A DNA stretch of 64,000 nt from Deltaproteobacteria bacterium (GCA_013151235.1 JAADIO010000022.1:48591-112590), one strand, 5' to 3'; positions 1 to 64,000 are shown, numbered from the stretch's first letter. Program-made: numbers and translations. Notes: generated by a model from the sequence alone, not told the origin.

Positions 1-298
1 CGTCACCGATCTTCTCAATGAGCCGCCCTTCGATATTCATGTGGATATCTTCCAGCTCAGGACGGAAGGGAAAGGTCCCCCCCTCAATCTCCCGGGCGAT
101 GGAACGAAGCCCCTGCAGGATCTTCTTTGCATCCGCGGAGGGGATAATCTTCTGCCGGGCCAGCATCCGGCAGTGGGCCATGCTCCCTTCAATATCGTAG
201 GGGGCCAGCCGTTTGTCGTAATGGACCGACGCGGTAAAGGCCTCCACGCCCTTATCCATTGCTTTCGTAAAGCGCCCGCCCCAAGGTTTCTTCTTCAA
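1..298 (-). CDS. argH: Argininosuccinate lyase, N-terminal part (runs off window)
   Basis: The last step of arginine synthesis cleaves argininosuccinate to arginine and fumarate in the cytoplasm. Only about 99 N-terminal residues are inside the window. They begin KKPWGGRF and continue with [23 protein letters not shown] and [11 protein letters not shown], the characteristic opening of the fumarase/aspartase-superfamily argininosuccinate lyase. I chose a TTG start at 298 because AAAGGAG lies six bases upstream and the conserved WGGRF stretch must be inside the protein; the first ATG in frame would cut it off. The rest of the gene lies left of base 1. Confidence 0.9.
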
Positions 299-588
299 AG
301 ATCACTCCTTTACGGATCATCAAAGGGGGTCTATCTATTTGAAAGTATTGACAAACAGATCTATCACATCTTGGCCGGACATCTTATCAACCGGCCGATT
401 CGATGTCAAGGAGGGAATCATACCCATCCGTCAACCGTCATGGTTTCTTCAAAGGGCTCTGAAGGAAGATGTAACAGGCGGGCAGATCCACCTGAATGGA
501 TGTCTAACCGGAAAATCGACAGTCGGCGTGGATTCGCGGCGGTCAAAGTTTTCGCCGCAGACAAGGCAACCCGGCGAGAGGAAACCGA

Positions 589-1293
589 TCACTCCGCAAC
601 GGGATTGTTCGATGCCGCTCCCCGGGCGATAATACGGAACGTGACAACCGGCACCTGAGGAAGGTCCGTACGGATCAGGGCAAGGCCGGAAAAATCCGGT
701 TGTTCGGCCTTGCCGACGAACGCCACCGACACCTTGATCTCACCACCGGCAGGCACGGCAGGATCGTCGACAGAGATCCTGAGGCGGGTATCGAAGGGTT
801 TTACGACCTCAAGATGGATCGGCTTCGCCGAGTGATTCGACAGAGTCACCGACCGGGAGACCACCTTCCCCGGAGGAACCAGGCCGAAGTTACAAATCAG
901 GGGATTCACGGTAACGGGTTCCAGGACATTCCCTTTGATCCGGAGCAGGAATCGCCCGTCCGGCGCGTTGGTCAGGAGGGAAATCCCCTTCGACTGGGGA
1001 CCCCTTTTGTGCCGGGAGTTAAAAACCACGAGAAGTTCGCCGCTCTTCCCCGGGGCGATCTCACGCGGGTAGTCACGGGCAACGGTGCAACCGCAGGTGG
1101 TTTCCACCTTGTAAATCTCCAGCGTCTCGTCCCCCCGATTTTCCAGTTCAAAGCGGTGTACCACCTGGGTCCCCTGGAGAATCGTTCCAAAGTCAAAGAC
1201 CGGCGAAGAGACCGCCACTCGCGGCCCCACGGCCGCTGAAACCGCAGCACAGAGCATCATCATAAGAACAACGGCCAGGATCTTTCGTATCAT
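589..1293 (-). CDS. DUF1573 domain exported protein
   Basis: This 234-residue protein has a Sec signal peptide (MIRKILAVVLMMMLCAAVSA) followed by two beta-sandwich (ASPM/SPD-2-Hydin-like) modules of the DUF1573 type. The first has the typical FDFGTILQGTQVVHRFELENRG start and a TTCGCTV segment; the second starts near NFGLVPPGKVV. The ATG at 1293 follows a GAGAGGG Shine-Dalgarno; the open frame further upstream lacks protein-like sequence. DUF1573 proteins are periplasmic or surface proteins of unknown function. It is the last gene of the minus-strand cytochrome/chaperone cluster, 104 bases after the SUMF1-like gene, which suggests a role with those exported proteins. Confidence 0.85.
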   Translation of the reverse strand: MIRKILAVVLMMMLCAAVSAAVGPRVAVSSPVFDFGTILQGTQVVHRFELENRGDETLEIYKVETTCGCTVARDYPREIAPGKSGELLVVFNSRHKRGPQSKGISLLTNAPDGRFLLRIKGNVLEPVTVNPLICNFGLVPPGKVVSRSVTLSNHSAKPIHLEVVKPFDTRLRISVDDPAVPAGGEIKVSVAFVGKAEQPDFSGLALIRTDLPQVPVVTFRIIARGAASNNPVAE

Positions 1294-1397
1294 GGCGCCG
1301 CCCTCTCTTCCAGGAGGGATTTGCACCGCGTGTGGCTCATGCTTTTGGGCTTGACTTTTGACTTTGTTTCTCTCCGTGGTTAATGCTGTGGTTGCCG

Positions 1398-2225
1398 TTA
1401 CTCCGCGTCCTTTGCACACCGAAAGCCGACGTCGTTGTGGTGATAACCTTCGATGGCAATCGCCTGCCGTCGGGTAATCCGCAACAGCGCGGCATTTGAA
1501 CTCCATGCCCCCCCCCGGATCACGTGGATCCCCTTGCCGTACAGTCTGTTCGACATCTCATTGCCGGGGTACGGGGTATAGACACCCGCTGTCCATTCGG
1601 AGACGTTCCCGGCCATGTTGCGAACCCCGTAGGGCGAACTATCGGTCGCATAGAAGTCCCCGGGAACGGTGCGGGTGTAGATGGGGTTGTGGAAGAGGGT
1701 CGCGGAGTAGCATGCCCAATAGCGGCCCCCGTGGTAGGGCGGCTCATTACCCCACGGATAGCGGCGCCCGTCGGTGCCCCGTGCGGCCTTTTCCCATTCC
1801 GCCTCCGTGGGGAGACGCTTTCCCGCCCACTTCGCATAGGCATCCGCATCCTTCCAGGTCACCTCGACCACCGGCAGTTCGTCCTTGCCCATCACCGGGT
1901 TCTTCAGTTCCACCGGCAGGGTCCGTCCGGTCGCCTCGGCAAATTTGCGGTACTCGCCCACGGTCACCTCATGAGTATCAATATAGTAGGCGGGCAGATC
2001 CACGAGATGAGCGGGCGCCTCATCGTCGTACGAGTCGTCCGCTCCCATCCGGAAGGAGCCGGCGGGGATATAGGTCATTCCCGGGATCACCGCCGGCGGC
2101 TTTGCAGACTGCTGCTCGGCATGCTGCGCCACCTCTTTCGCCGCATGCTGCTCCGGCTTCCCGCTACAGCCGGAACCGAAGGAGATCAAAACAAGAAGGA
2201 GAAAAACCATTCTGTAAGGGGACAT
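1398..2225 (-). CDS. SUMF1/FGE-sulfatase-fold lipoprotein without catalytic cysteines
   Basis: The 275-residue product starts with a lipoprotein signal (lipobox LISFGSGC near residue 20), then a polar linker and a formylglycine-generating-enzyme-like domain. Visible landmarks are GMTYIPAGSFRMG, the EAP..V.L..YYIDTHEVT motif, RLPTEAEWEKAARG, YPWGN, NMAGNVSEWT, VIRGGAWSS and the closing VGFRCA. True FGEs carry a cysteine pair after the RGG motif; here that stretch (WSSNAALLRITRR) has none, so sulfatase activation is unlikely and a binding or structural role is more plausible. The ATG at 2225 has GGAG in front and starts 38 bases after the 7-heme cytochrome stop. Confidence 0.85.
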   Translation of the reverse strand: MSPYRMVFLLLVLISFGSGCSGKPEQHAAKEVAQHAEQQSAKPPAVIPGMTYIPAGSFRMGADDSYDDEAPAHLVDLPAYYIDTHEVTVGEYRKFAEATGRTLPVELKNPVMGKDELPVVEVTWKDADAYAKWAGKRLPTEAEWEKAARGTDGRRYPWGNEPPYHGGRYWACYSATLFHNPIYTRTVPGDFYATDSSPYGVRNMAGNVSEWTAGVYTPYPGNEMSNRLYGKGIHVIRGGAWSSNAALLRITRRQAIAIEGYHHNDVGFRCAKDAE

Positions 2226-2263
2226 AATAAAATCTCCAATTCTTATGGATATCGACCGGCAGA

Positions 2264-4477
2264 TCACCGATCGGCATGAGCCCAGGCAACGGCACGGTCG
2301 TAGTCCTTACCGATCGGCGTGCCGCGATAGTTGATGTTACGAGCGAGCAACGGAACGCCGGCAGGCGTGGTGCGATGGCACGCGCTGCACTCCACGGGTC
2401 CGGTGGAACCATCCGGGTTGTACTGGACCGCCTGCTGCGGCGACACCTCGTCATTGCCCAGGGGATTGACCGGGAAAAGGCCGTGGGCCGCCTGATGGCA
2501 CCCCTGGCAGGTGATCCCGGCATGGGCACTCGAAAAACGCATCAGACTGTATTTCTGTGGTTGATCGACGGGGAAAAAACCACCCCCCATCGATTCCACA
2601 AAGGGCGGAGCGTGACAGTCGGCGCAATGCGGCAGACCCGCTGAAAACCAGTAATCCTTGCTGCCGGAGACATCACCATAAGAGACAGGAACGGCACCGT
2701 CCACTGCCGTTGCCGACACCGTGCCGTCTTTCTTCCGGTACCCGAGCGGTGCCCCTTTGCCCCGCTCCCAGGTAGCTTCGTTCCTGTCCCGCCCCTTCAC
2801 TACCTTCGGGTCCAGGTAGCGGTCGATAAGCTGCTGCACGTCACCGCCGGTGAGTACCGCAGCAATTTCCGGGATCGTTTTATTCCGCAATCCCGCTCCC
2901 GCGCCCGTCGCCGTATCGGTCAGCCGGTCCGCCCGGTAAAGGGCAATGGAAAGTCGGTTGTGACAGTGCGTGCAATAGAGCCCCCGGTCCTTGCCCTCCT
3001 CATCCCAGACGGTATCAAGGTACCATTTCCCGATCGCGTTCAGGTGACTCTTTGTGTGCAGTTCGGCCGCCCGGTACGGGTTTGAGTGGACGTCGCGGCC
3101 GGTGTAACTGCCTGCGGCATCCCGGTTGTCCCCCTTCGCGTACCGGTTGGCGCCATCCCGGGTAACGGGGAAACGATCGAACCGACCCGCATCCGAGTGG
3201 GCCGGGTGGCACATCTGACAGTTCCCGGGCCGCCCCCCGGCGTCCGGAGCGGGCATCACCTCGGCATGTTTTCTGTGTATCGCCTCGGTCAGCGACAACC
3301 GCGCCCGCACCTTCGAGTCGGCAATATTGGTCATGGGGCTGTCGTTCATCCGGAGACGACCGATGACGTTATCCGCGTGGCACGAGGGACAGAAAACCGT
3401 CTGGCGACCCAGGCGGTTGAGGCTCGAGTTGTTGCTGTAGTTCCAGGTAAAATGGGTCTGCTCGTCCTTGTCGTGAAGTTCGAGGATGGAAATGGCCGCC
3501 GCCTGGGTGGTGGAGAAATGCTCGGTAGAATCACTGTAGGTCTTCAGCCAATAGCTGTATTCCGCTCGGTACTTCTTCGCCCGGTCGCCGTTCGCACGCT
3601 TCGTGCCATGGCACCGATCACAGGAGGGAGCATCGACGGGGATTACCCCCATGGCGGTCATGACACTGCCGTCACGATCCATCACGAAACGGCCGGCTTT
3701 GTCCCGCAAGGTGATGATCACCCGCTGATAGGGCTGGTACTCCACCTCCTTGCCCGAACGGAGGCTTTTGTTTCCGCGCGAGTAGTCGAGGTAGGGAGTA
3801 AGCGGTAACCCTACGGCATCCCACAGATCAGGCGGAGCGAGGGGGATCGGGATATCGGTCGTGTCGTTTTCTCCGTCAACGAAAAAGCGTACGCCGCTCT
3901 CGCCGGTATAGTGAAGACTACGATCACGCTTCAGAATCGGCGGCCAATCAGTAATGCGCCGGCCGGTGATCCCATGGTCGTCATCGGGAGGGTGGGTATT
4001 CCAGACGTAAATGCGATCCTTCGCCGTCGCCCCGGCCGGTCGGACGCCATCGGGCCGACCGTAGGTATAATAGGGACGGATGAACTCGACCGGTGGCTGG
4101 TCGAAGGGATCGAGCCGCTCCCCGTTCCGGTCAACATCATACTTGACCCCCCAGTAGGAAAGCTTGTTGCCGGAGGAATAGGAATTTCCCTGAAAACCGA
4201 ACTCGGGCTGCACACCGTCCGTCGGGGTCATCAGTTTCGGCGGCGTCCCGTCCGATCCTTCCGTACGGATTACCTGTACCTGCACGCTGTTAAAGGGAGG
4301 CAGGGCGGCCGTATATTTGAAATCGAAGCTGGTGATGTGCATCCCCAATTCCGAATGGATCAGGATTACATAACGGTGCTGGGGCTCATGGAACTCTTCC
4401 AGGGCAGGTGCCCTAACCGGAAACAACGCAACCATGCCCAGGAACAGCAGGACAATCCTCGTGCAATAAGCGCTCAC
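2264..4477 (-). CDS. Heptaheme c-type cytochrome, exported
   Basis: The 737-residue protein has a signal peptide ending near VRAPA and seven CxxCH heme sites: CDRCH, CPSCH, CQMCH, CTHCH, CADCH, CQGCH and CSACH, spread from about residue 285 to 696. The first 280 residues have no heme and hold a domain with ELGMH.TSFDF.Y...LPPFNS. The same layout occurs in the N-terminal half of the 16-heme protein encoded upstream (for example LGMHCTGFDFSY, LNRLGRQ, HCADCHA.PFVES), so the two are paralogues. A GTG start at 4477 overlaps the ppiC stop as GTGA, and GGAGGT lies inside the ppiC end. It is probably a periplasmic or surface electron carrier; the redox partner is unknown. Confidence 0.92.
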   Translation of the reverse strand: MSAYCTRIVLLFLGMVALFPVRAPALEEFHEPQHRYVILIHSELGMHITSFDFKYTAALPPFNSVQVQVIRTEGSDGTPPKLMTPTDGVQPEFGFQGNSYSSGNKLSYWGVKYDVDRNGERLDPFDQPPVEFIRPYYTYGRPDGVRPAGATAKDRIYVWNTHPPDDDHGITGRRITDWPPILKRDRSLHYTGESGVRFFVDGENDTTDIPIPLAPPDLWDAVGLPLTPYLDYSRGNKSLRSGKEVEYQPYQRVIITLRDKAGRFVMDRDGSVMTAMGVIPVDAPSCDRCHGTKRANGDRAKKYRAEYSYWLKTYSDSTEHFSTTQAAAISILELHDKDEQTHFTWNYSNNSSLNRLGRQTVFCPSCHADNVIGRLRMNDSPMTNIADSKVRARLSLTEAIHRKHAEVMPAPDAGGRPGNCQMCHPAHSDAGRFDRFPVTRDGANRYAKGDNRDAAGSYTGRDVHSNPYRAAELHTKSHLNAIGKWYLDTVWDEEGKDRGLYCTHCHNRLSIALYRADRLTDTATGAGAGLRNKTIPEIAAVLTGGDVQQLIDRYLDPKVVKGRDRNEATWERGKGAPLGYRKKDGTVSATAVDGAVPVSYGDVSGSKDYWFSAGLPHCADCHAPPFVESMGGGFFPVDQPQKYSLMRFSSAHAGITCQGCHQAAHGLFPVNPLGNDEVSPQQAVQYNPDGSTGPVECSACHRTTPAGVPLLARNINYRGTPIGKDYDRAVAWAHADR

Positions 4478-5913
4478 TTTTGACCTCCGGAGGATGCCGG
4501 CGGCAACGCCTTACCCCGTTTTGCCGTCGGCAGGGTCACCCGGCCGAACCAGTCCGGATCGATAACGACCTTGTGCTTTTTGCGCAGCTCCGCCAGATAG
4601 GGTCCCATATTCTTCTTGAAGAAGAATTCATTGTAGTGTTCGCGCTTGTCGCTGTTATTGATCCGTTTCAGGGAAAGCTGCTCCGGTGCGACTCGCTCCA
4701 GGGTGCGAATGAGATGCCACCCGAGCGGCGATTTCACCGGCCGACTGACCTCTTTTACCTTCAAGGCAAAGGCCGCCTTTTCCAACTCGGGAAGGATCTT
4801 CCCCCTCCCTTTTGTGATCCATCCCAAGACCCCCGAAGTCCGCCCGGCGGACGGATCGATGGAGCGCTCCTGGGCGAGCTTGTAGAAAGGATCGTAGTCC
4901 TCGGTAGTCTCCTTGAGGATCTGCTTGCGCAACGCTTTCGCCTCGGCCCTGGTCTTCACCACGATCTGCTGCAGACGCCGCCGTTCGGGAATGGTAAAGT
5001 CCTTCGGATGTTCCTTGTAGTATTCGGCAAAAGCCTTATCCGTGGGGATATACTTTTTACGCAATTTCGTCACGAGCTGCGCTGCGGTGAGGTCGCGCAC
5101 AAAGTCGTCGTGGCGGTGCCGGTAGGTGGGGTCCCGATCGAGGCCGAGGCCGCGTGCCTTGCGTGCCTTGAGAATCTCAACTCCCATGGCAAGAAGTTCG
5201 GCACGCCGTTCCCCCGTACTTTTCTTGTTCTTAAGGCGAGGCCGTGCCCATCGCCAGGTCACCGGCTCGCCTGCAACCGTGGCGATTACCTGCCCCGGCT
5301 GTCGCTTATCGTCATCGTTCAGTGCAATATCGGCATCCTTCACCTCCACCCGGAGCGTCTTTCCCAAACTCTCCGCAAGTTCCTTACGTACCTCGTCGAA
5401 ACGGCGGGCGGCAAGCTTGTTACGCATAACCCGGCGCATCTCGGCATCAAGTTTGTTGGCACCATGTTTGGTGTTCTTCTCCTTCTTCCACGCAGCCTCC
5501 ACCTCTGCATCGGTAATCTTGCTGCGTCGGTTGTAGAAGTCACGGGTATAGAGGTCGGCGAGGGTTTGAATCTCCCACGCCTTCAGGCGGGTACGGAATT
5601 TTTCGCTCTGATCCAGCCCTTCCGACTTTGCCTCAAGATAGAGAAGACGCTGGTTGATGAGATTCGTAAGAAAAGCCTGTTTCACCCGCCGTCCCTGACC
5701 GGAGGAGTTAAGTTGATCCGCGTACGCCTGCAGCGGGGTGGAGTCAATCGCCTGGATCACCTCCCAGTCGTGGATGGCAAGGCCGTCCACGGTGGCGACG
5801 ACGCCGGATTCCCCTGCGGGTTTCCCCTTCGCCGCATCGGCTGCAAGGGTCGTGCCGGCAAGGAGTACCAGAAAGGAGAAAAGAAGAGAAACGACGACCG
5901 AAAGCTTCTTCAT
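4474..5913 (-). CDS. Parvulin-type peptidylprolyl isomerase (SurA/PrsA-like chaperone)
   Basis: The 479-residue protein has a cleavable signal peptide (ends LLAGTTLAADA). It also has a SurA-N-like helical chaperone region (LINQRLLYLEAKSEGLD, residues about 80-110) and a basic central part. A PpiC rotamase domain at about residues 300-410 contains the markers RLQQIVVKTRAEA, FYKLAQERSIDPSAG, GVLGWITKGRG and SPLGWHLIRTLER. It should assist folding of exported proteins in the periplasm. It is translationally coupled (4-base overlap) to the 7-heme cytochrome and lies just downstream of the 16-heme gene, so a dedicated chaperone role for these cytochromes is a fair inference. Confidence 0.9.
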   Translation of the reverse strand: MKKLSVVVSLLFSFLVLLAGTTLAADAAKGKPAGESGVVATVDGLAIHDWEVIQAIDSTPLQAYADQLNSSGQGRRVKQAFLTNLINQRLLYLEAKSEGLDQSEKFRTRLKAWEIQTLADLYTRDFYNRRSKITDAEVEAAWKKEKNTKHGANKLDAEMRRVMRNKLAARRFDEVRKELAESLGKTLRVEVKDADIALNDDDKRQPGQVIATVAGEPVTWRWARPRLKNKKSTGERRAELLAMGVEILKARKARGLGLDRDPTYRHRHDDFVRDLTAAQLVTKLRKKYIPTDKAFAEYYKEHPKDFTIPERRRLQQIVVKTRAEAKALRKQILKETTEDYDPFYKLAQERSIDPSAGRTSGVLGWITKGRGKILPELEKAAFALKVKEVSRPVKSPLGWHLIRTLERVAPEQLSLKRINNSDKREHYNEFFFKKNMGPYLAELRKKHKVVIDPDWFGRVTLPTAKRGKALPPASSGGQK

Positions 5914-5950
5914 AAATAACCTCCAACATCCGCTTTAATGAGTGTTTCGC

Positions 5951-5979
5951 AAAGTACCCGAAAAACCGTATACTGTCAA
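5951..5979 (-). promoter_or_regulatory. Candidate sigma-70 promoter of the ppiC/7-heme operon
   Basis: On the minus strand, TTGACA (5979-5974) is followed by a 17-base spacer and TACTTT (5956-5951), 38 bases before the ppiC ATG. The -35 is perfect and the -10 matches 4 of 6. Confidence 0.5.
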
Positions 5980-6243
5980 GGGGTTAAGACCCGCATTTTT
6001 CGAACCTGCAAATCCCCCCTACCCCCCCTTTCCGGCGCCTCCCCCTTTTTAAAGGGGGACTGAGGGGGATTCCGCGCTTGTCTTTGATTTTCCTTGCGCC
6101 CTTGGCGTCCTTTGCGAGAAGGCGCTTTCCGCTTTTAGCCTTTGACCGGGGCGGTTTGTAAACCGCCCCCTACATCGATTTGTTTTTCTTTGCGGCCTCT
6201 GCGTCTCTGCGGTGAGATCACCTCTTGATGGTTTCATAATAGA
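5980..6243. other. Gene-free stretch with low-complexity and dispersed-repeat-like sequence
   Basis: No convincing gene. It holds runs of C and of AAAGGGGG, and a segment reading like the 'cctctgcgtctctgcggtg' type of dispersed intergenic repeat. Related phrases occur near 1370, 34540 and 60030. It separates the 16-heme gene terminator from the ppiC promoter. Confidence 0.5.
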
Positions 6244-6276
6244 CCAAAGGGGGTGGACCGTAAGGCCCACCCCCTT
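6244..6276 (-). terminator. Strong hairpin downstream of the 16-heme cytochrome gene
   Basis: On the minus strand the arms AAAGGGGGTGG and CCACCCCCTTT enclose a short GC-rich loop, about 40 bases after the 16-heme stop codon. There is only a three-T tail, so it may act as a terminator or as a 3' stabilising structure. Confidence 0.6.
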
Positions 6277-6315
6277 TGTGCTGTGGCGGATTGGGACCCG
6301 CCGGGTTCATAATGT

Positions 6316-9300
6316 TTACGGGTTCGACAAGGCACCCACATGGCAATAACCGCACGAGTTTGTCATCCCCGCAGGCGTGGTATCTCCCGCAGGATCGGGG
6401 TCACCGTTTGCAGCCAGATCGGTCCTCATGGCATCTACGAACTCCGTGGTCACCACGTCGAAGGTATGGGAGTGGATATCCCCCTCACGGTACTGGTTCG
6501 AACCATCCGTGAGGGAGTTCTCCCACCGCGCCGTTTTGGCCGTCTTCGGCATATGGCAGTTGGTGCATCGCCCCATACCGCTACCCACCGGATCATAGGT
6601 CATGTAACTCATAGTACTGTTCACCCACTTCCCTATGTGACGCATCACCTCGGAGGCGATCGTGGCCTCATCGGTCGGGGTCGTGGTCCCGGCGGCAAGA
6701 TCATCCGCCATCGACTGGGTAACAAACTGGAAGTTCGCAGGATCGGCGCCTTCCAGGCTTTCGTCCGGAGTCGTTTCACCCGCACCCGGTGCTCTGAGGG
6801 AACTGTTGTGACAACCCAGGCAGAGAGCGTTGTTATCACCGTTGGCAGTGAGCTGATGCTCTTCGACCACACCGGCGGCACTGGGACCGCCATGAGCGTC
6901 ATGACAGTCGATACAGGTCACCATCTCCATGTCGTTCTTGTACATCGTCGTACGCACCACGTCGTAGTACTGCTGGTGGTGGCCCTTCGAATGGTTGAAG
7001 GAACCGGTCACCTGCGTTACATTCCCCGCCGCAGTAGAAGTCACGAAGGGGTTGGCCGACTCATAACCGATATCCTGCCAGCTATGGTGATCGGTGGTAT
7101 AGTCGATCGCCTCCCAGTATCCGCCGACGGTCCCGAAGTCGGGAGCCAGGCCGGTGCCGTCTGCGGTGCCGTAGTACTCGGCGGGACTCATCCCCGGCTT
7201 GAAGACCGTAATCGCCGGATCGACAGTGAGATCTCCCACGGAAGCGAAGCCCGCATGAGCGCCGCTTGAATCAAGGACGCTGTGACCGTGACCGCGCTGG
7301 TGACAGGTGCCGCAAACCATCGTCAGACGTCCCGGAGTCAGAAGATCCGGCTGGACGATATTGTAGCCCTCGCCGCCGTTTGCCACATGTTCGGAACCCG
7401 GACCGTGACAGCGCTCGCAGCCGATGTTGCCGGCGTAGACGTTGGACGCGACCTGGTCAATGTACTGGGTGATGAAATTGCCGTTGCTATCCTTGGTAAT
7501 GCCGACACCGCCGTGGCAGCCGGCGCAGTCAACACCAAAGGACTCGGTGGGTGCACCCGTAGGCGTCGTACCAAGGCCTGCGGGTGTAAAAACGTCGGCA
7601 CCCATGGTGGTCGGTGTGGACCACTTACCGGAGAACTCACCGTTCTCCCCGAAGGCAGCGGGGTCGGATCCGGACTCGTTCCACTGGAACGGAGCCGGAT
7701 AATAATAGGAGGAACCGCCGGCCTGCACGTGCGCCGTTCCCGGCTCTCCATTGGCGCCGACAAGAAGCATGTAGCGCTGCTTGGCAACTCCCTCACCGCC
7801 ATAGGTGAAAGCAACGTTGTACGTAGCCGAAAGGTTCCCGCTGCATGTGGCGTTATCCGCCATCTGCATTGTGGGCGTACCCCCCGAGTAACCCAGCTTG
7901 GCGTAATGGGTGTTGCCCTGGGCGGAGAAGCTAATGCAGTCGCCATTGGCGAATGCCGCCAAGCCACCATCAGCGTTGGCTGCCCAACTCGTCATATCCT
8001 GCAGACTGTTGGCCATCGTATAGCCGGGGTTGGACGGATCCGGAACGCGGAATCCGAGGAAGTGAAGGGTGTGCTTCAGCGAACCCTTCGCATGGCACCC
8101 AAGACAGGTAGACGAACCGACGTAGGTCGCCGAGGTGGACGGTGTCATCGAAATCGTGATGTCACCGAAGGCCGGCATGTTGACTACGTGGCCGTTGACC
8201 ACCTTGAGAGTTTCACGCCGAGCCCACGGCAGGTGTGCCGTATCGCTCCCCGCAGGGATGACGCAGGCATAGTAATCACCGTCGGCCAGCGGCACACCAT
8301 TAAAATTGTAGCTGCCATCAGCTGCGGTGGTCGCAAAACCGCCGTTGGAATTGGACCCGCCGATCACTGCGTTGGCGACATCCTCAATCGGCTGAATGGA
8401 ACTGCTCGCCTCCACATCGGCAGCAGAAACAAAGACCACGGAGGCATTGGCAACCTTCGCCGTGGAGGTATCAACGACCGTACCGTGAAGTGCAAGACCG
8501 GTCATATTATTGTGATTGGCGCAATCGTCGTTGGCCGGGGCTTCCGGAATCATCGTGCGCCCGTAGCCGAGCGGCAGGCCCAACCCGTTGTCGGTTGCGT
8601 TTCGTTCGACCGTCGGCAGGGTACTCCTCGCGTCCCGCACGGTATGCATGTAGATCACCGCCAGGTCATAGTTGGTGCCGATCGTTACGCCGTTCACCTT
8701 CTTCTTCGCCGCGACTGTCGGTACACCGCCGTTGTTGGTCACGTGACATGCGCCACAGGTAACGGGACCGTGCGAACCGTTGGCATTATACTGGAGCGCA
8801 GCGTTGCGGGTCGTCGGATCGTTCAGCGGCGACACCGGGTAGAGCCCGTGGGTCGACTCGTGACACGACTGACAGGCGATCCTCTCGTGACCCTTGGAGT
8901 GGCGCATGAGGGCGTACTTGCCGGGCTCGGCCCAGGGCGGATTCATCCCCTGGGACTCGACAAATGGATACGCGTGACAGTCGGCGCAGTGCGGCTCACC
9001 CGCAGAGGCCCAGAAGTCACTCCCGTCGGTCACCACACCGTAGGGGACACCGGGGACAACTTCGCCGCCCATCCCCTTGTACTGGTAGTGGTCATTGGTA
9101 TCATCAATCACCGTCTCACCGCCGAGTTCGGAGGCAATATCCACTGCTTCCTGCTCGGTCAGCGGCGTATCGACACCGCCGAACATCAGGCCTTCGGCCG
9201 CAGCGTTCTGCGTGGCAACCAGGAGGTCTTCAGCCGATTCGCCGGCAATCGCAGGTCCCAGTCCACCGATACCGCCGGCACCGTGGCAGAGATCGCATTC

Positions 9301-11304
9301 CTTGTCCTCGTAGACGTTGGTGCCGCCTGTCGGAGTGACGGTCCGCAGTTTCGGGTCCATGTACTTGGAGGTCAGGTCCGACACGGAGACACCCAGTGCG
9401 GCGGCAATCGACGGAATCCCCGAATCACGCAGGGTTGAGGTCGCGGGACGCGCCGTCGAACCCGGAATGGTGGGATCGCCGATCCCGGTGTCCGTTTTCC
9501 ACAGTTCGGAGGCGAGCCGGTTGTGACAGTTCGTGCAGTAGATTCCCTTGCCGGTGCCCGCATCGACGTTATCCAGGTACCATTGGCCGATGGCGTTCAG
9601 GTGGCTGGGCGTATCGTCCGGCTCGTTGTTACGGTCCATGTTGCCATGAACGTCCCGATTGGTGAAACAGCCCACGGAGTCACGGATGTCCGTCTGGGCG
9701 ACGGAGGTCAGCGTCCCCTGGTAGCTGAGCGGGAAGTTGGTCATGTCGCCGTTCTGGGTATGGGCCGGATGGCAGGCCTGGCAGTTGCCGGCGCGGCCGT
9801 TGTTATCCGGCAGCGTACGCTCAACAGCGCCGGAATGACGCATATGGATGGCATAGGTCAGCGCCTGGTTGCCGACATTGTCCCGGCTGGCAGGGTAACG
9901 CTCCGCCTCGGAGGCTGCCGGCACGGACGGAGACTGGTTGTCGCAGAAGCGGTCACCGGCCTGGAAACGGCCTACGATGTTATCTGCGTGACATGACTGA
10001 CACATCACTGATTGCCGACCGAGACGGTTGTTCCCGACACCACTCGGGTCGTAGTTGCCAAGGAAGTTGGTGCCGAAATCGGAATCGTGGATACCGAGCA
10101 TCCCCACCGCCGCCGACTTCAGCCGGGCATAATATCCCGTGGCCCCCTGGGCGAGCCAGTAATTATACTCCTGCAAGGCGTGACCACCCGGATCACCCGC
10201 GGGAATGGTTCCGCTGGCGGGATCATAGCCATGACACTTTTCACATGCCGGGGAGTCGATTGGGGCGGTGCCGAAAAACTGCACCGGTGTTCCATCGTGC
10301 TGCAGCATCTGGTTGCCGGTGGAAGCGTTGTACATGTAGACCCACTGCTCCTGAAAGGGCCTGAAATCGCTCTCGGCGATGTCGGTAATGTTTTTGCCCA
10401 CCACCAGGGAGTCGTTGAACGGGGTCAGCGCAATGCCGACAACATCCCAAACATCGGCGGTCGTCAGAACCACGGGCACATCGGAGAGACGCATGCCATC
10501 GAGGCCGAGACCGGCGCCCGCGGCATCAATGATCTTGGTATAGGTATAAACGACCGTCCCCTCATTGCCCACATAGGTGAGGCCTGGACGGCCGAGACCT
10601 AAGCCGTTAAGTGCATCGGCCGACTTGTCCGCAAGCTTGTTGGCCATCGCCCCGAAGGTGGGGCCGTGGTCCTGGGGAATATTGAGGGAGGCACCACCGA
10701 CAGAGATACGATCGGTCGCCAGGGCACCCGCCGCCTTGCCGCCTTCGAGGAAGGGGAGAACGGGCGGATCACCCGGACCGGCACCGCCGGAAACGCCGAT
10801 GCCGGAGCCGGCATCCTTCCCGGTAAAGGGATTGTAAGTATAGAGAGAGTCGAACTCAACATTCGACAACATGTCCTCAGGGTCGGTGGTGGTCCCGTTG
10901 ACGTTCGAGTCGGGACTACCGTCGGCCCATTTCTCGGTGCCGTTCCCGGCATCATAGGGGACTGTCCAGTAGGCCAGCTTTGCTCCCTCCGAGAAGGAAT
11001 TGTCCTTGAACTCATAGCCGAGCTTAATGTTGTCGGCGGGTGTGAGTTGCTTCGGGTGTGCACCGGTTTTCACCGCCTGCGCCTGGATCGAGTTGAAGGG
11101 CGGCAGGACGCAGCAATAGGAAAAATCAAAACCGGTACAGTGCATCCCCAACTCATAGTTGGTAAAAATGAGATAGTTCTTCTTGGGTGAGTTGAGATGG
11201 CGGCCCCGGCTGCGCCTGCCGCGGGCAACGGCATTCGTCGCCAGCGAGGCGACAAAAAGTACGCCCAGGACCAGCATCAGAATCTGAATGGCTGTCTTAC
11301 GCAT
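6316..11304 (-). CDS. Giant 16-heme c-type cytochrome with carboxypeptidase-regulatory-like insert
   Basis: The product is about 1,662 residues with an N-terminal signal (MRKTAIQILMLVLGVLFVAS, then ATNAVARG) and sixteen CxxCH sites. Residues 1-350 form the same heme-free domain as in the 7-heme paralogue (ELGMHCTGFDFSYCCVLPPFNS). Hemes 1-8 (CEKCH at about 353 to CGACH at about 849) follow the paralogue's pattern. Residues about 905-1055 resemble a carboxypeptidase-regulatory beta-sandwich (ALHGTVVD, ADGSYNFNGVPLADGDYY). Hemes 9-16 (CLGCH near 1065 to CGYCH near 1650) form a second, octaheme section. The ATG at 11304 has AAAGGAG six bases upstream; an ATG at 11328, also with GGAGG, would add eight residues and overlap the PEP-CTERM gene. 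Probably a surface or periplasmic electron conduit. Confidence 0.92.
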   Translation of the reverse strand: MRKTAIQILMLVLGVLFVASLATNAVARGRRSRGRHLNSPKKNYLIFTNYELGMHCTGFDFSYCCVLPPFNSIQAQAVKTGAHPKQLTPADNIKLGYEFKDNSFSEGAKLAYWTVPYDAGNGTEKWADGSPDSNVNGTTTDPEDMLSNVEFDSLYTYNPFTGKDAGSGIGVSGGAGPGDPPVLPFLEGGKAAGALATDRISVGGASLNIPQDHGPTFGAMANKLADKSADALNGLGLGRPGLTYVGNEGTVVYTYTKIIDAAGAGLGLDGMRLSDVPVVLTTADVWDVVGIALTPFNDSLVVGKNITDIAESDFRPFQEQWVYMYNASTGNQMLQHDGTPVQFFGTAPIDSPACEKCHGYDPASGTIPAGDPGGHALQEYNYWLAQGATGYYARLKSAAVGMLGIHDSDFGTNFLGNYDPSGVGNNRLGRQSVMCQSCHADNIVGRFQAGDRFCDNQSPSVPAASEAERYPASRDNVGNQALTYAIHMRHSGAVERTLPDNNGRAGNCQACHPAHTQNGDMTNFPLSYQGTLTSVAQTDIRDSVGCFTNRDVHGNMDRNNEPDDTPSHLNAIGQWYLDNVDAGTGKGIYCTNCHNRLASELWKTDTGIGDPTIPGSTARPATSTLRDSGIPSIAAALGVSVSDLTSKYMDPKLRTVTPTGGTNVYEDKECDLCHGAGGIGGLGPAIAGESAEDLLVATQNAAAEGLMFGGVDTPLTEQEAVDIASELGGETVIDDTNDHYQYKGMGGEVVPGVPYGVVTDGSDFWASAGEPHCADCHAYPFVESQGMNPPWAEPGKYALMRHSKGHERIACQSCHESTHGLYPVSPLNDPTTRNAALQYNANGSHGPVTCGACHVTNNGGVPTVAAKKKVNGVTIGTNYDLAVIYMHTVRDARSTLPTVERNATDNGLGLPLGYGRTMIPEAPANDDCANHNNMTGLALHGTVVDTSTAKVANASVVFVSAADVEASSSIQPIEDVANAVIGGSNSNGGFATTAADGSYNFNGVPLADGDYYACVIPAGSDTAHLPWARRETLKVVNGHVVNMPAFGDITISMTPSTSATYVGSSTCLGCHAKGSLKHTLHFLGFRVPDPSNPGYTMANSLQDMTSWAANADGGLAAFANGDCISFSAQGNTHYAKLGYSGGTPTMQMADNATCSGNLSATYNVAFTYGGEGVAKQRYMLLVGANGEPGTAHVQAGGSSYYYPAPFQWNESGSDPAAFGENGEFSGKWSTPTTMGADVFTPAGLGTTPTGAPTESFGVDCAGCHGGVGITKDSNGNFITQYIDQVASNVYAGNIGCERCHGPGSEHVANGGEGYNIVQPDLLTPGRLTMVCGTCHQRGHGHSVLDSSGAHAGFASVGDLTVDPAITVFKPGMSPAEYYGTADGTGLAPDFGTVGGYWEAIDYTTDHHSWQDIGYESANPFVTSTAAGNVTQVTGSFNHSKGHHQQYYDVVRTTMYKNDMEMVTCIDCHDAHGGPSAAGVVEEHQLTANGDNNALCLGCHNSSLRAPGAGETTPDESLEGADPANFQFVTQSMADDLAAGTTTPTDEATIASEVMRHIGKWVNSTMSYMTYDPVGSGMGRCTNCHMPKTAKTARWENSLTDGSNQYREGDIHSHTFDVVTTEFVDAMRTDLAANGDPDPAGDTTPAGMTNSCGYCHVGALSNP

Positions 11305-11320
11305 GGAAGCTCCTTTCATT

Positions 11321-12253
11321 TTACACATGGTGCCCTCCTTTCCCACCTGCACGACGACGAAGCCCCAACAGGCCGAAAAGCCCGGTCGCCAGGAAGACGA
11401 GGGACGAAGGCTCGGGAACCATTGCCGTGGTGGTAAGGGCGTTAAGATTGTCGCTCGACAACAGACCCAGGTCCGCGGCCGTGATGGCGACATTCGAGGT
11501 GTTGTTCAGAAAAAGGTCCGCGGCCGATCCGTAGCCGGAGGCGGAAGCCAGCGAAAACAGAACATCTCCCGTAACAGCATCAATGGCCAGCGCGTCTAAG
11601 TCCTGTCCCTGCTCAATACCAAGCGACGCGGCAGTCCGGAAGATGTTACCAAGACTGTTGAGATAGATGTTCCCATCACCGGCAAGGGAGAAGTAGACAT
11701 CCCCGTCCTGACCCGGAACATAAGGTGCGGCACCGAGATCCACGGCATCGAGATCATCATTGTTCTGTCCGTAAGCGCTATCGTTCAGACCGTAGTCCTC
11801 ACCATAAGTATCCGCAAAGTTGACCCCCGCAAGCTGGCCCGGGTTGGCGTCGAAAAGCGTCCCCATCTGCCGACTGGTCGAGGCCTTCCATGCCACGTCC
11901 GTGCCCGAAGCGCCCTGGCTGTTCGCATCCACCGAGAAATAGACGTCGTAGATGCTTGCGGGATCAGCACTGTCAAACCCGAAGGAGAGGGCGTCGATCT
12001 CGTCGGCCGCGGACAATCCGAGATCGGCCGGCGTCAACGCCACGGTGTTGGTGCCGTCGAGCGGCGTATCGAAGAGATGGGCGCCGTCCGGACTGGTGCT
12101 GTATACGTCATTAGGCATATTCGTTCCGGGAGCAACGCCGATCCCGTCATTGAGCACCGAGAAGGTGTCGGCCCGGCCGATCGCCGGAAGAGCGAAGATA
12201 CAAATCATTGAGACAACCGCCAGAAGGCGGAGCCTTAACCCATAACATTTCAT
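11321..12253 (-). CDS. PEP-CTERM sorted surface protein with internal repeats
   Basis: This 310-residue exported protein has a signal peptide ending LPAIGRA. It closes with a PEP-CTERM exosortase signal: VPEPSS, a hydrophobic helix (LVFLATGLFGLLGL) and the basic tail RRRAGGKGG. The body shows a loose repeat of the form LGL....DLDAL....GDVYFSL: PADLGLSAADEIDAL, SLGIEQGQDLDAL and AADLGLLSSDNLNAL align by eye. Exosortase is expected to cleave it at the inner membrane; none is encoded in this window. It ends 16 bases before the 16-heme cytochrome start, so the two are very likely on one transcript. The ATG at 12253 follows GGGGGAAACATT. Confidence 0.88.
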   Translation of the reverse strand: MKCYGLRLRLLAVVSMICIFALPAIGRADTFSVLNDGIGVAPGTNMPNDVYSTSPDGAHLFDTPLDGTNTVALTPADLGLSAADEIDALSFGFDSADPASIYDVYFSVDANSQGASGTDVAWKASTSRQMGTLFDANPGQLAGVNFADTYGEDYGLNDSAYGQNNDDLDAVDLGAAPYVPGQDGDVYFSLAGDGNIYLNSLGNIFRTAASLGIEQGQDLDALAIDAVTGDVLFSLASASGYGSAADLFLNNTSNVAITAADLGLLSSDNLNALTTTAMVPEPSSLVFLATGLFGLLGLRRRAGGKGGHHV

Positions 12254-12350
12254 AATGTTTCCCCCTTGTATGATGTCATTCCCCTGCAATAATCCCGCCG
12301 GGAGCGAATGCCTCCGGCTTCCCCCTTTCCGGCAGGCAGCAGATTTGTGA
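12254..12350 (-). promoter_or_regulatory. Conserved GC-rich 5' leader element, copy 1
   Basis: Reading toward the ATG it shows CTGCCTGCCGG, AAAGGGGG, a hairpin (GCCGGAG / CTCCCGGC), then AGGGGAATGACATCAT and a GGGGG ribosome-binding stretch. Copies 2 (13363-13466) and 3 (14831-14950) share the order: CTG(C/T)C-rich block, AAAGGGG, GC hairpin, GGGGAA and a purine-rich SD. I do not recognise it as a known riboswitch. Confidence 0.45.
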
Positions 12351-12540
12351 ACCTGCCGGAAACATAACGTAAAATTGAACCATTGTAAAAGTACGATTTA
12401 TGTTGGAACCATTTTGTCGGTCATTCTTCACCCCCCTCATATTTAGATGATCACGATATTTGACTTCAACTTCCGCAGCAAATCTTATGAATCACCCCCT
12501 TTCCCGATATAAGATCATTTTGCCCATTTGCCGTAAGCCG

Positions 12541-13362
12541 TCACACCCCGCGACGACGAAAGAAGACCGCAAGTCCTGCCAGACCGCTTCCCAACAGCAC
12601 CAGCGAGCCGGGCTCGGGAACCGTCGCAAGCTGGAGTTCAAGAACCATCTGGTAAGAGAGAGTATCGAACCCACTTCCCGGCATCCGATTGCCCGTGGCG
12701 ACAAGACGCAGGCTCTGACCGTCAAAGGGACGGCCGTCCACCTTGTAGGCGAAGTTGTAACTGCCATTGGTCGGAGAGGTCCACGGGGCGGTCCAGAGAC
12801 GTAAGGGCATACTGTTATCCAGACCGGTGTTCTGCGGGATGAAGACGGCGTTATTCATCACCACGTGCATCTCGCCGTCACCGGTCACCGTGCCGCCCGG
12901 CTCGAAGAAACTATTCCACGGAATGGTATACTGGTTGGCGTCGCCGGTCTCAGTGGAGTGGTCGCGGAAGTCGACCGTCCCAAGCAGTGTTCCCGGGACC
13001 GTATCCGGCAGGAAGGTGTCCGCAGGAATCGTCACCGTCGTACCCCCTCCGCTGATTACAATATCCATCGTGCCGCCCGGAATCGCCCATTCCAGGGAAT
13101 GCTGGAAGTTAAAGCTACTCCCCGTGTCTCCACCGTTATATGGATCACTTGCGATTCCATCCACACTCCCCGGAACGATGTTGAAGTGGTAGGTACCGTC
13201 GGTCCAGGCGACCGGCGTGGCATGGGCAGGGACAACCGCCAAGATGAAGAATAGCCCGAAGACAACGGCGACCGCCGCTGTTTTTAAGTGTTGAATGATG
13301 ATGGTGTGCCGCCACACCGGAACCTCCGCCGACAGGCGGAGTTTCCCCTTGCAAAGATTCAT
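12541..13362 (-). CDS. PEP-CTERM sorted surface protein
   Basis: This 273-residue exported protein has an N-terminal hydrophobic signal (AAVAVVFGLFFILAVVPAHA), a beta-rich body and the C-terminal sorting signal VPEPGSLVLLGSGLAGLAVF followed by FRRRGV. No catalytic domain is recognised in the body; it is rich in Gly, Thr, Asp and Asn, as usual for adhesin-like PEP-CTERM proteins. The ATG at 13362 lies 6-8 bases after a GGGGGG stretch. A -24/-12 promoter and an upstream block matching those of the third PEP-CTERM gene lie in its 5' region. No terminator is visible before the next PEP-CTERM gene, so read-through into that gene and the 16-heme cytochrome is possible. Confidence 0.86.
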   Translation of the reverse strand: MNLCKGKLRLSAEVPVWRHTIIIQHLKTAAVAVVFGLFFILAVVPAHATPVAWTDGTYHFNIVPGSVDGIASDPYNGGDTGSSFNFQHSLEWAIPGGTMDIVISGGGTTVTIPADTFLPDTVPGTLLGTVDFRDHSTETGDANQYTIPWNSFFEPGGTVTGDGEMHVVMNNAVFIPQNTGLDNSMPLRLWTAPWTSPTNGSYNFAYKVDGRPFDGQSLRLVATGNRMPGSGFDTLSYQMVLELQLATVPEPGSLVLLGSGLAGLAVFFRRRGV

Positions 13363-13466
13363 AAACTTCCCCCCTATGATGTCATTCCCCTATAAAACGG
13401 TCTTGAACAATCGCGCCCGAGGCATCCGCCCCCGGCCCCCCTTTTTCTGCGGACAGGAATTTGCAA
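13363..13466 (-). promoter_or_regulatory. Conserved GC-rich 5' leader element, copy 2
   Basis: Toward the ATG: AAATTCCTGTCCGC, AAAAAGGGG, a hairpin with arms CCGGGGGC and GCCTCGG, then AGGGGAATGACATCAT and GGGGGG. The AGGGGAATGACATCAT block is identical to that of copy 1 at the same position relative to the start. Confidence 0.45.
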
Positions 13467-13658
13467 CCCTTTCAGATGACAATCATCAACGGCTCCCAAT
13501 TCCCGTCATTAGATCGACTGGGTACCTCCTTTCTTCAATACGAACTAAAACGTCTCCATTTTCATGTTCCTCAGGCTGCAGCACGAATCACTCCCCCCCG
13601 GTTTGATACTGCACGCCACGATCGGCCGGAACTTTATGCGGCCATATACAGCAGCATA

Positions 13659-13676
13659 TTGCAGGTTACATGCCAA
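13659..13676 (-). promoter_or_regulatory. Sigma-54 (-24/-12) promoter for PEP-CTERM gene
   Basis: Minus-strand TTGGCAT-GTAA-CCTGCAA fits the sigma-54 form TGGCAN6TGC: GG and GC are correctly spaced. It lies about 300 bases upstream of the ATG at 13362. The third PEP-CTERM gene has a near twin at 15041-15059. Confidence 0.72.
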
Positions 13677-13773
13677 TTCTACCCAATGAGCGGCCAGAAC
13701 AAATAAAAAGATAACATGATGAAAAGAAGGGACTTATTTCGGAGCAAGACAGCCCGTCAACCGGTTATGCAGG

Positions 13774-13832
13774 TATTCGATAGCGTGAATATATGAAATA
13801 ATTTTCCTTTTTTGTGAAAAGATTTTCCCACT
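13774..13832 (-). promoter_or_regulatory. Duplicated upstream activator-like block, copy A
   Basis: It begins TATTCGA and contains GAATATATGAAAT, TTTTCC, TTTTGTGAAAA and TTTTCC-CACT in that order. It matches 15161-15218 nearly base for base. It starts about 97 bases beyond the sigma-54 motif, a normal position for an enhancer-binding protein site. Confidence 0.65.
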
Positions 13833-13883
13833 ATTTGTGCGGATGCACGATTGTGCGGGCTCCACAACGGATGCAGACAAAAC

Positions 13884-13915
13884 AAAGGGGGCCGGCCCGA
13901 AGGCCCGCCCCCTGA
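13884..13915 (-). terminator. Intrinsic terminator of third PEP-CTERM gene
   Basis: On the minus strand a GC stem (GGGGGCGGGCC / GGCCGGCCCCC) with a TTCG loop is followed by TTTGTTTTG, 37 bases after the stop codon. It shows this gene is a separate transcription unit. Confidence 0.8.
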
Positions 13916-13951
13916 TTCTCTCAGATCCTCAATACGCAAGCGACCGGAGCA

Positions 13952-14830
13952 TTATGCACCGGCGGCCTTTACGGAACGATGATGACGCCGGTGGAGACCG
14001 GCGAGAACCGGCAGGAAGGATGCGATCAGGAAAAAAGAGGAGGGCTCGGGTACGGCAGCGGCGCTGACCCGGATATTGTCCACGATCAGGCCGGTGTCGA
14101 AGCTCCCGTCCCCCTCATCTCCGACAAAAAATTCCAGGGTGTAGTCGCCGGCGCCCAGGATAGAACTGGTGACCGTCTGGAACCCGCCGAGATAGGTCCC
14201 GTCGTAAAAGCTGCTCGCCGGAAGTGTGGGATCGCTGGTCGTCCAGGAAATGCCGCTGAAGTCACCGGCGTATAGCGGTGCAAAGGAACCATCGTTGTAG
14301 CCGTCGTCCAAGGAGCACTGAACCAGGGAGATCGGAGCGCCCGCGGCAGGCAGGAGGCGGATCTCGGCGATATCGGCAAGGCCGGCGGTACTCCATCCAT
14401 CGAACTCACTGGTAGCAATAGTCCAGTCGAGAGCCAGAGTGGAGGGGGCCGTAAGCGTAAAAGACTGGCTCAAAGTGGCGATGTCGAACTCGTCGGCGCC
14501 GCTTCCGTCCCGGTCAAACCCCGAATCCACACCCGGCGGCATCCCGTTCACAAAGCTGTCGGGACTGGTCGATAGGAGCGCAAACCAACTGCCGTCGGTT
14601 GCCAAATAGCCGGTCTGACCACTAATATTTTTATCCGGGCTATGGTAGTCGGGGTTGATCCGCTGGACGTTGCCGGAAGCGGTCCAGCCGGACAGGTCGG
14701 TTTCAAAAGAAAGGTTGGTGAGCCCCGTAGCGAAGGCCGCCGCCGGGACGAACAGACAGAAAACTGCGATCACCGCCATCCAGCGGAGTACGACATTCCG
14801 AATCTTTAGTTTTATACTGTATAACTTCAT
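13952..14830 (-). CDS. PEP-CTERM sorted surface protein
   Basis: This 292-residue exported protein has a signal region (WMAVIAVFCLFVPAAAFA). The body begins with GLTNLSFETDLSGWTASGN, a jelly-roll/carbohydrate-binding-like opening common in PEP-CTERM proteins, and continues with LDWTIATSEFD and LEFFVGDEGDGSFDTGLIVDNI. The C terminus is VPEPSSFFLIASFLPVLAGL with a basic HRRHHR tail, the exosortase recognition signal. It is flanked by its own sigma-54 promoter and a strong terminator. The ATG at 14830 follows AAAAGGGAAAAC. Probably a matrix or surface protein; the ligand is unknown. Confidence 0.86.
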   Translation of the reverse strand: MKLYSIKLKIRNVVLRWMAVIAVFCLFVPAAAFATGLTNLSFETDLSGWTASGNVQRINPDYHSPDKNISGQTGYLATDGSWFALLSTSPDSFVNGMPPGVDSGFDRDGSGADEFDIATLSQSFTLTAPSTLALDWTIATSEFDGWSTAGLADIAEIRLLPAAGAPISLVQCSLDDGYNDGSFAPLYAGDFSGISWTTSDPTLPASSFYDGTYLGGFQTVTSSILGAGDYTLEFFVGDEGDGSFDTGLIVDNIRVSAAAVPEPSSFFLIASFLPVLAGLHRRHHRSVKAAGA

Positions 14831-14950
14831 GAGTTTTCCCTTTTCTCTAATGAGTTACCCCCTTTTACATGATTTCCCCCCGAGAAGCCGCGTTCCTTTT
14901 TCCGGAGGCGCCGGTCCCCAACCGACCCCTTTTGCCGACAGGAATTCGTT
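14831..14950 (-). promoter_or_regulatory. Conserved GC-rich 5' leader element, copy 3
   Basis: Toward the ATG: GAATTCCTGTCGGC, AAAAGGGG, a hairpin with arms GTCGGT and ACCGGC, then GGGGGGAAATCATG and AAGGGGG. It is more diverged than copies 1 and 2 but has the same order of blocks. The leader predicted from the sigma-54 start is about 200 bases. Confidence 0.4.
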
Positions 14951-15040
14951 TTTTATAACGACGTTTACCACCTCCTTTCCGGTGGAGCATCAAACCCCTT
15001 GTTTGCGTTCTCCGCAGAGGCCGCTTATCCGTATTTAATG

Positions 15041-15059
15041 AAAGCAGGTTCCGTGCCAA
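15041..15059 (-). promoter_or_regulatory. Sigma-54 (-24/-12) promoter for third PEP-CTERM gene
   Basis: Minus-strand TTGGCACGGAACCTGCTTT matches the sigma-54 consensus closely: TGGCAC, five bases, then CTGCT. It shares TTGGCA and ACCTGC with the promoter at 13659-13676. Confidence 0.78.
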
Positions 15060-15160
15060 TCCAAACCGGAGCAAGGCAGGTTGGGGGAAAAACCGGGTAA
15101 CCCACTGATAACATAAATAATTATTTTATACCACAAGAGACCGACAACGGCTCATTCCGC

Positions 15161-15218
15161 TATTCGACAAATCGAATATATGAAATGTTTTTCCTCTTTT
15201 GTGAAAAATTTTTCCACT
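15161..15218 (-). promoter_or_regulatory. Duplicated upstream activator-like block, copy B
   Basis: Near-identical to 13774-13832 (TATTCGA, GAATATATGAAAT, TTTTGTGAAAA, TTTTTCCACT). It starts about 101 bases beyond the sigma-54 motif at 15041-15059. Its right edge touches the -35 element of the rightward promoter at 15219, so a bound activator could also affect that promoter. Confidence 0.65.
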
Positions 15219-15247
15219 TTGACAACATTAAACGATCCCGTTATACT
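15219..15247 (+). promoter_or_regulatory. Sigma-70 promoter of membrane protein/aguBA operon
   Basis: TTGACA (15219-15224), a 17-base spacer, and TATACT (15242-15247). Transcription should start 7-8 bases later, at or next to the ATG at 15255, which predicts a leaderless or nearly leaderless message. Confidence 0.8.
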
Positions 15248-15254
15248 GTGCCTC

Positions 15255-15695
15255 ATGAATGTTAGTTTAATGGAACGGTACAAACCGGCGGCCGACCGAA
15301 GAACACTCCTCCTGATCTCCGGGTTCATCTGGTCAGGCGTAGGGATCATGCTGGTCTCCTTTGCGCTCGTGTGGCTTTCGGCCCGCGGGGGAACGGCCGC
15401 CTACCTTCTCGGCGGATCGGGGCTCGTCCTCTCCTGGTTCATCCACCATTTCGGATTGACGAGGATCGTCAACCGGAACCTCGGGCGGATCCTTCCCGTC
15501 CGGGATAAAAGATGCCTCTTCTCCTTCCAGCCCTGGAAGAGCTACATCATCATCCTCATCATGATTGCCATGGGGGTTACGCTGCGCCATTCCAGCTTTC
15601 CGAAACCATACCTTGCCGTGATCTACATGGCTATGGGGGCCGCCCTGATTCTCTCCAGCACACGCTACTGGAAACACTTCTTCCGGAAATCATGA
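15255..15695 (+). CDS. Small multi-pass membrane protein of unknown function
   Basis: The 146-residue product has four predicted membrane segments: LLLISGFIWSGVGIMLVSF, AAYLLGGSGLVLSWFIHHFG, YIIILIMIAMGVTL and LAVIYMAMGAALILSS. I recognise no family. The promoter at 15219-15247 rules out starts upstream of about 15253. The ATG at 15255 has no Shine-Dalgarno and would be the first codon of the transcript; an ATG at 15270 is the alternative. Its TGA overlaps the aguB ATG (ATGA), so it is coupled to polyamine synthesis genes; whether it is a transporter for that pathway cannot be told. Confidence 0.75.
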   Translation: MNVSLMERYKPAADRRTLLLISGFIWSGVGIMLVSFALVWLSARGGTAAYLLGGSGLVLSWFIHHFGLTRIVNRNLGRILPVRDKRCLFSFQPWKSYIIILIMIAMGVTLRHSSFPKPYLAVIYMAMGAALILSSTRYWKHFFRKS

Positions 15696-16579
15696 AAAGA
15701 TCGCAGGCCGGAACAGGGGGGGAAAAGAGACCGGTCACCATCGGGATGATCCAGATGAAGATCGCCGGTAATCCCGGCACCAATCTCGAACGGGCAAAAG
15801 AGCAGGTCCGCGAGGCGGCGGACCGGGGCGCCCGGGTCATCTGTCTTCCGGAACTCTTCCGCATGCCCTACTTCCCGCGGGAACAGAACCGTTCCGTCGC
15901 GCACCTGGCCGAGGCGATTCCCGGCCCCTCGACGGAGGTCTTCTCCTCCCTCGCCCGGGAACTGGAAACGGTCATCATCGTCCCTCTCTTCGAGAAGGAC
16001 GGCGGCCGCTACTACAACGCCGCCTGCGTTCTCGATGCCGACGGAAGCCTGTTGCCCACCTACCGGAAGGTGCATCTTCCGCAGGATCCCTGTTTCTACG
16101 AACAGGATTATTTCACGGCGGGCAACGCAGGTTTTCCCCTCTACCGGACCCGGTACGCGGACTTTTCCGTCCTCATCTGTTACGACCAGTGGTTCCCCGA
16201 AGCGGCCCGAATCTGCACCCTGAAGGGGGCCGATATCCTCTTCTATCCCACGGCCATCGGCCGGATCCGGGGAGAAACGCCTCCGGAGGGGGACTGGCAC
16301 GATGCCTGGGAGACGGTCCAGCGGGGCCATGCCATCGCCAACGGGATCCATGTGGCCGCCGTCAACCGCGTCGGGACTGAAGGGGAACTCGATTTCCGGG
16401 GCGGTTCCTTCGCCTGCGACGCCTTCGGGAAGGTGCTCGATCGTGCGCCGGAGCAGGAGGAGGCAGTCCTGGTTTCGCACCTTAACCTTTCTCTGAATGA
16501 AACGGTCCGGGAAGGGTGGGGCTTCCTCCGGAATCGGAGACCCGCCCTCTACGGAGAGCTGACTCACGAAGATGACTGA
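15692..16579 (+). CDS. aguB: N-carbamoylputrescine amidase
   Basis: This 295-residue nitrilase-superfamily enzyme hydrolyses N-carbamoylputrescine to putrescine, CO2 and ammonia. The catalytic triad is visible: Glu in CLPELFRMPYF, Lys in YRKVHLPQDP and Cys in LICYDQWFPEAAR. The AguB-typical C-terminal part reads AVNRVGTEG...FRGGSF. The length is normal for the family. The start is the ATG overlapping the upstream stop; the next gene, aguA, begins 8 bases before this one ends. The two enzymes convert agmatine to putrescine. The arginine decarboxylase that would supply agmatine is not in the window. Confidence 0.93.
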   Translation: MKRSQAGTGGEKRPVTIGMIQMKIAGNPGTNLERAKEQVREAADRGARVICLPELFRMPYFPREQNRSVAHLAEAIPGPSTEVFSSLARELETVIIVPLFEKDGGRYYNAACVLDADGSLLPTYRKVHLPQDPCFYEQDYFTAGNAGFPLYRTRYADFSVLICYDQWFPEAARICTLKGADILFYPTAIGRIRGETPPEGDWHDAWETVQRGHAIANGIHVAAVNRVGTEGELDFRGGSFACDAFGKVLDRAPEQEEAVLVSHLNLSLNETVREGWGFLRNRRPALYGELTHEDD

Positions 16580-17651
16580 GATCACCCCGAAGACCCCCGG
16601 CTCCCTCGGGTACCGGATGCCCGCAGAATGGGAGGCCCATGCCGCCCTCTGGCTTGCCTGGCCCCATGATGCCGATACCTTTGCCGGTTGTCTCCGGGAG
16701 GTTGAAGAGACCTACCTGCAGATCATCGAAGCCCTCGCCGGGGAAGAGGAGATCCGCCTTCTCGTACGGGACCGCGCCCTGAGGGAAGAGGTGGAGCGCC
16801 GCCTGCGTGGGAGGGGCATCCCACCCGGACAGGTCCGGCTGATCGAAGCCGGCTACGGCGACGTATGGATCCGGGACTACGGCCCCACCTTCGTCCGCAA
16901 TGACAGGGGGGAGACGGCCATGGTCGACTGGTCCTTCAACAGCTGGGGCGGGAAATACCCGGAACTCCTGGAAGACACGAAGATCCCCGCCCGAATCGGG
17001 GAACTCTTCCCCATGCCCCGTTTCGTCCCCGGGATGGTCCTCGAAGGGGGTTCCATCGAGGTCAACGGGGAAGGGCTGCTCCTTACCACGGAACAATGCC
17101 TCCTCCATCCGAACCGGAACCCCGGTTTATCCAGGGAGGAGATCGAACACAGACTGAAATCTTTTCTCGGCGTGGAGGGTATCATCTGGCTCAAGGGGGG
17201 GATCGCAGGGGACGACACGGACGGCCACGTGGATGACGTCGCCCGCTTCGTTGCCCCCGGCACGGTCGTCGCCGTCGTCGAGACCGACGAAGGGGATGAG
17301 AACCACGGGATCCTGCAGGAGAACCTGCGCCGCCTGAAGGCGGCAACATCACCCATGGGAAACCCCCTCCGGATTATCCCCCTCCCCACCCCCGGCCGGG
17401 TGGAGCAAGGAGGAGACCGGCTCCCGGCGAGTTACGCAAATTTTTACATCGGGAACCGGACGGTTCTGGTCCCGACCTTCGGCCATCCCTGCGACGCTCA
17501 GGCACTGAAAATCATCGGCAGCGTTTTCCCCGGCCGGCAGGCACGGGAAATCGACTGCCGGAACCTCGTCCGTGGCTACGGTGCCATCCACTGCATCAGC
17601 CTCCAGGAACCCGCCCGAAGAGTGCAGGAAAACCCCTCCTCTTTTTCTTGA
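16572..17651 (+). CDS. aguA: Agmatine deiminase
   Basis: This 359-residue guanidino-group-modifying enzyme converts agmatine to N-carbamoylputrescine and ammonia. Motifs include MPAEWEAHAALWLAWP near the N terminus, GDVWIRDYGPTF, LEGGSIEVNG, GDDTDGHVDDVARF (catalytic Asp/His) and the C-terminal nucleophile Cys in GYGAIHCISLQEP. The length fits the family. It overlaps aguB by 8 bases, so both are translated from one message. Confidence 0.95.
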   Translation: MTEITPKTPGSLGYRMPAEWEAHAALWLAWPHDADTFAGCLREVEETYLQIIEALAGEEEIRLLVRDRALREEVERRLRGRGIPPGQVRLIEAGYGDVWIRDYGPTFVRNDRGETAMVDWSFNSWGGKYPELLEDTKIPARIGELFPMPRFVPGMVLEGGSIEVNGEGLLLTTEQCLLHPNRNPGLSREEIEHRLKSFLGVEGIIWLKGGIAGDDTDGHVDDVARFVAPGTVVAVVETDEGDENHGILQENLRRLKAATSPMGNPLRIIPLPTPGRVEQGGDRLPASYANFYIGNRTVLVPTFGHPCDAQALKIIGSVFPGRQAREIDCRNLVRGYGAIHCISLQEPARRVQENPSSFS

Positions 17652-17676
17652 CAGCAATTATCAATCTGTGTTTTGA
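17648..17676 (+). promoter_or_regulatory. Possible weak promoter before TPR gene
   Basis: TTGACA (17648-17653) is followed after 17 bases by TTTTGA. The -35 is perfect but the -10 is poor. It would allow the TPR gene to be expressed independently of aguA. Confidence 0.3.
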
Positions 17677-17713
17677 TGAAAACCAACCTCAAACAGACGG
17701 AAAGGAATTCATT

Positions 17714-18394
17714 ATGAATGAGCAAACCCCTGAAAACCCGTGTAATCTCCCCCCCACAGGCGATGAACTGGAATATCGAAGGATGTTGAACAATTATGAA
17801 CAATACCTGAGTTTTTATCCGGACTCAGCGGAAACCTATTACAACCTCGGCTTGATACATGCCCAGTATCAGGAATTTGATCGTGCCGTTTCCGCCTACG
17901 AAAAAGCAATTGAACTGAAACCGGAGCTGGTGCAACCCTACCTGAACCTGGCCGGAATCTGTCTGCAGTTAAACAAAGAAAAGGAAAGTATCGCCCTCAT
18001 GGAAAAGGCCATTGAGATCAATCCCGATTTTCCCGTAAGTTACAGTAATCTCGGCTACGTCTATATTCAGCAGGGACGGATTGAGGAGGGGATCGCCGAA
18101 TGTGAGAAGGCGCTCAAGATCGACACAAATTTTCTTGACGCCTATGTCAAGCTGGCGATGGCCTATTTGAAACAGGAGGATTATGACCGGTTGATTGAGG
18201 TCTGCATGAAGGCCCTTGCGATTCAGCCGGAAATCGGGCTGATGCAGAACTACCTCGGCACGGCCTATTACCACAAGAAAGATTATCGAAAAGCCGTGGA
18301 ACATTGCGGGCTCGCCCTGGCCCAGGGGTTTGAAGTAGATCCCGCACTGTTAAAGGAACTGGAGCCCCACGTTCCAAGACGGGAGGCGGAATGA
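17714..18394 (+). CDS. Tetratricopeptide-repeat protein
   Basis: The 226-residue cytoplasmic protein has no signal peptide. At least five TPR units occupy residues about 30-210: AETYYNLGLIHAQYQEFDRAVSAYEKAIELKP and four similar blocks, each ending in a (K/E)(A/I)-(L/I)-(E/K)-x-(N/D/K/Q)-P pattern. TPR arrays bind partner proteins; the partner is unknown. The ATG at 17714 follows AAAGGAATTC. The end overlaps the next gene (ATGA), which suggests that the small zinc-ribbon protein is a functional companion. Confidence 0.85.
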   Translation: MNEQTPENPCNLPPTGDELEYRRMLNNYEQYLSFYPDSAETYYNLGLIHAQYQEFDRAVSAYEKAIELKPELVQPYLNLAGICLQLNKEKESIALMEKAIEINPDFPVSYSNLGYVYIQQGRIEEGIAECEKALKIDTNFLDAYVKLAMAYLKQEDYDRLIEVCMKALAIQPEIGLMQNYLGTAYYHKKDYRKAVEHCGLALAQGFEVDPALLKELEPHVPRREAE

Positions 18395-18744
18395 ACCGTC
18401 CGTCCCATCAACCCCCGGAGGCCTTCTGTCTTTTTTGCAGGAAAAAAATCGCAAAACCGGCAAAGAATACCCTTCGTCCTTTGAGCGATTTTCCCTCCGG
18501 ACAGTGCGATTGCGGAGCGGTCTATGTCTCCGACCTCACGGGGAAAAACGGCGGCGAAGCAATGATCGATGCGTTGGCGACGGCCTGTGATAACGACGAG
18601 GCCCGCGCTTTTTCCCTGGAAGAGGGGAAAGACTATGCGATGAAGGTTGTCGGCTACGATGCCCGGACCCATTCCGTCACGAAACGGGGACATTATAAGG
18701 ACGGGAAGGCAAGGCTCTATTTCATCAAGCTGGCGGCCGTGTAA
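18391..18744 (+). CDS. Small zinc-ribbon-like hypothetical protein
   Basis: The 117-residue protein has a probable metal site near the N terminus: C-x2-C in CLFCRKK, then C-x-C in QCDCGAVYVSD about 24 residues later. The rest is a mixed alpha/beta segment (GGEAMIDALATACDNDEARAF, KVVGYDARTHSV, ARLYFIKL). I recognise no named family. It is translationally coupled to the TPR gene by a 4-base overlap and is followed by the convergent hypB gene 61 bases away. Confidence 0.7.
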   Translation: MNRPSHQPPEAFCLFCRKKIAKPAKNTLRPLSDFPSGQCDCGAVYVSDLTGKNGGEAMIDALATACDNDEARAFSLEEGKDYAMKVVGYDARTHSVTKRGHYKDGKARLYFIKLAAV

Positions 18745-18805
18745 AAGTACAATTCATTCCGGCAAGCATCACCGATGGAGACATCCGGGGATCGGTCGAC
18801 TTTCG

Positions 18806-19456
18806 TTATCGGCTTTTGACCTTATCTTCAAGCCACCGGCACCAGTCCTCCATACCTTGCCCGTTCCTCGCGGACAGGTCAAATATTTTAAGGTCCGGGT
18901 TCAATTTTTTTGCATCGGACCGGATCTTTTCCATATCCACATCCAGGTACGGGGCAAGGTCGATTTTATTCAGGATCAGGACTTCGGATTTCTGAAACAT
19001 CAGGGGATACTTGAGCGGTTTGTCGTCCCCTTCAGTGATGCTCAGCAGCATGATCTTGGCGCTTTCTCCCACATCGAACTCGGCAGGACAGACCAGGTTC
19101 CCCACATTTTCAATAACCAGGAGGTCGAGTTCGTCCAGGGGCATCTCCTGAAGCATGTCGCTGATCATATTGGCATCCAGGTGGCAGGCCCCGCCGGTAT
19201 TGATCTGGACAACGGGAACATCAAGTCCGGAGATCACTTCGGCATCATGGGTGCCCTGAATGTCTCCTTCGATCACACCGATCCGGACCCTGCCGTCCAG
19301 GGCACGAATGGTTTTCTCCAGAAGGGTGGTCTTGCCGGCGCCCGGTGCGGACATGAGATTGACGGCCTCTACCTTGTGGTTTGCAAGGAGTGCTCTGTTG
19401 CCGGCTGCAATCCTGTCGTTCGCTTCCAGAATTTTCTTGACCATCTTGACCTTCAT
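18806..19456 (-). CDS. hypB: Hydrogenase nickel-incorporation GTPase HypB
   Basis: This 216-residue GTPase delivers nickel to the [NiFe] hydrogenase large subunit with HypA. Motifs are the P-loop [32 protein letters not shown] (metal-binding Cys/His), ENVGNLVCPAEFD, and NKIDLAPY as the G4 element. There is no His-rich N-terminal nickel-storage tail, so it is the short form of the family. It overlaps hypA by 4 bases and sits divergently beside hydBGDA, its likely target. Confidence 0.95.
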   Translation of the reverse strand: MKVKMVKKILEANDRIAAGNRALLANHKVEAVNLMSAPGAGKTTLLEKTIRALDGRVRIGVIEGDIQGTHDAEVISGLDVPVVQINTGGACHLDANMISDMLQEMPLDELDLLVIENVGNLVCPAEFDVGESAKIMLLSITEGDDKPLKYPLMFQKSEVLILNKIDLAPYLDVDMEKIRSDAKKLNPDLKIFDLSARNGQGMEDWCRWLEDKVKSR

Positions 19457-19800
19457 CCATCCACCTCCAACTCAAAAATTTCCAGTTCATGCCCGGTCGT
19501 AATCTCAAACGCCGCGCCACCGCACCGGGGACAGTTCAGGACAATCGTCTCCTGAGAGATAAAATCCGAATTGCATTCCCGGCAGCGGCCGCCCACGGGG
19601 ATTTCATGGATTTCGAGGGTTGCATTTACCGAAAGTGTCTCGTCCTTCGCACAGTTGAAGGCAAAGACCAGAGCGTCCGTCATAATTCCTGAAGCCTTTC
19701 CCACATTCACCCGGACGGTCTCCACCCCGGAATAGCCCTGTTCATGACAGGTGGCATCGACAAGTTCAAGGATGTTCCTGGCGATAGAGAGTTCGTGCAC
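19453..19800 (-). CDS. hypA: Hydrogenase nickel-incorporation protein HypA
   Basis: This 115-residue nickel metallochaperone starts with the nickel-binding MHELSIA and has a zinc finger with two CxxC motifs (CREC near residue 73 and CPRC near residue 90). Length and sequence are typical. It works with the overlapping hypB on the hydrogenase encoded divergently. hypC, hypD, hypE and hypF are not in the window. Confidence 0.95.
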   Translation of the reverse strand: MHELSIARNILELVDATCHEQGYSGVETVRVNVGKASGIMTDALVFAFNCAKDETLSVNATLEIHEIPVGGRCRECNSDFISQETIVLNCPRCGGAAFEITTGHELEIFELEVDG

Positions 19801-20116
19801 GGCAAGTCTCCTGAAAACGATGGAGCGCCTTCTTCATCCGGAAGAATACCGTTCATGAGTTTGAGTGATGCCGGGGCGGCATCACAGTCCACAGTCAAAG
19901 GGCAAACCCGACATGGACGAGTCAGCCGTCACCGAATAGGCCTATATTAACATGTTTCCTCGTTGCTTCAATAGACAAAATCCCCTGTAGCCCGGATAAG
20001 GACCGGAAAGCTGATGGAAATAGACGGATGACGCTCAACTTTTTTCCATTATTACCGATAAAGGATAAAAGCCATCACGAACTACCCGAACAGCCGTTTC
20101 ACAAATCATTGAAGAC
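19801..20116. other. Divergent hypA / hydB intergenic region
   Basis: About 375 bases lie between hypA and hydB. Apart from the palindrome at 20117-20139 I see a GC hairpin near 19870 (GATGCCGGGGCGGCATC) on the hyp side, but no clear -10/-35 or -24/-12 pair for either direction. Confidence 0.4.
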
Positions 20117-20139
20117 GATGATATCGTTAACATATCATC
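20117..20139 (+). promoter_or_regulatory. Perfect inverted repeat upstream of hydBGDA
   Basis: GATGATAT (20117-20124), CGTTAAC, ATATCATC (20132-20139): perfect 8-base arms with a 7-base spacer that itself contains the palindrome GTTAAC. It lies 36 bases before the hydB ATG, so it is a candidate operator for the hydrogenase operon. It does not match the FNR/CRP consensus. Confidence 0.5.
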
Positions 20140-20175
20140 CATAGCAAACCGGCTCTTTTGTAATGGAGACTTTCC

Positions 20176-21219
20176 ATGATCTATAAAGTGATCACCAAGA
20201 GTGAATTCAGGAAGTTTGTGTCCGGACTGATCCGCGAGAACCAGACGATCGGACCCAAGCTTGTGGATTCCGACAGAGAGGGCAACCCCATCTATCAATT
20301 CAAAGAAGTTAATTCCTTTGACGAGATGGACCTGGATTACACACAGGCCGACTACTCGATCAAAAATTTTTATCTCCCCTTCCGGGAAGAGCTTTCCCGG
20401 TTCGATTATTCCAACAGCGACTGGGAGCAGAACATCGAATACCACGTGCATCCCAGGGTGATCGTCGGGGTGCGGGCCTGTGACATTAACGCCCTGACCA
20501 AGCTCGACAAGATATTCATGAAGGGGAACTTCCCGTCCCCCCATTATATTGCCCGCAGGAAGAACACCTTTTTAATCGGCATGGACCATGAACCTCTGGA
20601 CGACTGTTTCTGTAAATCGCTGAACCAGGATGTGGTGCGGCACGGTTTTAATCTCTACTGCACGGACATCGGAAAAAGCTATTATCTGACAATCAACTCC
20701 TCCAAGGCCTTCAACTTTCTGCGGAATGTAAAGACCTCGGATCCCGGGAAGGAAGACGACAGGAAATATATTGAACGGCGGAAGTATTTGAAGAAAAAAT
20801 TTCGCACCCATGTAGAGGTGACCGGGCTTCCCGCCCTCATGGACATCGAGTTTCAATCGGACGTCTGGAAAAAATGGGGGGACAAGTGCTTGAATTGCGG
20901 TTCCTGTGCCATGGTCTGTCCCACCTGTTACTGCCACGGCGTTGAGGAAAACATTGAGGTAAATCTGAAACGATCACGCAAGGAAAGAGTGCAGTACTCC
21001 TGCAGTATCGTGGATTTTGCCGAAGTCGCGGGAGGGCACAATTTCAGGCCCCTGAAAGAGGATCGTCTCAAGTACAGGTTTTATCATCACTACAGAGGGT
21101 TTGCCGAGAACGCAGACGAGCAGATTTGTGTGGGCTGTAACCGGTGCGGCCGTGCCTGTCTGGCCGGCATCAACCCCAGGGATGTCATCAACGACCTGAG
21201 AATGGAGAGCGAAGAATGA
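20176..21219 (+). CDS. hydB: Hydrogenase/sulfhydrogenase beta subunit, 2[4Fe-4S]
   Basis: This 347-residue iron-sulfur subunit of a cytoplasmic group 3b-like [NiFe] hydrogenase relays electrons between the flavin subunit and the hydrogenase core. The central [11 protein letters not shown]...D..F segment is typical of the HydB/DsrK-like family. Two C-terminal cluster motifs are visible: [16 protein letters not shown] (about residue 235) and [17 protein letters not shown] (about residue 315). The start follows GGAGACTTTCC. The stop overlaps the next ATG. The order beta-gamma-delta-alpha equals hydBGDA of Pyrococcus. Confidence 0.9.
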
Positions 21220-22124
21220 GCTACAAAATCAAGAAGGAAGATATCAATCTTGAACCCTTTATGACCCAACCGCCCCAGTACAATCTCAAAACCGTTGTCA
21301 TGAAAACGGACAAGGTTTATAAATGCGAGATCATTAACATGATCGAGCTAACGCCCATGGAAAAACTTTTTCATCTCAGGATTCTCGATCCTGCCGAACG
21401 TGACCTCTTCTCTTTCAGGGCCGGCCAGTTTGTCATGGTCGAGGTCCCCGGCTTCGGCGAGGTCCCGATCTCCCTCTCGAGTTCTCCAAACAACCGGGAG
21501 TTCATGGAACTCTGTATACGAAAAGCGGGGCAGACCACCAACATGCTCCATAAAGCACGGATCGGATCCAGGGTCGGCATTCGCGGTCCTTTCGGCACGG
21601 CATTCCCCATGGAACAGATGGTCGGGCACAATCTTCTTTTGATCGCAGGCGGACTCGGTCTCGCCCCTCTCCGGGCTCCGATCTATTGGGTCACGGACCA
21701 CCGTTCCGATTACCGGGATGTTCATATCCTTTACGGAACCAAGGAGCCCTGGCAGATGCTTTTCACCTATCAGTATGAAGAGTGGGAACGGATTAATCAT
21801 ATCCGGATGCTGACGATCGTGGAAAAGGGGGATGAGAACTGGAAAGGCAACACGGGAATGATCACCGAACTTTTCAACGACATCACCATTGACCCTGCAA
21901 ACACCTATGCCATTGTCTGCGGTCCACCGGTCATGTTTAAGTTCGTCTGCAACCACATGGACAACCTGGGCATCCCCATGAATCACATGTTTGTCTCCCT
22001 GGAACGGAGAATGCACTGCGGTATGGGAAAATGCTGTCGCTGCATGGTGGGGTCCACCTTTACCTGTGTGGACGGGCCGGTTTTTGATTACTGGTCCGTC
22101 ATGAATTTAAAAGAAGCCATTTAA
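21216..22124 (+). CDS. hydG: Hydrogenase gamma subunit, FAD/NAD(P)-binding
   Basis: This 302-residue ferredoxin-NADP-reductase-fold subunit is the site of NAD(P) reduction or oxidation. It has a FAD-binding stretch ([23 protein letters not shown]), a nucleotide-binding [24 protein letters not shown], and a C-terminal 2Fe-2S loop ([12 protein letters not shown]...[10 protein letters not shown]). It is coupled to hydB by a 4-base overlap. A 30-residue N-terminal extension precedes the flavin domain. The hydG symbol is used in the Pyrococcus sulfhydrogenase sense and not for the [FeFe]-maturase of the same name. Confidence 0.9.
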
Positions 22125-22135
22125 GGAGGCCGGTC

Positions 22136-22957
22136 TTGAAGTATCTCGGAATCGATATTGTCAAACCCAGGCTCGCAGTTTTTGATTTTACGGGTTGTGA
22201 GGGATGTGAACTTCAGTTGGTCAACAAGGAAGAAACATTAGTCGACTTCCTGTCCCTTTTCGAAGTCGTCAATTTCAGGGAAGCCTCATCGGACAAAAGC
22301 GATGCGTACGATATTGCTTTAATTGAAGGATGCATTTCCAGACAGGATGAAGTGGAACGCTTAAAAGCGATCCGGGGCCGGGTCAAAATCCTGGTTGCGC
22401 TGGGCTCCTGCGCTTGTTGCGGCGGGGTGAATCATCTCAAGAACGGATTCCCGATAGAGGATGTTGTCCGGCAGGTCTACGGAGACCGGAAGATCGAAAC
22501 CGAAAAAGTCAGGAGCCTCAAAGAGGTGGTACAGGTGGACCTGGAAATTCCGGGATGTCCGGTATCCAAGGCGGAGGTAGAGAGAATCGTCATCGCTCTG
22601 GTCACCGGGGCGGAGATCCGGATGCCCAAATATCCGGTTTGCGTGGAGTGCCGGCAGCAACTCAACACCTGCCTGTTCGATTTCGGGGAGATATGTTTGG
22701 GGCCGATCACACTTGCAGGATGCGGAGCGGTCTGTCCCTCGGGCAAGGTCGGCTGCCGGGGCTGCCGCGGTCCCGCAGATGATGCAAATTATGAATCGTT
22801 TATCGATGTAGTTGTCGACAAGGGCTTTACTGAAGCTGAGATCCGAAAAAAGATCGAGTTCTTCAATGCCTTCGAAGGACCGGCAAAAGATACTATCGCC
22901 TCCTTGATCCAGAAGAGAATCAAAACATTTAACGCATTCAGCGGGGTAAGAGCATGA
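22136..22957 (+). CDS. hydD: [NiFe] hydrogenase small (delta) subunit
   Basis: The 273-residue small subunit carries the proximal iron-sulfur clusters. Cys motifs are visible in [44 protein letters not shown] and [19 protein letters not shown]. The protein starts directly with the mature domain and has no Tat signal, so the enzyme is cytoplasmic. I chose the TTG at 22136 because AAGGAGG lies eight bases upstream and the residues that follow ([17 protein letters not shown]) are conserved. It overlaps hydA by 4 bases. Confidence 0.92.
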
Positions 22958-24228
22958 AAGTGAATATGAACATCGATGTTCATCATGTGACACGAGTCGA
23001 GGGTCACGGGAATATCCGGATTGAGGTGCAAGACGGTCGTCTTGTGGAGGCAAAATGGGAAGTCGTTGAAACACCTCGTTTTTTTGAAGCCATTCTCAAA
23101 GGGATGCCCCATGACAACGCTCCCACCCTGACTTCAAGAATATGCGGGATCTGTTCCATCGGCCACACATTGGCATCGCTCAGGGCGGTGGAGCGTGCGA
23201 TGGATGTCGAGGTCCCGGCGACCGCGCAGAAACTCAGGCTTCTGGCCAAACATGGCGAGACGCTGCAGAGCCATTTTCTACACCTCCTCTTTCTGGTGGC
23301 GCCGGACTTCCTGAATGTGGGGAGTGTCATTCCGTTGGTGGATTCCCATCCCGACCTGGTGGCCAAAGCTGCGAGACTCAAGGGTATGGCCAATTCCATG
23401 TGTGACCTCATTGCAGGCCGCACCACCCATCCGGTGAGTCTGGTAGTGGGTGGGGTGAGCAAGGCCCCGGATAAGCGGCAGTTGGCGGAACTCAAAAAGA
23501 CCATGGAAGACCGGATGAGGGACGCCGCAGACGTGCTGGAGCTTTTCAAGACGCTGGCCCTTCCTGACTTTGAAAGAGAGACCGAGTTTGTCTCCTTGAA
23601 GGGTGACAAAACCTATCCCTGGATCGGCGGGGACCTGGTCTCCTCGGACGGCGTCATCAAGCCTGAAGATCAATATCTGGCGATGAGCAATGAGTATCAG
23701 GTCAATTTTTCCACATCGAAATTCACAAAACTGAGCCGAGACAGCTTTGCCGTGGGGGCGCTGGCCCGCCTCAACAACAATTACGATCTCCTTCACGGCA
23801 AGGCAAAAGAGGTTGCGGAAACCCTGGGTTTGGAGCCGATGAACTACAACCCATACATGAACAACATCGCGCAACTTGTGGAGTGCTTTCATGCTCTTGC
23901 CGAGTCCCTGGACCTTATCGACGAAATGCTGGACGGCGGCATGAACGACCTTCGCCGCCGCTATGAGGTGCAGGCCGGAGTCGGCATTGGTGCGGTGGAG
24001 GTGCCCAGGGGAATACTTTATCATCACTATAACATCGACGAAAAGGGAATGATCACCCATGCCAACTGTATCATTCCAACCACGCAGAACAATGCAAACA
24101 TCCACTACGACCTTGCCGAACTAGTCAAACAGGAAGTGAAAAAAGGCTCAGACGATCAGGAGGTGAGAAAACTCTGCGAGATGCTCGTGCGGGCCTATGA
24201 CCCCTGCATCTCCTGTTCCGTTCACTAA
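22954..24228 (+). CDS. hydA: [NiFe] hydrogenase large (alpha) subunit, group 3b-like
   Basis: The 424-residue catalytic subunit has its Ni-Fe ligands in [14 protein letters not shown] (L1, about residue 60) and DPCISCSVH (L2). Further family marks are [23 protein letters not shown] and [14 protein letters not shown]. The protein stops right after the L2 histidine: the codons are GTT CAC TAA. There is therefore no C-terminal extension for a HyaD/HycI/FrxA-type maturation protease, which most group 3 enzymes have. A hydrogenase oxidising H2 with NAD(P)+, or the reverse, is likely; side activity with sulfur is possible for this family. Confidence 0.94.
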
Positions 24229-24265
24229 TTCGTTTCTTGAAACTGACACAGCGAAGGGAAGGATA

Positions 24266-24294
24266 GCCTCCCTGCGGCAATACCGCAGGGAGGC
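24266..24294. terminator. Hairpin between convergent hydA and rubrerythrin gene
   Basis: Perfect 12-base arms (GCCTCCCTGCGG / CCGCAGGGAGGC) with a CAATA loop, 37 bases after the hydA stop and 20 bases before the end of the opposing gene. There is no T-run, so the efficiency is uncertain. Confidence 0.65.
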
Positions 24295-24313
24295 ATGGGG
24301 TAGTTGGGGGGTA

Positions 24314-24736
24314 TTACACGAAGTATCTTTTCAGTAGCCCTTCCAGGGAGCGGGCGTGCCGTCCTTCATCCCGGGAGGATTCATCGAAGAAGTCATGGGC
24401 CGGGTCGATATTGTTCTCCTTGGCCAGGACTGCGGCTTTGCGCTTTCCCTTGTTGGCCATCTGCTCCCCTTTCAGCATCTTCTCGATATTTTCCTTCGTC
24501 GATTCGGAAATCAATCCATTTAATTCGGCAAATTGCGCCGCATGGCCCGCCTCGTCCATGGCGATCTCCCGGAGGGAAACGGCCACCTCGGGATAACCTT
24601 CCCGCTGGGCCTGTCGGGCCATGGCGAGATAAAGCCCGACTTCGGCGGTCTCTCCCTTGAAATTCGCCATTACATCCTCTTCCACTACGGTACCTTTGGC
24701 AACCCCGATCGTGTGTTCATTGACCAATTCGCTCAT
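24314..24736 (-). CDS. Rubrerythrin-like diiron protein without rubredoxin domain
   Basis: The 140-residue ferritin-like four-helix protein has diiron ligands visible as E in [20 protein letters not shown] (ExxH-type) and a second E/H pair in SRDEGRHAR. The C-terminal rubredoxin domain of classical rubrerythrin is absent. The family reduces peroxide in anaerobes; here the electron donor would be a separate protein. The ATG at 24736 has AAAGGGAGAG in front. It lies 76 bases downstream of a PerR-like gene on the same strand, which suggests peroxide-controlled expression. Confidence 0.85.
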
Positions 24737-24812
24737 TTTTTCTCTCCCTTTAATGATAAAAACAGTTGCAATGAATGATAAAAAAATTTTTCCCTCCTCG
24801 TCATCACCTCCT

Positions 24813-25247
24813 TTACTTTCGGTTTTGATGGTTTCCCGAACCCCGGCAGTCCGCACAGCGTCCATAGTAGGAAATCCTGTACCCGGTGAATTCGAAATTC
24901 CCGTTCCCTTCCGGAACAGGCAGGACCGTCTCGTCCATCACATCTTCCACGGTCCCGCAGGAGGTACAGACCGCATGGGAATGGGGCGTCGTCTCCGGAT
25001 CGTAATGCCGCCGGTCGCCCGCCAGGTGAAGTTCCATAAGCGCTCCGTCCTCCTTCAGGATCTTCAAGGTCTGGTAAACCGTCGCCAGGGTCAGGGTCGG
25101 ATGCCGGGCCACAAGGAGACGGTAGAGATCCTCCGCCGTCGGATGTGCGATATTCCCTTCGAGGGCCTTGAAGATCGCCAGCCGCTGAGGTGTCACCCGG
25201 CGCCCCTTCTCACGGAAATCATTTATTAAATCAACTACTTTCAACAT
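24813..25247 (-). CDS. perR: Fur-family regulator, PerR-like
   Basis: The 144-residue protein has the winged-helix N-terminal half ([39 protein letters not shown]) and a dimerisation half. The latter carries the metal site H-x-H in [10 protein letters not shown] and a second CADC, giving the two CxxC zinc motifs of Fur/PerR proteins. Association with a rubrerythrin-like gene favours PerR over Fur. The ATG at 25247 was chosen; a TTG two codons upstream is possible. A strong promoter with an overlapping palindrome lies 45-73 bases upstream, suggesting autoregulation. Confidence 0.85.
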
Positions 25248-25279
25248 AATCAAAAAACTCTCTTTATTAATAACGTTTC

Positions 25280-25296
25280 ATGATTAATTGAATCAT
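25280..25296 (-). promoter_or_regulatory. Palindromic operator overlapping the perR -10 element
   Basis: ATGATT (25280-25285), AATTG, AATCAT (25291-25296): perfect 6-base arms overlapping the -10 hexamer at 25292-25297. An AT-rich Fur/PerR-box-like palindrome, TTATGATAATAA, also lies at 25330-25341, just upstream of the -35. Confidence 0.55.
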
Positions 25297-25320
25297 ACCA
25301 GTCGCGTTTTTGATTGTCAA
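25292..25320 (-). promoter_or_regulatory. Sigma-70 promoter of perR-rubrerythrin operon
   Basis: Minus-strand TTGACA (25320-25315), a 17-base spacer, TATGAT (25297-25292). The predicted start is near 25285, giving a leader of about 38 bases. Confidence 0.8.
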
Positions 25321-25349
25321 GCAAAATAATTATGATAATAATTTTAGTA

Positions 25350-25710
25350 CTGTATAGATCTATTGTTTTGAAAAGATTGATTTTTCCTTCTCACCATTGA
25401 CAGGAAGAGAACCATTTGATACAAACAGACTAACGGCTCAGGTCGCCTCTCTTTTTCCGCATGACTGGTTACGCCTTCGGCGTGCCCCGCCTTAGATTTA
25501 TCTTTGCCGCTTTCAGCGGCTCTGATGAATAAGGGATCTTGGATCTTGGGGTGTTGCGGTGCTCAAATCCTCAACGTATGAACCTATGCGCCTCCGGTTT
25601 TGCGCTCCTAACGCCTTGTCCTGCAACAAAATAGAAGTAACCTGAACCGTTACCAAACAGAAAATATTTCGCTGTAAATTTCGTAATGAGCATTATAGGA
25701 GGGCTGAAAG
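25350..25710. other. Intergenic region before phosphofructokinase
   Basis: No gene seen. It contains short hairpins (CGCCTTCGGCG near 25468; GCCGCTTTCAGCGGC near 25508) of the dispersed intergenic type. The only clear expression signal is AGGAGGG at 25698, the ribosome-binding site of the next gene. Confidence 0.45.
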
Positions 25711-26940
25711 ATGGCTGAAAAAGTCGCAATCGTCGTAGGCGGCGGTCCGGCTCCGGGAATCAACGGAGTGATCGGTGCCGTTGCCATTGAAGCGATCAAT
25801 CAGGGCAGAGAGGCGATCGGGATCATGGACGGGTTCAAATGGCTCTCGAAGGGGGACGCAAGCCACACCGTTTCCCTGAACCTGGGTCATGTTTCGCGTA
25901 TCCACCTGAAGGGCGGATCGATCCTTCGGACCTCCCGGGAAAACCCCACGAAGAGTCCGGAAAAGATGGCCAATGTCGTTCGTGCTCTCACCGAACTCGG
26001 CGTCCGTTACCTCGTGACCATCGGCGGCGACGACACGGCCTATACCTCCAGCCGGGTGGAAAAGGCGGCCGAAGGAAAGATCTCCGTCTGCCATGTCCCC
26101 AAGACCATCGACAACGATCTGCCGTTACCGCCTGGGGTCCCGACCTTCGGCTATGAAACCGCCCGGGAGGTCGGCGCCAATCTGGTCGCAAATTTGATGG
26201 AGGATGCCAGGACCGCCGCACGATGGTACTTCGTGATCGCCATGGGAAGATCCGCAGGACACCTCGCCCTCGGCATGGGAACGGGTGCAGGCGCCACGAT
26301 GACCCTCATCCCCGAAGAGCTGGGTGAAAAATTTTCTCTCCGGCGGGTTCTCAATATCCTGGAAGGCGCCATCATCAAACGGCTCTCCCAGGGGAAGGAC
26401 CACGGCGTGGCCGTCATCGCCGAAGGGGTGGCGGCCCGGCTTGATCCGGAGTCCTGTTCCTTCGTCAAGGACGCCCCCCGCGACGAGCACGGAAATATCC
26501 GCTTGGCCGAGATCCCCTTCGGAACGGTTCTTAAAAACGAAGTGGGCAAGGAGTTGAAAGAGATGGGGGTCAAGATGACGATCGTGGCCAAGGATATCGG
26601 CTACGAACTCCGATGCAGCCCGCCAACGGCCTTCGACCGCCAGTATACAAGAAATCTGGGATACAGCGCCATTCGTTTCCTCCTCGACGGAGGCTCGGGC
26701 GCCATGGTCCTCTTCAAGGACGGCAAGACCGCTCCGATCCCCTTTGCCGAGATTACCGATCCCGCAACCGGGAAGACCCGAATCCGCACGGCCGATATCA
26801 ATTCCGAGATCTATCAGACGGCCCGGCGCTACATGATTCGCCTCAATCCCGAGGACTTTGAAGGGGAGACCCTGACCCGTCTGGCGGAGACGGCAAAGAT
26901 GAGCCCCGGGGAATTCACGAAACGGTTCAGTGAAATCTAA
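25711..26940 (+). CDS. 6-phosphofructokinase, PPi-dependent type
   Basis: This 409-residue PfkA-superfamily enzyme phosphorylates fructose 6-phosphate reversibly. The N-terminal VVGGGPAPGINGVI, the IGGDDTAYT motif (Asp where ATP-PFKs have Gly, as in PPi-using enzymes), PKTIDNDL (catalytic Asp) and MGRSAGHLALG are visible. GGDDT together with PKTIDND supports pyrophosphate as phosphoryl donor, which is inference from motif only. The ATG at 25711 follows AGGAGGGCTGAAAG. The gene is single and is followed by a terminator. Confidence 0.88.
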   Translation: MAEKVAIVVGGGPAPGINGVIGAVAIEAINQGREAIGIMDGFKWLSKGDASHTVSLNLGHVSRIHLKGGSILRTSRENPTKSPEKMANVVRALTELGVRYLVTIGGDDTAYTSSRVEKAAEGKISVCHVPKTIDNDLPLPPGVPTFGYETAREVGANLVANLMEDARTAARWYFVIAMGRSAGHLALGMGTGAGATMTLIPEELGEKFSLRRVLNILEGAIIKRLSQGKDHGVAVIAEGVAARLDPESCSFVKDAPRDEHGNIRLAEIPFGTVLKNEVGKELKEMGVKMTIVAKDIGYELRCSPPTAFDRQYTRNLGYSAIRFLLDGGSGAMVLFKDGKTAPIPFAEITDPATGKTRIRTADINSEIYQTARRYMIRLNPEDFEGETLTRLAETAKMSPGEFTKRFSEI

Positions 26941-26967
26941 AGGATAGAATAACCTGCATGGATGAAG

Positions 26968-27003
26968 AAGAGGGAGGCCCGGCAATCCAGGCCTCCCTCT
27001 TTG
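26968..27003 (+). terminator. Intrinsic terminator of phosphofructokinase gene
   Basis: The stem AGGGAGGCC (26971-26979) / GGCCTCCCT (26990-26998) is followed by CTTTG. It is 30 bases after the stop codon. Confidence 0.75.
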
Positions 27004-27008
27004 ATGAA

Positions 27009-27129
27009 GTCGTAAAAAGTCCGTTCGACCCTTCGACATGCTCAGGGCGAACGGTGTAAGTGATTGATATTCCGTTCGTGGTGAGCTTGTCGAACCATGA
27101 ACGGAATCCGGAAAACGACTTTTTACGAC
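27009..27129. repeat. Dispersed repeat with terminal inverted repeats, copy 1
   Basis: A 121-bp non-coding element bounded by GTCGTAAAAAGTC (27009-27021) and its exact complement GACTTTTTACGAC (27117-27129). The inside holds CCCTTCGAC, TCAGGGCGAACGG, ATTCCGTTCG and CATGAACGGAAT, which can fold on itself. Complete copy at 63790-63980; half copy at 59768-59825. MITE- or REP-like. Confidence 0.8.
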
Positions 27130-27188
27130 CTTTAAATTCCGGATGAAAAATCGACTACGTTCCACAGGTAAGATTTCACGGAGCCGCC

Positions 27189-28142
27189 ATGACCTTCCTC
27201 TTCCTCTTTGCATTGTTCGTCCTCGGCCTGTTTCTGATGGTCTACGGCGCCGATCGGCTGGTGGAGGGAGGCTCCGCCATCGCAGTGCACTTCAGGATCT
27301 CTCCCCTCGTCATCGGGTTAACCATCGTCTCCTTCGGGACCTCCTTCCCGGAATTCGCCGCCAGCCTCGTCGGCGCCCTCCACGGAAAGACCGATCTGGC
27401 CATGGGCAATGTCATCGGGAGCAATATCTGCAATTTGGGACTGGTTCTCGGCGCGGCGGCCCTGACCCGCCCGATCCGGGTCCGGGGAAGCCTGATCAGA
27501 AAGGAGATCCCCTTCCTGCTGCTGATTTCCGCCATCACATGGTGGATGGCCCGGGATCACCGGATCGGCAGAGGAGAAGGCCTCTTTTTCGTTGTTCTTT
27601 TTGTTCTGTTTGTCTATTACTGCATCCGCACCGCCCGGCAACGGGGCGATGCCTTGCCGCCGGGGCTGCCTCCCGGCAAGTTCATCTCACTCCCCCGGAG
27701 CTTTGGCGCACTCACCTTCGGTCTACTGCTCCTTTTTTTCGGCGCGGACCTGACGATCCGGGCGGCCGTCTCTATTTCGGGAAGGATGGGGATCTCTCAG
27801 GCCGTGATCGGTCTCACCGTCGTCGCACTGGGGACCTCACTACCGGAACTGGTAACCAGCGTCATGGCCCTCCGGAAGGGGGAAGGGGATATCGGCCTCG
27901 GAAACGTTCTGGGGAGTAATATCTTCAATCTCCTCTTTGTGCTGGGAGTCACGGCAACGGTCCATCCCATCCCCTCCTCTCCTCAGTTCTTCCGCTTCGA
28001 CATCCCCGTTATGCTTGCATTCACGGTCCTTCTGATTCCCTTTGCCGGAAGCCGACTTCAAATCAGCCGAAGAGAAGGAGGACTCCTCCTTGCCGCTTAC
28101 TGCGGGTACATCCTCTACCTCGGCCTCCATCACATTCTTTGA
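27189..28142 (+). CDS. Calcium/sodium antiporter, CaCA family (YrbG-like)
   Basis: This 317-residue inner-membrane cation exchanger has about ten hydrophobic segments. The two inverted alpha repeats are clear: VIGLTIVSFGTSFPEFAASL with GNVIGSNICNLGLVLG in the first half, and VIGLTVVALGTSLPELVTSV with GNVLGSNIFNLLFVLG in the second, including the ion-binding Glu and Asn. The ATG at 27189 has CACGGAGCCGCC before it. The length matches bacterial YrbG proteins. It is monocistronic, 50 bases from the convergent ctpA gene. Confidence 0.9.
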   Translation: MTFLFLFALFVLGLFLMVYGADRLVEGGSAIAVHFRISPLVIGLTIVSFGTSFPEFAASLVGALHGKTDLAMGNVIGSNICNLGLVLGAAALTRPIRVRGSLIRKEIPFLLLISAITWWMARDHRIGRGEGLFFVVLFVLFVYYCIRTARQRGDALPPGLPPGKFISLPRSFGALTFGLLLLFFGADLTIRAAVSISGRMGISQAVIGLTVVALGTSLPELVTSVMALRKGEGDIGLGNVLGSNIFNLLFVLGVTATVHPIPSSPQFFRFDIPVMLAFTVLLIPFAGSRLQISRREGGLLLAAYCGYILYLGLHHIL

Positions 28143-28194
28143 ACATGTTTCAGGCAAAGCCAACGGTTCTCCGACCCGGCCCGGAAGACCGGGT

Positions 28195-29526
28195 TCACTT
28201 CGTCGCAAAGGCCGGTTTGATCTTCTCAAAGACCCTCCAGGCCTTCAAAAGGTCGACGGCCTGCTGAAGCTGGTAATCCTGGGGGCTCTTCTTTTCCGCC
28301 TCAGGGCCTTCCTCCGCGGAAGGGCTGGATTCCTTTTTCTTTGCCGGAGGGGCCGCCTTCACATCCGGATTGTCAAGGTGGTTCTTCAAGTCCGCCTCCT
28401 TGATATGATGGAATTCGTCCGGCGCCGCTTTGACAATGACATTTTCTTCCACCACGATATCGGGTGTAATTCCCACATTCTGGATCGATTTGTCTCTGGG
28501 CGTGTAATACTTGGCTGTCGTCAACCGCAGACCGGAACCGTCACTCAAGGGCACGACGGTCTGGACCGACCCCTTGCCGAAGCTCTGGGTCCCCATAATA
28601 ATGGCCCGCCCCCAATCCTGCAACGCACCGGCCGTAATCTCACTGGCGCTGGCGCTCCCGCCGTTGATCAGAACCACCATCGGAAGCCGGGGATAATCAA
28701 AGGCCCCCCTCACTTTGTAGTCGTGACGCCCCTGCGCCCGTCCCTTGGTATAGACCACCAAGGTTCCCTTCGGTAGGAACTTCCCACAAACTTTGACAGC
28801 CTCATCAAGGAGCCCGCCCGGGTTATTCCGCAGGTCAAGGATCAGGCCGTGAATTTTCTCCTCCTTCAGGAGCTTCTGCATCCCGTTTCCGATCTCCTTC
28901 CCGCTGTCCTGCTGAAACTGGGAAAGACGGAGGTACCCGATTCCTCCTTCAAGGAGTTTATATTTCACGCTTTTAACCTTGATCACGGCCCGGGTAATCT
29001 TGAACTTCTTCGGCCTTTTGAATTCCTTTCGCATGATCGTCAGCGTCACCCGGGTTCCCGGTTTTCCGCGCATCAGCTTCACGGCATCCATCAGGCTCAG
29101 ATCCTTCGTCCACTCGTCATCCACTTTCAGGATCACGTCCCCCGCCTTGAGCCCGACCCGGTCTCCCGGGGTGTCCTCAATCGGGGCAATGATTGTCAAC
29201 TGCTTGTCCCGAATGGAGATCTGTATCCCGATACCCCCGAACTTGCCCCGGGTATCAACCTGCAGCTCCTTGTAGGTGTCGGGCTCCATGAAGCTGGAAT
29301 GAGGATCGAGGGCATTGAGCATCCCCTTAATAGCCCCATAGACCAGTTTTTTGGTATCCACCTTCTCCACATAGTTCTGCTGAACCATGTGGAGAACCTC
29401 GGAAAAAATGTTCAACTGCTCGTAGGTTTCCCCCTTGGCCTGTACCCCACTTTCGTGGGTCACACCAACGACAACCAGGATAAAAAGGGACAGAAACAGG
29501 GTCCATGCAAATGACTTTCTTTTCAT
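28195..29526 (-). CDS. ctpA: Carboxy-terminal processing protease, S41 family
   Basis: The 443-residue periplasmic serine protease has a signal peptide (SFAWTLFLSLFILVVVGVTH) and an N-terminal helical region. A PDZ domain follows at about residues 95-175 (GGIGIQISIRDKQLTIIAPI, GLKAGDVILKVDD). The S41 catalytic core has LRNNPGGLLDEAVKV, the nucleophile Ser in GGSASASEITAGALQD and the Lys of QSFGKGSVQT. A Lys/Glu-rich tail is followed by QAVDLLKAW. It lies directly downstream of envC-ftsX-ftsE in the same direction, the usual arrangement in this group. The ATG at 29526 follows TTTGGAGG. Confidence 0.93.
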   Translation of the reverse strand: MKRKSFAWTLFLSLFILVVVGVTHESGVQAKGETYEQLNIFSEVLHMVQQNYVEKVDTKKLVYGAIKGMLNALDPHSSFMEPDTYKELQVDTRGKFGGIGIQISIRDKQLTIIAPIEDTPGDRVGLKAGDVILKVDDEWTKDLSLMDAVKLMRGKPGTRVTLTIMRKEFKRPKKFKITRAVIKVKSVKYKLLEGGIGYLRLSQFQQDSGKEIGNGMQKLLKEEKIHGLILDLRNNPGGLLDEAVKVCGKFLPKGTLVVYTKGRAQGRHDYKVRGAFDYPRLPMVVLINGGSASASEITAGALQDWGRAIIMGTQSFGKGSVQTVVPLSDGSGLRLTTAKYYTPRDKSIQNVGITPDIVVEENVIVKAAPDEFHHIKEADLKNHLDNPDVKAAPPAKKKESSPSAEEGPEAEKKSPQDYQLQQAVDLLKAWRVFEKIKPAFATK

Positions 29527-29579
29527 GAATGAAACCTCCAAAGGTAAGAGAACTTCTTTGACGGAAAACCGTAAAAAAA

Positions 29580-30755
29580 CTACCGCCCGGCAAGCCAGAG
29601 CAGGGGGTCCTGAGGCTCCCCATGGTAGCGGATTTCGAAATAGAGCGCCGGCCCTTTCAAAGAACCCGTTTCGCCGGCCCGGCCAACCGGCTGTCCTTCC
29701 TCAACAATCTCTTTTACGGAGACGAGCAGTTTGGAAAGATGAGCATAGACCGAATAAAACCCCTTTCCATGGTCCAGGATTACCATTCGTCCATAGCCTT
29801 TGAACCAGTCGGCAAAAAGTACCGTTCCGTTGTAAATAGACTTGACCTTCGCTCCCGGTACGGCCGCGATATCGATCCCCCTTGAAAAGATATAGGTGTT
29901 GAACTTTTCATGCTTGTGCTTCCCGAAGCGGGTCAACACCTTCCCCTCAAGGGGCCAGGAGAGCCTCCCCCGATATTTCTCGAACCCGCCGGCAAGGGTC
30001 TGCTTTTGACGGATCAGCTCCTCAATGGTCTGCTGCAACGATCGCGCAGAAGACTGCAGCTCATTCAGCAACTCTTTCTGCGAGGCCTTCTCTTTCCGGA
30101 TCCGTGCCAGAAGGCGGGTACGCTCCTCCCGTTTGGCAATAATTTCCCTATTTTTCTCCTTGAAGGCGTTCTCGAGAGAGAGGACCTTCTTTTCCCGCTC
30201 CGCCAGCTTTGCTTCTTTCCGCTTCAGCGCGGCATAGACCTCCCGGTAACTATCAATACTCTTCTTGTCTTCCCGGGCCAGCACCTGTATGTAACGATAC
30301 CGTTTCAGCATCCCGGCGTAATTCCCGGCGGAGAAAATTGCCTTTACATAGGAATATCCGCCATACTTGTAGAGCTGCAACACCTTGTAGGCGAGAAAAT
30401 TCTGATACTGCCCCAACTCCGCCTTCAGGTCCGAAACCTCCAGTCCCAGTTGGGTCTTCTCCGTTCGCACCTTCTTTAAGGCGATATCATAAGACTCCAA
30501 CTGTTCCCCCTTCAAAGCGAGTTTCCTGTCGATAGCCTCAATCCGGGCGAGGAGTCCCTGCTCCTTCCCGGCAAGACGCCGCAACACTTTCTTCTTTTGA
30601 GAAATATTACGCCGAACCTCCTCCAGAGTATTTTTGTTCGAGTCGATCCGGCCCTCCATCTCCCGGAGACCGGCAGTCACATCGGTAACCAACGCCGCCC
30701 ACAGAAAAAGCAGGACCATCCAAACCGGCCGGGAAGAGCGTTTCACTCCATACAT
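29580..30755 (-). CDS. envC: EnvC-like murein hydrolase activator (degenerate M23 domain)
   Basis: The 391-residue periplasmic protein has a signal peptide, a long coiled coil (about residues 30-265, Lys/Glu/Leu rich) and a C-terminal LytM/M23 domain (VLTRFGKHKH...SRGIDIAA...YAHLS...YFEIRYHGEPQDPLLWL). Zinc ligands of active M23 enzymes are missing: the H of HxGxD is Ser (SRGID) and the H of LHFE is Tyr (LYFE). It should therefore activate amidases, as EnvC does under control of FtsEX. Its start lies 5 bases from the ftsX stop. The coiled coil is the part expected to contact FtsX. Confidence 0.92.
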   Translation of the reverse strand: MYGVKRSSRPVWMVLLFLWAALVTDVTAGLREMEGRIDSNKNTLEEVRRNISQKKKVLRRLAGKEQGLLARIEAIDRKLALKGEQLESYDIALKKVRTEKTQLGLEVSDLKAELGQYQNFLAYKVLQLYKYGGYSYVKAIFSAGNYAGMLKRYRYIQVLAREDKKSIDSYREVYAALKRKEAKLAEREKKVLSLENAFKEKNREIIAKREERTRLLARIRKEKASQKELLNELQSSARSLQQTIEELIRQKQTLAGGFEKYRGRLSWPLEGKVLTRFGKHKHEKFNTYIFSRGIDIAAVPGAKVKSIYNGTVLFADWFKGYGRMVILDHGKGFYSVYAHLSKLLVSVKEIVEEGQPVGRAGETGSLKGPALYFEIRYHGEPQDPLLWLAGR

Positions 30756-30759
30756 CCTC

Positions 30760-31662
30760 TCAGATTTTCAGAAAACGGCCCAGAGACATGAGGCTCCCGA
30801 AGAGCCCCAGGGCCATCCCTGCCGTAACGATCCAGCAAAGCATGGAGACGGAAAGAAAGGAGATGGAAATCTCCTGCATCAGCAGAACCCCCGCGCGGTG
30901 CGTGAGTCTCGGGACCCAGTAATAGTAGATTCCGAAGAGAGCAATCAATGAGAGTACCGCCCCAATCAACCCCTGGAAGAGTCCTTCGATGAGAAAGGGT
31001 CCACGAATAAAGTTGTTCGTGGCGCCGATCAGGCGCATGACCGCCAGTTCATCCCGGCGGGCATAAACGGTGAGACGCACCGTATTGGCAATAATAAAAA
31101 GAATCGCCACACCGAGAAGCCCCCCGAGGATCAACCCGATGAGTCGGAGAATATGGAGAAATGTCATCAGACTCCGGGTCCACTCCTTTCCGTATTGAAT
31201 CTCCTCGAAATCGGGGATTCTCGAAAGTTTCCGGACCAGTTGATCCACGGCCCCCTGGGACCGGGCGGATTTGGACAGACCGATCTCAAAGGACGCCGGC
31301 AGAGGATTCCCCTCCAGTCCGTCCAGCAGGTAGGCTGCTTTCTTATGACCGGATCGAAAACGGGCCAGTGCTTCTTCCTTGGAAACAAACTCCACCCGGG
31401 AAATTTCAGGGTTGCGCCAGAGGATCTTCTTGATCTCTTCAACACGGTCCGGGTCGAAACCACCCTTGAGATAGGCCGTCACCTCCACCTGCCGGACCCA
31501 GCCGTTGGTCATGTGACTTACGTTGGTATAGACAATCAGAAAAGCCCCGAAGATCATCAGGGCAAAAGCAATCGTCACGATCGCAACGATGCTGATGAAT
31601 TTGTTGTGCCGGACACTCCGGGCGCCTTCCTGTACAAAATAAGCCAGATCGGCAAACATCAT
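30760..31662 (-). CDS. ftsX: Cell division protein FtsX
   Basis: This 300-residue inner-membrane permease-like partner of FtsE has four membrane segments: the first near residues 22-45 (ISIVAIVTIAFALMIFGAFL), then a periplasmic loop of about 120 residues (EVTAYLKGGFD, VEFVSKEEAL), and three C-terminal segments (LILGGLLGVAILFIIAN, LIGAVLSLIALFGIYYY, VTAGMALGLFGSL). The cytoplasmic RRDELAVMRLIGATNNFI motif is characteristic. It lies between ftsE and envC; the complex transmits ATP hydrolysis across the membrane to EnvC and so to cell-wall amidases. Confidence 0.94.
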   Translation of the reverse strand: MMFADLAYFVQEGARSVRHNKFISIVAIVTIAFALMIFGAFLIVYTNVSHMTNGWVRQVEVTAYLKGGFDPDRVEEIKKILWRNPEISRVEFVSKEEALARFRSGHKKAAYLLDGLEGNPLPASFEIGLSKSARSQGAVDQLVRKLSRIPDFEEIQYGKEWTRSLMTFLHILRLIGLILGGLLGVAILFIIANTVRLTVYARRDELAVMRLIGATNNFIRGPFLIEGLFQGLIGAVLSLIALFGIYYYWVPRLTHRAGVLLMQEISISFLSVSMLCWIVTAGMALGLFGSLMSLGRFLKI

Positions 31663-31680
31663 CCCTTCCTTATTCTCGAA

Positions 31681-32388
31681 TCAGACCCGGCCGACCCCTG
31701 CGGAATCGGTCACCGGAAGATCGGAGAGAGTGGAGTCGGCAACACAACGGCCGTTCTCCAGCCGGATGACTCGTTTCTTCATCCGTTTGACCATCTCCAT
31801 GTTATGAGTTGCCACGAGGACCGTTGTCCCCCGCAGATGGATCTCCTTGAGAATCTCCATAATTTCTTCCGCCACTCCGCCATCGAGATTCCCCGTCGGT
31901 TCATCGGCAATGAGGATTACGGGATCGTTGACCAATGCCCGCGCAATGGCCACCCGCTGCTGCTCCCCACCGGACAGGCGCAACGGATAGCTGTTGATCT
32001 TGTGCTGCAATCCGACCCGCCGCAGGACATCCCAGGCCCGTCGTTTCATCTCTTTTTTTGTCGTCCCGATCACCCGGAGGGCAAAGGCAATATTATCAAA
32101 GACCGATTTTGAACGGATCAGTTTAAAGTCCTGAAAAACAACTCCGATATTTCGTCGAAGATAGGGGACGCTGCCGCGCCGAAGTCGGGAGAGATTGAGT
32201 CCGTTCACCCGGATCTCACCCCGGTCGGCCTGCTCTTCACAGTAGATCAGTTTCAACAGTGTTGTTTTTCCGGCGCCACTGGGTCCCGTAATGAAAACAA
32301 ATTCCCCCTTCTCCACATGGAGAGAGACCCCTTTCAGGGCACTGTAGTCCTTCTGATAGTGTTTGTGTACGTCAACCATCCGGATCAT
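31681..32388 (-). CDS. ftsE: Cell division ATP-binding protein FtsE
   Basis: This 235-residue ABC ATPase has Walker [13 protein letters not shown], the FtsE-typical [22 protein letters not shown], signature [15 protein letters not shown], Walker [14 protein letters not shown] and a [14 protein letters not shown] switch. The start [11 protein letters not shown] at 32388 matches the family's usual length; a TTG at 32436 would add 16 unconserved residues. The gene is 18 bases upstream of ftsX and begins the ftsE-ftsX-envC-ctpA cluster. Confidence 0.94.
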
Positions 32389-32479
32389 CGGCGGCTCACA
32401 GGGTTGGGTGGACTCGTTGAGTGTCCCCGTTCGCAAATAGGGCGGCGTTGGAGGGCGCAGTATTTACGAACAGAACCAC

Positions 32480-32821
32480 TTACGGATCATCACCGTCCGA
32501 AAGGTAGTCCAGGATAATCTCATCCAGACTTGCTTCTTCCGAAGGTTCCGCGGCTTGGGGATCCTTCGTTTTTTCTTCAAACCTGCCGTCACGAAGGTCC
32601 ATGATCATCTGTTTGTGCTGTTCCTTCATCAGGTTCCGGATCACATTCTCCAAGCAATCGGCCTTCAGGATGTCGGCATAGCTCAATTTGCGGGAACAGA
32701 GGATCTTGCCTTCTTTATATAGGAGGGTTACAATTACAGGATTCTTGATACCGTTATCTTCCGTCTGGACATGAAAATTGTTGTCCTTGTAGACAAAATC
32801 GGTATTATACCCCGTCAGCAT
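32480..32821 (-). CDS. Conserved hypothetical protein
   Basis: The 113-residue cytoplasmic protein has a compact N-terminal beta-rich half (YNTDFVYKDNNFHVQTEDNGIKNP is its hallmark, with LLYKEGKILCSRKLSYADIL after it). The second half is acidic and helical, ending DEIILDYLSDGDDP. I recall the N-terminal pattern (tyrosine-rich start, HVQTED, NP..VTL.Y..G.IL..KK..Y) from other deltaproteobacterial hypotheticals but know no function. It is upstream of ftsE on the same strand with a 91-base gap. Confidence 0.75.
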   Translation of the reverse strand: MLTGYNTDFVYKDNNFHVQTEDNGIKNPVIVTLLYKEGKILCSRKLSYADILKADCLENVIRNLMKEQHKQMIMDLRDGRFEEKTKDPQAAEPSEEASLDEIILDYLSDGDDP

Positions 32822-33089
32822 CCGTGGTTCAGCTCCCTTACAACGTACTGTGCATAACCGGAATTATCCCTTGGATTCCGGAAATATAGCATAGATAAAT
32901 CCGGAGTTGCAAGACATAAAAACCCCGAAGTCCCCCCGAAAATGGTGTCTCTCCGGATCCAATGCATTGAGAAGATTGAAAATTGACAATCCTCATCGAA
33001 ACTCATATGATTCAGAATCGTTAAGAATACAGGAAAACATAAACCGGAATTCACCATTTGCCGACCAAAGAGAAGGGGCCAAGCCGAAC

Positions 33090-34466
33090 ATGGGAAAAAT
33101 CAACGAAAAAAAAATGAACGATTTTATTACAAAAACCCGAAAACCCTTTGAGAACCTGTTGGCAAAATGGGTGGCCCTTCCCACGATCAGCGCCGAATCC
33201 GCCCACAAAAGCGACATTGCAATGGCCGCTGAAGAGGCAGCCGGACTGCTGAAGGGGCTGGGGGGACAAACTGAGACCATCGAGACCGAGGGCCATCCTT
33301 TGGTCATCGGGAACATCCGGAAATTTCCCGATGCCCCCACGGTCCTGATCTACAACCACCTCGATGTACAACCGGCGGAGCCGGAGGACTGGGAAGACCC
33401 GCCCTTTCAGCCGACGCTGAAAGACGGCCGCTACGGAGGCCGGGGAAGTACCGATAACAAAGGACCGGCGCTCACGGCCTACTTCGCCGTGCAATGTGCC
33501 GTGGAGCAGAAGATCCCCCTCAATTATTGTTTTGTCTGGGAATTTGAAGAGGAGATCGGCAGTCCTCATTTTAACACTGCGTTAAAGAGCCGGAAAGAAT
33601 TTATCCGGGCCGATTCCATCCTCGTCTCCGATACGGTCTGGATCGCCCGGGACAGGCCGGCCATACCCTTCGGCATCCGGGGACTCCTCACGGCCACCCT
33701 GACCCTCGAAACGGGGGAACGGGACGCCCATTCGGGGCTGGTCGGAGGGGCGGCCCGCAATCCGGTCGGGGAACTCTGCAACCTCATCGCACAATGCTAT
33801 GACCCCGTAACGGGCGATGTGCATCTGCCCGGTTTTTACGATGATCTTCTGACGTCAAGCGGTGAGGAAATGGAAGGATTCCTTGCATCGGGTTTCAAGG
33901 TCGCCGTTTTTAAAAAGGCCCACGGACTGAAGAGTCTGCGGTTCAAGGAACCGGCAAAGGTGATTGAATCGATCTGGTCGAAGCCGACCTTTGAAGTCCA
34001 CGGCCTGGCCGGAGGCTACACAGGTCAGGGAGTGAAAACCGTTGTCCCTCCCCGGGCGGAGGCCAAGATCAGTATGCGTCTGGTCCCCCGCCAGACCCCG
34101 AAAAAGATCTTTTCCGCTTTGCGGGATTTTGTAAAGGAACGGAATCCAGACGTAAAGGTAAGATTGGAAGCGATCCTGGATCCCTACCTGGCCTCTCCCG
34201 CGGGAGAATATTTCCAGGCAGGGGTGGAGGCAATGACTTTCGGGTTTCAGACCCCGCCCGCCCTGATTCGGGAGGGAGGATCGATCGGCGCCGTGGTTAC
34301 CCTGAACCGGTTACTGAAGGTCCCGGTTACTTTTCTCGGACTCTCGCTGCCGGAACACGGGTATCATGCACCGAATGAATATTTCGAATGGCGTCAGGTC
34401 CGGGGAGGGATCCGGACCTTTCTACACTACTTCAACCGAATCAGCCGGATACCGGAACCCATTTAG
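33090..34466 (+). CDS. M20-family metallopeptidase/dipeptidase
   Basis: The 458-residue cytoplasmic dizinc hydrolase has metal and catalytic residues in YNHLDVQPAEP (His, Asp), GRGSTDNKGP (Asp), FEEEIGSP (Glu-Glu), DTVW and the C-terminal HGYHAPNE. The ERDAHSGLVGGAARNP stretch is the dimerisation domain of CNDP/ArgE-like dipeptidases. The ATG at 33090 was preferred over a far-upstream ATG whose extra residues do not look like protein. The substrate is probably a dipeptide or N-acyl amino acid. Confidence 0.88.
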   Translation: MGKINEKKMNDFITKTRKPFENLLAKWVALPTISAESAHKSDIAMAAEEAAGLLKGLGGQTETIETEGHPLVIGNIRKFPDAPTVLIYNHLDVQPAEPEDWEDPPFQPTLKDGRYGGRGSTDNKGPALTAYFAVQCAVEQKIPLNYCFVWEFEEEIGSPHFNTALKSRKEFIRADSILVSDTVWIARDRPAIPFGIRGLLTATLTLETGERDAHSGLVGGAARNPVGELCNLIAQCYDPVTGDVHLPGFYDDLLTSSGEEMEGFLASGFKVAVFKKAHGLKSLRFKEPAKVIESIWSKPTFEVHGLAGGYTGQGVKTVVPPRAEAKISMRLVPRQTPKKIFSALRDFVKERNPDVKVRLEAILDPYLASPAGEYFQAGVEAMTFGFQTPPALIREGGSIGAVVTLNRLLKVPVTFLGLSLPEHGYHAPNEYFEWRQVRGGIRTFLHYFNRISRIPEPI

Positions 34467-34578
34467 AGATGATATTCCATTCCTTTTGGTCTTGCCCCTT
34501 CATGTACTTCATGGTGAAAGCTTATTGCCTTTGCGTTTGATTTTACTCTGTCCCTCTGTGCCTTTGTGCCTGAGGAGT

Positions 34579-34719
34579 TTACTTTTCCGGATTCACAGCA
34601 GCTTCCTTTTCACTCCGTCTTCTCGAAGCCACCGTCACCACATCGGATTTTTTCTGCCGGGCCAGCTTGGCCGCCTTCCGGGCCTGAATCGCCTTTCTCT
34701 TTTTTGTATTGGATGCCAT
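34579..34719 (-). CDS. Very small basic protein (46 aa)
   Basis: The short reading frame has an excellent AAGGAG ribosome-binding site seven bases before its ATG. The product begins MASNTKKRKAIQARKAAK and contains LARQKKSDVVTVASRRR; about 30 percent of residues are Lys or Arg. It lies between the M20 peptidase and acylphosphatase genes. It could be a nucleic-acid- or ribosome-binding peptide; no family is recognised. Confidence 0.6.
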   Translation of the reverse strand: MASNTKKRKAIQARKAAKLARQKKSDVVTVASRRRSEKEAAVNPEK

Positions 34720-34813
34720 GTTCTTCTCCTTAACGTCAATTTAAGAGGTTGAGAAAAGCCCCGGATGCAGAATACTTAAAGCCTGACCACCGGAACCGCG
34801 TTTTACAAAACCA

Positions 34814-35101
34814 TCAATACTTCACCTGAAAGTGATCAAACTCTCCTTCATACATCTCATCCCGCACATCAATACGAATCACATGAGATCCCGACGGACC
34901 CTGCCTGCACCAGACAATCAGTTCCTGAAGGGCATGCATCGGACCTTCCGCCACAACTTCTACGGAGCCGTCCGGCAGGTTGCTGACCCACCCCGTCACG
35001 TTCAACTCGCGGGCACGGTCCAGGGTGCCGGCCCGGAAGCAAACGCCCTGTACCCTGCCGTAAATCGTCAGATGGACCCGACTCTGTCCCTTTGTCGCCA
35101 T
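34814..35101 (-). CDS. acyP: Acylphosphatase
   Basis: This 95-residue enzyme hydrolyses acyl phosphates such as carbamoyl or acetyl phosphate. The family signature is complete: YGRVQGVCFRAGTLDRA with the catalytic Arg, and GWVSNLPDGSVEVVAEG with the catalytic Asn. Size and fold pattern are standard. It sits alone between small genes; TatA follows upstream on the same strand. Confidence 0.95.
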   Translation of the reverse strand: MATKGQSRVHLTIYGRVQGVCFRAGTLDRARELNVTGWVSNLPDGSVEVVAEGPMHALQELIVWCRQGPSGSHVIRIDVRDEMYEGEFDHFQVKY

Positions 35102-35150
35102 TTGTCAACCCCCGGGAGACTCCTTCCGCCGGGCCCTTTGTGCACCGAAA

Positions 35151-35348
35151 TTATTTCTTCTTTTCTTCTTCCAGTTTTTCCCCGTTTTCCGGTGTAATAT
35201 CAATCTCGTCTTCACCTTTCGTGGCCTTTTTGAAATTCCGGATTCCCTTTCCCAGTCCGGAACCGATCTCCGGAAGTTTCCCCGCACCGAAGATAATCAG
35301 AACAATCACCAGGATAATGACCAACTCCATCCAGCCTAATCCAAACAT
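35151..35348 (-). CDS. tatA: Twin-arginine translocase subunit TatA/E
   Basis: The 65-residue single-span protein has the standard layout: [29 protein letters not shown] (membrane helix and hinge with Phe-Gly) followed by an amphipathic helix ([16 protein letters not shown]) and an acidic/Lys tail. The ATG at 35348 follows AGGAGGGGATCC. An upstream in-frame ATG at 35372 is possible but without need. tatB and tatC are not in the window. Confidence 0.95.
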
Positions 35349-35368
35349 GGATCCCCTCCTTTGATGAC

Positions 35369-35974
35369 TCATCTTGCCCCATCGGCAATCAGGGTCTGAT
35401 AATCTTCCACCGTATTGATGCTGACGAAAGATGAAAGGTCCGGATCCATCCGGGCCATCTCCCCTTCTTCCAGGAACCTTGTATTCAGGGATCGAAGGAC
35501 TCCCTGCATTCCGCGGCGTCCCTCACGCAGATGCCTGCCCATCACCGGGAGGCACCGTTGATCATAAACGGCATGCAATGGCTGCGGAACGGAAGGACGG
35601 TCCTCTCGGGAAGATCCTCGGATCACAGCAACCAGGGCATCGGCGGCCCCGGCCCGTCGCATCATATACTGGACCAGCTCCGTCCGAACCATCGGCATAT
35701 CACAGGCGACACAAAAATTCTTCGGATCCCGGGAGGCCGAAAGTCCCGAGAAAATCCCCGTCAGAGGACCACGCTCCGGGTACAGATCACAAACAACCTT
35801 GACGGGAAACCCGGCATAACGTTCCGGTTCCCGGGTCACCAGGAGAATCTCCCGGAAGAGCGGTGACAAGGCCCCGATGATATACCAAAGAAAGATCCGG
35901 CCCTTCCATGGGAGAAACGCCTTGTTGCGCCCCATACGCCGGTTCTCTCCGCCGGCAAGGATGATAGCCGCCAT
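35369..35974 (-). CDS. mobA: Molybdenum cofactor guanylyltransferase
   Basis: This nucleotidyltransferase (about 201 residues) attaches GMP to molybdopterin to form MGD. Motifs: [21 protein letters not shown] (GTP binding), [19 protein letters not shown] and VACDMPMV. The ATG at 35974 puts the LAGG motif close to the N terminus as is usual; a GTG at 35995 with AAAGGAC is an alternative adding seven residues. It implies molybdoenzymes elsewhere in the genome. It is immediately downstream of the BON lipoprotein gene. Confidence 0.9.
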
Positions 35975-36003
35975 CGGTTCCGCCCCCTGATCCACAAAGT
36001 CCT

Positions 36004-36363
36004 TTATTTCGCCGTGCGAACTTTGAGCAGAGAGATCACCTTCTTCACGCCCGTAACGCCTTTCGCAATCGTCACGGCCCGATTGATCTCATCCTGCGAT
36101 CCGAGGTACCCGTTCAGGGTGACTTCGGCAAGATTGGTGTCCACATCGATATTCAGGGCATGAACGTGTGGATCTTCCAACAGTTTGCCCTTGACCATCG
36201 AAGTAATCCGAAGATCTTCCGCCGATTCCGAAATTGTTTTTTCATCCGTTCCGATCTTGTATCCGGCGGTTGCGGCGCCTCCAATGAGCAGGAGTTCACA
36301 ACCTGTCGTCATCAACGCGGCAATACTCATCACTCCAACCACCCATTTTTTCCAAGATGACAT
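36004..36363 (-). CDS. BON-domain lipoprotein
   Basis: The 119-residue protein has a lipoprotein signal ending AALMTTGC, then a glycine-rich linker (GGAATAGYKIG) and one BON domain (ITSMVKGKLLEDPHVHALNIDVDTNLAEVTLNGYLGS...GVTGVKKVIS). BON domains bind phospholipid and occur in envelope-stress proteins such as OsmY/DolP; here probably in the outer-membrane inner leaflet. The ATG at 36363 follows AGAGAGGCAAGG. It has a signal peptide and a single domain, whereas DolP has two. Confidence 0.85.
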   Translation of the reverse strand: MSSWKKWVVGVMSIAALMTTGCELLLIGGAATAGYKIGTDEKTISESAEDLRITSMVKGKLLEDPHVHALNIDVDTNLAEVTLNGYLGSQDEINRAVTIAKGVTGVKKVISLLKVRTAK

Positions 36364-36465
36364 CCTTGCCTCTCTTTCTGCCGACGGCCCTGCCCCATCC
36401 CCTCGCGGGATGATGCAAGATAACAATTCTGCGTTTTATTGTCAACGGTTTTGGCGCTACCGGTA

Positions 36466-36494
36466 TTGACACCGCTGTTCCCCTTTGTTATCTT
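36466..36494 (+). promoter_or_regulatory. Sigma-70 promoter of yidD-TPR operon
   Basis: TTGACA (36466-36471), 17 bases, TATCTT (36489-36494). The predicted start near 36502 excludes translation starts further left, and so supports the TTG at 36535 for yidD. Confidence 0.7.
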
Positions 36495-36534
36495 GTCTGC
36501 ACGAAAAGAACCTCGGGACTTCAAGGGTCGGCCG

Positions 36535-37005
36535 TTGAAATTTTTCATTCCCATATTCCTGATTTCTTGCCTGATCTCTTTGTCGTCCCCGGCTGCGGAA
36601 TGGGGTCCCGGATCCTTCGGGCCCGTATCACAAAAGGGAGAAACCTTTCGCTCTTCCACCGCGGCAGCGTCCAATCTTCCGGAAAGAAGCCCTTTCGCGA
36701 AGTTTCTCGTCGTCGGGGTCCGCTTCTTTCAGAAGTTCATCTCACCCGTTGACGGCGACCGCTGTACCATGGACCCCACCTGCTCGCACTTTGCACTTCA
36801 ATCCATCGAAAAACACGGGGCCTTGCTCGGCTTCATGATGACGGCGGACCGGATCGTCCATGAATATGAAGAACATCGCTTCGTCCGTGCCCGGTGGGAC
36901 GGCAAGTCCTATCGTTTTCCGGATCCCGTCAAGAATAACGACTTCTGGTTTCCCTCTTCCGCTGCCGCATCCCCCGGGCGGACCAAGAGGAGCAAACAAC
37001 CATGA
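36535..37005 (+). CDS. yidD: YidD-type membrane protein insertion factor with signal-like N terminus
   Basis: The 156-residue protein's C-terminal part is the YidD (DUF37) domain: LVVGVRFFQKFISPVDGDRCTMDPTCSHFALQSIEKHGALLGFMMTADRIV, with the conserved Cys pair (CTMDPTC). Ahead of it is a hydrophobic segment (FFIPIFLISCLISLSSPAA) that looks like a signal or anchor, absent in ordinary 70-100-residue YidD. A TTG at 36535 is the best start given the promoter. It is not beside rnpA/yidC as usual but coupled to a TPR protein gene by a 4-base overlap, suggesting a specialised paralogue. Confidence 0.8.
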   Translation: MKFFIPIFLISCLISLSSPAAEWGPGSFGPVSQKGETFRSSTAAASNLPERSPFAKFLVVGVRFFQKFISPVDGDRCTMDPTCSHFALQSIEKHGALLGFMMTADRIVHEYEEHRFVRARWDGKSYRFPDPVKNNDFWFPSSAAASPGRTKRSKQP

Positions 37006-37895
37006 CAAAGACGCGCAAACGGTTCTTCTGCATCCTTCTGGCCGGATTTCTTCTGCGGCTCCCCTTCATGCCGTTGTCTGCATACGCCTCGACTCCGGGA
37101 GAGGCGGACCGCCTCTTCACTTTTGCCGAAAAACTCGCGGATCAGCAAGACTATTATCGGGCCATCACGGAGTACAAACGATTTCTCTCCTACTTCCCCG
37201 ACGACGCACGAGTTCCCCTCTGCCGGTTCGGAATCGCCCATGCCTACCGTATGGGAGGGAAGACCGACCAAGCCGTCCGGGAGCTTGCAACCCTGGAGAA
37301 AGATTACGCCGGAAGCGATACGGCAGAGGAGGCAGCCTTCGAGATCGGCCGTACCTACTTTTCAGCCCGCCGCTTTGAGGAGGCTGAACCAGCCGACGAA
37401 GCCTTTCTCCGTCGTTATCCCAACTCCCGGCATCATGACGAGGCACAGGCCCGCCTCGGCTGGTCCCTGCTCTACCTTGCGAAATACAAAGCCGCCGCCC
37501 GGGCCTTTTCCTCCGTCAACGAAAAGAGCCCCTACGGCCCCTTCGCCGCCGCCCTTGCGGAGGAGCTCTCCGCCGGAGTCCGGATCCCCCGAAAGTCACC
37601 GGTTACCGCCGGGGTCCTGTCGGCAGTTCTTCCCGGGGCCGGACAATTTTATACCCGACGTCCCACGGAAGGAATCAGCTCTTTCCTGCTCAACGGCTCC
37701 TTCATCTGGGCCACCGTCGAACTTTTTAATCGCGGAAGCGAGGTTGCCGGAGTCCTTCTCGGTTTTTTTGAAACCGGCTGGTACAGTGGGGGAATCTTCG
37801 GTGCGGTAAACGATGCACACAAGTTCAACCGAAAGGCACGAAAGGATTTTATCGAGGAATTGCAGAACCGCTACCCCCTCCCGGCAGGGCAATAA
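37002..37895 (+). CDS. Exported TPR protein with C-terminal hydrophobic domain
   Basis: The 297-residue protein has a signal peptide (FFCILLAGFLLRLPFMPLSAYA) and TPR/BamD-like helical repeats at about residues 33-185 (ADQQDYYRAITEYKRFLSYFPDD, TYFSARRFEEAEPADEAFLRRYPNS). The C-terminal part contains SAVLPGAGQFYTRRPTEGI and hydrophobic stretches (ISSFLLNGSFIWATVELF, GVLLGFFETGWYSGGIF). LPGAGQ(F/M)Y is typical of membrane-embedded DUF5683-like tails. It may assist envelope protein assembly with the overlapping yidD; this is inferred from gene order. Confidence 0.75.
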   Translation: MTKTRKRFFCILLAGFLLRLPFMPLSAYASTPGEADRLFTFAEKLADQQDYYRAITEYKRFLSYFPDDARVPLCRFGIAHAYRMGGKTDQAVRELATLEKDYAGSDTAEEAAFEIGRTYFSARRFEEAEPADEAFLRRYPNSRHHDEAQARLGWSLLYLAKYKAAARAFSSVNEKSPYGPFAAALAEELSAGVRIPRKSPVTAGVLSAVLPGAGQFYTRRPTEGISSFLLNGSFIWATVELFNRGSEVAGVLLGFFETGWYSGGIFGAVNDAHKFNRKARKDFIEELQNRYPLPAGQ

Positions 37896-37898
37896 AAA

Positions 37899-37923
37899 AG
37901 GGGCCATAAGGTCCCCTCTTTAA
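37899..37923 (+). terminator. Intrinsic terminator of yidD-TPR operon
   Basis: AGGGG..CC / GG.CCCCT stem with ATAA loop, preceded by A6 and followed by CTTTA, right after the stop codon. The A-rich left side could serve lpxC on the other strand too. Confidence 0.65.
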
Positions 37924-37953
37924 CAGGTACGGGTTTTCCTGTATGATGATCCT

Positions 37954-38886
37954 TTATGCGGTGGCCCGCACAATCGTCGGCATCGGCACGGGGGTCTCTT
38001 GCGCGGCCGGCACGGCGGAATAGAGTTCGTCGGTACGAGTCACATACTTCCACTTCCCGGGACTCTCCAGCAGATGATGGACCAGGGAAGCATGGGTGGC
38101 ATGGCCCGATTTGAAGGTCTGCACATGGCCGAGGATCGGACATCCGGCCAGGCTCAGATCGCCGATTGCATCGAGGATCTTGTGCCGGACAAACTCATCC
38201 GGGTAGCGCAACCCTTCGGAATTCAAAACCCGGTAATCGCTGATCACGATGGCGTTATCCAGGGACCCCCCCAGGGCAAACCCCTGAGACTGGAGATATT
38301 CCACCTCCCGAAGGAACCCGAAAGTACGTGCCCGGGCGATTTCCCGGACAAAATCATCTTCGTTTGCCCGATAATGGTACCGCTGATTTTTCAGCATGGG
38401 GTGGTCAAAATCGATTTCGCAGGTAATTTCCAAACTCTCCGATGGATAAAGAGCAGCAAATCGATCGCCGTCTTTCACTTCGATCGGTTCCAGGATCTTG
38501 ATAAAACGCTGCAGTTTGCTCTGCCGCCGGATCCCGGCCGAGGTCAAAAGAAAGATATAGGATGCGGCACTTCCATCCATGATGGGGACTTCCGGAACAT
38601 CGAGTTCGATCACAGCGTTCCCGATCCCCAGTCCGGCGAGGGCCGCCAGAAGATGTTCCGACGTTTTGATCAGAGCCTGCCCCTTGCCGAGGGTCGTGTT
38701 GAGGCTGGTATCAACAATGTGTCCGGCATCCGCCGGAATCTCAAAACCATCATCAAGATCGACCCGCCGGAAGAGGATGCCCGTATCCTCCGGCGCCGGC
38801 AGGATCTTCATATTCACCTTCAACCCCGTGTGCAGGCCGATCCCGGCACAGGAAATGGGCGAAGCGATTGTTCTTTGATATCTCAC
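37954..38886 (-). CDS. lpxC: UDP-3-O-acyl-N-acetylglucosamine deacetylase
   Basis: This 310-residue zinc amidase catalyses the committed step of lipid A synthesis. Motifs: RTIASPISCAGIGLHTG at the start, TSEHLLAALAGLGIGNAVIELD (zinc His), VPIMDGSAASY, RHKILDAIGDLSLAG (zinc His/Asp) and SGHATHASLVHHLL (catalytic His). A GTG start at 38886 with GGAGG eight bases upstream gives the normal length; the longer open frame upstream is not LpxC-like. Its presence shows that the organism makes lipopolysaccharide. Confidence 0.95.
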   Translation of the reverse strand: MRYQRTIASPISCAGIGLHTGLKVNMKILPAPEDTGILFRRVDLDDGFEIPADAGHIVDTSLNTTLGKGQALIKTSEHLLAALAGLGIGNAVIELDVPEVPIMDGSAASYIFLLTSAGIRRQSKLQRFIKILEPIEVKDGDRFAALYPSESLEITCEIDFDHPMLKNQRYHYRANEDDFVREIARARTFGFLREVEYLQSQGFALGGSLDNAIVISDYRVLNSEGLRYPDEFVRHKILDAIGDLSLAGCPILGHVQTFKSGHATHASLVHHLLESPGKWKYVTRTDELYSAVPAAQETPVPMPTIVRATA

Positions 38887-39106
38887 GGTCTTGCCTCCTG
38901 GAGAGTATGCGTATAGAGATTGGAAGCTTGTACATGCAACCAGCATGCCAAATAAAAACAAGCATAAAGGATCTTCTATAACCGCCTGTAAAATCAACTT
39001 GTTACACAGCCGCCTCAAGCAGATCTCCTGTGCAGGGAGGATGGGTGTGTTGCAATAAAACCTCACTCCGTCACATTTTGTGTTGTTTTTTCAAAGGAAA
39101 AAGGAA

Positions 39107-40234
39107 ATGTCCCCCGTCGTCGCCATCAGGAAGTGCACTTCCTACGCCCGGTATGAAGTAGAGAAAGCGGTACACCGCCTCTTTCATGATTCAGGAGGAA
39201 TAGAGCAACATATCCGACCGGGCATGTCGGTCCTGATCAAACCGAACCTGCTGGCTCCCCGGAAGAGAGAAGAGGCCGTCAATACCGACCCGGCCGTGGT
39301 CCGGGCCGTGCTCAAGGAAGTCCTGCGAACCGGTGCAAAGGCGGTTATCGGTGACAGTCCCGGTCTGGGGAAAGCGGTAAAAAATGCCGACCGGTGCGGT
39401 ATCGGAGCCGTAGCTGCGGAATTCGGGGTTCCGATCATTGAGTTCAGGGACTCCATCGTCGTCGGGAAGACCCGGGAAGGAGGATTTCCCCTGGAACTTG
39501 CACGGGAGGCCCTGGAGGCGGAAGTAATCATCAATCTCCCCAAGCTGAAAACCCATGCCCAGATGCTGATGACCCTCGGCGTTAAAAACCTCTTCGGTTG
39601 TGTGGTGGGAAAGCGGAAGCTGCAGTGGCACTTCAAGGCCGGCGTCAACCGGGAAGCCTTCGCCCGCATGCTTGTGGAAATCTATGCCGCCCTGAAGCCA
39701 GCGTTGACTCTGATCGACGGGATCGTCGGAATGGAAGGAAACGGCCCGGGGAGCGGCACGCCGAAACCCTTCGGGATCCTGGCCGCCTCGACCGATGCCA
39801 TCGCTCTTGATACCGTCATCATGACACTCATGGGGATGAAACCTTCCCGGCTGGCTACGATCCGGGCGGCCGGGGGAATCAACGCAGGAGAGACATCGCT
39901 CAAAAAGATCGAGGTGCGCGGTGATTCCATGGAATCACTGCGGATTCCCGACCTGGAGGTCCCCCAATCCTCCGATCTTGAATGGCCCCTTCCAGGCTTT
40001 CTCCGGAAAATCCTCAAAAGCAGTTTCACCGCTTATCCGGAGCCCGACCCGAAACAGTGTAACCTTTGCCGTATCTGCCTGGAAGCCTGCCCGCAACAGG
40101 TGATCTTTGTGGAGAAGGAACAACTGGCTATCAACACCCGCCGGTGTATCCGATGCTTCTGCTGCCAGGAACTCTGCCCCCGGGGAGCCATGAAAACCCG
40201 GCAGGGATGGCTGCTAAAGCGGCTGCAGAAATAG
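39107..40234 (+). CDS. DUF362 / 2[4Fe-4S] ferredoxin protein
   Basis: The 375-residue cytoplasmic protein has an N-terminal DUF362 domain (VLIKPNLLAP, VIGDSPG, INLPKLKTHAQMLMTLGVKNLFGCVVG, LIDGIVGMEGNGPG) followed by a C-terminal bacterial-type ferredoxin domain. The latter has motifs CNLCRICLEACP and CIRCFCCQELCP for two [4Fe-4S] clusters. The function of the family is unknown; a redox role is implied. The ATG at 39107 follows AAAGGAAAAAGG. It is divergent from lpxC and 117 bases upstream of tusA. Confidence 0.88.
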   Translation: MSPVVAIRKCTSYARYEVEKAVHRLFHDSGGIEQHIRPGMSVLIKPNLLAPRKREEAVNTDPAVVRAVLKEVLRTGAKAVIGDSPGLGKAVKNADRCGIGAVAAEFGVPIIEFRDSIVVGKTREGGFPLELAREALEAEVIINLPKLKTHAQMLMTLGVKNLFGCVVGKRKLQWHFKAGVNREAFARMLVEIYAALKPALTLIDGIVGMEGNGPGSGTPKPFGILAASTDAIALDTVIMTLMGMKPSRLATIRAAGGINAGETSLKKIEVRGDSMESLRIPDLEVPQSSDLEWPLPGFLRKILKSSFTAYPEPDPKQCNLCRICLEACPQQVIFVEKEQLAINTRRCIRCFCCQELCPRGAMKTRQGWLLKRLQK

Positions 40235-40268
40235 GAAAGGCGCCCGGTTACCTTCAATGAAATTTTGT

Positions 40269-40298
40269 TTGACATGCAGGAATCATTCAGATTATTAT
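40269..40298 (+). promoter_or_regulatory. Sigma-70 promoter of tusA-dsrE
   Basis: TTGACA (40269-40274), 18 bases, TATTAT (40293-40298). The predicted start is near 40305, leaving a leader of about 47 bases ahead of the AGGAGGG Shine-Dalgarno of tusA. Confidence 0.7.
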
Positions 40299-40351
40299 GC
40301 GAAATCTATTCATCTTGTCACCCACGATACGGACACAGGAGGGAACGCAGC

Positions 40352-40582
40352 ATGGTAACAGCCGACAAAACCATCGATTGCACCGGATTGAATTGCCCGC
40401 TCCCGGTTTTAAAGACCAAAAAGGCCATGGATGAATTAACACCCGGTCAGACCCTGGAGATGCTTTCCACCGATCCCGGTTCCAAAAATGACATTACCGC
40501 CTGGGCGAAACGGACGGGGAACGAGCTGGTCGAAACTGTGGAAGACAGCGGCGTATTCAAGTTTTATCTCAAAAAATCCTGA
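40352..40582 (+). CDS. tusA: TusA/SirA-family sulfur carrier protein
   Basis: The 76-residue protein has the TusA signature DCTGLNCPLPVLKTKKAMDEL with the sulfur-accepting Cys in CPxPVLK. Length and fold pattern are standard. It relays persulfide sulfur in the cytoplasm for tRNA thiolation, molybdenum cofactor work or sulfur oxidation. The ATG at 40352 has AGGAGGG upstream. The following dsrE-like gene, 67 bases on, is a recurrent partner of tusA in sulfur metabolism. Confidence 0.92.
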   Translation: MVTADKTIDCTGLNCPLPVLKTKKAMDELTPGQTLEMLSTDPGSKNDITAWAKRTGNELVETVEDSGVFKFYLKKS

Positions 40583-40649
40583 TCCCCTTCGGACCGCCTT
40601 TGCACAGCTTTCATCGGCATTCCGGATCGTTGCGTAAAAGAGAGAGTGC

Positions 40650-41024
40650 ATGAGTGAGCAGACAAGGCTTTTAATCATCCAGACAAGTGGCATTGAGACG
40701 CCGGAAAGGATTCCCGCTGCCTTTTTTATCGCCTCCACGGCTGCGGCAATGGACATGGATGCCACGGTCATTTTTACCGTCAACGGTGCAACCATCGTGG
40801 AGAAGCATGCAGCGGAACGGACTACGGTCAAGGAGGGTGGGGCCACGGTTCAAACCTTCCTGGACCAGGCGGTCGCGGCCGGAGTCAAATTAATGGTCTG
40901 TCACCAGAGCCTTGATCTCCATGACCTGGAGCCGGACAACCTGATTGACGATGTGGAAGAAATCGTTGGTGCAGCGGCTCTTCTCGACATGACCCTGGAT
41001 GCCGATGTGGTCCTGACCTTCTGA
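40650..41024 (+). CDS. DsrE-family protein
   Basis: The 124-residue protein has the DsrE/F-like fold: LLIIQTSGIETPERIPAAFFIASTAAAMDMDATVIFT, VNGATIVEK, a long central helix and MVCHQSLDLHDLEPDNL. One cysteine (MVCHQS) lies where DsrE proteins carry their active Cys. It is a probable persulfide acceptor or carrier partner of TusA. The start follows AGAGAGTGC. No dsrF/dsrH genes are adjacent, so this is not a complete DsrEFH complex. Confidence 0.85.
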   Translation: MSEQTRLLIIQTSGIETPERIPAAFFIASTAAAMDMDATVIFTVNGATIVEKHAAERTTVKEGGATVQTFLDQAVAAGVKLMVCHQSLDLHDLEPDNLIDDVEEIVGAAALLDMTLDADVVLTF

Positions 41025-41052
41025 GACGGTACGAACCCCCGCAACAGCGTCA

Positions 41053-41085
41053 CCCCGACGGACCGATTCCGGCGGGGTTTTTCTT
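41053..41085 (+). terminator. Intrinsic terminator of tusA-dsrE
   Basis: The stem CCCCGACGG (41053-41061) / CCGGCGGGG (41069-41077) with a 7-base loop is followed by TTTTTC. It lies 28 bases after the dsrE stop. Confidence 0.75.
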
Positions 41086-41111
41086 TGATGATTTCCCGCA
41101 GGACAATCCCT

Positions 41112-43376
41112 TCAACGGCTCTCCCGCTCCTGGGCATCGACAACGGCCACGGCCGTCATGTGGACGATCTCATTCACGCTGCAACCCGCCTGCAGAACAT
41201 GAATCGGTTTGTCCAGCCCCATGAGGATCGGTCCCACCACCTCCGCCCCCCCCAAATGCTGGAGCAGCTTGTAGGCGATATTTCCCGAAGCAAGGTCGGG
41301 AAAGATTAGAATGTTGGCATCTCCGGCAAGACGGCTGAAGGGAAAGAGACCCTTTGCCAATTCCGGGTTGACGGCCGTATCCGCCATGACCTCCCCATCG
41401 ATGATCAGACCGGGCTGCTCCTTTTGTGCAATCTCCACGGCCCGCCGGACTTTTTCCGCCCGGTTGTCCCGGACCGATCCGAAATTGGAGTACGAAAGCA
41501 TGGCCACCCGCGGCTCCAGATTGAAACGTCGGGCCAGGCGGGCGCTTAATATCGCGATCTCGGCCAGTTCCTCCGACGTCGGCACAATATTGACCGTCGT
41601 GTCGGCAAAGAGGAGAACCCGGTTTTTGAAGATCATCAGGAAGAGGCCCGAAACACGGCCGATCCCCTCTTCCGTCCGGACGATCTGCAGGGCCGGCCGG
41701 AGCGTCTCCCGGTAACGCTGGGAGACACCGGAGATCAGACCGTCGGCCTCTCCCCGATGAACCATCATGGTGCCGAAGTAATTCGGGTTGGCCATAAGCT
41801 TACGGGCATCATCAAGACTGACTCCCTTCCGCTTCCGCATATCGTAGAATGCCCCGACGTAGTCGGGATACCGTTTGTCCCGGACGACATCAACGATTTC
41901 AATGTCCGGAAGGTCGAGTCCGTGTTGCCGGATCTCCGCCCGGATCCTGGCGGCGGCACCGAGAAGGACGGGACGCGCGATCTTCTGATCGATCAGGGTC
42001 TGGCAGGCCTTGAGGATACGGGGATGATGCCCCTCCGGAAAGACGATCCGTTTCGGTGCATCGCAGGCCCGGTGAATCACGGAACGCATGACCACATAGG
42101 TCTTGCCGAGCAAAGCCTGCAAGGATTCCCGATAGGCCTCAAGATCATCAATGGGTGCGCGCGCCGCACCGCTTTCCATCGCCGCCCCGGCCACGGCCGG
42201 CGCAACCGAAAGCAAAACCCGAGGATCAAAAGGCTTGGGAATCAGGTAATCCGGACCGAAATGAAACTCCCGCCCCCCGTAGGCGCTGGAGACCGTTTCG
42301 GGCACCCCTTCCCTGGCCAGGGCGGCCAGTGCATGGACGGCGGCAATTTTCATCTCATCATTAATGGCGCATGCGCGGACATCAAGGGCCCCGCGGAAGA
42401 TGGAAGGAAAACCGAGAACATTGTTCACCTGGTTCGGAAAATCACTCCGTCCCGTTGCCACCAGAGCATCCGGCCTCGCCGCCCGGGCTTCCTCGTATCC
42501 GATCTCCGGTTCCGGGTTCGCGAGGGCAAAAATGATCGGGCGCTCTGCCATCGACCGGATCATCTCCGGACGGAGGAGCCCGCCCGTGGAGAGCCCTACA
42601 AAGACATCGGCATCCTGTAAAGCCTCCTTTAGTGTTCGCAGCGGAGTCTCCACGGCCACCAGCTCCTTGTAGGGGTTCATCCCCTCCTTCCGTCCCGCGT
42701 AAATGACACCGTGACGATCGCAATAAAGGATCTTTGCCGGATCGGCACCGAGTTTCCGGTAAAGCCGGCCGCAGGCAAGGGCGGCCGCTCCGCTGCCGGA
42801 AAAGACAATCCGGCAGTCCGGCAATGTCCGGCCCGTAAGTTCAAGAGCGTTGATCAGGGCGGCCCCGGAGATGATCGCCGTACCGTGCTGGTCGTCGTGA
42901 AAAACAGGGATCTTCATGGTCCGGACCAATTCCTCTTCGATCCGGAAACATTCCGGCGCCTTGATATCCTCGAGATTGATCCCTCCGAAGGTCGGCTCCA
43001 GTGCCCGGATGATCCGGATGATCTCTTCGGGATCGTCGCTATCGAGTTCCAGGTCGAAGACATCGATATCGGCAAACCGTTTAAAGAGGATCGCCTTGCC
43101 CTCCATCACCGGTTTGCCCGCAAGGGGCCCGATCTTCCCGAGCCCCAAAACCGCACTGCCGTTGGTCACCACGGCCACAAGGTTCCCCCGTGCCGTATAG
43201 GTATACGAGGCCTGCGGATCCTTTCCGATTTCCCGGCAGGGCTCCGCCACCCCAGGCGTGTAGGCCAGGGCGAGATCAAGCTGGGTGCTGCAGGGCTTGG
43301 TGGCATTAACCTCGATCTTTCCTTTTCTTCCTTTCTCATGATAGGCAAGCGCTTCTTCTCTCCGGATCGGCTTCAT
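41112..43376 (-). CDS. maeB: NADP-dependent malic enzyme with phosphotransacetylase-like domain
   Basis: The 754-residue protein decarboxylates malate to pyruvate. The malic domain spans about residues 1-410: [19 protein letters not shown]-type [27 protein letters not shown] and the nucleotide-binding [17 protein letters not shown] Pta-like domain spans about residues 430-754 ([35 protein letters not shown]), which in MaeB proteins serves regulation by acetyl-CoA rather than catalysis. The length is typical. The ATG at 43376 is preceded by AAGGAGATCA. Confidence 0.94.
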
Positions 43377-43489
43377 TGATCTCCTTCCGCGAAAGGGGGG
43401 TTTGACTCACAGGGGGACCCTATTGTAGACTGAAACTATACTGCACACCGAAGGAATCTACAAATTAATTCATCAGGAGAGGAAACTTA

Positions 43490-44149
43490 ATGGGGCTGAC
43501 GGGGGAAATTAAAACCATGCCGCTCACCGATCTGCTGCAGTGGATCGAAACGACGCGAAAATCGGGAATTGTGGAATGCCGTGCCGGCACGGAGTGGAAG
43601 AAGATCTTCTTTCAGGAAGGACAGATCATCTTTGCATCTTCGGCACGGGAGTCGGAAAAACTCGGTCAGCACCTCATCCGGCAGGAACGGATCAGGGAGT
43701 CCGACCTGATCGGCTGCCTTCATGAAAATGAACAGACGGGCAAGAAGTTGACTCAGATCCTTGAAGACCGCGGTCTCATCTCCCACGACGACCTGTACGG
43801 GGAGGTCGTCATCCTGATCAAGGAGATTCTCTTTGATCTTTTTCTCTGGGAGGAAGGACTCTTCCAGTTTCGGGACCGGGAACTCCCCGACTCCATGATC
43901 AGCCCGCTGGCCCTGAAAACAGGTCAGGTCTTGTTCGAGGTCTTAAACCGGATCGATGAAAACCGGCGGGACGGCATCCTGCCCGAGAAAGGAGCTACTG
44001 CCGGGCCAACGAAGTCGACAGGGATCAAGGTGAAGGGACGGATCATCTTCAAGGTGGATGATAAAAAGTTTACCCTACCCGGAGCTTATGAAAAAAGAGA
44101 GATCCCGAGCTTTCGGAAAGACGAGGAAGCCGAAGGAAATAAAGATTAG
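43490..44149 (+). CDS. DUF4388 domain protein
   Basis: The 219-residue cytoplasmic protein has an N-terminal DUF4388/PATAN-like domain: GLTGEIKTMPLTDLLQWIETTRKSGIVEC, IFFQEGQIIFASSA, GQHLIRQERIRESDL, followed by a helical region and a Lys-rich tail. Such domains are found in regulators of motility and two-component signalling in deltaproteobacteria and cyanobacteria. It sits among signalling genes (a receiver protein ends 39 bases away on the opposite strand; HD-GYP and HDOD genes follow). The ATG at 43490 follows GGAGAGGAAACTTA. Confidence 0.85.
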   Translation: MGLTGEIKTMPLTDLLQWIETTRKSGIVECRAGTEWKKIFFQEGQIIFASSARESEKLGQHLIRQERIRESDLIGCLHENEQTGKKLTQILEDRGLISHDDLYGEVVILIKEILFDLFLWEEGLFQFRDRELPDSMISPLALKTGQVLFEVLNRIDENRRDGILPEKGATAGPTKSTGIKVKGRIIFKVDDKKFTLPGAYEKREIPSFRKDEEAEGNKD

Positions 44150-44187
44150 GAATTGAATTGAAAGGAAGGGCCCGGTAACGGCTGCCG

Positions 44188-44583
44188 TCAACTATTGAGG
44201 TGTTTGGCAATCATGGCCATTACCAGATTCGGATCGTAGGGTTTCAGGAGGAAGTCGTCAGCGCCAGCCTTGAAGCTCTTCTCCTCGAATTCCACCTGCC
44301 CCTTGGCCGTCAGCATGATGATCACAATATCCCGGGTATCGGCATTCTGCTTGATCTCCTGACAGACCTCATAACCGTTCTTGTTCGGCATATTGATATC
44401 GAGAAAAATGATATCCGGTTTCTCCTGGGAGACCATTTCCAGGGCCTCCTCACCGTCGGTTGCCGTCGAGCAATCGAAGCCTTCCTTTTCCAGCATAAAG
44501 GCCAGAGAACGGGAGATATAAAATTCGTCGTCAACGATCATGATCTTTGCGGTCATCTGCACATCCTGAGTATCGGCACTCAT
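44188..44583 (-). CDS. Single-domain response regulator (CheY-like)
   Basis: The 131-residue stand-alone receiver domain has acidic pocket IVDDE, phosphoacceptor Asp in IIFLDINMPNKNG, Thr in MLTAKG and Lys in LLKPYDP. There is no output domain. The cognate kinase is not in the window. It may act with the HD-GYP or HDOD proteins encoded upstream on the same strand. An alternative start at the internal ATG (about ten residues later, MTAKIMIVDDE) is possible. Confidence 0.93.
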   Translation of the reverse strand: MSADTQDVQMTAKIMIVDDEFYISRSLAFMLEKEGFDCSTATDGEEALEMVSQEKPDIIFLDINMPNKNGYEVCQEIKQNADTRDIVIIMLTAKGQVEFEEKSFKAGADDFLLKPYDPNLVMAMIAKHLNS

Positions 44584-44665
44584 CGGGATAACTCCTTTGA
44601 CTTCCTGACACAGACTGAAAGTAATATTAATCTATTACAAGCTCGGGTAAATGTCAATTATTTAT

Positions 44666-46690
44666 TTAAGTAGTCATGACACTTTCGGCCTTCTGCCTAC
44701 AGATCGGAGTCCGCAAAAAGGCATCCACCACCTCCGGCGAAAACTGCGTCCCGCTGCACCGTTTCAACTCTTCCACGGCAAACTCATGGCCCGGCCCCTT
44801 TCGGTAGGGCCGGTCCGAGGTAATCGCATCATAGGTGTCGGCCACGGCAAGGATACGGGCCAGCAGGGGGATCGCGTCCCCCGTCAATCCTTCCGGATAT
44901 CCTTGCCCGTCATACCGTTCATGGTGATACTTCATTCCCGGCAGGATGACTTCCATCTCCCGGATGTGCTCCACGATCTTTACCCCGCAAAGGGGATGAG
45001 TTTTCATAATTTCGAATTCCTCACGGGTGAGCCGATCCGGTTTGTTCAGAATCGATTCCGGAATGGCGATCTTGCCGATATCATGCAAAATGGCGGTCCG
45101 CTCCAGTATTCCCATTTCCTCGGCGGACAGATTCATCTCCTGCCCGATAAGCCCGGCATAATAGGCAACCTTCCGGGAGTGGTTATGTGTATAGGGGTCC
45201 TTGGCATCAACGGCGGCGGCAAGAGCCATGATGGTATTGAGAAAGAGCGCCTTCTGGTCGGCAATCAGTTTGGCGTTTTCCACGGCATTGGCGACCTGGT
45301 TCCCCAGGGTCGTCAGCAGATCCTGATCCTCCTCGCCGAACCGTTCTCCGGCTCGTTTGTTTACCACGGCAATCGTCCCGATCGTCTTCCCCTTACTCAC
45401 AAAGGGAACCCCGAGAAGGTTCTCAATATGCACGCGTCCCTGTTCTCCGAAATCGAGGTTAAGTGCCTCTGCCTGAGGCTGCTCCAGGACGACCGGTTTT
45501 CCGGAGAGCAGGATCCTATCGAAGAACCCCTGCGTTTTGTCATCCTCCCCAAGATCACGCACGGCCGGGGATTCGGAAAGCAGCCGATGCCGATCCGGCG
45601 GTGACGCAACCGTCCCGGGATCTTCGGGACAATAAACCACCGCTGCTTCGGCATTGGTCAGGGTTTTTGCATAATCGCGAATCTTTGCAAAGAGCTTTTC
45701 CAGATCAAGTGTGGCGTTAATGGAAAGAGCAATCTTGTTGAGCTGGTCGATAAAAACCGCCCGTTTTTCCAAATCTTCATAGGTCTGCATTAACTCCTGG
45801 AGTGTCTTATTCAGTTTTTCCTCGGAATGGGTCAACTCCTTGAGGACCTGGGCATTGGCAATCACCACGGCGGCCTGCGACGTCAGAGCATTCAGGAGCT
45901 TCAGATCATTCGACTTGAAACTCTCCGCCGCCAGCTTGTCGGAAAGGTTTAGGACCCCCAGAATCCGTTTTTCATGCTCCCCCCGCACCGTCTGAAGGGG
46001 GAGCGAGATGAACGATCCGGTCTTGTAGTTCCCTTTGGAAAAAGCAGAGAGTTCAGGATGACTCCGAATGTCCTCCACGATCAGGGGCTTGCCGCTTTCT
46101 ATCACCTTGCTACAGAGAGTGTCGGCAACATCAAAGGTCTCGGAATCAAGATTATCTCGGGAAAAGCCGTACGCCGCTGCAACATGAAAATATTTGGCCT
46201 CCTTGTCCAGGAGCAATACCGAACCACGCTCCGCATGGGTGATGGCAACAGCCTGATGGAGGATAATCGATGCCACACGGTTCACGTCCTGAATATTCCC
46301 CAGTGCATCGGCCACCCGGTAAAGCATGTTGATGATCTGGTAGTTGTCCAGCACTTCACGGGAGAAGCTTTCGATCTCCGCCTGGTTCTGAAGATATTCC
46401 CGAAGGACATCATGCAGGTGCCGCACCGCCTGCTCCGCACGAGACGGGTCCTCCGCGTACCCCTGAACCAGGAGAAGCGGTGTACTCCCGATTCGAAGTT
46501 CCGTTGATGCCGCCGGTGCCGGGAGAGCCGCCGGATGAACGGCCCGTGAATTCAGAAGCCTTTCATCGGTCGGAAGGTAGTAAACCTGCAGAATGACGGA
46601 GGCAATCGACCCGACTTGTTCAAGAAGGGACGAGATATGCTCTTTGATTTTCTTGTTCCAGGGAATTCGTATGCCCTGATTGTACATCAT
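44666..46690 (-). CDS. GAF-GAF-HD-GYP signalling protein (putative c-di-GMP phosphodiesterase)
   Basis: The product is about 674 residues: an N-terminal region, a GAF domain (about 120-270, ADALGNIQDVNRVASIIL...), a short coiled coil (LNKTLQELMQTYEDLEKRA), a second GAF domain (about 310-470) and a C-terminal HD-GYP domain (HNHSRKVAYYAGLIG, HDIGKIAIPESILNKPDRLT, HHERYDGQGYPEGL, ADTYDAITSDRPYR) with all metal ligands and the GYP motif. It should hydrolyse cyclic di-GMP. I chose the ATG at 46690 with CGGAG five bases upstream; a TTG at 46750 lacks a ribosome-binding site. Confidence 0.9.
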   Translation of the reverse strand: MMYNQGIRIPWNKKIKEHISSLLEQVGSIASVILQVYYLPTDERLLNSRAVHPAALPAPAASTELRIGSTPLLLVQGYAEDPSRAEQAVRHLHDVLREYLQNQAEIESFSREVLDNYQIINMLYRVADALGNIQDVNRVASIILHQAVAITHAERGSVLLLDKEAKYFHVAAAYGFSRDNLDSETFDVADTLCSKVIESGKPLIVEDIRSHPELSAFSKGNYKTGSFISLPLQTVRGEHEKRILGVLNLSDKLAAESFKSNDLKLLNALTSQAAVVIANAQVLKELTHSEEKLNKTLQELMQTYEDLEKRAVFIDQLNKIALSINATLDLEKLFAKIRDYAKTLTNAEAAVVYCPEDPGTVASPPDRHRLLSESPAVRDLGEDDKTQGFFDRILLSGKPVVLEQPQAEALNLDFGEQGRVHIENLLGVPFVSKGKTIGTIAVVNKRAGERFGEEDQDLLTTLGNQVANAVENAKLIADQKALFLNTIMALAAAVDAKDPYTHNHSRKVAYYAGLIGQEMNLSAEEMGILERTAILHDIGKIAIPESILNKPDRLTREEFEIMKTHPLCGVKIVEHIREMEVILPGMKYHHERYDGQGYPEGLTGDAIPLLARILAVADTYDAITSDRPYRKGPGHEFAVEELKRCSGTQFSPEVVDAFLRTPICRQKAESVMTT

Positions 46691-46754
46691 CAACACTCCG
46701 TACTTGTTCGGAACCGACCATCGATCGGGGCGATACCGGGAACCTTTCAAGTTT

Positions 46755-47633
46755 TTACGGATGGCTCATTTCCACGATCGTCGCCTTCGATTCTTCCACC
46801 ATCCGGATCGTGTATGCAAGATGTTCTTCCGTCAAGTCAAGATCCCCCAACAGGTCGTCCTCAATAACGGGTTCGCAGGGATTCCCACCGTTCCCGATTC
46901 CCATCCGCCGGATGGTCAGATCGGCCAGAGTCAAAAGCTTTGCCAGCGGATCGGTGGTATCTCCGGGAAAATGATGGTCCTGAATGGCCCTTACAAAGAT
47001 GTCCGGCAGACCCCAGGTCTCAACCAGCCACGCCCCGGCATCAGCATGATCCAGCCCTAAAACTTCCCGTTCAATCTGCCGGATCTCGGTCTGTTTGTCC
47101 CGGGCAATTTCGAGGATATTATTGTAGTTCAGATCCAGCAGTTTAATCAGCACCATCTTTCCGATGTCATGGAGCAACCCTCCCAAAAAGGCCGGTCCAC
47201 GGTCACAACGATGGCTGATTTGGGCAAACCGGTCCGCTGCAAAACCAACCGCAAAAGAGTGAAGATAAATCGCATTAACCCGGGTCGATAACGGGCTGTA
47301 GGGGTCATGGAAACAGGAGAAGACGGAAAGTCCGATGGTGATATTTTTCACGGCGTTGAACCCAATGAGGGAGATCGCACTACCCAGATCGACGACATGC
47401 CGCTGAAATCCATAGTAGGGTGAGTTCGCGAAGGCGACTACCTTGGCGGAGATTGGAGGATCATGGATAATGGCCATTTCCAGATCCCTCGCCGTGGCAT
47501 CGGGATCATCGGTAACGGTCAAAACATTTCCGAGAATACCGGGCAGCGTCGGCAATTGATCGATTTTTTCGACCAACAGCTTGATTTTGTCCGGGGCGTG
47601 ACACGGGATGTGACCCATTGTCTCCACGTTCAT
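46755..47633 (-). CDS. HDOD-domain signalling protein
   Basis: The 292-residue cytoplasmic protein has one HDOD domain: VEKIDQLPTLPGILGNVLTV, IIHDPPISAKVVAFANSPYYG, LGSAISLIGFNAVKNITIGLSVF and GGLLHDIGKMVLI. Near the end is HADAGAWLVETWGLPDIFVRAIQDHH. HDOD proteins are non-enzymatic or poorly understood regulators in motility and c-di-GMP networks. AGGAGG directly abuts the ATG at 47633, so the in-frame GTG at 47627 (six bases after AGGAGG) may be the true start. It is followed by the HD-GYP gene. Confidence 0.87.
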   Translation of the reverse strand: MNVETMGHIPCHAPDKIKLLVEKIDQLPTLPGILGNVLTVTDDPDATARDLEMAIIHDPPISAKVVAFANSPYYGFQRHVVDLGSAISLIGFNAVKNITIGLSVFSCFHDPYSPLSTRVNAIYLHSFAVGFAADRFAQISHRCDRGPAFLGGLLHDIGKMVLIKLLDLNYNNILEIARDKQTEIRQIEREVLGLDHADAGAWLVETWGLPDIFVRAIQDHHFPGDTTDPLAKLLTLADLTIRRMGIGNGGNPCEPVIEDDLLGDLDLTEEHLAYTIRMVEESKATIVEMSHP

Positions 47634-47914
47634 CCTCCTGCCGCAAGCATTCCGGAATTCATGACTGCGACCCAATCAATATCAAATCAGGGGAAAATCA
47701 ATGCGGTACCTGATTTACTATCGGCCGAACGGAAAAAGTTCTTTAACGAAAAAACGTATAAATATAGATGTTTCTTCCGGGACGGACATAAAACACCTAA
47801 AAACAGGGCTATTGCCGGGGAAAGGGCCGGAACATACTTCTTCTCCAAAACCGACCATAAAAAACCCGCTCCGAAGAGTTGAATACGCCATAACCCCTTA
47901 AAAAACAAAGCCTC
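47634..47914. other. Divergent HDOD / LysM intergenic region
   Basis: No gene that I can support. Small open frames on the plus strand lack ribosome-binding sites. The clear signal here is the LysM promoter that starts at 47915. Confidence 0.4.
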
Positions 47915-47943
47915 TTGACAAACAGACCCGCTCCATCTATAAT
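47915..47943 (+). promoter_or_regulatory. Consensus sigma-70 promoter of LysM gene
   Basis: TTGACA (47915-47920), 17 bases, TATAAT (47938-47943): both hexamers are perfect, so strong constitutive expression is expected. The leader is about 70 bases, with AAAGGAGAG before the ATG. Confidence 0.88.
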
Positions 47944-48020
47944 TTTTTATAGGTAGAAAAAGAAAAGATTCGGACATCATCGTCGCCGATACCTCCAAAC
48001 CCCGAAACAAAGGAGAGACC

Positions 48021-49091
48021 ATGAAAAGAGTACTTCGAAGGATCATGCTGGGGACCTTCCTTGTTTTCCTGTGCGCCATCCTCGGTACTGCAGCCACGGT
48101 CTTCGGTGCAAACGGCCGGGTCCACAACGTTGTCAAGGGAGATACCCTGTGGGATGTGACACAGCAGTATCTGGACAATCCTTTTTTTTGGCCGAAAGTT
48201 TGGCAGTACAATCCCCAGATCAAAAACCCCCATTTGATTTATCCCGGCGAGGAAGTCCGGATTCCCTCCCCGGAGGAGCTGGCCAACATAGGGACGGCTA
48301 CGGTTTCCACCCCCAAGCCCCAAATCGAAGCTCCCCGAACAGTCGTCGGCCGGCATATTGTGGAACGAGGTCTCTTTGAGTCGGCCGGTTTTATCCTCCC
48401 GGCCGACCAGAAAGATTGGCCGGGAGCCATCGTCTCCACGTGGGAAGAAAAAACCTTGCTCGTCGCACGGGACGTGGTGGAAATAAACCGGGGGAAATCC
48501 GACGGGGTCAACGAGGGGGAGCTCTTTCAGATCATTCGAATCGGAAACGAGACTGTCCATCCGAAAACGCATAAGAAAATGGGCAGACAGGTCACGATAC
48601 AGGGGATCCTGAAAATCAATTCCGTCGGTCAAAAAATTTCCAAGGCAACAATCATCAAGTCTTACAACCCCATCCGGGTGGGAGACAGGATCCGGCCTTA
48701 CCATCCCATGCCCCTGGTCGGGACCGAGGACCTGACGACGGAAGACAAGAGTATCGGAGGGGTCATCGTCATGAACACCCGGGGCAAAGCAAACCTGGCC
48801 TCACGGGATACGGTCTACCTTGATGTAGGATCCAAAGATGACGTCCTTCCCGGAGACCGCTTTCTCATCTACCGTGACGGCATCCCCTTCCAGGTCAGTG
48901 CGAAGAATGCCGCCGGGATTGAACCGGCCGATTATCCCCCGGACATTATGGGAGAATTAGTGGTCCTGAACACCATGGACCAGACCTCGACTGCAGTAAT
49001 TGTGGAAGAACTCTATGAGATCAAACCGGGCGACCGGATCAAGTACATTCCCCGTTCTCTACCTTCAATCAAAAAATACAATATCGACTGA
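48021..49091 (+). CDS. Exported LysM-domain protein
   Basis: The 356-residue protein has a signal peptide (MLGTFLVFLCAILGTAATVFGA) and one LysM peptidoglycan-binding domain at about residues 35-82 (HNVVKGDTLWDVTQQYLDNPFFWPKVWQ, NPHLIYPGEEVRIP). A C-terminal region of about 250 residues contains repeated beta-strand units (EINRGKSDGVNEGELFQI, DRIRPY, YLDVGSKDDVLPGDRFLIYRDG, ELYEIKPGDRIKYIP) in flagellar-assembly/SH3-like style. It probably sits in the cell wall or periplasm. It has a perfect promoter and its own terminator, so it is an abundant single-gene unit. Confidence 0.9.
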   Translation: MKRVLRRIMLGTFLVFLCAILGTAATVFGANGRVHNVVKGDTLWDVTQQYLDNPFFWPKVWQYNPQIKNPHLIYPGEEVRIPSPEELANIGTATVSTPKPQIEAPRTVVGRHIVERGLFESAGFILPADQKDWPGAIVSTWEEKTLLVARDVVEINRGKSDGVNEGELFQIIRIGNETVHPKTHKKMGRQVTIQGILKINSVGQKISKATIIKSYNPIRVGDRIRPYHPMPLVGTEDLTTEDKSIGGVIVMNTRGKANLASRDTVYLDVGSKDDVLPGDRFLIYRDGIPFQVSAKNAAGIEPADYPPDIMGELVVLNTMDQTSTAVIVEELYEIKPGDRIKYIPRSLPSIKKYNID

Positions 49092-49136
49092 GACCCTCGT
49101 CCCCGGAGAAAAATCTGTTTGCAGAATGTATTCTCC

Positions 49137-49166
49137 AAAAGCCCCGCCTGAAGGCGGGGCTTTTTA
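49137..49166. terminator. Bidirectional terminator between LysM gene and comF
   Basis: GCCCCGCC-TGAA-GGCGGGGC (49141-49160) is preceded by AAAA and followed by TTTTTA. It overlaps the comF stop region, so it can serve both convergent genes. Confidence 0.88.
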
Positions 49167-49940
49167 TTCCATGAAGGCTCCGGCCAGGGCTAAAAACCGG
49201 ACCGTTTCCGCTCCCGCATTCTTCAAAGTTCGCGCACACTCCTGCGCCGTTGCACCGGTGGTCAAGACATCATCGACAATGAGCAGATGCCGTCCACGGA
49301 TCGCTTCCCCCGAAAGAACGGTAAAACAGCCCCGGATATTACGTCTCCGCTCCTTTGGATGAAGGCCGACCTGCGGCCGCCCGCCTTTCAGACGAACGAG
49401 TTGCCCCAGGAGCAAAGGAACAGAGAGCCCTTCCGACACCGCCCGCGCCAACACCGTGGCCTGGTTGAAACCACGGTTGCGAAGACGTGACGAATGAAGC
49501 GGGACCGGCAGAACACCCTCCACCTCCGTAAGCGCCGGCAGCAGCTCTTTCAGCCGGAAATCGATCAGCCCGCGGCCCAGTTTCCAGTATCCGGAATATT
49601 TAAATAGGTGAACCGCCTCCCGCAGGGCCCCCTGAAACAGGAAGAGGGTTTGAACGGCATCGAGGAGAGGCGGACCGGGGCGGCACTCCCCGCAACGAAA
49701 ACGCGGATTCATTTCGAGGAGAGAAGGTTCCGGCAGAAGCCGTCCGCAGGTAGGACAGCGGGGGCCTTCCACCCTGCGAAGAGAAGAGATACATTTTTCA
49801 CAAAGAGGAACCCCCGAGGCGGATTTTTCCCCCTCCCCGCAGAGGGGGCACCGGGGGGGCAGGAGCAGATTGAGAAAGACCCGGGCACTCCGGATCATGG
49901 GTGCCGCAACGGCAGCCGGTCTTTCAATGCGCGTTCTCAT
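49164..49940 (-). CDS. comF: ComF-family phosphoribosyltransferase-like protein
   Basis: The 258-residue protein has an N-terminal double zinc ribbon (CPLCGEG, CEKC, CPTCG, CGEC) and a PRTase fold. The PRPP motif [12 protein letters not shown] and the [18 protein letters not shown] stretch are typical of ComF/GntX. The family is tied to DNA uptake in competent bacteria, but the enzymatic role is unclear. The ATG at 49940 overlaps the gpmI stop, placing comF as last gene of the conserved block. Confidence 0.9.
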
Positions 49941-51483
49941 CCAGGATCAGACTCCGTCCGGTCATTTCGGGAGGCTGTGGAATTCCGAGCAGTTCCAGCA
50001 GGGTCGGTGCAATATCGGCCAGGATTCCGTTTCCTCGAAGATGAATACCTTTTCGGGTGAGAACCAGCGGCACCGGGTTTACGGTATGGGCCGTAAAAGG
50101 CTCGGAACTCCCCGGTTCCCGCATCATTTCACAATTCCCGTGATCCGACGTAATCAGGAGCGTCCCTTCCTTACGATCCAGAACTTCAAAGATCCGGCCG
50201 ACACAACGGTCGACGGCCTCCACGGCCGAAACGGCGGCCTCATAAACCCCGGTATGTCCCACCATATCCCCATTGGCAAAGTTGAGAATGATCACATCGA
50301 AGGCATCCTCTTTGATTCCCCGGATCACGGCATCGGTGACCTCGGGGGCACTCATCTCCGGTTTCTCGTCATAGGTGGCAACTTCACGGGGAGACGGGAT
50401 CAGGATCCGTTCTTCACCGGGATACTTCTTCTCCTCTCCACCGTTGAAGAAGAAGGTCACATGAGCGTACTTCTCCGTTTCCGCGATCCGAAGCTGCCGA
50501 AGGCCCTGCCGGCTGATCACCTCGGCAAATATATTCTTCAGGGAATGAGGCGGAAACGCCACGGGCAGGGAAAAAGTTTCGTCATACTCGGTCATGCAGA
50601 CAAAAGACGCAAGATCGATGTGCTTCCGAGCGAATCCTGAAAAGGTCTCTTCCGTGAAAGCCCGGGTGATCTCCCGGGCGCGGTCGGAGCGGAAGTTAAA
50701 AAAGATGATCCCGTCCCCGTCCCGAATGACGGCGGGAGCTTCACCCGGAGGAACGATACTCATGGGCGGAACAAATTCGTCGGTGTTCCCATCCCGGTAG
50801 GAAGCGGAGACGGCCTCTTCAACAGAGGTCCGGCAGGAACCGCCCTCCACCATGGTCCGATAGGCCTTCTCGACCCGGTCCCAGCGGGAATCCCGGTCCA
50901 TGGCGTAGTAGCGCCCCATCACCGTTGCAAAACGTCCGACGCCCTTTTCCCGCAGAAAGGATTCCACCTTCCGGAGATAACCGACACCACTGGTGGGGGG
51001 GGTGTCACGGCCATCGAGGAAGGCATGGAGACAAACCTTGGAAAGCCCCCGGTCGGCGGCAAGGGTGACCAATGCCTTCAGGTGGTCAAGATGACTGTGA
51101 ACACCGCCGTCCGACACCAGTCCCATGAGATGAAGGACCGAACCCCGTTTTTTTACGGTTTCACAGATCCGGGAAAAAGCGGAATTGGAGAAGAAATTCC
51201 CATTTTCAATCGCCCGGGTGATCCTTGTAAAATCCTGATAGACGATCCGACCGGCACCAAGGTTCTGATGACCGACCTCGGAATTTCCCATCTGGCCGGG
51301 GGGGAGCCCGACATCAAGGCCGGAGGCCCCCATCAGGGTGTGGGGATACTCCCGGAACAACCGGTCAAGTACCGGCGTTTCAGCCTTCCGGACGGCATTG
51401 TAGTCGGTGGATTCCCGGTAACCCCAGCCATCGAGAATCATGAGCATCAGCGGAGTCGTGCTGTTGACCGGATGTTCAGGCAT
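49924..51483 (-). CDS. gpmI: 2,3-bisphosphoglycerate-independent phosphoglycerate mutase
   Basis: This 519-residue alkaline-phosphatase-superfamily enzyme interconverts 3- and 2-phosphoglycerate. Motifs: [11 protein letters not shown] (metal), [21 protein letters not shown] (nucleophile Ser), the FLDGRDTPP loop, [11 protein letters not shown] and [11 protein letters not shown] with metal ligands. Length is typical. Its ATG lies within the last codons of lapB, and comF starts inside its 3' end, so the three are translationally coupled. Confidence 0.95.
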
Positions 51484-52807
51484 GAGGAACCCGCGTACTC
51501 CGTCCGGCCGGCAATTCCGGGCGGGAAAGAGAAATAGAAAATCCCTTCAGCGAGCCGCAGGCATCGCAACGGGGCGTCCATTTCTTCCGCTCATGGCCAC
51601 AATCCTCACAGGCATAAGGCGCGAAAACAGGCCGCACAAAATTCACGGAGTGCTTGAATTCTTCAATCGCCTCCGAAAGCCTCCCCCGCTTTGTATAGAT
51701 ATCCCCCAGGATCTGATGCAGGATGGGGGACTGCACACCCTGCCGGGAAAGCCCTTCGAAAACCTCCAGGGCATCATCAATCATCTCCAGGCGATAGTAA
51801 AATTTCCCCAAGAGAAACTTGTAGACCGGACTGTCGGGAAAACGGGAGACCGCCTGCTTGTAGATCTTGATAATCCCTGCCGGATCTTCGTGTTTTCGAT
51901 AGAATTCATCGAACTCTTCCAGAAAGACGACGGCACCGGTCTCCCGGAATCCTTTCTTCCAGACCTTGAGTGCCTCGTCGTCCTTTCCCTCTCTTCGGTA
52001 AAGATCCCCTAATTCAAGGTAGGCCGCAACAAAGGTCTTGTCCGCCTTGATCAATTCCATATACCCCTTCAGCAATCGATCGGACTCGCGTTCGGGATCG
52101 AGCCGCTTTAACCGCATCAACTGATAATAATGAAGACGTTTCTGCTCGTCGACGTCCTTTTTCAAGCCCCAGTAGCCTTTCTGCAATTCCCAGACCTTCT
52201 CCCAGGCCTGCTCCCGCTCGTAGTAAGCACGTAATTTATGGAATGCACTCACATTCCGGGGATCGATCTTCAGGATCATCCGGTAAATCTCCGCGGCCTC
52301 TTCAAACCGGTCGCACCGTCGCAGGTCCTTGGCCAAGGCAAAAAGAATGATCAGGTTTCGCGGAGACAGGGCGCGGGCCTTGCCGTGATACCGGATGGCC
52401 TCCTTGAAATTCCCGTTGTAACGGCAGACCTCGCCGATCCGCAGAAGAACATCCACATTCTCCGGTTCCCATTCAAGGATCTTTTTGAAACTCTTCAGGG
52501 CCTCCTCCCGCTTTTTGCTGAGCAGATCATTCACTCCCCGTCGATAGAGATCCATGATCTTCTCTTTCTTCTTTAATCGCCCCTGTTCCCGCCAACCGAT
52601 CACACTGCGGCGGGTATCCCGAAGGGCCACCCCGATCATGACGAGAAAGGCCCCCAACCCCATGGAGCTGAGAATAAGCAGGCTGGTATAGATCGGGAAG
52701 GTCACGCCCGGCGCCGGATGAAACTGGATCGTCGCCGGATTCAGACTGGAAAGATAAAGCATGGCGATGATCAGAAAGAACATTCCGATGAACAGGCGGG
52801 TAAACAT
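51476..52807 (-). CDS. lapB: LapB-type TPR/rubredoxin protein fused to a LapA-like membrane domain
   Basis: The 443-residue inner-membrane protein opens with a LapA-like (DUF1049) pair of helices ([25 protein letters not shown] and [22 protein letters not shown]). About eight or nine TPRs follow (about residues 90-400), then a C-terminal zinc ribbon ([20 protein letters not shown]) as in E. coli LapB. LapB controls LpxC level through FtsH. Having both LapA and LapB parts in one chain, together with lpxC in this genome, supports a lipopolysaccharide-balance role. It overlaps gpmI by 8 bases. Confidence 0.85.
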
Positions 52808-52877
52808 CTCTTCTCCTTTTTTTCTGAGTGCCCTATTTCCGAATCCGGTGCGTCACACTATTTACGAACAGGACCTC

Positions 52878-53348
52878 TTACCGGTGATACCGTTTTCCCT
52901 TCAGAATGGTGAATCCCCGGTAGATCTGTTCCAGAAGGATCAGGCGGGCCAATTCATGTGTCAAGGTCATCTGCGACAGAGAAAGCCTCCGGTCGGCCCT
53001 CGACCGCACCTCCGGGGAAAGACCTTCGGCGCCGCCGATTACAAAGGTCAGACTCCGCCCCGGACGGCGCAACTCGTTCTCCAGAAATTCGGCAAAACCC
53101 TCCGAGGAGATCTCCTCCCCGGCCACATCAAGGACGCAGACCCGGTCACGAGGATCAAGAACCTTCAGAATCCGCTCTCCCTCCAACCGGATAACCCGGA
53201 GAATTTCCGCCCCTTTCCCGGCCTTGACTTCTTTTAAGCGGACCTCTTCGAGGAGGTGGTAGCGCCGGATCCGCTTCAGGAAACGCCCGGCACCGATCCG
53301 CACGAACTCATCCTCTCCCTTGCCGATGGAGACGAGACGAATCTTCAC
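52878..53348 (-). CDS. rlmH: 23S rRNA pseudouridine-1915 N3-methyltransferase
   Basis: This 156-residue SPOUT methyltransferase modifies helix 69 of 23S rRNA. The N terminus KIRLVSIGK, the LDVAGEEISSEGFAEFLE stretch, the SAM-binding knot FVIGGAEGLSPEV and the C-terminal LTHELARLILLEQIYRGFTILKG.RYHR are all typical. A GTG start gives the usual length. It lies between rsfS and lapB in the conserved block. Confidence 0.95.
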   Translation of the reverse strand: MKIRLVSIGKGEDEFVRIGAGRFLKRIRRYHLLEEVRLKEVKAGKGAEILRVIRLEGERILKVLDPRDRVCVLDVAGEEISSEGFAEFLENELRRPGRSLTFVIGGAEGLSPEVRSRADRRLSLSQMTLTHELARLILLEQIYRGFTILKGKRYHR

Positions 53349-53388
53349 GGCAAAATCCGGCGGTTCTTACTCTTCTCTTCCACGCCTC

Positions 53389-53760
53389 CTATGCCTCCGT
53401 TGAGGCGTCCGCCCGGAAGTCCTCCGGAGTCAGACGCGGGGCATCTCCCCAGAGCCGTTCCAGGTTGTAATATGTCCGGGTCTCTTCCAGAAAGACGTGG
53501 ACGAGTGTATTCCCGTAGTCCATAAGGATCCATCTCCCCTCGGCCTCTCCCTCGATATGGTCCGGCTCCACCTTGTGACGGGAGAGTGTCTCTTCAATCT
53601 CTTCAGCGATTGCCTTGACCTGCCGGGTGGAAGTCCCGCTCATGATGACGAAATAATCGGCAAAAACCGTGATGGCGGACAGATCCAGAATTTCGAGATC
53701 AAGAGCTTTCTTCTCCAGACCCGCCCCGGCACTGAGCCCTGCGATACGTTGACTGTCGAT
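53389..53760 (-). CDS. rsfS: Ribosome silencing factor RsfS, probable non-standard start codon
   Basis: RsfS binds uL14 and stops subunit joining when nutrients are low. The open frame encodes ALEKKALDL-like LEKKALDLEILDLSAITVFADYFVIMSGTSTRQVKAIAEEI, GEAEGRWILMDYGNTLVHVF and RTYYNLERLWGDAP, the complete domain. The first ATG (53643) falls in the middle of the conserved ADYFVIMSGTS motif, so it cannot be the natural start. Upstream in frame there is no ATG, GTG or TTG before a TGA. An ATC at 53760 lies six bases after GAGGG and would give a normal 123-residue protein. Either a rare AUC start or a base error is implied. Confidence 0.85.
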   Translation of the reverse strand: MDSQRIAGLSAGAGLEKKALDLEILDLSAITVFADYFVIMSGTSTRQVKAIAEEIEETLSRHKVEPDHIEGEAEGRWILMDYGNTLVHVFLEETRTYYNLERLWGDAPRLTPEDFRADASTEA

Positions 53761-53828
53761 GAGAATCCCTCACTACGGAAATGCGTGACGGTGCGGATGC
53801 ACTCCCTGGTGTCCATCCGGCATTGCAG

Positions 53829-54476
53829 TCACTGCGATTGGATATACAAATGATGCAAAAGTATATACGATTCAACAGGCTCCGGCAAGAGGTATTTCAC
53901 CGAACGACCCCCGGCAAGGGCGGTCCGAATCTTCGTGGAGGAGATCGCCAGAAGAGGAACCTCGGCAAAAAAGAGGGTATGCCCTCCGGGAAGGGCCGCC
54001 TGTGATACACCTTCGTTGGAAGAAATCCCGAAGGTGCCGGCAAGGACGCGGGAGGCCTCGGCAAAGGAAAACCCGGGGCGGGAATTGACAATGAAATGGC
54101 AGAGCCGGAGCAGCCGTTCGGGTCGATGCCAGGTCGCAAGATCGAGAAAGGCATCGATCCCCAGGATGAAATAAAGTTCCCCCCCCTCCCCCAGGGAGTG
54201 TCGCAGGGCTTCAACGGTCTGCACGGAGTAGGAGGTCCCCTGACGGTCAATCTCGACCGTGGAAAGTTCAAAAGCTGGATTCCCCGCAATCGCCAGGCGG
54301 ACCATGGCCGTCCGGTGTTCCGTACCGATCAGTCCGGGAGAGGGCTTGTGCGGGGGACGGGCGGAGGGAACAAAGAGGATCCGGTCCAGTGCAAAATCCT
54401 GGTGAAGGGTTTCCGCCGTTATCAGGTGACCGATATGAACGGGATTGAAGGTCCCGCCGAAAATACCGACCCGCAT
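53829..54476 (-). CDS. nadD: Nicotinate-nucleotide adenylyltransferase
   Basis: This 215-residue enzyme makes deamido-NAD from NaMN and ATP. Motifs: GIFGGTFNPVHIGHL (nucleotide binding), LFVPSARPPHKP, LYFILGIDAFLDLATWH and the ISSTKIRTAL closing signature. The ATG at 54476 follows GGAGGG; upstream residues in the open frame are not conserved. It lies between proA and rsfS, which is the standard order nadD-rsfS-rlmH. Confidence 0.94.
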   Translation of the reverse strand: MRVGIFGGTFNPVHIGHLITAETLHQDFALDRILFVPSARPPHKPSPGLIGTEHRTAMVRLAIAGNPAFELSTVEIDRQGTSYSVQTVEALRHSLGEGGELYFILGIDAFLDLATWHRPERLLRLCHFIVNSRPGFSFAEASRVLAGTFGISSNEGVSQAALPGGHTLFFAEVPLLAISSTKIRTALAGGRSVKYLLPEPVESYILLHHLYIQSQ

Positions 54477-54543
54477 ATTTTTTCCCTCCGGAAAAAAATA
54501 TAATAAAAACCTCGTTGCAAGAGCAAAACCATTAAAGGACCAT

Positions 54544-55800
54544 CTATTCCCGGGTCTGGCCGTCACCTAAGATGATATACTTGTAGATCGTCAATTCTTC
54601 CAGGCCCACCGGCCCCCGGGCATGGAGCCGGTTCGTGCTGATTCCGATTTCCGCGCCGAAACCGAACTCGAAACCGTCGGTAAACCGGGTCGAGGCATTC
54701 ACGTAGACGGCCGAAGCATCCACCTCGGCAAGGAACCTTCTCGCCCGGCGATAATCTTTCGTGACGATCGCCTCGGAATGCTCCGACCCGTACCGGGTAA
54801 TATGCTCCACCGCCTGGGTCATGGAATCGACGACACGGATCGAGAGGATCAGGTCGTTGTACTCCGTCGTCCAGTCCGCCTCCGTCGCCTCCCTGCAACC
54901 TTTGATCCGCTTTTGCGTCTCGGGACAACCCCGGATCTCGACTCCGGCAGCAGCAAGATCGCTGCCGATTTCAGGCAGGAAAGTGTCGGCCACTTTTCTG
55001 TGAACGAGGAGGGTCTCCATGGCATTGCAGACGCCGGGACGCTGGCACTTGGCATTCAGGGCAATCCGGCGGGCCATCTCGAGATCGGCGTCGGAATCGA
55101 TATAGGTGTGGCAAACCCCCTTGTCGTGCTTGATCACGGGGATGGTGGAATGCTCGCAGACGGTCCGGATCAGCCCCTCGCCTCCCCGGGGGATAATCAG
55201 ATCAATGTATCGGTCCATCTTCAGCATCTGCATGACGGCCTCCCGGTCGGGGACATCGATGAACTGGACGGTCCCCTCCGGCACCCCGGCATCCACGGCC
55301 GAATCGGAGAGGATCCGGGCAATGACGGAATTGGAATGAATCGCCTCGGAGCCTCCCCGAAGGACCACGGCATTGCCCGCCTTCAGGCAGAGCCCGGCGG
55401 CATCGGCGGTGACGTTGGGACGCGATTCATAGATGATGCCGATCACCCCGATGGGGACGCGGATCTTGCCGATCCGGAGATCGTTCGGCCGCTTCCACAT
55501 CCGCAGCACCTCTCCCACCGGATCGGGGAGCGCCGCCACCTGCCGCAATCCTTCCGCCATTCCGGCGATCCGGGCATCGTTCAGCTCCAAACGGTCGAGG
55601 AGAGCCGCGGTCAGCCCCTTCTCCCGGCCAGCGGCAAGGTCTTTCGCATTCTCCTGCTTCAACAACGCGCTCTCCGCCACCAGCCGGTCGGCCATCCGCA
55701 GGAGTGCCTTGTTCTTGATCGCCGAACCCAGACGCGCAAGCCCCCGGGAGGCATTTTTGGCCCCGGTGACCTTCTTTTCCACCTGTTCCCTGATTTCCAT
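54544..55800 (-). CDS. proA: Gamma-glutamyl phosphate reductase
   Basis: This 418-residue NADPH-dependent enzyme carries out the second step of proline synthesis. Motifs: IGVIGIIYESRPNVTADAAGLCLKAGNAVVLRGGSEA, the catalytic Cys in CQRPGVCNAMETLLVH, and GFEFGFGAEIGISTNRLHARGPVGLEELT at the C terminus. Length is typical. It lies 41 bases downstream of proB. Confidence 0.96.
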   Translation of the reverse strand: MEIREQVEKKVTGAKNASRGLARLGSAIKNKALLRMADRLVAESALLKQENAKDLAAGREKGLTAALLDRLELNDARIAGMAEGLRQVAALPDPVGEVLRMWKRPNDLRIGKIRVPIGVIGIIYESRPNVTADAAGLCLKAGNAVVLRGGSEAIHSNSVIARILSDSAVDAGVPEGTVQFIDVPDREAVMQMLKMDRYIDLIIPRGGEGLIRTVCEHSTIPVIKHDKGVCHTYIDSDADLEMARRIALNAKCQRPGVCNAMETLLVHRKVADTFLPEIGSDLAAAGVEIRGCPETQKRIKGCREATEADWTTEYNDLILSIRVVDSMTQAVEHITRYGSEHSEAIVTKDYRRARRFLAEVDASAVYVNASTRFTDGFEFGFGAEIGISTNRLHARGPVGLEELTIYKYIILGDGQTRE

Positions 55801-55841
55801 CGTTTTCTCCCCTGTTGCAGGAGTCCCTCCGGTCGGTCCCC

Positions 55842-56993
55842 TTAACCGGCAGGAACCCGCAGAACAACCAGATCGTTACGGTGAATCACTTCATCATAAT
55901 ACTTGTAGCCGAGGATCTCTTCAATCTCCCGTGTCTTGTGCCCCAGGATCTTCTTAATCTCCCGGGCATGATAGTTGACCAGCCCCCGGGCCACCTCCAG
56001 CCCCTCCGGGTCAAGACAGCTCACGGGATCGCCCACCTCAAAACGGCCCTCCACGCCGGTGATGCCCGAAGGCAGCAGACTTCGTCCCTGTTTCAACAGA
56101 GCCCGGACCGCCCCGGCATCGAGGGTGAGTTTTCCCTTGGCGCTCAAGGTATAGGCAATCCAGTGCTTCCGACTGGTCAGCCGGTCCCGGCCGGCGAGAA
56201 AGAGGGTTCCGATTTGCTCACCGGAGAGGGCCGCTTTGATCACGCCCCGCTTGTGGCCGTTGACCACGAGGGTGGGAGTTCCAAAGGCGGCCGCCGTTTT
56301 TGCCGTCTTCACCTTGGAGCGCATTCCCCCGGATCCTGCGTCGTGGTAGCTCTCACCGGCCATCCGGAGGGTTTTCTCCGTCACCTTCGGAACCAGGGGG
56401 ATCCGTTCCGCATGGTCATCCAGATGGGGATCTCCGGTATAGAGCCCGTCAATATCGGAGAGAATGAGAAGGAGATCGGCGCCGATCAGGTTGGTCACCA
56501 GGGCGGAGAGTCGATCGTTATCACCGAATTTCATCTCTTCCACCACGACCGTATCGTTTTCATTGATGATCGGAACCACCTGATAATGAAAGAGTGTCTC
56601 CAGGGCGTTCCGGGCGTTCAGAAAGCGTCGCCGGTGCTTCAGATCATCCGCCGTGAGAAGGATCTGCGCCACCTTCCGCCGGTGTCTTAAAAAAGCCTGC
56701 TTATAGCACCAGATCAACCGCCCCTGCCCCACGGCGGCGGCGGCCTGTTTGACGGGAATCTCGCGGGGGCGTGACTTGAGGCCGAGACGCCCCATCCCCG
56801 CCGCCACCGCCCCGGAGGAAACGATGGCAATTTCAATCTTTTTCTCCTGCAGGACCGACACCACTTCATCCACCAGTTCCACGATCCGGGCGGAATTCAG
56901 ACCGCTTTCCCCCTCCGTCAGGATCGTACTGCCGATCTTGATGACGACGCGGTGAACCTTCTGCAGGATCTTTCTCCGGTCATCCATTTCCAT
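55842..56993 (-). CDS. proB: Glutamate 5-kinase
   Basis: The 383-residue kinase carries out the first step of proline synthesis. It has an amino-acid-kinase domain (VVIKIGSTILTE, VSSGAVAAGMGRLGL, INENDTVVVEEMKFGDNDRLSALV, GGMRSKVKTAK) and a C-terminal PUA domain (about residues 290-370) as in the E. coli enzyme. Both proB and proA are intact, so the pathway here is complete up to the spontaneous cyclisation and ProC. Its start overlaps the obg stop. Confidence 0.96.
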   Translation of the reverse strand: MEMDDRRKILQKVHRVVIKIGSTILTEGESGLNSARIVELVDEVVSVLQEKKIEIAIVSSGAVAAGMGRLGLKSRPREIPVKQAAAAVGQGRLIWCYKQAFLRHRRKVAQILLTADDLKHRRRFLNARNALETLFHYQVVPIINENDTVVVEEMKFGDNDRLSALVTNLIGADLLLILSDIDGLYTGDPHLDDHAERIPLVPKVTEKTLRMAGESYHDAGSGGMRSKVKTAKTAAAFGTPTLVVNGHKRGVIKAALSGEQIGTLFLAGRDRLTSRKHWIAYTLSAKGKLTLDAGAVRALLKQGRSLLPSGITGVEGRFEVGDPVSCLDPEGLEVARGLVNYHAREIKKILGHKTREIEEILGYKYYDEVIHRNDLVVLRVPAG

Positions 56994-58056
56994 TTTCTCC
57001 CTCCGCCGCCTCTTCCCGGCGAAGCCGGGTCACCATGGACGACAATTCCCGCAGGAGCGCCTCGATTCCTTCACCGGTCACGGAGGAGATCATCCGCAAA
57101 GGAAATCCCTGCTCGACGCAAAAGGATTTCAGGGCTGCCACGCGCATGTCTTCCTGCAGGGCATCGATCTTCGTCGCGGCGATAAGGCTCTTCTTTTGAA
57201 GCATGGAGGGGTTATACTGCTGCAATTCCTCCTGAAGCGTCAACACCGCCGCCACCGGGTCCGACGGTCCCGCGGGCGAAACATCGATCAGATAGAGCAG
57301 AACACGGCATCGCTCGACATGGCGAAGAAAAATGTCCCCCAGACCGCAGCCGTCGTGAGCCCCACGGATCAGCCCCGGGATATCGGCCACCACGAGAACA
57401 TCGGAAGAATCGATCTCCACCGTACCGAGATGGGGCGTCAGGGTCGTAAAGGGATAGTCGGCAATCCTGGGGCGAGCTGAAGAAATCCTGGAGAGAAAGG
57501 TCGACTTCCCCGCGTTGGGAAAGCCCACTAATCCCACATCGGCCAGCAGCTTCAGCTCCAGAATAATCTGAAGGGTTTCCCCCTCTTCTCCGGGTTGGGA
57601 GAGGCGCGGGGTCTGGTGGGTCGAGGAGGCAAAGTGGGCATTCCCCTTTCCGCCCCGCCCGCCCCGGGCCACAATCACCGATGCACCGTCTTGTGTCAGA
57701 TCGGCCAGCACCTCATCCGTTTCCTGATTCCGGATCAGGGTGCCGCAGGGAACGGAGATGACCCGGTCTTTCCCGTTCCGTCCGGTTCTCCGCTTGCCGC
57801 TCCCCGGCCGGCCGTTTTCCGCAGCATAGTTTTTCCGGTAACGATGGTCGATCAGGGTATGGATATTCCGATCCGCCCGGACCACAACATTGCCGCCCCA
57901 TCCGCCGTCTCCGCCGTCCGGCCCCCCGCGGGGGACATATTTCTCCCGGCGGAAGCTGACGCATCCCGCCCCCCCGGCACCGGAGCTGACCTTCAGGCGG
58001 GCATAATCGATGAATGCCGTCTGCTTCCTTGAAATTCGGGAACGGGAGGATGACAT
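56980..58056 (-). CDS. obgE: Obg-family ribosome-associated GTPase
   Basis: The 358-residue protein has the glycine-rich Obg fold (FIDYARLKVSSGAGGAGCVSFRREKYVPRGGPDGGDGG), a GTPase domain (GFPNAGKSTFLSRIS, YPFTTLTPHLG, ADIPGLIRGAH, ATKID) and a short acidic tail in place of an OCT domain. It supports 50S assembly. Start choice is weak: ATG at 58056, or at 58071 with AAGG too close. It follows rplU-rpmA as in most bacteria, separated by a terminator-like hairpin. Confidence 0.94.
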   Translation of the reverse strand: MSSSRSRISRKQTAFIDYARLKVSSGAGGAGCVSFRREKYVPRGGPDGGDGGWGGNVVVRADRNIHTLIDHRYRKNYAAENGRPGSGKRRTGRNGKDRVISVPCGTLIRNQETDEVLADLTQDGASVIVARGGRGGKGNAHFASSTHQTPRLSQPGEEGETLQIILELKLLADVGLVGFPNAGKSTFLSRISSARPRIADYPFTTLTPHLGTVEIDSSDVLVVADIPGLIRGAHDGCGLGDIFLRHVERCRVLLYLIDVSPAGPSDPVAAVLTLQEELQQYNPSMLQKKSLIAATKIDALQEDMRVAALKSFCVEQGFPLRMISSVTGEGIEALLRELSSMVTRLRREEAAEGENGNG

Positions 58057-58094
58057 GGCGGATCGTTGCATCCTTCTTGATTAACGACTGTGCA

Positions 58095-58146
58095 ATAAAA
58101 AAGGGGATACGGCTTCATCCCTCTCGGAAAACCCGATCCCCTTACA
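58095..58146 (-). terminator. Terminator-like hairpin between rpmA and obgE
   Basis: On the minus strand AAGGGGAT ... ATCCCCTT is followed by TTTTATTG. The loop is long (about 30 bases) with a smaller inner stem. It could attenuate transcription after the ribosomal protein genes. Confidence 0.6.
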
Positions 58147-58179
58147 ACCCTCAAGCCGGTCTTTTGACTGCGAGGTCAA

Positions 58180-58437
58180 TCAGCCGGCCGAATAGACACT
58201 GACTTTCTTCTTGTCTCTTCCCAACCGTTCAAAGGTCACCACCCCGTTGATCAGGGAAAAAAGGGTATCATCCTTACCTTTTCCCACATTATTGCCGGGA
58301 TGAATCTTGGTGCCCCTCTGGCGAACCAGGATACTCCCGGCCGTAACGGACTGACCACCGAATCGCTTCACTCCCAACCGTTTGGAGTGGCTCTCTCTCC
58401 CGTTTCTGGAACTTCCACCCGCTTTTTTATGTGCCAT
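58180..58437 (-). CDS. rpmA: 50S ribosomal protein L27
   Basis: This 85-residue large-subunit protein starts with [23 protein letters not shown] and has the conserved [20 protein letters not shown] core. There is no cleavable Firmicute-type N-terminal extension. It lies 12 bases downstream of rplU and is co-transcribed. Confidence 0.98.
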
Positions 58438-58449
58438 TGTACACTCCCG

Positions 58450-58764
58450 TCAGGACGCAATCTGTAAGATCTTGAGGCCGGTCCGCTGCTGCCGGTGCCC
58501 CTGTTTTTTCCGGTACCCTTTACGCCGTTTCTTCTTGAATACCATGATTTTCCTGTCCCGGTCCATGGAGATCACCTCCGCCTTGACGCGGGCGCTTTCC
58601 AGATAGGGGGTTCCGGCCTGAAGCGGCTCCTCCCCACCGATCGCCACCACCCGGTCAATCTCCACCGTATCGCCGACTTCGGCCTTCAGACGCTCAACCT
58701 GGACGACATCCCCTTCGGAAACCTTGTACTGCTTTCCGCCTGTCTCAATAATTGCATATTTCAT
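58450..58764 (-). CDS. rplU: 50S ribosomal protein L21
   Basis: The 104-residue protein starts MKYAIIETGGKQYKVSEGDVV and ends with the basic KKKRRKGYRKKQGHRQQ...LKI region that binds 23S rRNA. The ATG at 58764 was chosen; the open frame adds only two residues upstream. It is the first gene of the rplU-rpmA-obgE block. Confidence 0.98.
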   Translation of the reverse strand: MKYAIIETGGKQYKVSEGDVVQVERLKAEVGDTVEIDRVVAIGGEEPLQAGTPYLESARVKAEVISMDRDRKIMVFKKKRRKGYRKKQGHRQQRTGLKILQIAS

Positions 58765-58810
58765 AAGCACTTTCCCTCACAACGAGAACCGTTTCGATAT
58801 CGAAATGGGA

Positions 58811-58840
58811 AATTTAGCAAAAAGAACGCCCCCCTGTCAA
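58811..58840 (-). promoter_or_regulatory. Sigma-70 promoter of rplU-rpmA
   Basis: Minus-strand TTGACA (58840-58835), 18 bases, TAAATT (58816-58811), about 46 bases before the rplU ATG. The leader contains a small palindrome (TTTCGATATCGAAA) that may form a hairpin. Confidence 0.65.
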
Positions 58841-58894
58841 GGATTTTTATGTTTTCAGGACTTTTCCGACTTTGCAGGAAGCATTTGGGCAGGG

Positions 58895-58952
58895 CAAAAG
58901 ACAAAGCAGGAAACGAAAAACATTCAACCACGGGGAACTCGGGGAATCACGG
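58895..58952. repeat. Direct repeat flanking the hicBA islet, left copy
   Basis: The shared core is ACAAAGCAGGAA, then CGAAAAACATTCAACCACGG with G-rich continuation. It matches 59950-60006 in the same orientation with a handful of differences. The two copies enclose hicA, hicB, the XRE remnant and a half copy of the dispersed repeat. Confidence 0.75.
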
Positions 58953-58995
58953 AGAAAACAAAAGCATAAGAAAACCAGCCTGTCCCCTTTATTTC

Positions 58996-59217
58996 TCAAA
59001 GCATTTCTTTAAACTGTTCTACCGTCATGCCTGAGTCTTTGATCAATCGTTTAAGCAGCGGTTCTTTGAGGGACTTGTGATTGGGGACGGAAAGGGTCGC
59101 CCTAAATCCTGTCCGGGTCAGGATCATGTGGCTTCCCTTTTGGCGCTTGAAGACCCAGCCGTTCTTTTCAAAAACGCGCCGAACCTTCATGCCGGATACA
59201 GAGGGGAGTTGGGTCAC
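58996..59217 (-). CDS. hicA: HicA-type mRNA interferase toxin
   Basis: The 73-residue double-stranded-RNA-binding-fold protein has the HicA/YcfA signature: SGMKVRRVFEKNGWVFKRQKGSHMIL with the catalytic His in GSH, then VPNHKSLKEPLLKRLIKDSGMTVEQF. It should cleave mRNA when free of HicB. A GTG start overlaps the hicB stop (GTGA). The order antitoxin first, toxin second is the reverse of classical hicAB but frequent. Confidence 0.9.
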   Translation of the reverse strand: MTQLPSVSGMKVRRVFEKNGWVFKRQKGSHMILTRTGFRATLSVPNHKSLKEPLLKRLIKDSGMTVEQFKEML

Positions 59218-59423
59218 ACTGCTACCTCAAGGACCTCGGCATCGTCTCGATCCGACTGTGCCTGCTCGTTGAGGACCTCAAGACACCCTTCAATCGCCTC
59301 CTTGATATTGGTCATAGCTTCTTTTTTAGTCTCTCCCTGGGAATGACAGCCGGGAATGGCCGGGCAGGAGATGACATAACCTCCTTCATCGCATGGCTCT
59401 AAGACAACTTTATAGACGGACAT
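59214..59423 (-). CDS. hicB: HicB-type antitoxin (short form)
   Basis: The 69-residue partial-RNase-H-fold protein contains VVLEPCDEGGYVISCPAIPGCHSQGETKKEAMTNIKEAIEGCLEVL, the typical HicB core. It lacks a C-terminal DNA-binding domain, so it neutralises HicA but probably does not regulate transcription itself; the adjacent XRE remnant might once have done so. The ATG at 59423 follows AAAAGGAG. Confidence 0.9.
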   Translation of the reverse strand: MSVYKVVLEPCDEGGYVISCPAIPGCHSQGETKKEAMTNIKEAIEGCLEVLNEQAQSDRDDAEVLEVAV

Positions 59424-59763
59424 AAGATCTCCTTTTCTCACTCTTCAAAACCCCTTCCATCTGATGCCTCTTAATTATGTAAGCATCAACCAGGGATTTG
59501 ATTACCAGCTTGTCTTCTTCATCCATCTTATCCACCGCCTCAAAATTTTTCAAGAGGCTTTTGTCCCGGATCTCTGCCGACGCTGCCGGTTCCGAATCAT
59601 CAAACAAAAGGTAATCCACGGAGGCATCGAAGATCCGGGCGATCTTCATGATCGCTTCAGCCCCGGGCATCACGTGGCCGTTTTCGTGTTTACCGATATG
59701 TCGTCCATGCATTCCCAGTTTCCGGCCAAGCTAATCCTTAGGCCAAACTTTCGAAAAGTTTAA
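59410..59763 (-). pseudogene. XRE-family regulator remnant, N-terminally damaged
   Basis: The C-terminal two thirds of an XRE/Cro-type regulator are preserved: LGMHGRHIGKHENGHVMPGAEAIMKIARIFDASVDYLLFDD followed by a helical tail that overlaps hicB by 14 bases. The N terminus is broken. The in-frame sequence LNFSKVWPKD is followed by a TAG stop (59733-59731), and helices 1-2 of the DNA-binding domain are missing. A half copy of the dispersed repeat begins five bases beyond. A truncated protein from the ATG at 59712 could still be made but would lack half of the DNA-binding domain. Confidence 0.7.
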
Positions 59764-59767
59764 TGGA

Positions 59768-59825
59768 CCGTTCGTGGTGAGCTTGTCGAACCATGAACGG
59801 AATCCGGAAAACGACTTTTTACAAC
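59768..59825. repeat. Dispersed repeat, right-half copy
   Basis: It matches the right half of the 27009-27129 element (CCGTTCGTGGTGAGCTTG, AACCATGAACGGAATCCGG, then GACTTTTTAC). Its end reads GACTTTTTACAAC, one base off the inverted-repeat consensus. The left half is missing. Confidence 0.75.
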
Positions 59826-60213
59826 ACCATCGAACTTGTATTGAAACATTAATAATATAAAGTTGAGATATTGTCAAATTTTGGGACTGCTATCGGGGTT
59901 ATGCGAAGTCCGATAAACGGAGAAAAACAGAACATGAGAAAGGCACGGTCAAAGACAAAGCAGGAAGCGAAAAACATTCAACCACGGGGGACTCAGGGTG
60001 TCACGGGGATAGACCAAGGGGCAAAGTGTCAAAGGCACACAGGCACAGAGTTTAAGATCAAAATCAACTGCAAAATCTGTCCGCGCACCATTTGGGGTCG
60101 CAAAAGTCAAAAGCAAATTGATCAGAAGACCGAATAAAGTGATTGACGGCACTCCTTCCGCCGATTATGGTAATCATCCGGTCCGTTTCATATGGCAATA
60201 GGGAAGAACTGCC
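59826..60213. other. Gene-free stretch right of the hic islet
   Basis: No convincing gene. It includes the right direct repeat at 59950-60006 and a segment reading AAAGGCACACAGGCACAGAG near 60028, the complement of a similar phrase near 34555. The next gene's ribosome-binding site is weak (GAAGAACTGCC). Confidence 0.5.
59950..60006. repeat. Direct repeat flanking the hicBA islet, right copy
   Basis: It contains AAAGACAAAGCAGGAAGCGA and AAAACATTCAACCACGGGGG, matching 58895-58952 in the same orientation. The distance between copies is about 1.05 kb. Confidence 0.75.
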
Positions 60214-61068
60214 ATGGCAATTCTCTACATGCTCCTCGCTTCAGCATCCTTTACGACCATGTCGGCGCTGGTCAAAACCATTGGGCAACAGATTCCTCCT
60301 CTGGAACTGGTCTTTCTCCGCTGCTGCCTTGCCATCCCGATTCTCTATTTCATCGTCCGGCACAGAAAGCGCCCCCTCATTGTGAAGGCGAAAAAGGTCA
60401 TCCTGCTGCGCTCCCTCTTCGGTACCGTGGCCATGACCGGTTTTTTCTACGCTCTGGCACATATGCCCCTGGCCGAGTGTATCTTCATCGGCCGGTCCCA
60501 ACCCCTGATCCTTTCTCTCCTCGCCCCCGTCATCATCGGTGAGCGGGCGCCCCGTTCGGCCTGGTTCGCCATCCTGGCCGGGCTCATCGGGGTCGTGCTG
60601 ATTATGAAACCGGCCATGGCCTGGCCCCTGGCCGCCTGGGTTGCTCTGGGTGCGGCCGCCTCCTCGGCACTGGCCCATCTTCTCGTCCGGCGGCTGAACG
60701 CAACCGACTTTCCTCTCGTCATCGTCTTTAACTTTACGATCCTGACGGCCCTCTTCACCGCCTTCGGGGTCCTTCCCTTTTTTGTTCCGCCGGCCCCGAT
60801 GCAATGGATGCTCATCGCCGGGGTCGCCCTTTTCGCCAGCACGGGCCAGCTCCTCATGACCCTGGCTTACCAGAAAGACCGGGCCCCCGTCGTGGCCGCT
60901 GCGAGCTACGCATCGGTGATTCTCTCCATCGTCTACGGCTACTTCTTCTGGGGCGAGGTCCCCCAGCCTCTGGCCTGGCTCGGCGGTGGACTGATCGTGG
61001 CCGGGGGACTGTTTCTCCTCCGGGCCCGGTTCCATGTAACGGAGCCGGCCTCACCGGCGGCAACCTGA
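60214..61068 (+). CDS. DMT-superfamily (EamA) transporter
   Basis: This 284-residue inner-membrane protein has about ten hydrophobic segments in two EamA repeats (LVFLRCCLAIPILYFIVRHR and FGTVAMTGFFYALAHMPLAECIFIGRSQPLILSLLAPVIIGE in the first; QLLMTLAYQKDRAPVVAAASYASVILSIVYGYFFWGE in the second). Such proteins export amino acids or other small metabolites; the substrate cannot be told. Several ATG codons near the start are possible. Confidence 0.88.
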   Translation: MAILYMLLASASFTTMSALVKTIGQQIPPLELVFLRCCLAIPILYFIVRHRKRPLIVKAKKVILLRSLFGTVAMTGFFYALAHMPLAECIFIGRSQPLILSLLAPVIIGERAPRSAWFAILAGLIGVVLIMKPAMAWPLAAWVALGAAASSALAHLLVRRLNATDFPLVIVFNFTILTALFTAFGVLPFFVPPAPMQWMLIAGVALFASTGQLLMTLAYQKDRAPVVAAASYASVILSIVYGYFFWGEVPQPLAWLGGGLIVAGGLFLLRARFHVTEPASPAAT

Positions 61069-61187
61069 ACGTTTCCCGGTCTTTCCATTGCCCAAGAGGG
61101 ATTCACGGAGTTGCACAGGATCCGGCTTTGGGGTAAGATATTTTTCAATCCGTCGATGAACCGATTTTCAGATCACAGGAGGCGTTG

Positions 61188-62147
61188 GTGAATCATAATC
61201 TTTTTGAAGAAAAAATCGCTTCGATTACCGGGGAAGGACTCTTTTCCGACGGGATTGAGATCCTGCAGGTCAACCTGGGTCTCAAGTGCAATCAGGCCTG
61301 CAGCCATTGTCATGTTGATGCTTCTCCGCTGCGCAAGGAAGAGATGAGATGGCCGACGATGGAACGGGTCCTCGAAACGGCCGGGACCGTGCATCCCTCC
61401 GTCATCGATCTGACCGGCGGCGCGCCGGAGCTGAACCCTTTCTTTCGAAAATTCGTGACGGCCCTTCGTGCCCGGGGGCATTTCGTCCAGGTCCGCTCCA
61501 ACCTGACGGTCGCGACGGAGCCGGGAATGGAGGACCTGCCGGAATTCTTCCTGAAACACGGCGTCGGTCTCGTCGCCTCTCTTCCCTGCTACCTGGAAGA
61601 GAACGTCCGCGCCCAGCGGGGTCCCGGCGTCTATGAGAAGAGTATTGCAGTCCTTCAGCGACTCAATCGGATCGGATACGGAATCGACGATGACAAGCCG
61701 CTGAACCTTGTCTATAACCCCGGCGGGGCCTTCCTTCCCCCGGAGCAGGGAAAACTGGAAGCCGACTACCGGCGGGAATTGCAGCAGCGCTTCGGAATCT
61801 CTTTCACCCATCTTCTGACCATTGCTAATATGCCGATCGGCCGGCTCGGCGGAAAACTCCGGCAGGCGCATGAGGAGCAAAAATATTTCTCCCTCCTCCG
61901 GGAGTCTTTCAACCCGGGGACGCTTTCCGGCCTGATGTGCCGACACCAGATCAGTATCGCCTGGGACGGCCGGGTCTACGATTGCGATTTCAATCTTGCT
62001 CTGGGATACCCCGTGAATCACGGCGCCCCGGACCGGATCGAGGACTTCGATAAAACCGTCCTTGAAAAAAGACGAATCGTTACCGGCAATCACTGTTTCG
62101 GCTGCACCGCCGGTTCCGGTTCCTCCTGTGCAGGAGCACTGGTCTGA
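61188..62147 (+). CDS. arsS: Radical SAM protein, arsenosugar-biosynthesis ArsS family
   Basis: The 319-residue enzyme has the radical-SAM cluster motif CNQACSHCHVDASP (CxxxCxxC) near residue 37, LTGGAPELNPFFRKF, SLPCYLEENVRAQRG and LNLVYNPGGAFLPP. The C-terminal ArsS/DUF3641 part has LMCRHQISIAWDGRVYDCDFN and HCFGCTAGSGSSCAGA with auxiliary-cluster cysteines. ArsS-like enzymes attach adenosyl groups to methylated arsenic or act on other substrates. The GTG at 61188 lies five bases after AGGAGG; a TTG one codon earlier is the alternative. It is followed after 52 bases by a flavoprotein gene. Confidence 0.85.
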   Translation: MNHNLFEEKIASITGEGLFSDGIEILQVNLGLKCNQACSHCHVDASPLRKEEMRWPTMERVLETAGTVHPSVIDLTGGAPELNPFFRKFVTALRARGHFVQVRSNLTVATEPGMEDLPEFFLKHGVGLVASLPCYLEENVRAQRGPGVYEKSIAVLQRLNRIGYGIDDDKPLNLVYNPGGAFLPPEQGKLEADYRRELQQRFGISFTHLLTIANMPIGRLGGKLRQAHEEQKYFSLLRESFNPGTLSGLMCRHQISIAWDGRVYDCDFNLALGYPVNHGAPDRIEDFDKTVLEKRRIVTGNHCFGCTAGSGSSCAGALV

Positions 62148-62199
62148 AAAGAGGGCGACCCCGGAATTTCGACACAGTACGGAAGGAAGGAGAATCCCC

Positions 62200-63720
62200 G
62201 TGACTCATCGTTCTGAGGTCCTGCCCGAAGACCAATACAACCACACGCTCGTCGCCAATGTTCATCCCACAGACTGGATCAATCCGGAACCGGCTCCCCG
62301 GTACAATCTGGTCGTCATCGGCGGCGGCACGGCCGGCCTCGTCACGGCGGCCGGCGCCGCAGGCCTGGGCGCCAGGGTTGCCCTCATCGAGCGCAACCTC
62401 CTGGGCGGAGACTGTCTGAATGTCGGGTGTGTTCCCTCCAAATGCCTGATCCGCTCCTCCCGGGTCGCAGCCGATGTGCAAAGCGCCGCCGATTTCGGAA
62501 TCCATGTCCCGGAGGGTTCCGGCGCGGACTTTGCCGCTGTCATGGAACGGATGCGAAGGCTTCGAAGCCGAATCAGTCACCACGACTCGGCGGCACGCCT
62601 CCGGGACTTGGGTGTGGATCTCTTCTTGGGAGAAGGAAGGTTCTCCGGTCCCGATACCATCGATGCGGAAGGAAAAACCCTCCGTTTCAGGAAAGCCGTC
62701 CTTGCCACCGGCGCCCGGGCCTATCACCCCCCGATCCCGGGACTTTCCGAGGCGGGGTTTCTGACCAACGAAACGGTCTTCTCCCTGACCGAACGCCCGC
62801 CCCGTCTCGTCGTCTTCGGCGCGGGTCCCTTGGGGTGCGAACTGGCACAGACCTTTCAGCGCCTCGGATCAAAGGTCACCATCATCGAGCGGGCCGCCCA
62901 GTTTCTCACCCGGGAAGACCCGGATGCGGCAAGACTCATCTCCGATGCCTTCGCCCGGGACGGAATCGACGTCCGCCTCAATACGGTAGTCGAAAAGGTC
63001 GCCCGGCGGGGAGAGGAAAAGGTGATCCACCTGAAGACCGATGGAAAAGAGGAGAAACTGATCGTCGATGAAGTTCTCGTCGGGGCGGGACGGGCACCGA
63101 ACGTGGAGGGGCTGAACCTCGAGGGAGTGGGGGTCGAATACGATATCCGGCGGGGGGTAACGGTCAATGATTTTTTACAGACGACAAACCCGCGAATCTA
63201 TGCGGCGGGGGACATCTGCCTTGCCTATAAATTCACCCATACCGCCGACGCCGCAGCACGGATCGTCATTCAGAATACCCTCTTTATGGGACGCAAACGG
63301 CAGAGCAGACTCACGATTCCCTGGTGTACCTATACCGACCCGGAGATCGCCCATGTGGGAATGTATGAAAAGGATGCCGCAGCGAAAGGGATCGCCGTCG
63401 ACACCTTCACCCGCCTGATGAGCGAGGTCGACCGGGCGATCGCCGACGGAGAAGAGGAAGGATTTGTGAAGATTCATGTGAAAAAGGGGAGCGACAAGAT
63501 TCTGGGAGCCACGATCGTCGCCCGTCATGCCGGAGAGATGATCAACGAGATTACCCTGGCCATGGTCGGCGGGATCGGCCTGTCAAAGCTGGCCAACGTC
63601 ATTCACTCCTACCCCACGCAGGCGGAAGCGGTCCGGCAGACGGCCGATGCCTATAACCGGACCCGGCTGACCCCCTTCGTGAAAGGCCTCTTTTCCCGCT
63701 GGCTTGCCTGGACCCGATGA
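62200..63720 (+). CDS. Mercuric-reductase-like pyridine nucleotide-disulfide oxidoreductase
   Basis: The 506-residue flavoenzyme has a FAD-binding VVIGGGTAGLVTAAGAAGLGARVALIE, the redox-active disulfide GGDCLNVGCVPSKCL, NAD(P)-binding VVFGAGPLGCELAQTFQRLGSKVTIIE, YAAGDI and a C-terminal dimerisation domain (HSYPTQAEAVRQ). The MerA C-terminal Cys pair is absent, so mercury reduction is unlikely. Such MerA-like proteins often sit with TVP38/TMEM64 proteins and ArsS genes. About 40 residues precede the FAD domain. A GTG start follows GGAAGGAAGGAG. Confidence 0.88.
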   Translation: MTHRSEVLPEDQYNHTLVANVHPTDWINPEPAPRYNLVVIGGGTAGLVTAAGAAGLGARVALIERNLLGGDCLNVGCVPSKCLIRSSRVAADVQSAADFGIHVPEGSGADFAAVMERMRRLRSRISHHDSAARLRDLGVDLFLGEGRFSGPDTIDAEGKTLRFRKAVLATGARAYHPPIPGLSEAGFLTNETVFSLTERPPRLVVFGAGPLGCELAQTFQRLGSKVTIIERAAQFLTREDPDAARLISDAFARDGIDVRLNTVVEKVARRGEEKVIHLKTDGKEEKLIVDEVLVGAGRAPNVEGLNLEGVGVEYDIRRGVTVNDFLQTTNPRIYAAGDICLAYKFTHTADAAARIVIQNTLFMGRKRQSRLTIPWCTYTDPEIAHVGMYEKDAAAKGIAVDTFTRLMSEVDRAIADGEEEGFVKIHVKKGSDKILGATIVARHAGEMINEITLAMVGGIGLSKLANVIHSYPTQAEAVRQTADAYNRTRLTPFVKGLFSRWLAWTR

Positions 63721-63789
63721 AAAATTCCTTCCGGCACTCTCCCGAAATCGGGCTTGCAAACGGAGGACAAGCAGGATATATTTGATGGT

Positions 63790-63980
63790 GTCGTAAAAAG
63801 TCACGCAGCCCTTCGACCCTTCGACCAGCTCAGGACAGGCGTGCTCAGGGCGAACGGTGTAAGTGATTGATATTCCGTTCGTGTGGTTCGGCAAGCTTCC
63901 GAGCATGGTGAGCTTGCCGAACCACATGCTCGGAAGCCTGTCGAACCATGAACGGAATCCGGAAAACGACTTTTTACGAC
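63790..63980. repeat. Dispersed repeat with terminal inverted repeats, copy 3
   Basis: A 191-bp complete copy bounded by GTCGTAAAAAGTC (63790-63802) and GACTTTTTACGAC (63968-63980). It is longer than copy 1 because of an extra internal stretch rich in GAGCATGGTGAGCTTGCCGAA and its near complement. Flanks TTTGATG and TTCATCA extend the inverted symmetry. Confidence 0.8.
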
Positions 63981-64000
63981 TTCATCATATTTGAGTCAGT

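Follow-up and report, generated by a model that had tools for sequence, protein, structure and literature searches.

The window, a 64,000-nucleotide stretch of DNA, carries five consecutive minus-strand genes for exported-looking proteins between positions 589 and 11304. This is the arrangement given in the original prediction, and it is borne out by open reading frames, heme-binding motifs, and protein family matches; the claim that the interval 589-11304 holds no beta-barrel porin likewise stands, none being recognised among its genes. The genes and associated features, all on the minus strand, are listed here by position.

589..1506 (likely start 1293), minus strand: exported DUF1573 protein (PF07610, 7e-30)
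1398..2267 (likely start 2225), minus strand: lipoprotein with the SUMF1/FGE fold (PF03781, 8e-57; lipobox SFGSGC)
2264..4477, minus strand: 7-heme LGMH-family cytochrome (737 aa, 7 CXXCH, Sec signal peptide)
4474..5913, minus strand: exported parvulin-type peptidyl-prolyl isomerase (Rotamase families, E 4e-16 to 4e-20)
6245..6278, minus strand: terminator-like hairpin of 15 pairs, directly 3' of the 16-heme gene (consensus match only)
6316..11493, minus strand: ORF of the 16-heme cytochrome, a predicted fusion (16 CXXCH; one uninterrupted 1725-codon frame)
6319..8484, minus strand: octaheme module of the 16-heme fusion, residues 1004-1725
11321..12289, minus strand: PEP-CTERM protein, adjoining the 5' side of the 16-heme gene
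12541..13362, minus strand: second PEP-CTERM protein

The likely start of the 16-heme gene is either M56 at 11328, with the ribosome-binding site AAAGGAGG, or M64 at 11304; the 7-heme gene has a GTG start preceded by CGGAGG and overlaps the isomerase gene by 4 nt. Between the 16-heme gene and the isomerase gene lies a gap of 402 nt with the strong terminator-like hairpin, so the locus probably comprises two or more transcription units. When the gap 3' of the fusion gene was folded as RNA, nothing unusual emerged (z -1.06). On the 5' side, the first PEP-CTERM gene ends 16 nt before the start at 11304, or overlaps the start at 11328, and is probably co-transcribed with the fusion cytochrome gene. 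A relative of the second PEP-CTERM protein (58% over 110 aa) is encoded directly upstream of an isomerase gene and a 7-heme gene in Nitrospirae bacterium CG2_30_70_394 (G018, locus L074), whose isomerase and 7-heme cytochrome match those of the window at 74% and 76%, respectively. The upstream PEP-CTERM genes belong to the locus. Exosortase, the enzyme that processes PEP-CTERM proteins, is also encoded in the window genome (E 7e-71).

The SUMF1-fold lipoprotein shares both the PF03781 fold and its lipoprotein nature with SUMF1/FGE and GldK-type proteins. Formylglycine-generating enzyme (SUMF1) bears a catalytic Cys pair motif near its C-terminus; the window protein lacks this pair, GGAWSSNAALLRITRR standing where the Cys-containing motif would be expected, and it scores far below the GldK and EgtB cut-offs. 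The five families had been proposed to form one set, with a gene-neighbourhood survey named as the test, and that proposal failed: relatives of the SUMF1 and DUF1573 proteins were found at 0 of the 80 cytochrome loci surveyed, which rules out the five genes as a conserved unit. These two proteins are lineage-specific neighbours.

The LGMH cytochrome family and its isomerase

Scanning genome contigs with an alignment of the 7-heme protein yielded 186 encoding stretches, from which 80 loci were kept. They come from Gammaproteobacteria (methanotrophs, Sedimenticola, and Thiotrichaceae), Gallionellaceae, Nitrospinota, Nitrospirota, Aquificota, Methylacidiphilum, and Saprospiraceae. Nearly all of the encoded proteins are ~750-860 aa long with seven CXXCH motifs, and they share the invariant motif ELGMH...F...Y....PP.NS, which in the N-terminal domain takes the form ELGMHC..F..YCC.LPPYNS; in the 7-heme protein of the window, the three Cys of GMHC..FSYCC, otherwise nearly invariant, have been lost. 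No NCBIfam model matches the 7-heme protein, and the LGMH family, as defined by these alignments, is widespread yet unnamed in the protein-family libraries that were searched.

Across several phyla, 56 of the 66 public loci that could be tested have the isomerase gene next to that of the cytochrome (48 downstream and 3 upstream by script, plus 5 overlapping frames added by hand from coordinates), and the window pair also qualifies. It is absent from 10 of the 66, and the C61/Aquificota group is without it; 14 further loci were too short to judge. Gene order thus marks the conserved unit as one of two genes, for a multiheme cytochrome with an E/Q-LGMH domain and for a parvulin isomerase, and the same counts support the earlier suggestion of a folding factor dedicated to exported cytochromes. 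Three lineages have genes for a 9-heme cytochrome, an isomerase, and a 7-heme cytochrome together as a triad: the family of the window genome (G004), Methylothermaceae (G024), and the family of Methylobacter marinus (G120). A DUF3034 barrel that adjoins a third paralogue was not found beside relatives of that paralogue.

Isomerase genes beside large multiheme cytochromes are already known from the Oet cluster (PMC5539420; name in PMC10553843) and the Uet cluster (PMC10734462). Oet combines a beta-propeller protein, 16-heme and 26-heme cytochromes, and an isomerase, whereas the five genes in the window include neither a 26-heme protein nor a propeller; a 16-heme protein and an isomerase occur in both, the likeness of the 16-heme proteins being one of heme count. 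Uet encodes the undecaheme UetJ, the tetraheme UetA, NHL proteins, the isomerase UetB, and the porin UetC, and of these the window shares only the isomerase. The parallel would suit LGMH proteins that polymerise as subunits of extracellular cytochrome filaments (nanowires). We regard this as improbable, since the Oet and Uet cytochromes belong to other families, going by their descriptions, and a lipid anchor, as predicted for many LGMH members, points to proteins bound to a membrane. The portions of the Gallionellaceae cytochrome literature available to us describe no pair of 7-heme cytochrome and isomerase of the LGMH type.

The family alignment contains nine invariant non-motif His per seven hemes, so that every heme can be bis-His ligated, an arrangement that suits electron transfer over catalysis. 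The broad occurrence of the family in nitrogen, sulphur, and methane oxidisers might also be expected of a catalytic multiheme enzyme, for example a reductase of nitrogen or sulphur compounds, lying in energy-metabolism loci by chance; with invariant His outnumbering hemes, which makes six-coordination possible at each of them, and with no enzyme family match, we consider such a role quite improbable.

Pattern searches, the only method applied here, place a lipobox in about a third of the homologues, nearly all of them without Asp at +2, which suits an outer-membrane location; many LGMH members carry plain Sec signals. Neighbouring genes differ among lineages. Those of methanotrophs encode a diheme cytochrome c together with subunits I and II of a heme-copper oxidase; those of Gallionellaceae encode a NapC/NirT tetraheme protein and a diheme cytochrome. 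Because members adjoin heme-copper oxidase or NapC/NirT genes, a periplasmic relay remains a rival explanation, in which LGMH cytochromes would shuttle electrons from inner-membrane quinol dehydrogenases (NapC/NirT) or diheme cytochromes to a terminal oxidase or reductase without being exposed at the surface. The plain Sec signals are in keeping with it; the predicted lipoproteins, the homology to surface-located c553O cytochromes, and the fusion to an external conduit subunit (both described below) speak against it, and on balance we think it unlikely, though still a serious competitor.

A fusion with the probable external subunit of a conduit

The 16-heme protein consists of a heme-free LGMH domain (residues ~103-416), a region with eight LGMH-family hemes (417-917), a carboxypeptidase-regulatory-like stretch (~1004-1110), and an octaheme module (1130-1718). 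The original prediction had described it as the 7-heme architecture extended by a carboxypeptidase-regulatory-like domain and eight more hemes; this layout holds, except that the N-terminal part has eight hemes rather than seven. Over 713 columns, that part and the 7-heme protein are 40.5% identical, with all seven heme sites in register and one extra heme at residue 733, and the heme-free N-terminal domain thought to be common to both cytochromes is indeed shared. Residues ~100-975 can accordingly be read as an old paralogue of the 7-heme protein. A recent tandem duplication is ruled out because, despite this identity, the two cytochromes sit on long separate branches; the tree carries a long-branch warning, and the pairing of the two within it is unsure.

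From residue 1004 onwards, the protein is 57% identical over 756 columns to an octaheme ORF of a sister genome (G023), which is a stand-alone gene with its own signal sequence and lipobox (LVAGTLTGC). Such a separate octaheme lipoprotein is encoded in two sister genomes, G023 and G018, and in both the next genes are one for a beta-barrel-like protein and then one for a 13-heme cytochrome. The barrel identity of the middle protein was read from its sequence and comes without a family match; on that reading, the three genes would have the make-up of a porin-cytochrome conduit. The octaheme part of the fusion is thus homologous to a subunit whose gene neighbours those of a barrel and a periplasmic multiheme protein, and sequence comparison identifies the 16-heme protein as a fusion of an LGMH cytochrome with the external octaheme subunit of a conduit.

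The window genome most likely falls within candidate phylum CG2-30-70-394, from which eight genomes were sampled. Two of these, G304 and G305, were taken as duplicates of G018 and G023, being equal to them in size and having their matches at the same contigs and coordinates (C26 and C22 for G018; C51, 3333-5399 vs 3333-5405, for G023). Within this sample the fusion is present in one genome of the eight, that of the window, which might point to an error of assembly or annotation. We hold such an error to be very improbable, as the 1725-codon frame is without interruption and at the joint neither the signal peptide nor the lipobox that the octaheme protein has when encoded alone is present, as would be expected for a real fusion. 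No second copy of the octaheme gene was found in the window genome, which is 99% complete.

A candidate conduit was found elsewhere in the same genome. Contig C1 encodes a relative of the G023/G018-type barrel (32%, E 3e-22), which matches no Pfam or NCBIfam family. It also encodes a 17-heme lipoprotein of 886 aa and a 5-heme protein that is 40% identical to a portion of the 13-heme protein. These genes adjoin an operon for 5-heme, molybdopterin (QrcB-like), iron-sulphur, and NrfD proteins, the QrcB-like match (7e-94) lying below the curated cut-off. The original prediction described the cytochromes but recognised neither the fusion nor this conduit, and it did not count the PEP-CTERM genes into the locus.

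Relation to known cytochromes

The external-porin-periplasmic plan of the Mtr, Pcc, Ext, and PCC3 conduits is shared by the G023/G018 gene set and by that on contig C1; the window locus differs in having no porin, in its heme numbers, and in the fusion of the external subunit. MtrC and OmcA resemble the window proteins in a PF22113 match in the heme region (MtrC/MtrF heme domains II/IV; above the cut-off in the fusion only) and perhaps in a beta domain before that region, but they bind ten hemes as against seven, eight, or nine here, and no NCBIfam match to the OmcA/MtrC family profile was obtained for the window cytochromes. Among solved structures, sequence searches returned one weak match (E 0.016). 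Foldseek gave no significant match for a model of the whole 7-heme protein (pLDDT 74, pTM 0.81) or for one of the heme-free domain (pLDDT 71, pTM 0.73). Compared with the MtrC-type structure 9eov, the modelled heme-free domain gave a weak similarity (Z 4.7, rmsd 3.3, 92 residues) that was tied with antibodies. The domain looks at most like an Ig-like sandwich, with MtrC domain I among the equally weak matches; since both models are heme-free and of moderate confidence, these fold comparisons say little.

A more distant relationship links the LGMH family to cytochrome c553O. The LGMH profile (A2) matches the c553O profile (A4) with E 1.5e-8 (prob 95.5), and an 8-heme family with the motif NDLGMHC (A3) matches both, at E 3e-34 to LGMH and E 3e-91 to c553O; the kinship that these profiles suggest is remote, at superfamily level only. 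In a Methylococcus-like genome (G239), a cluster at 418-450 kb contains ORFs of 1160 aa with 8 hemes, of 9 hemes, and of 923 aa with 7 hemes, sizes that we take to match those of the c553O cluster. The c553O subunit is reportedly of ~124 kDa with about 8 hemes (work of Bergmann, 1999). The c553O proteins of M. capsulatus (MCA0338, MCA0421, MCA0423, MCA0424, MCA2160, and MCA2259) are likewise large, exported, multiheme, and clustered, and they share with the LGMH family a homologous N-terminal domain (GM..., PYN...AQV) and first heme region. The members in the Methylococcus-like genome differ, however, in having 8-9 hemes in ~1090-1420 aa, no LGMH motif, and no isomerase recognised alongside. 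The window cytochromes, one with 7 hemes in 737 aa and the other with 16 hemes, differ from c553O in heme count and size and hence represent a related family rather than c553O itself. Nor can the LGMH 7-heme protein be equated with ORF3 of the c553O cluster, likewise of 7 hemes, since those 7-heme proteins that the Methylococcus-like genome encodes have no LGMH domain. Cytochromes of the c553O family are located on the surface of Methylococcus capsulatus (PMC4831470), and a mutant without MCA0421 still produces anode current, though less of it (PMC6281684).

Proposed function

We propose, with slightly better than even confidence, that the locus encodes outer-surface electron-transfer cytochromes and a dedicated folding isomerase, one of these cytochromes being covalently linked to a conduit's external subunit. 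Surface electron transfer is favoured because of the His count, the lipoboxes, and the homology to c553O, with its surface location and part in anode current; the link to this process that was originally suggested gains support from that homology and from the match of the octaheme module to an external conduit subunit. In the periplasm, while hemes are being attached, the parvulin would help the large cytochromes to fold, after which the 7-heme protein and the 16-heme fusion would reach the outer surface. There, the octaheme half of the fusion may dock where a conduit leaves the outer membrane, and the LGMH half may carry the heme chain further outwards, in a single covalent relay of 16 hemes. 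Its putative partner is the conduit of contig C1, with barrel, 5-heme, and 17-heme proteins, which would be fed by the Qrc-like menaquinone complex encoded beside it, and the PEP-CTERM proteins may help retain the cytochromes in an extracellular matrix. Electrons could be either discharged to minerals or partners, or taken up.

Several observations count against this proposal. No porin lies at the locus, and the 7-heme protein of the window has an ordinary signal peptide without a lipobox. The oxidase, diheme, and NapC/NirT neighbours fit a periplasmic role equally well, the link to c553O is remote, the C61/Aquificota members occur without the isomerase, and the C1 barrel is only 32% identical to the barrel that accompanies the separate octaheme protein.

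More tentatively, and with rather more doubt than confidence, the LGMH-parvulin pair might constitute an undescribed cross-phylum module for extracellular electron transfer, in methanotrophs, iron and sulphur oxidisers, and Nitrospinota; on this reading, the 16-heme fusion would show that the cytochrome of the pair connects without an intermediary to a porin-cytochrome conduit's external subunit. Bacteria that drive the cycling of methane, iron, sulphur, and nitrite, culturable methanotrophs among them, commonly carry the family with its folding factor, and the fusion suggests which conduit component an LGMH cytochrome works with. If electrons do pass to or from the outside by this route, it could help to explain methanotroph activity without oxygen, and it would offer genes to target by deletion in strains kept in the laboratory.

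Oxidative Dsr sulphur metabolism has been suggested for candidate phylum CG2-30-70-394 (PMC10591310). The window genome contains two copies of dsrA, as well as two heme-copper oxidase-type genes and one short further match.

Cysteine loss and family relatives

At the GMHC..FSYCC motif, both the 7-heme LGMH-family cytochrome of the window (2264-4477, minus strand) and its orthologue in G018, a genome of candidate phylum CG2-30-70-394, read LGMHITSFDFKYTAALPPFNS. Jointly missing from the two proteins are three nearly invariant cysteines, which are conserved in 96-98% of sequences (n = 53).

A third paralogue is encoded elsewhere in the window's own genome (G000):

G000 contig C61, 5221-8582 (locus L220): third LGMH paralogue with adjoining DUF3034 gene

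This protein has 7 hemes in 810 aa and clusters with sequences from Aquificota, Methylacidiphilum, Nitrospirota, and Smithellaceae. The gene immediately adjoining it is beta-barrel-like (DUF3034; PF11231, 1e-48), and no isomerase gene is found among its neighbours in L220.

In methanotroph loci (L088, L103, L096, and others), genes for oxidase subunits II and I and a PdsA-like diheme cytochrome are followed immediately downstream by an LGMH cytochrome and isomerase. The family is enlarged in the sister genomes G018 and G023 (loci L214, L215, and L216), with several paralogues of 750-1250 aa, some carrying collagen-like or repeated Asp/Cys-rich linkers N-terminal to the LGMH domain.

A porin-cytochrome locus and PEP-CTERM genes

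G000 contig C1, 17001-34893 (locus L232): porin-cytochrome locus and Qrc-like operon, side by side (within L232, 8475-12957 minus and 1994-8390 plus)
Window, 11321-14830, minus: three consecutive PEP-CTERM protein genes
G000 contig C32, 24265-25020: exosortase

The porin-cytochrome locus encodes a 465-aa barrel, a 5-heme protein and a 17-heme lipoprotein; the adjoining operon encodes molybdopterin, FeS, and NrfD proteins.

Putative hydrogenase and dsrA-type genes

Judged from sequence alone, window positions 20176-24228 hold putative genes for an iron-sulphur subunit, a flavin/FeS subunit, and both subunits (small and large) of a NiFe hydrogenase. Matches of dsrA type occur at two distinct places in G000, each beside its own dsrB-like gene:

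Contig C19, 30506-32817: dsrA-type match, dsrB-like neighbour
Contig C16, 29657-31934: dsrA-type match, dsrB-like neighbour

Two separate such matches per genome are found in most of the phylum's eight genomes.
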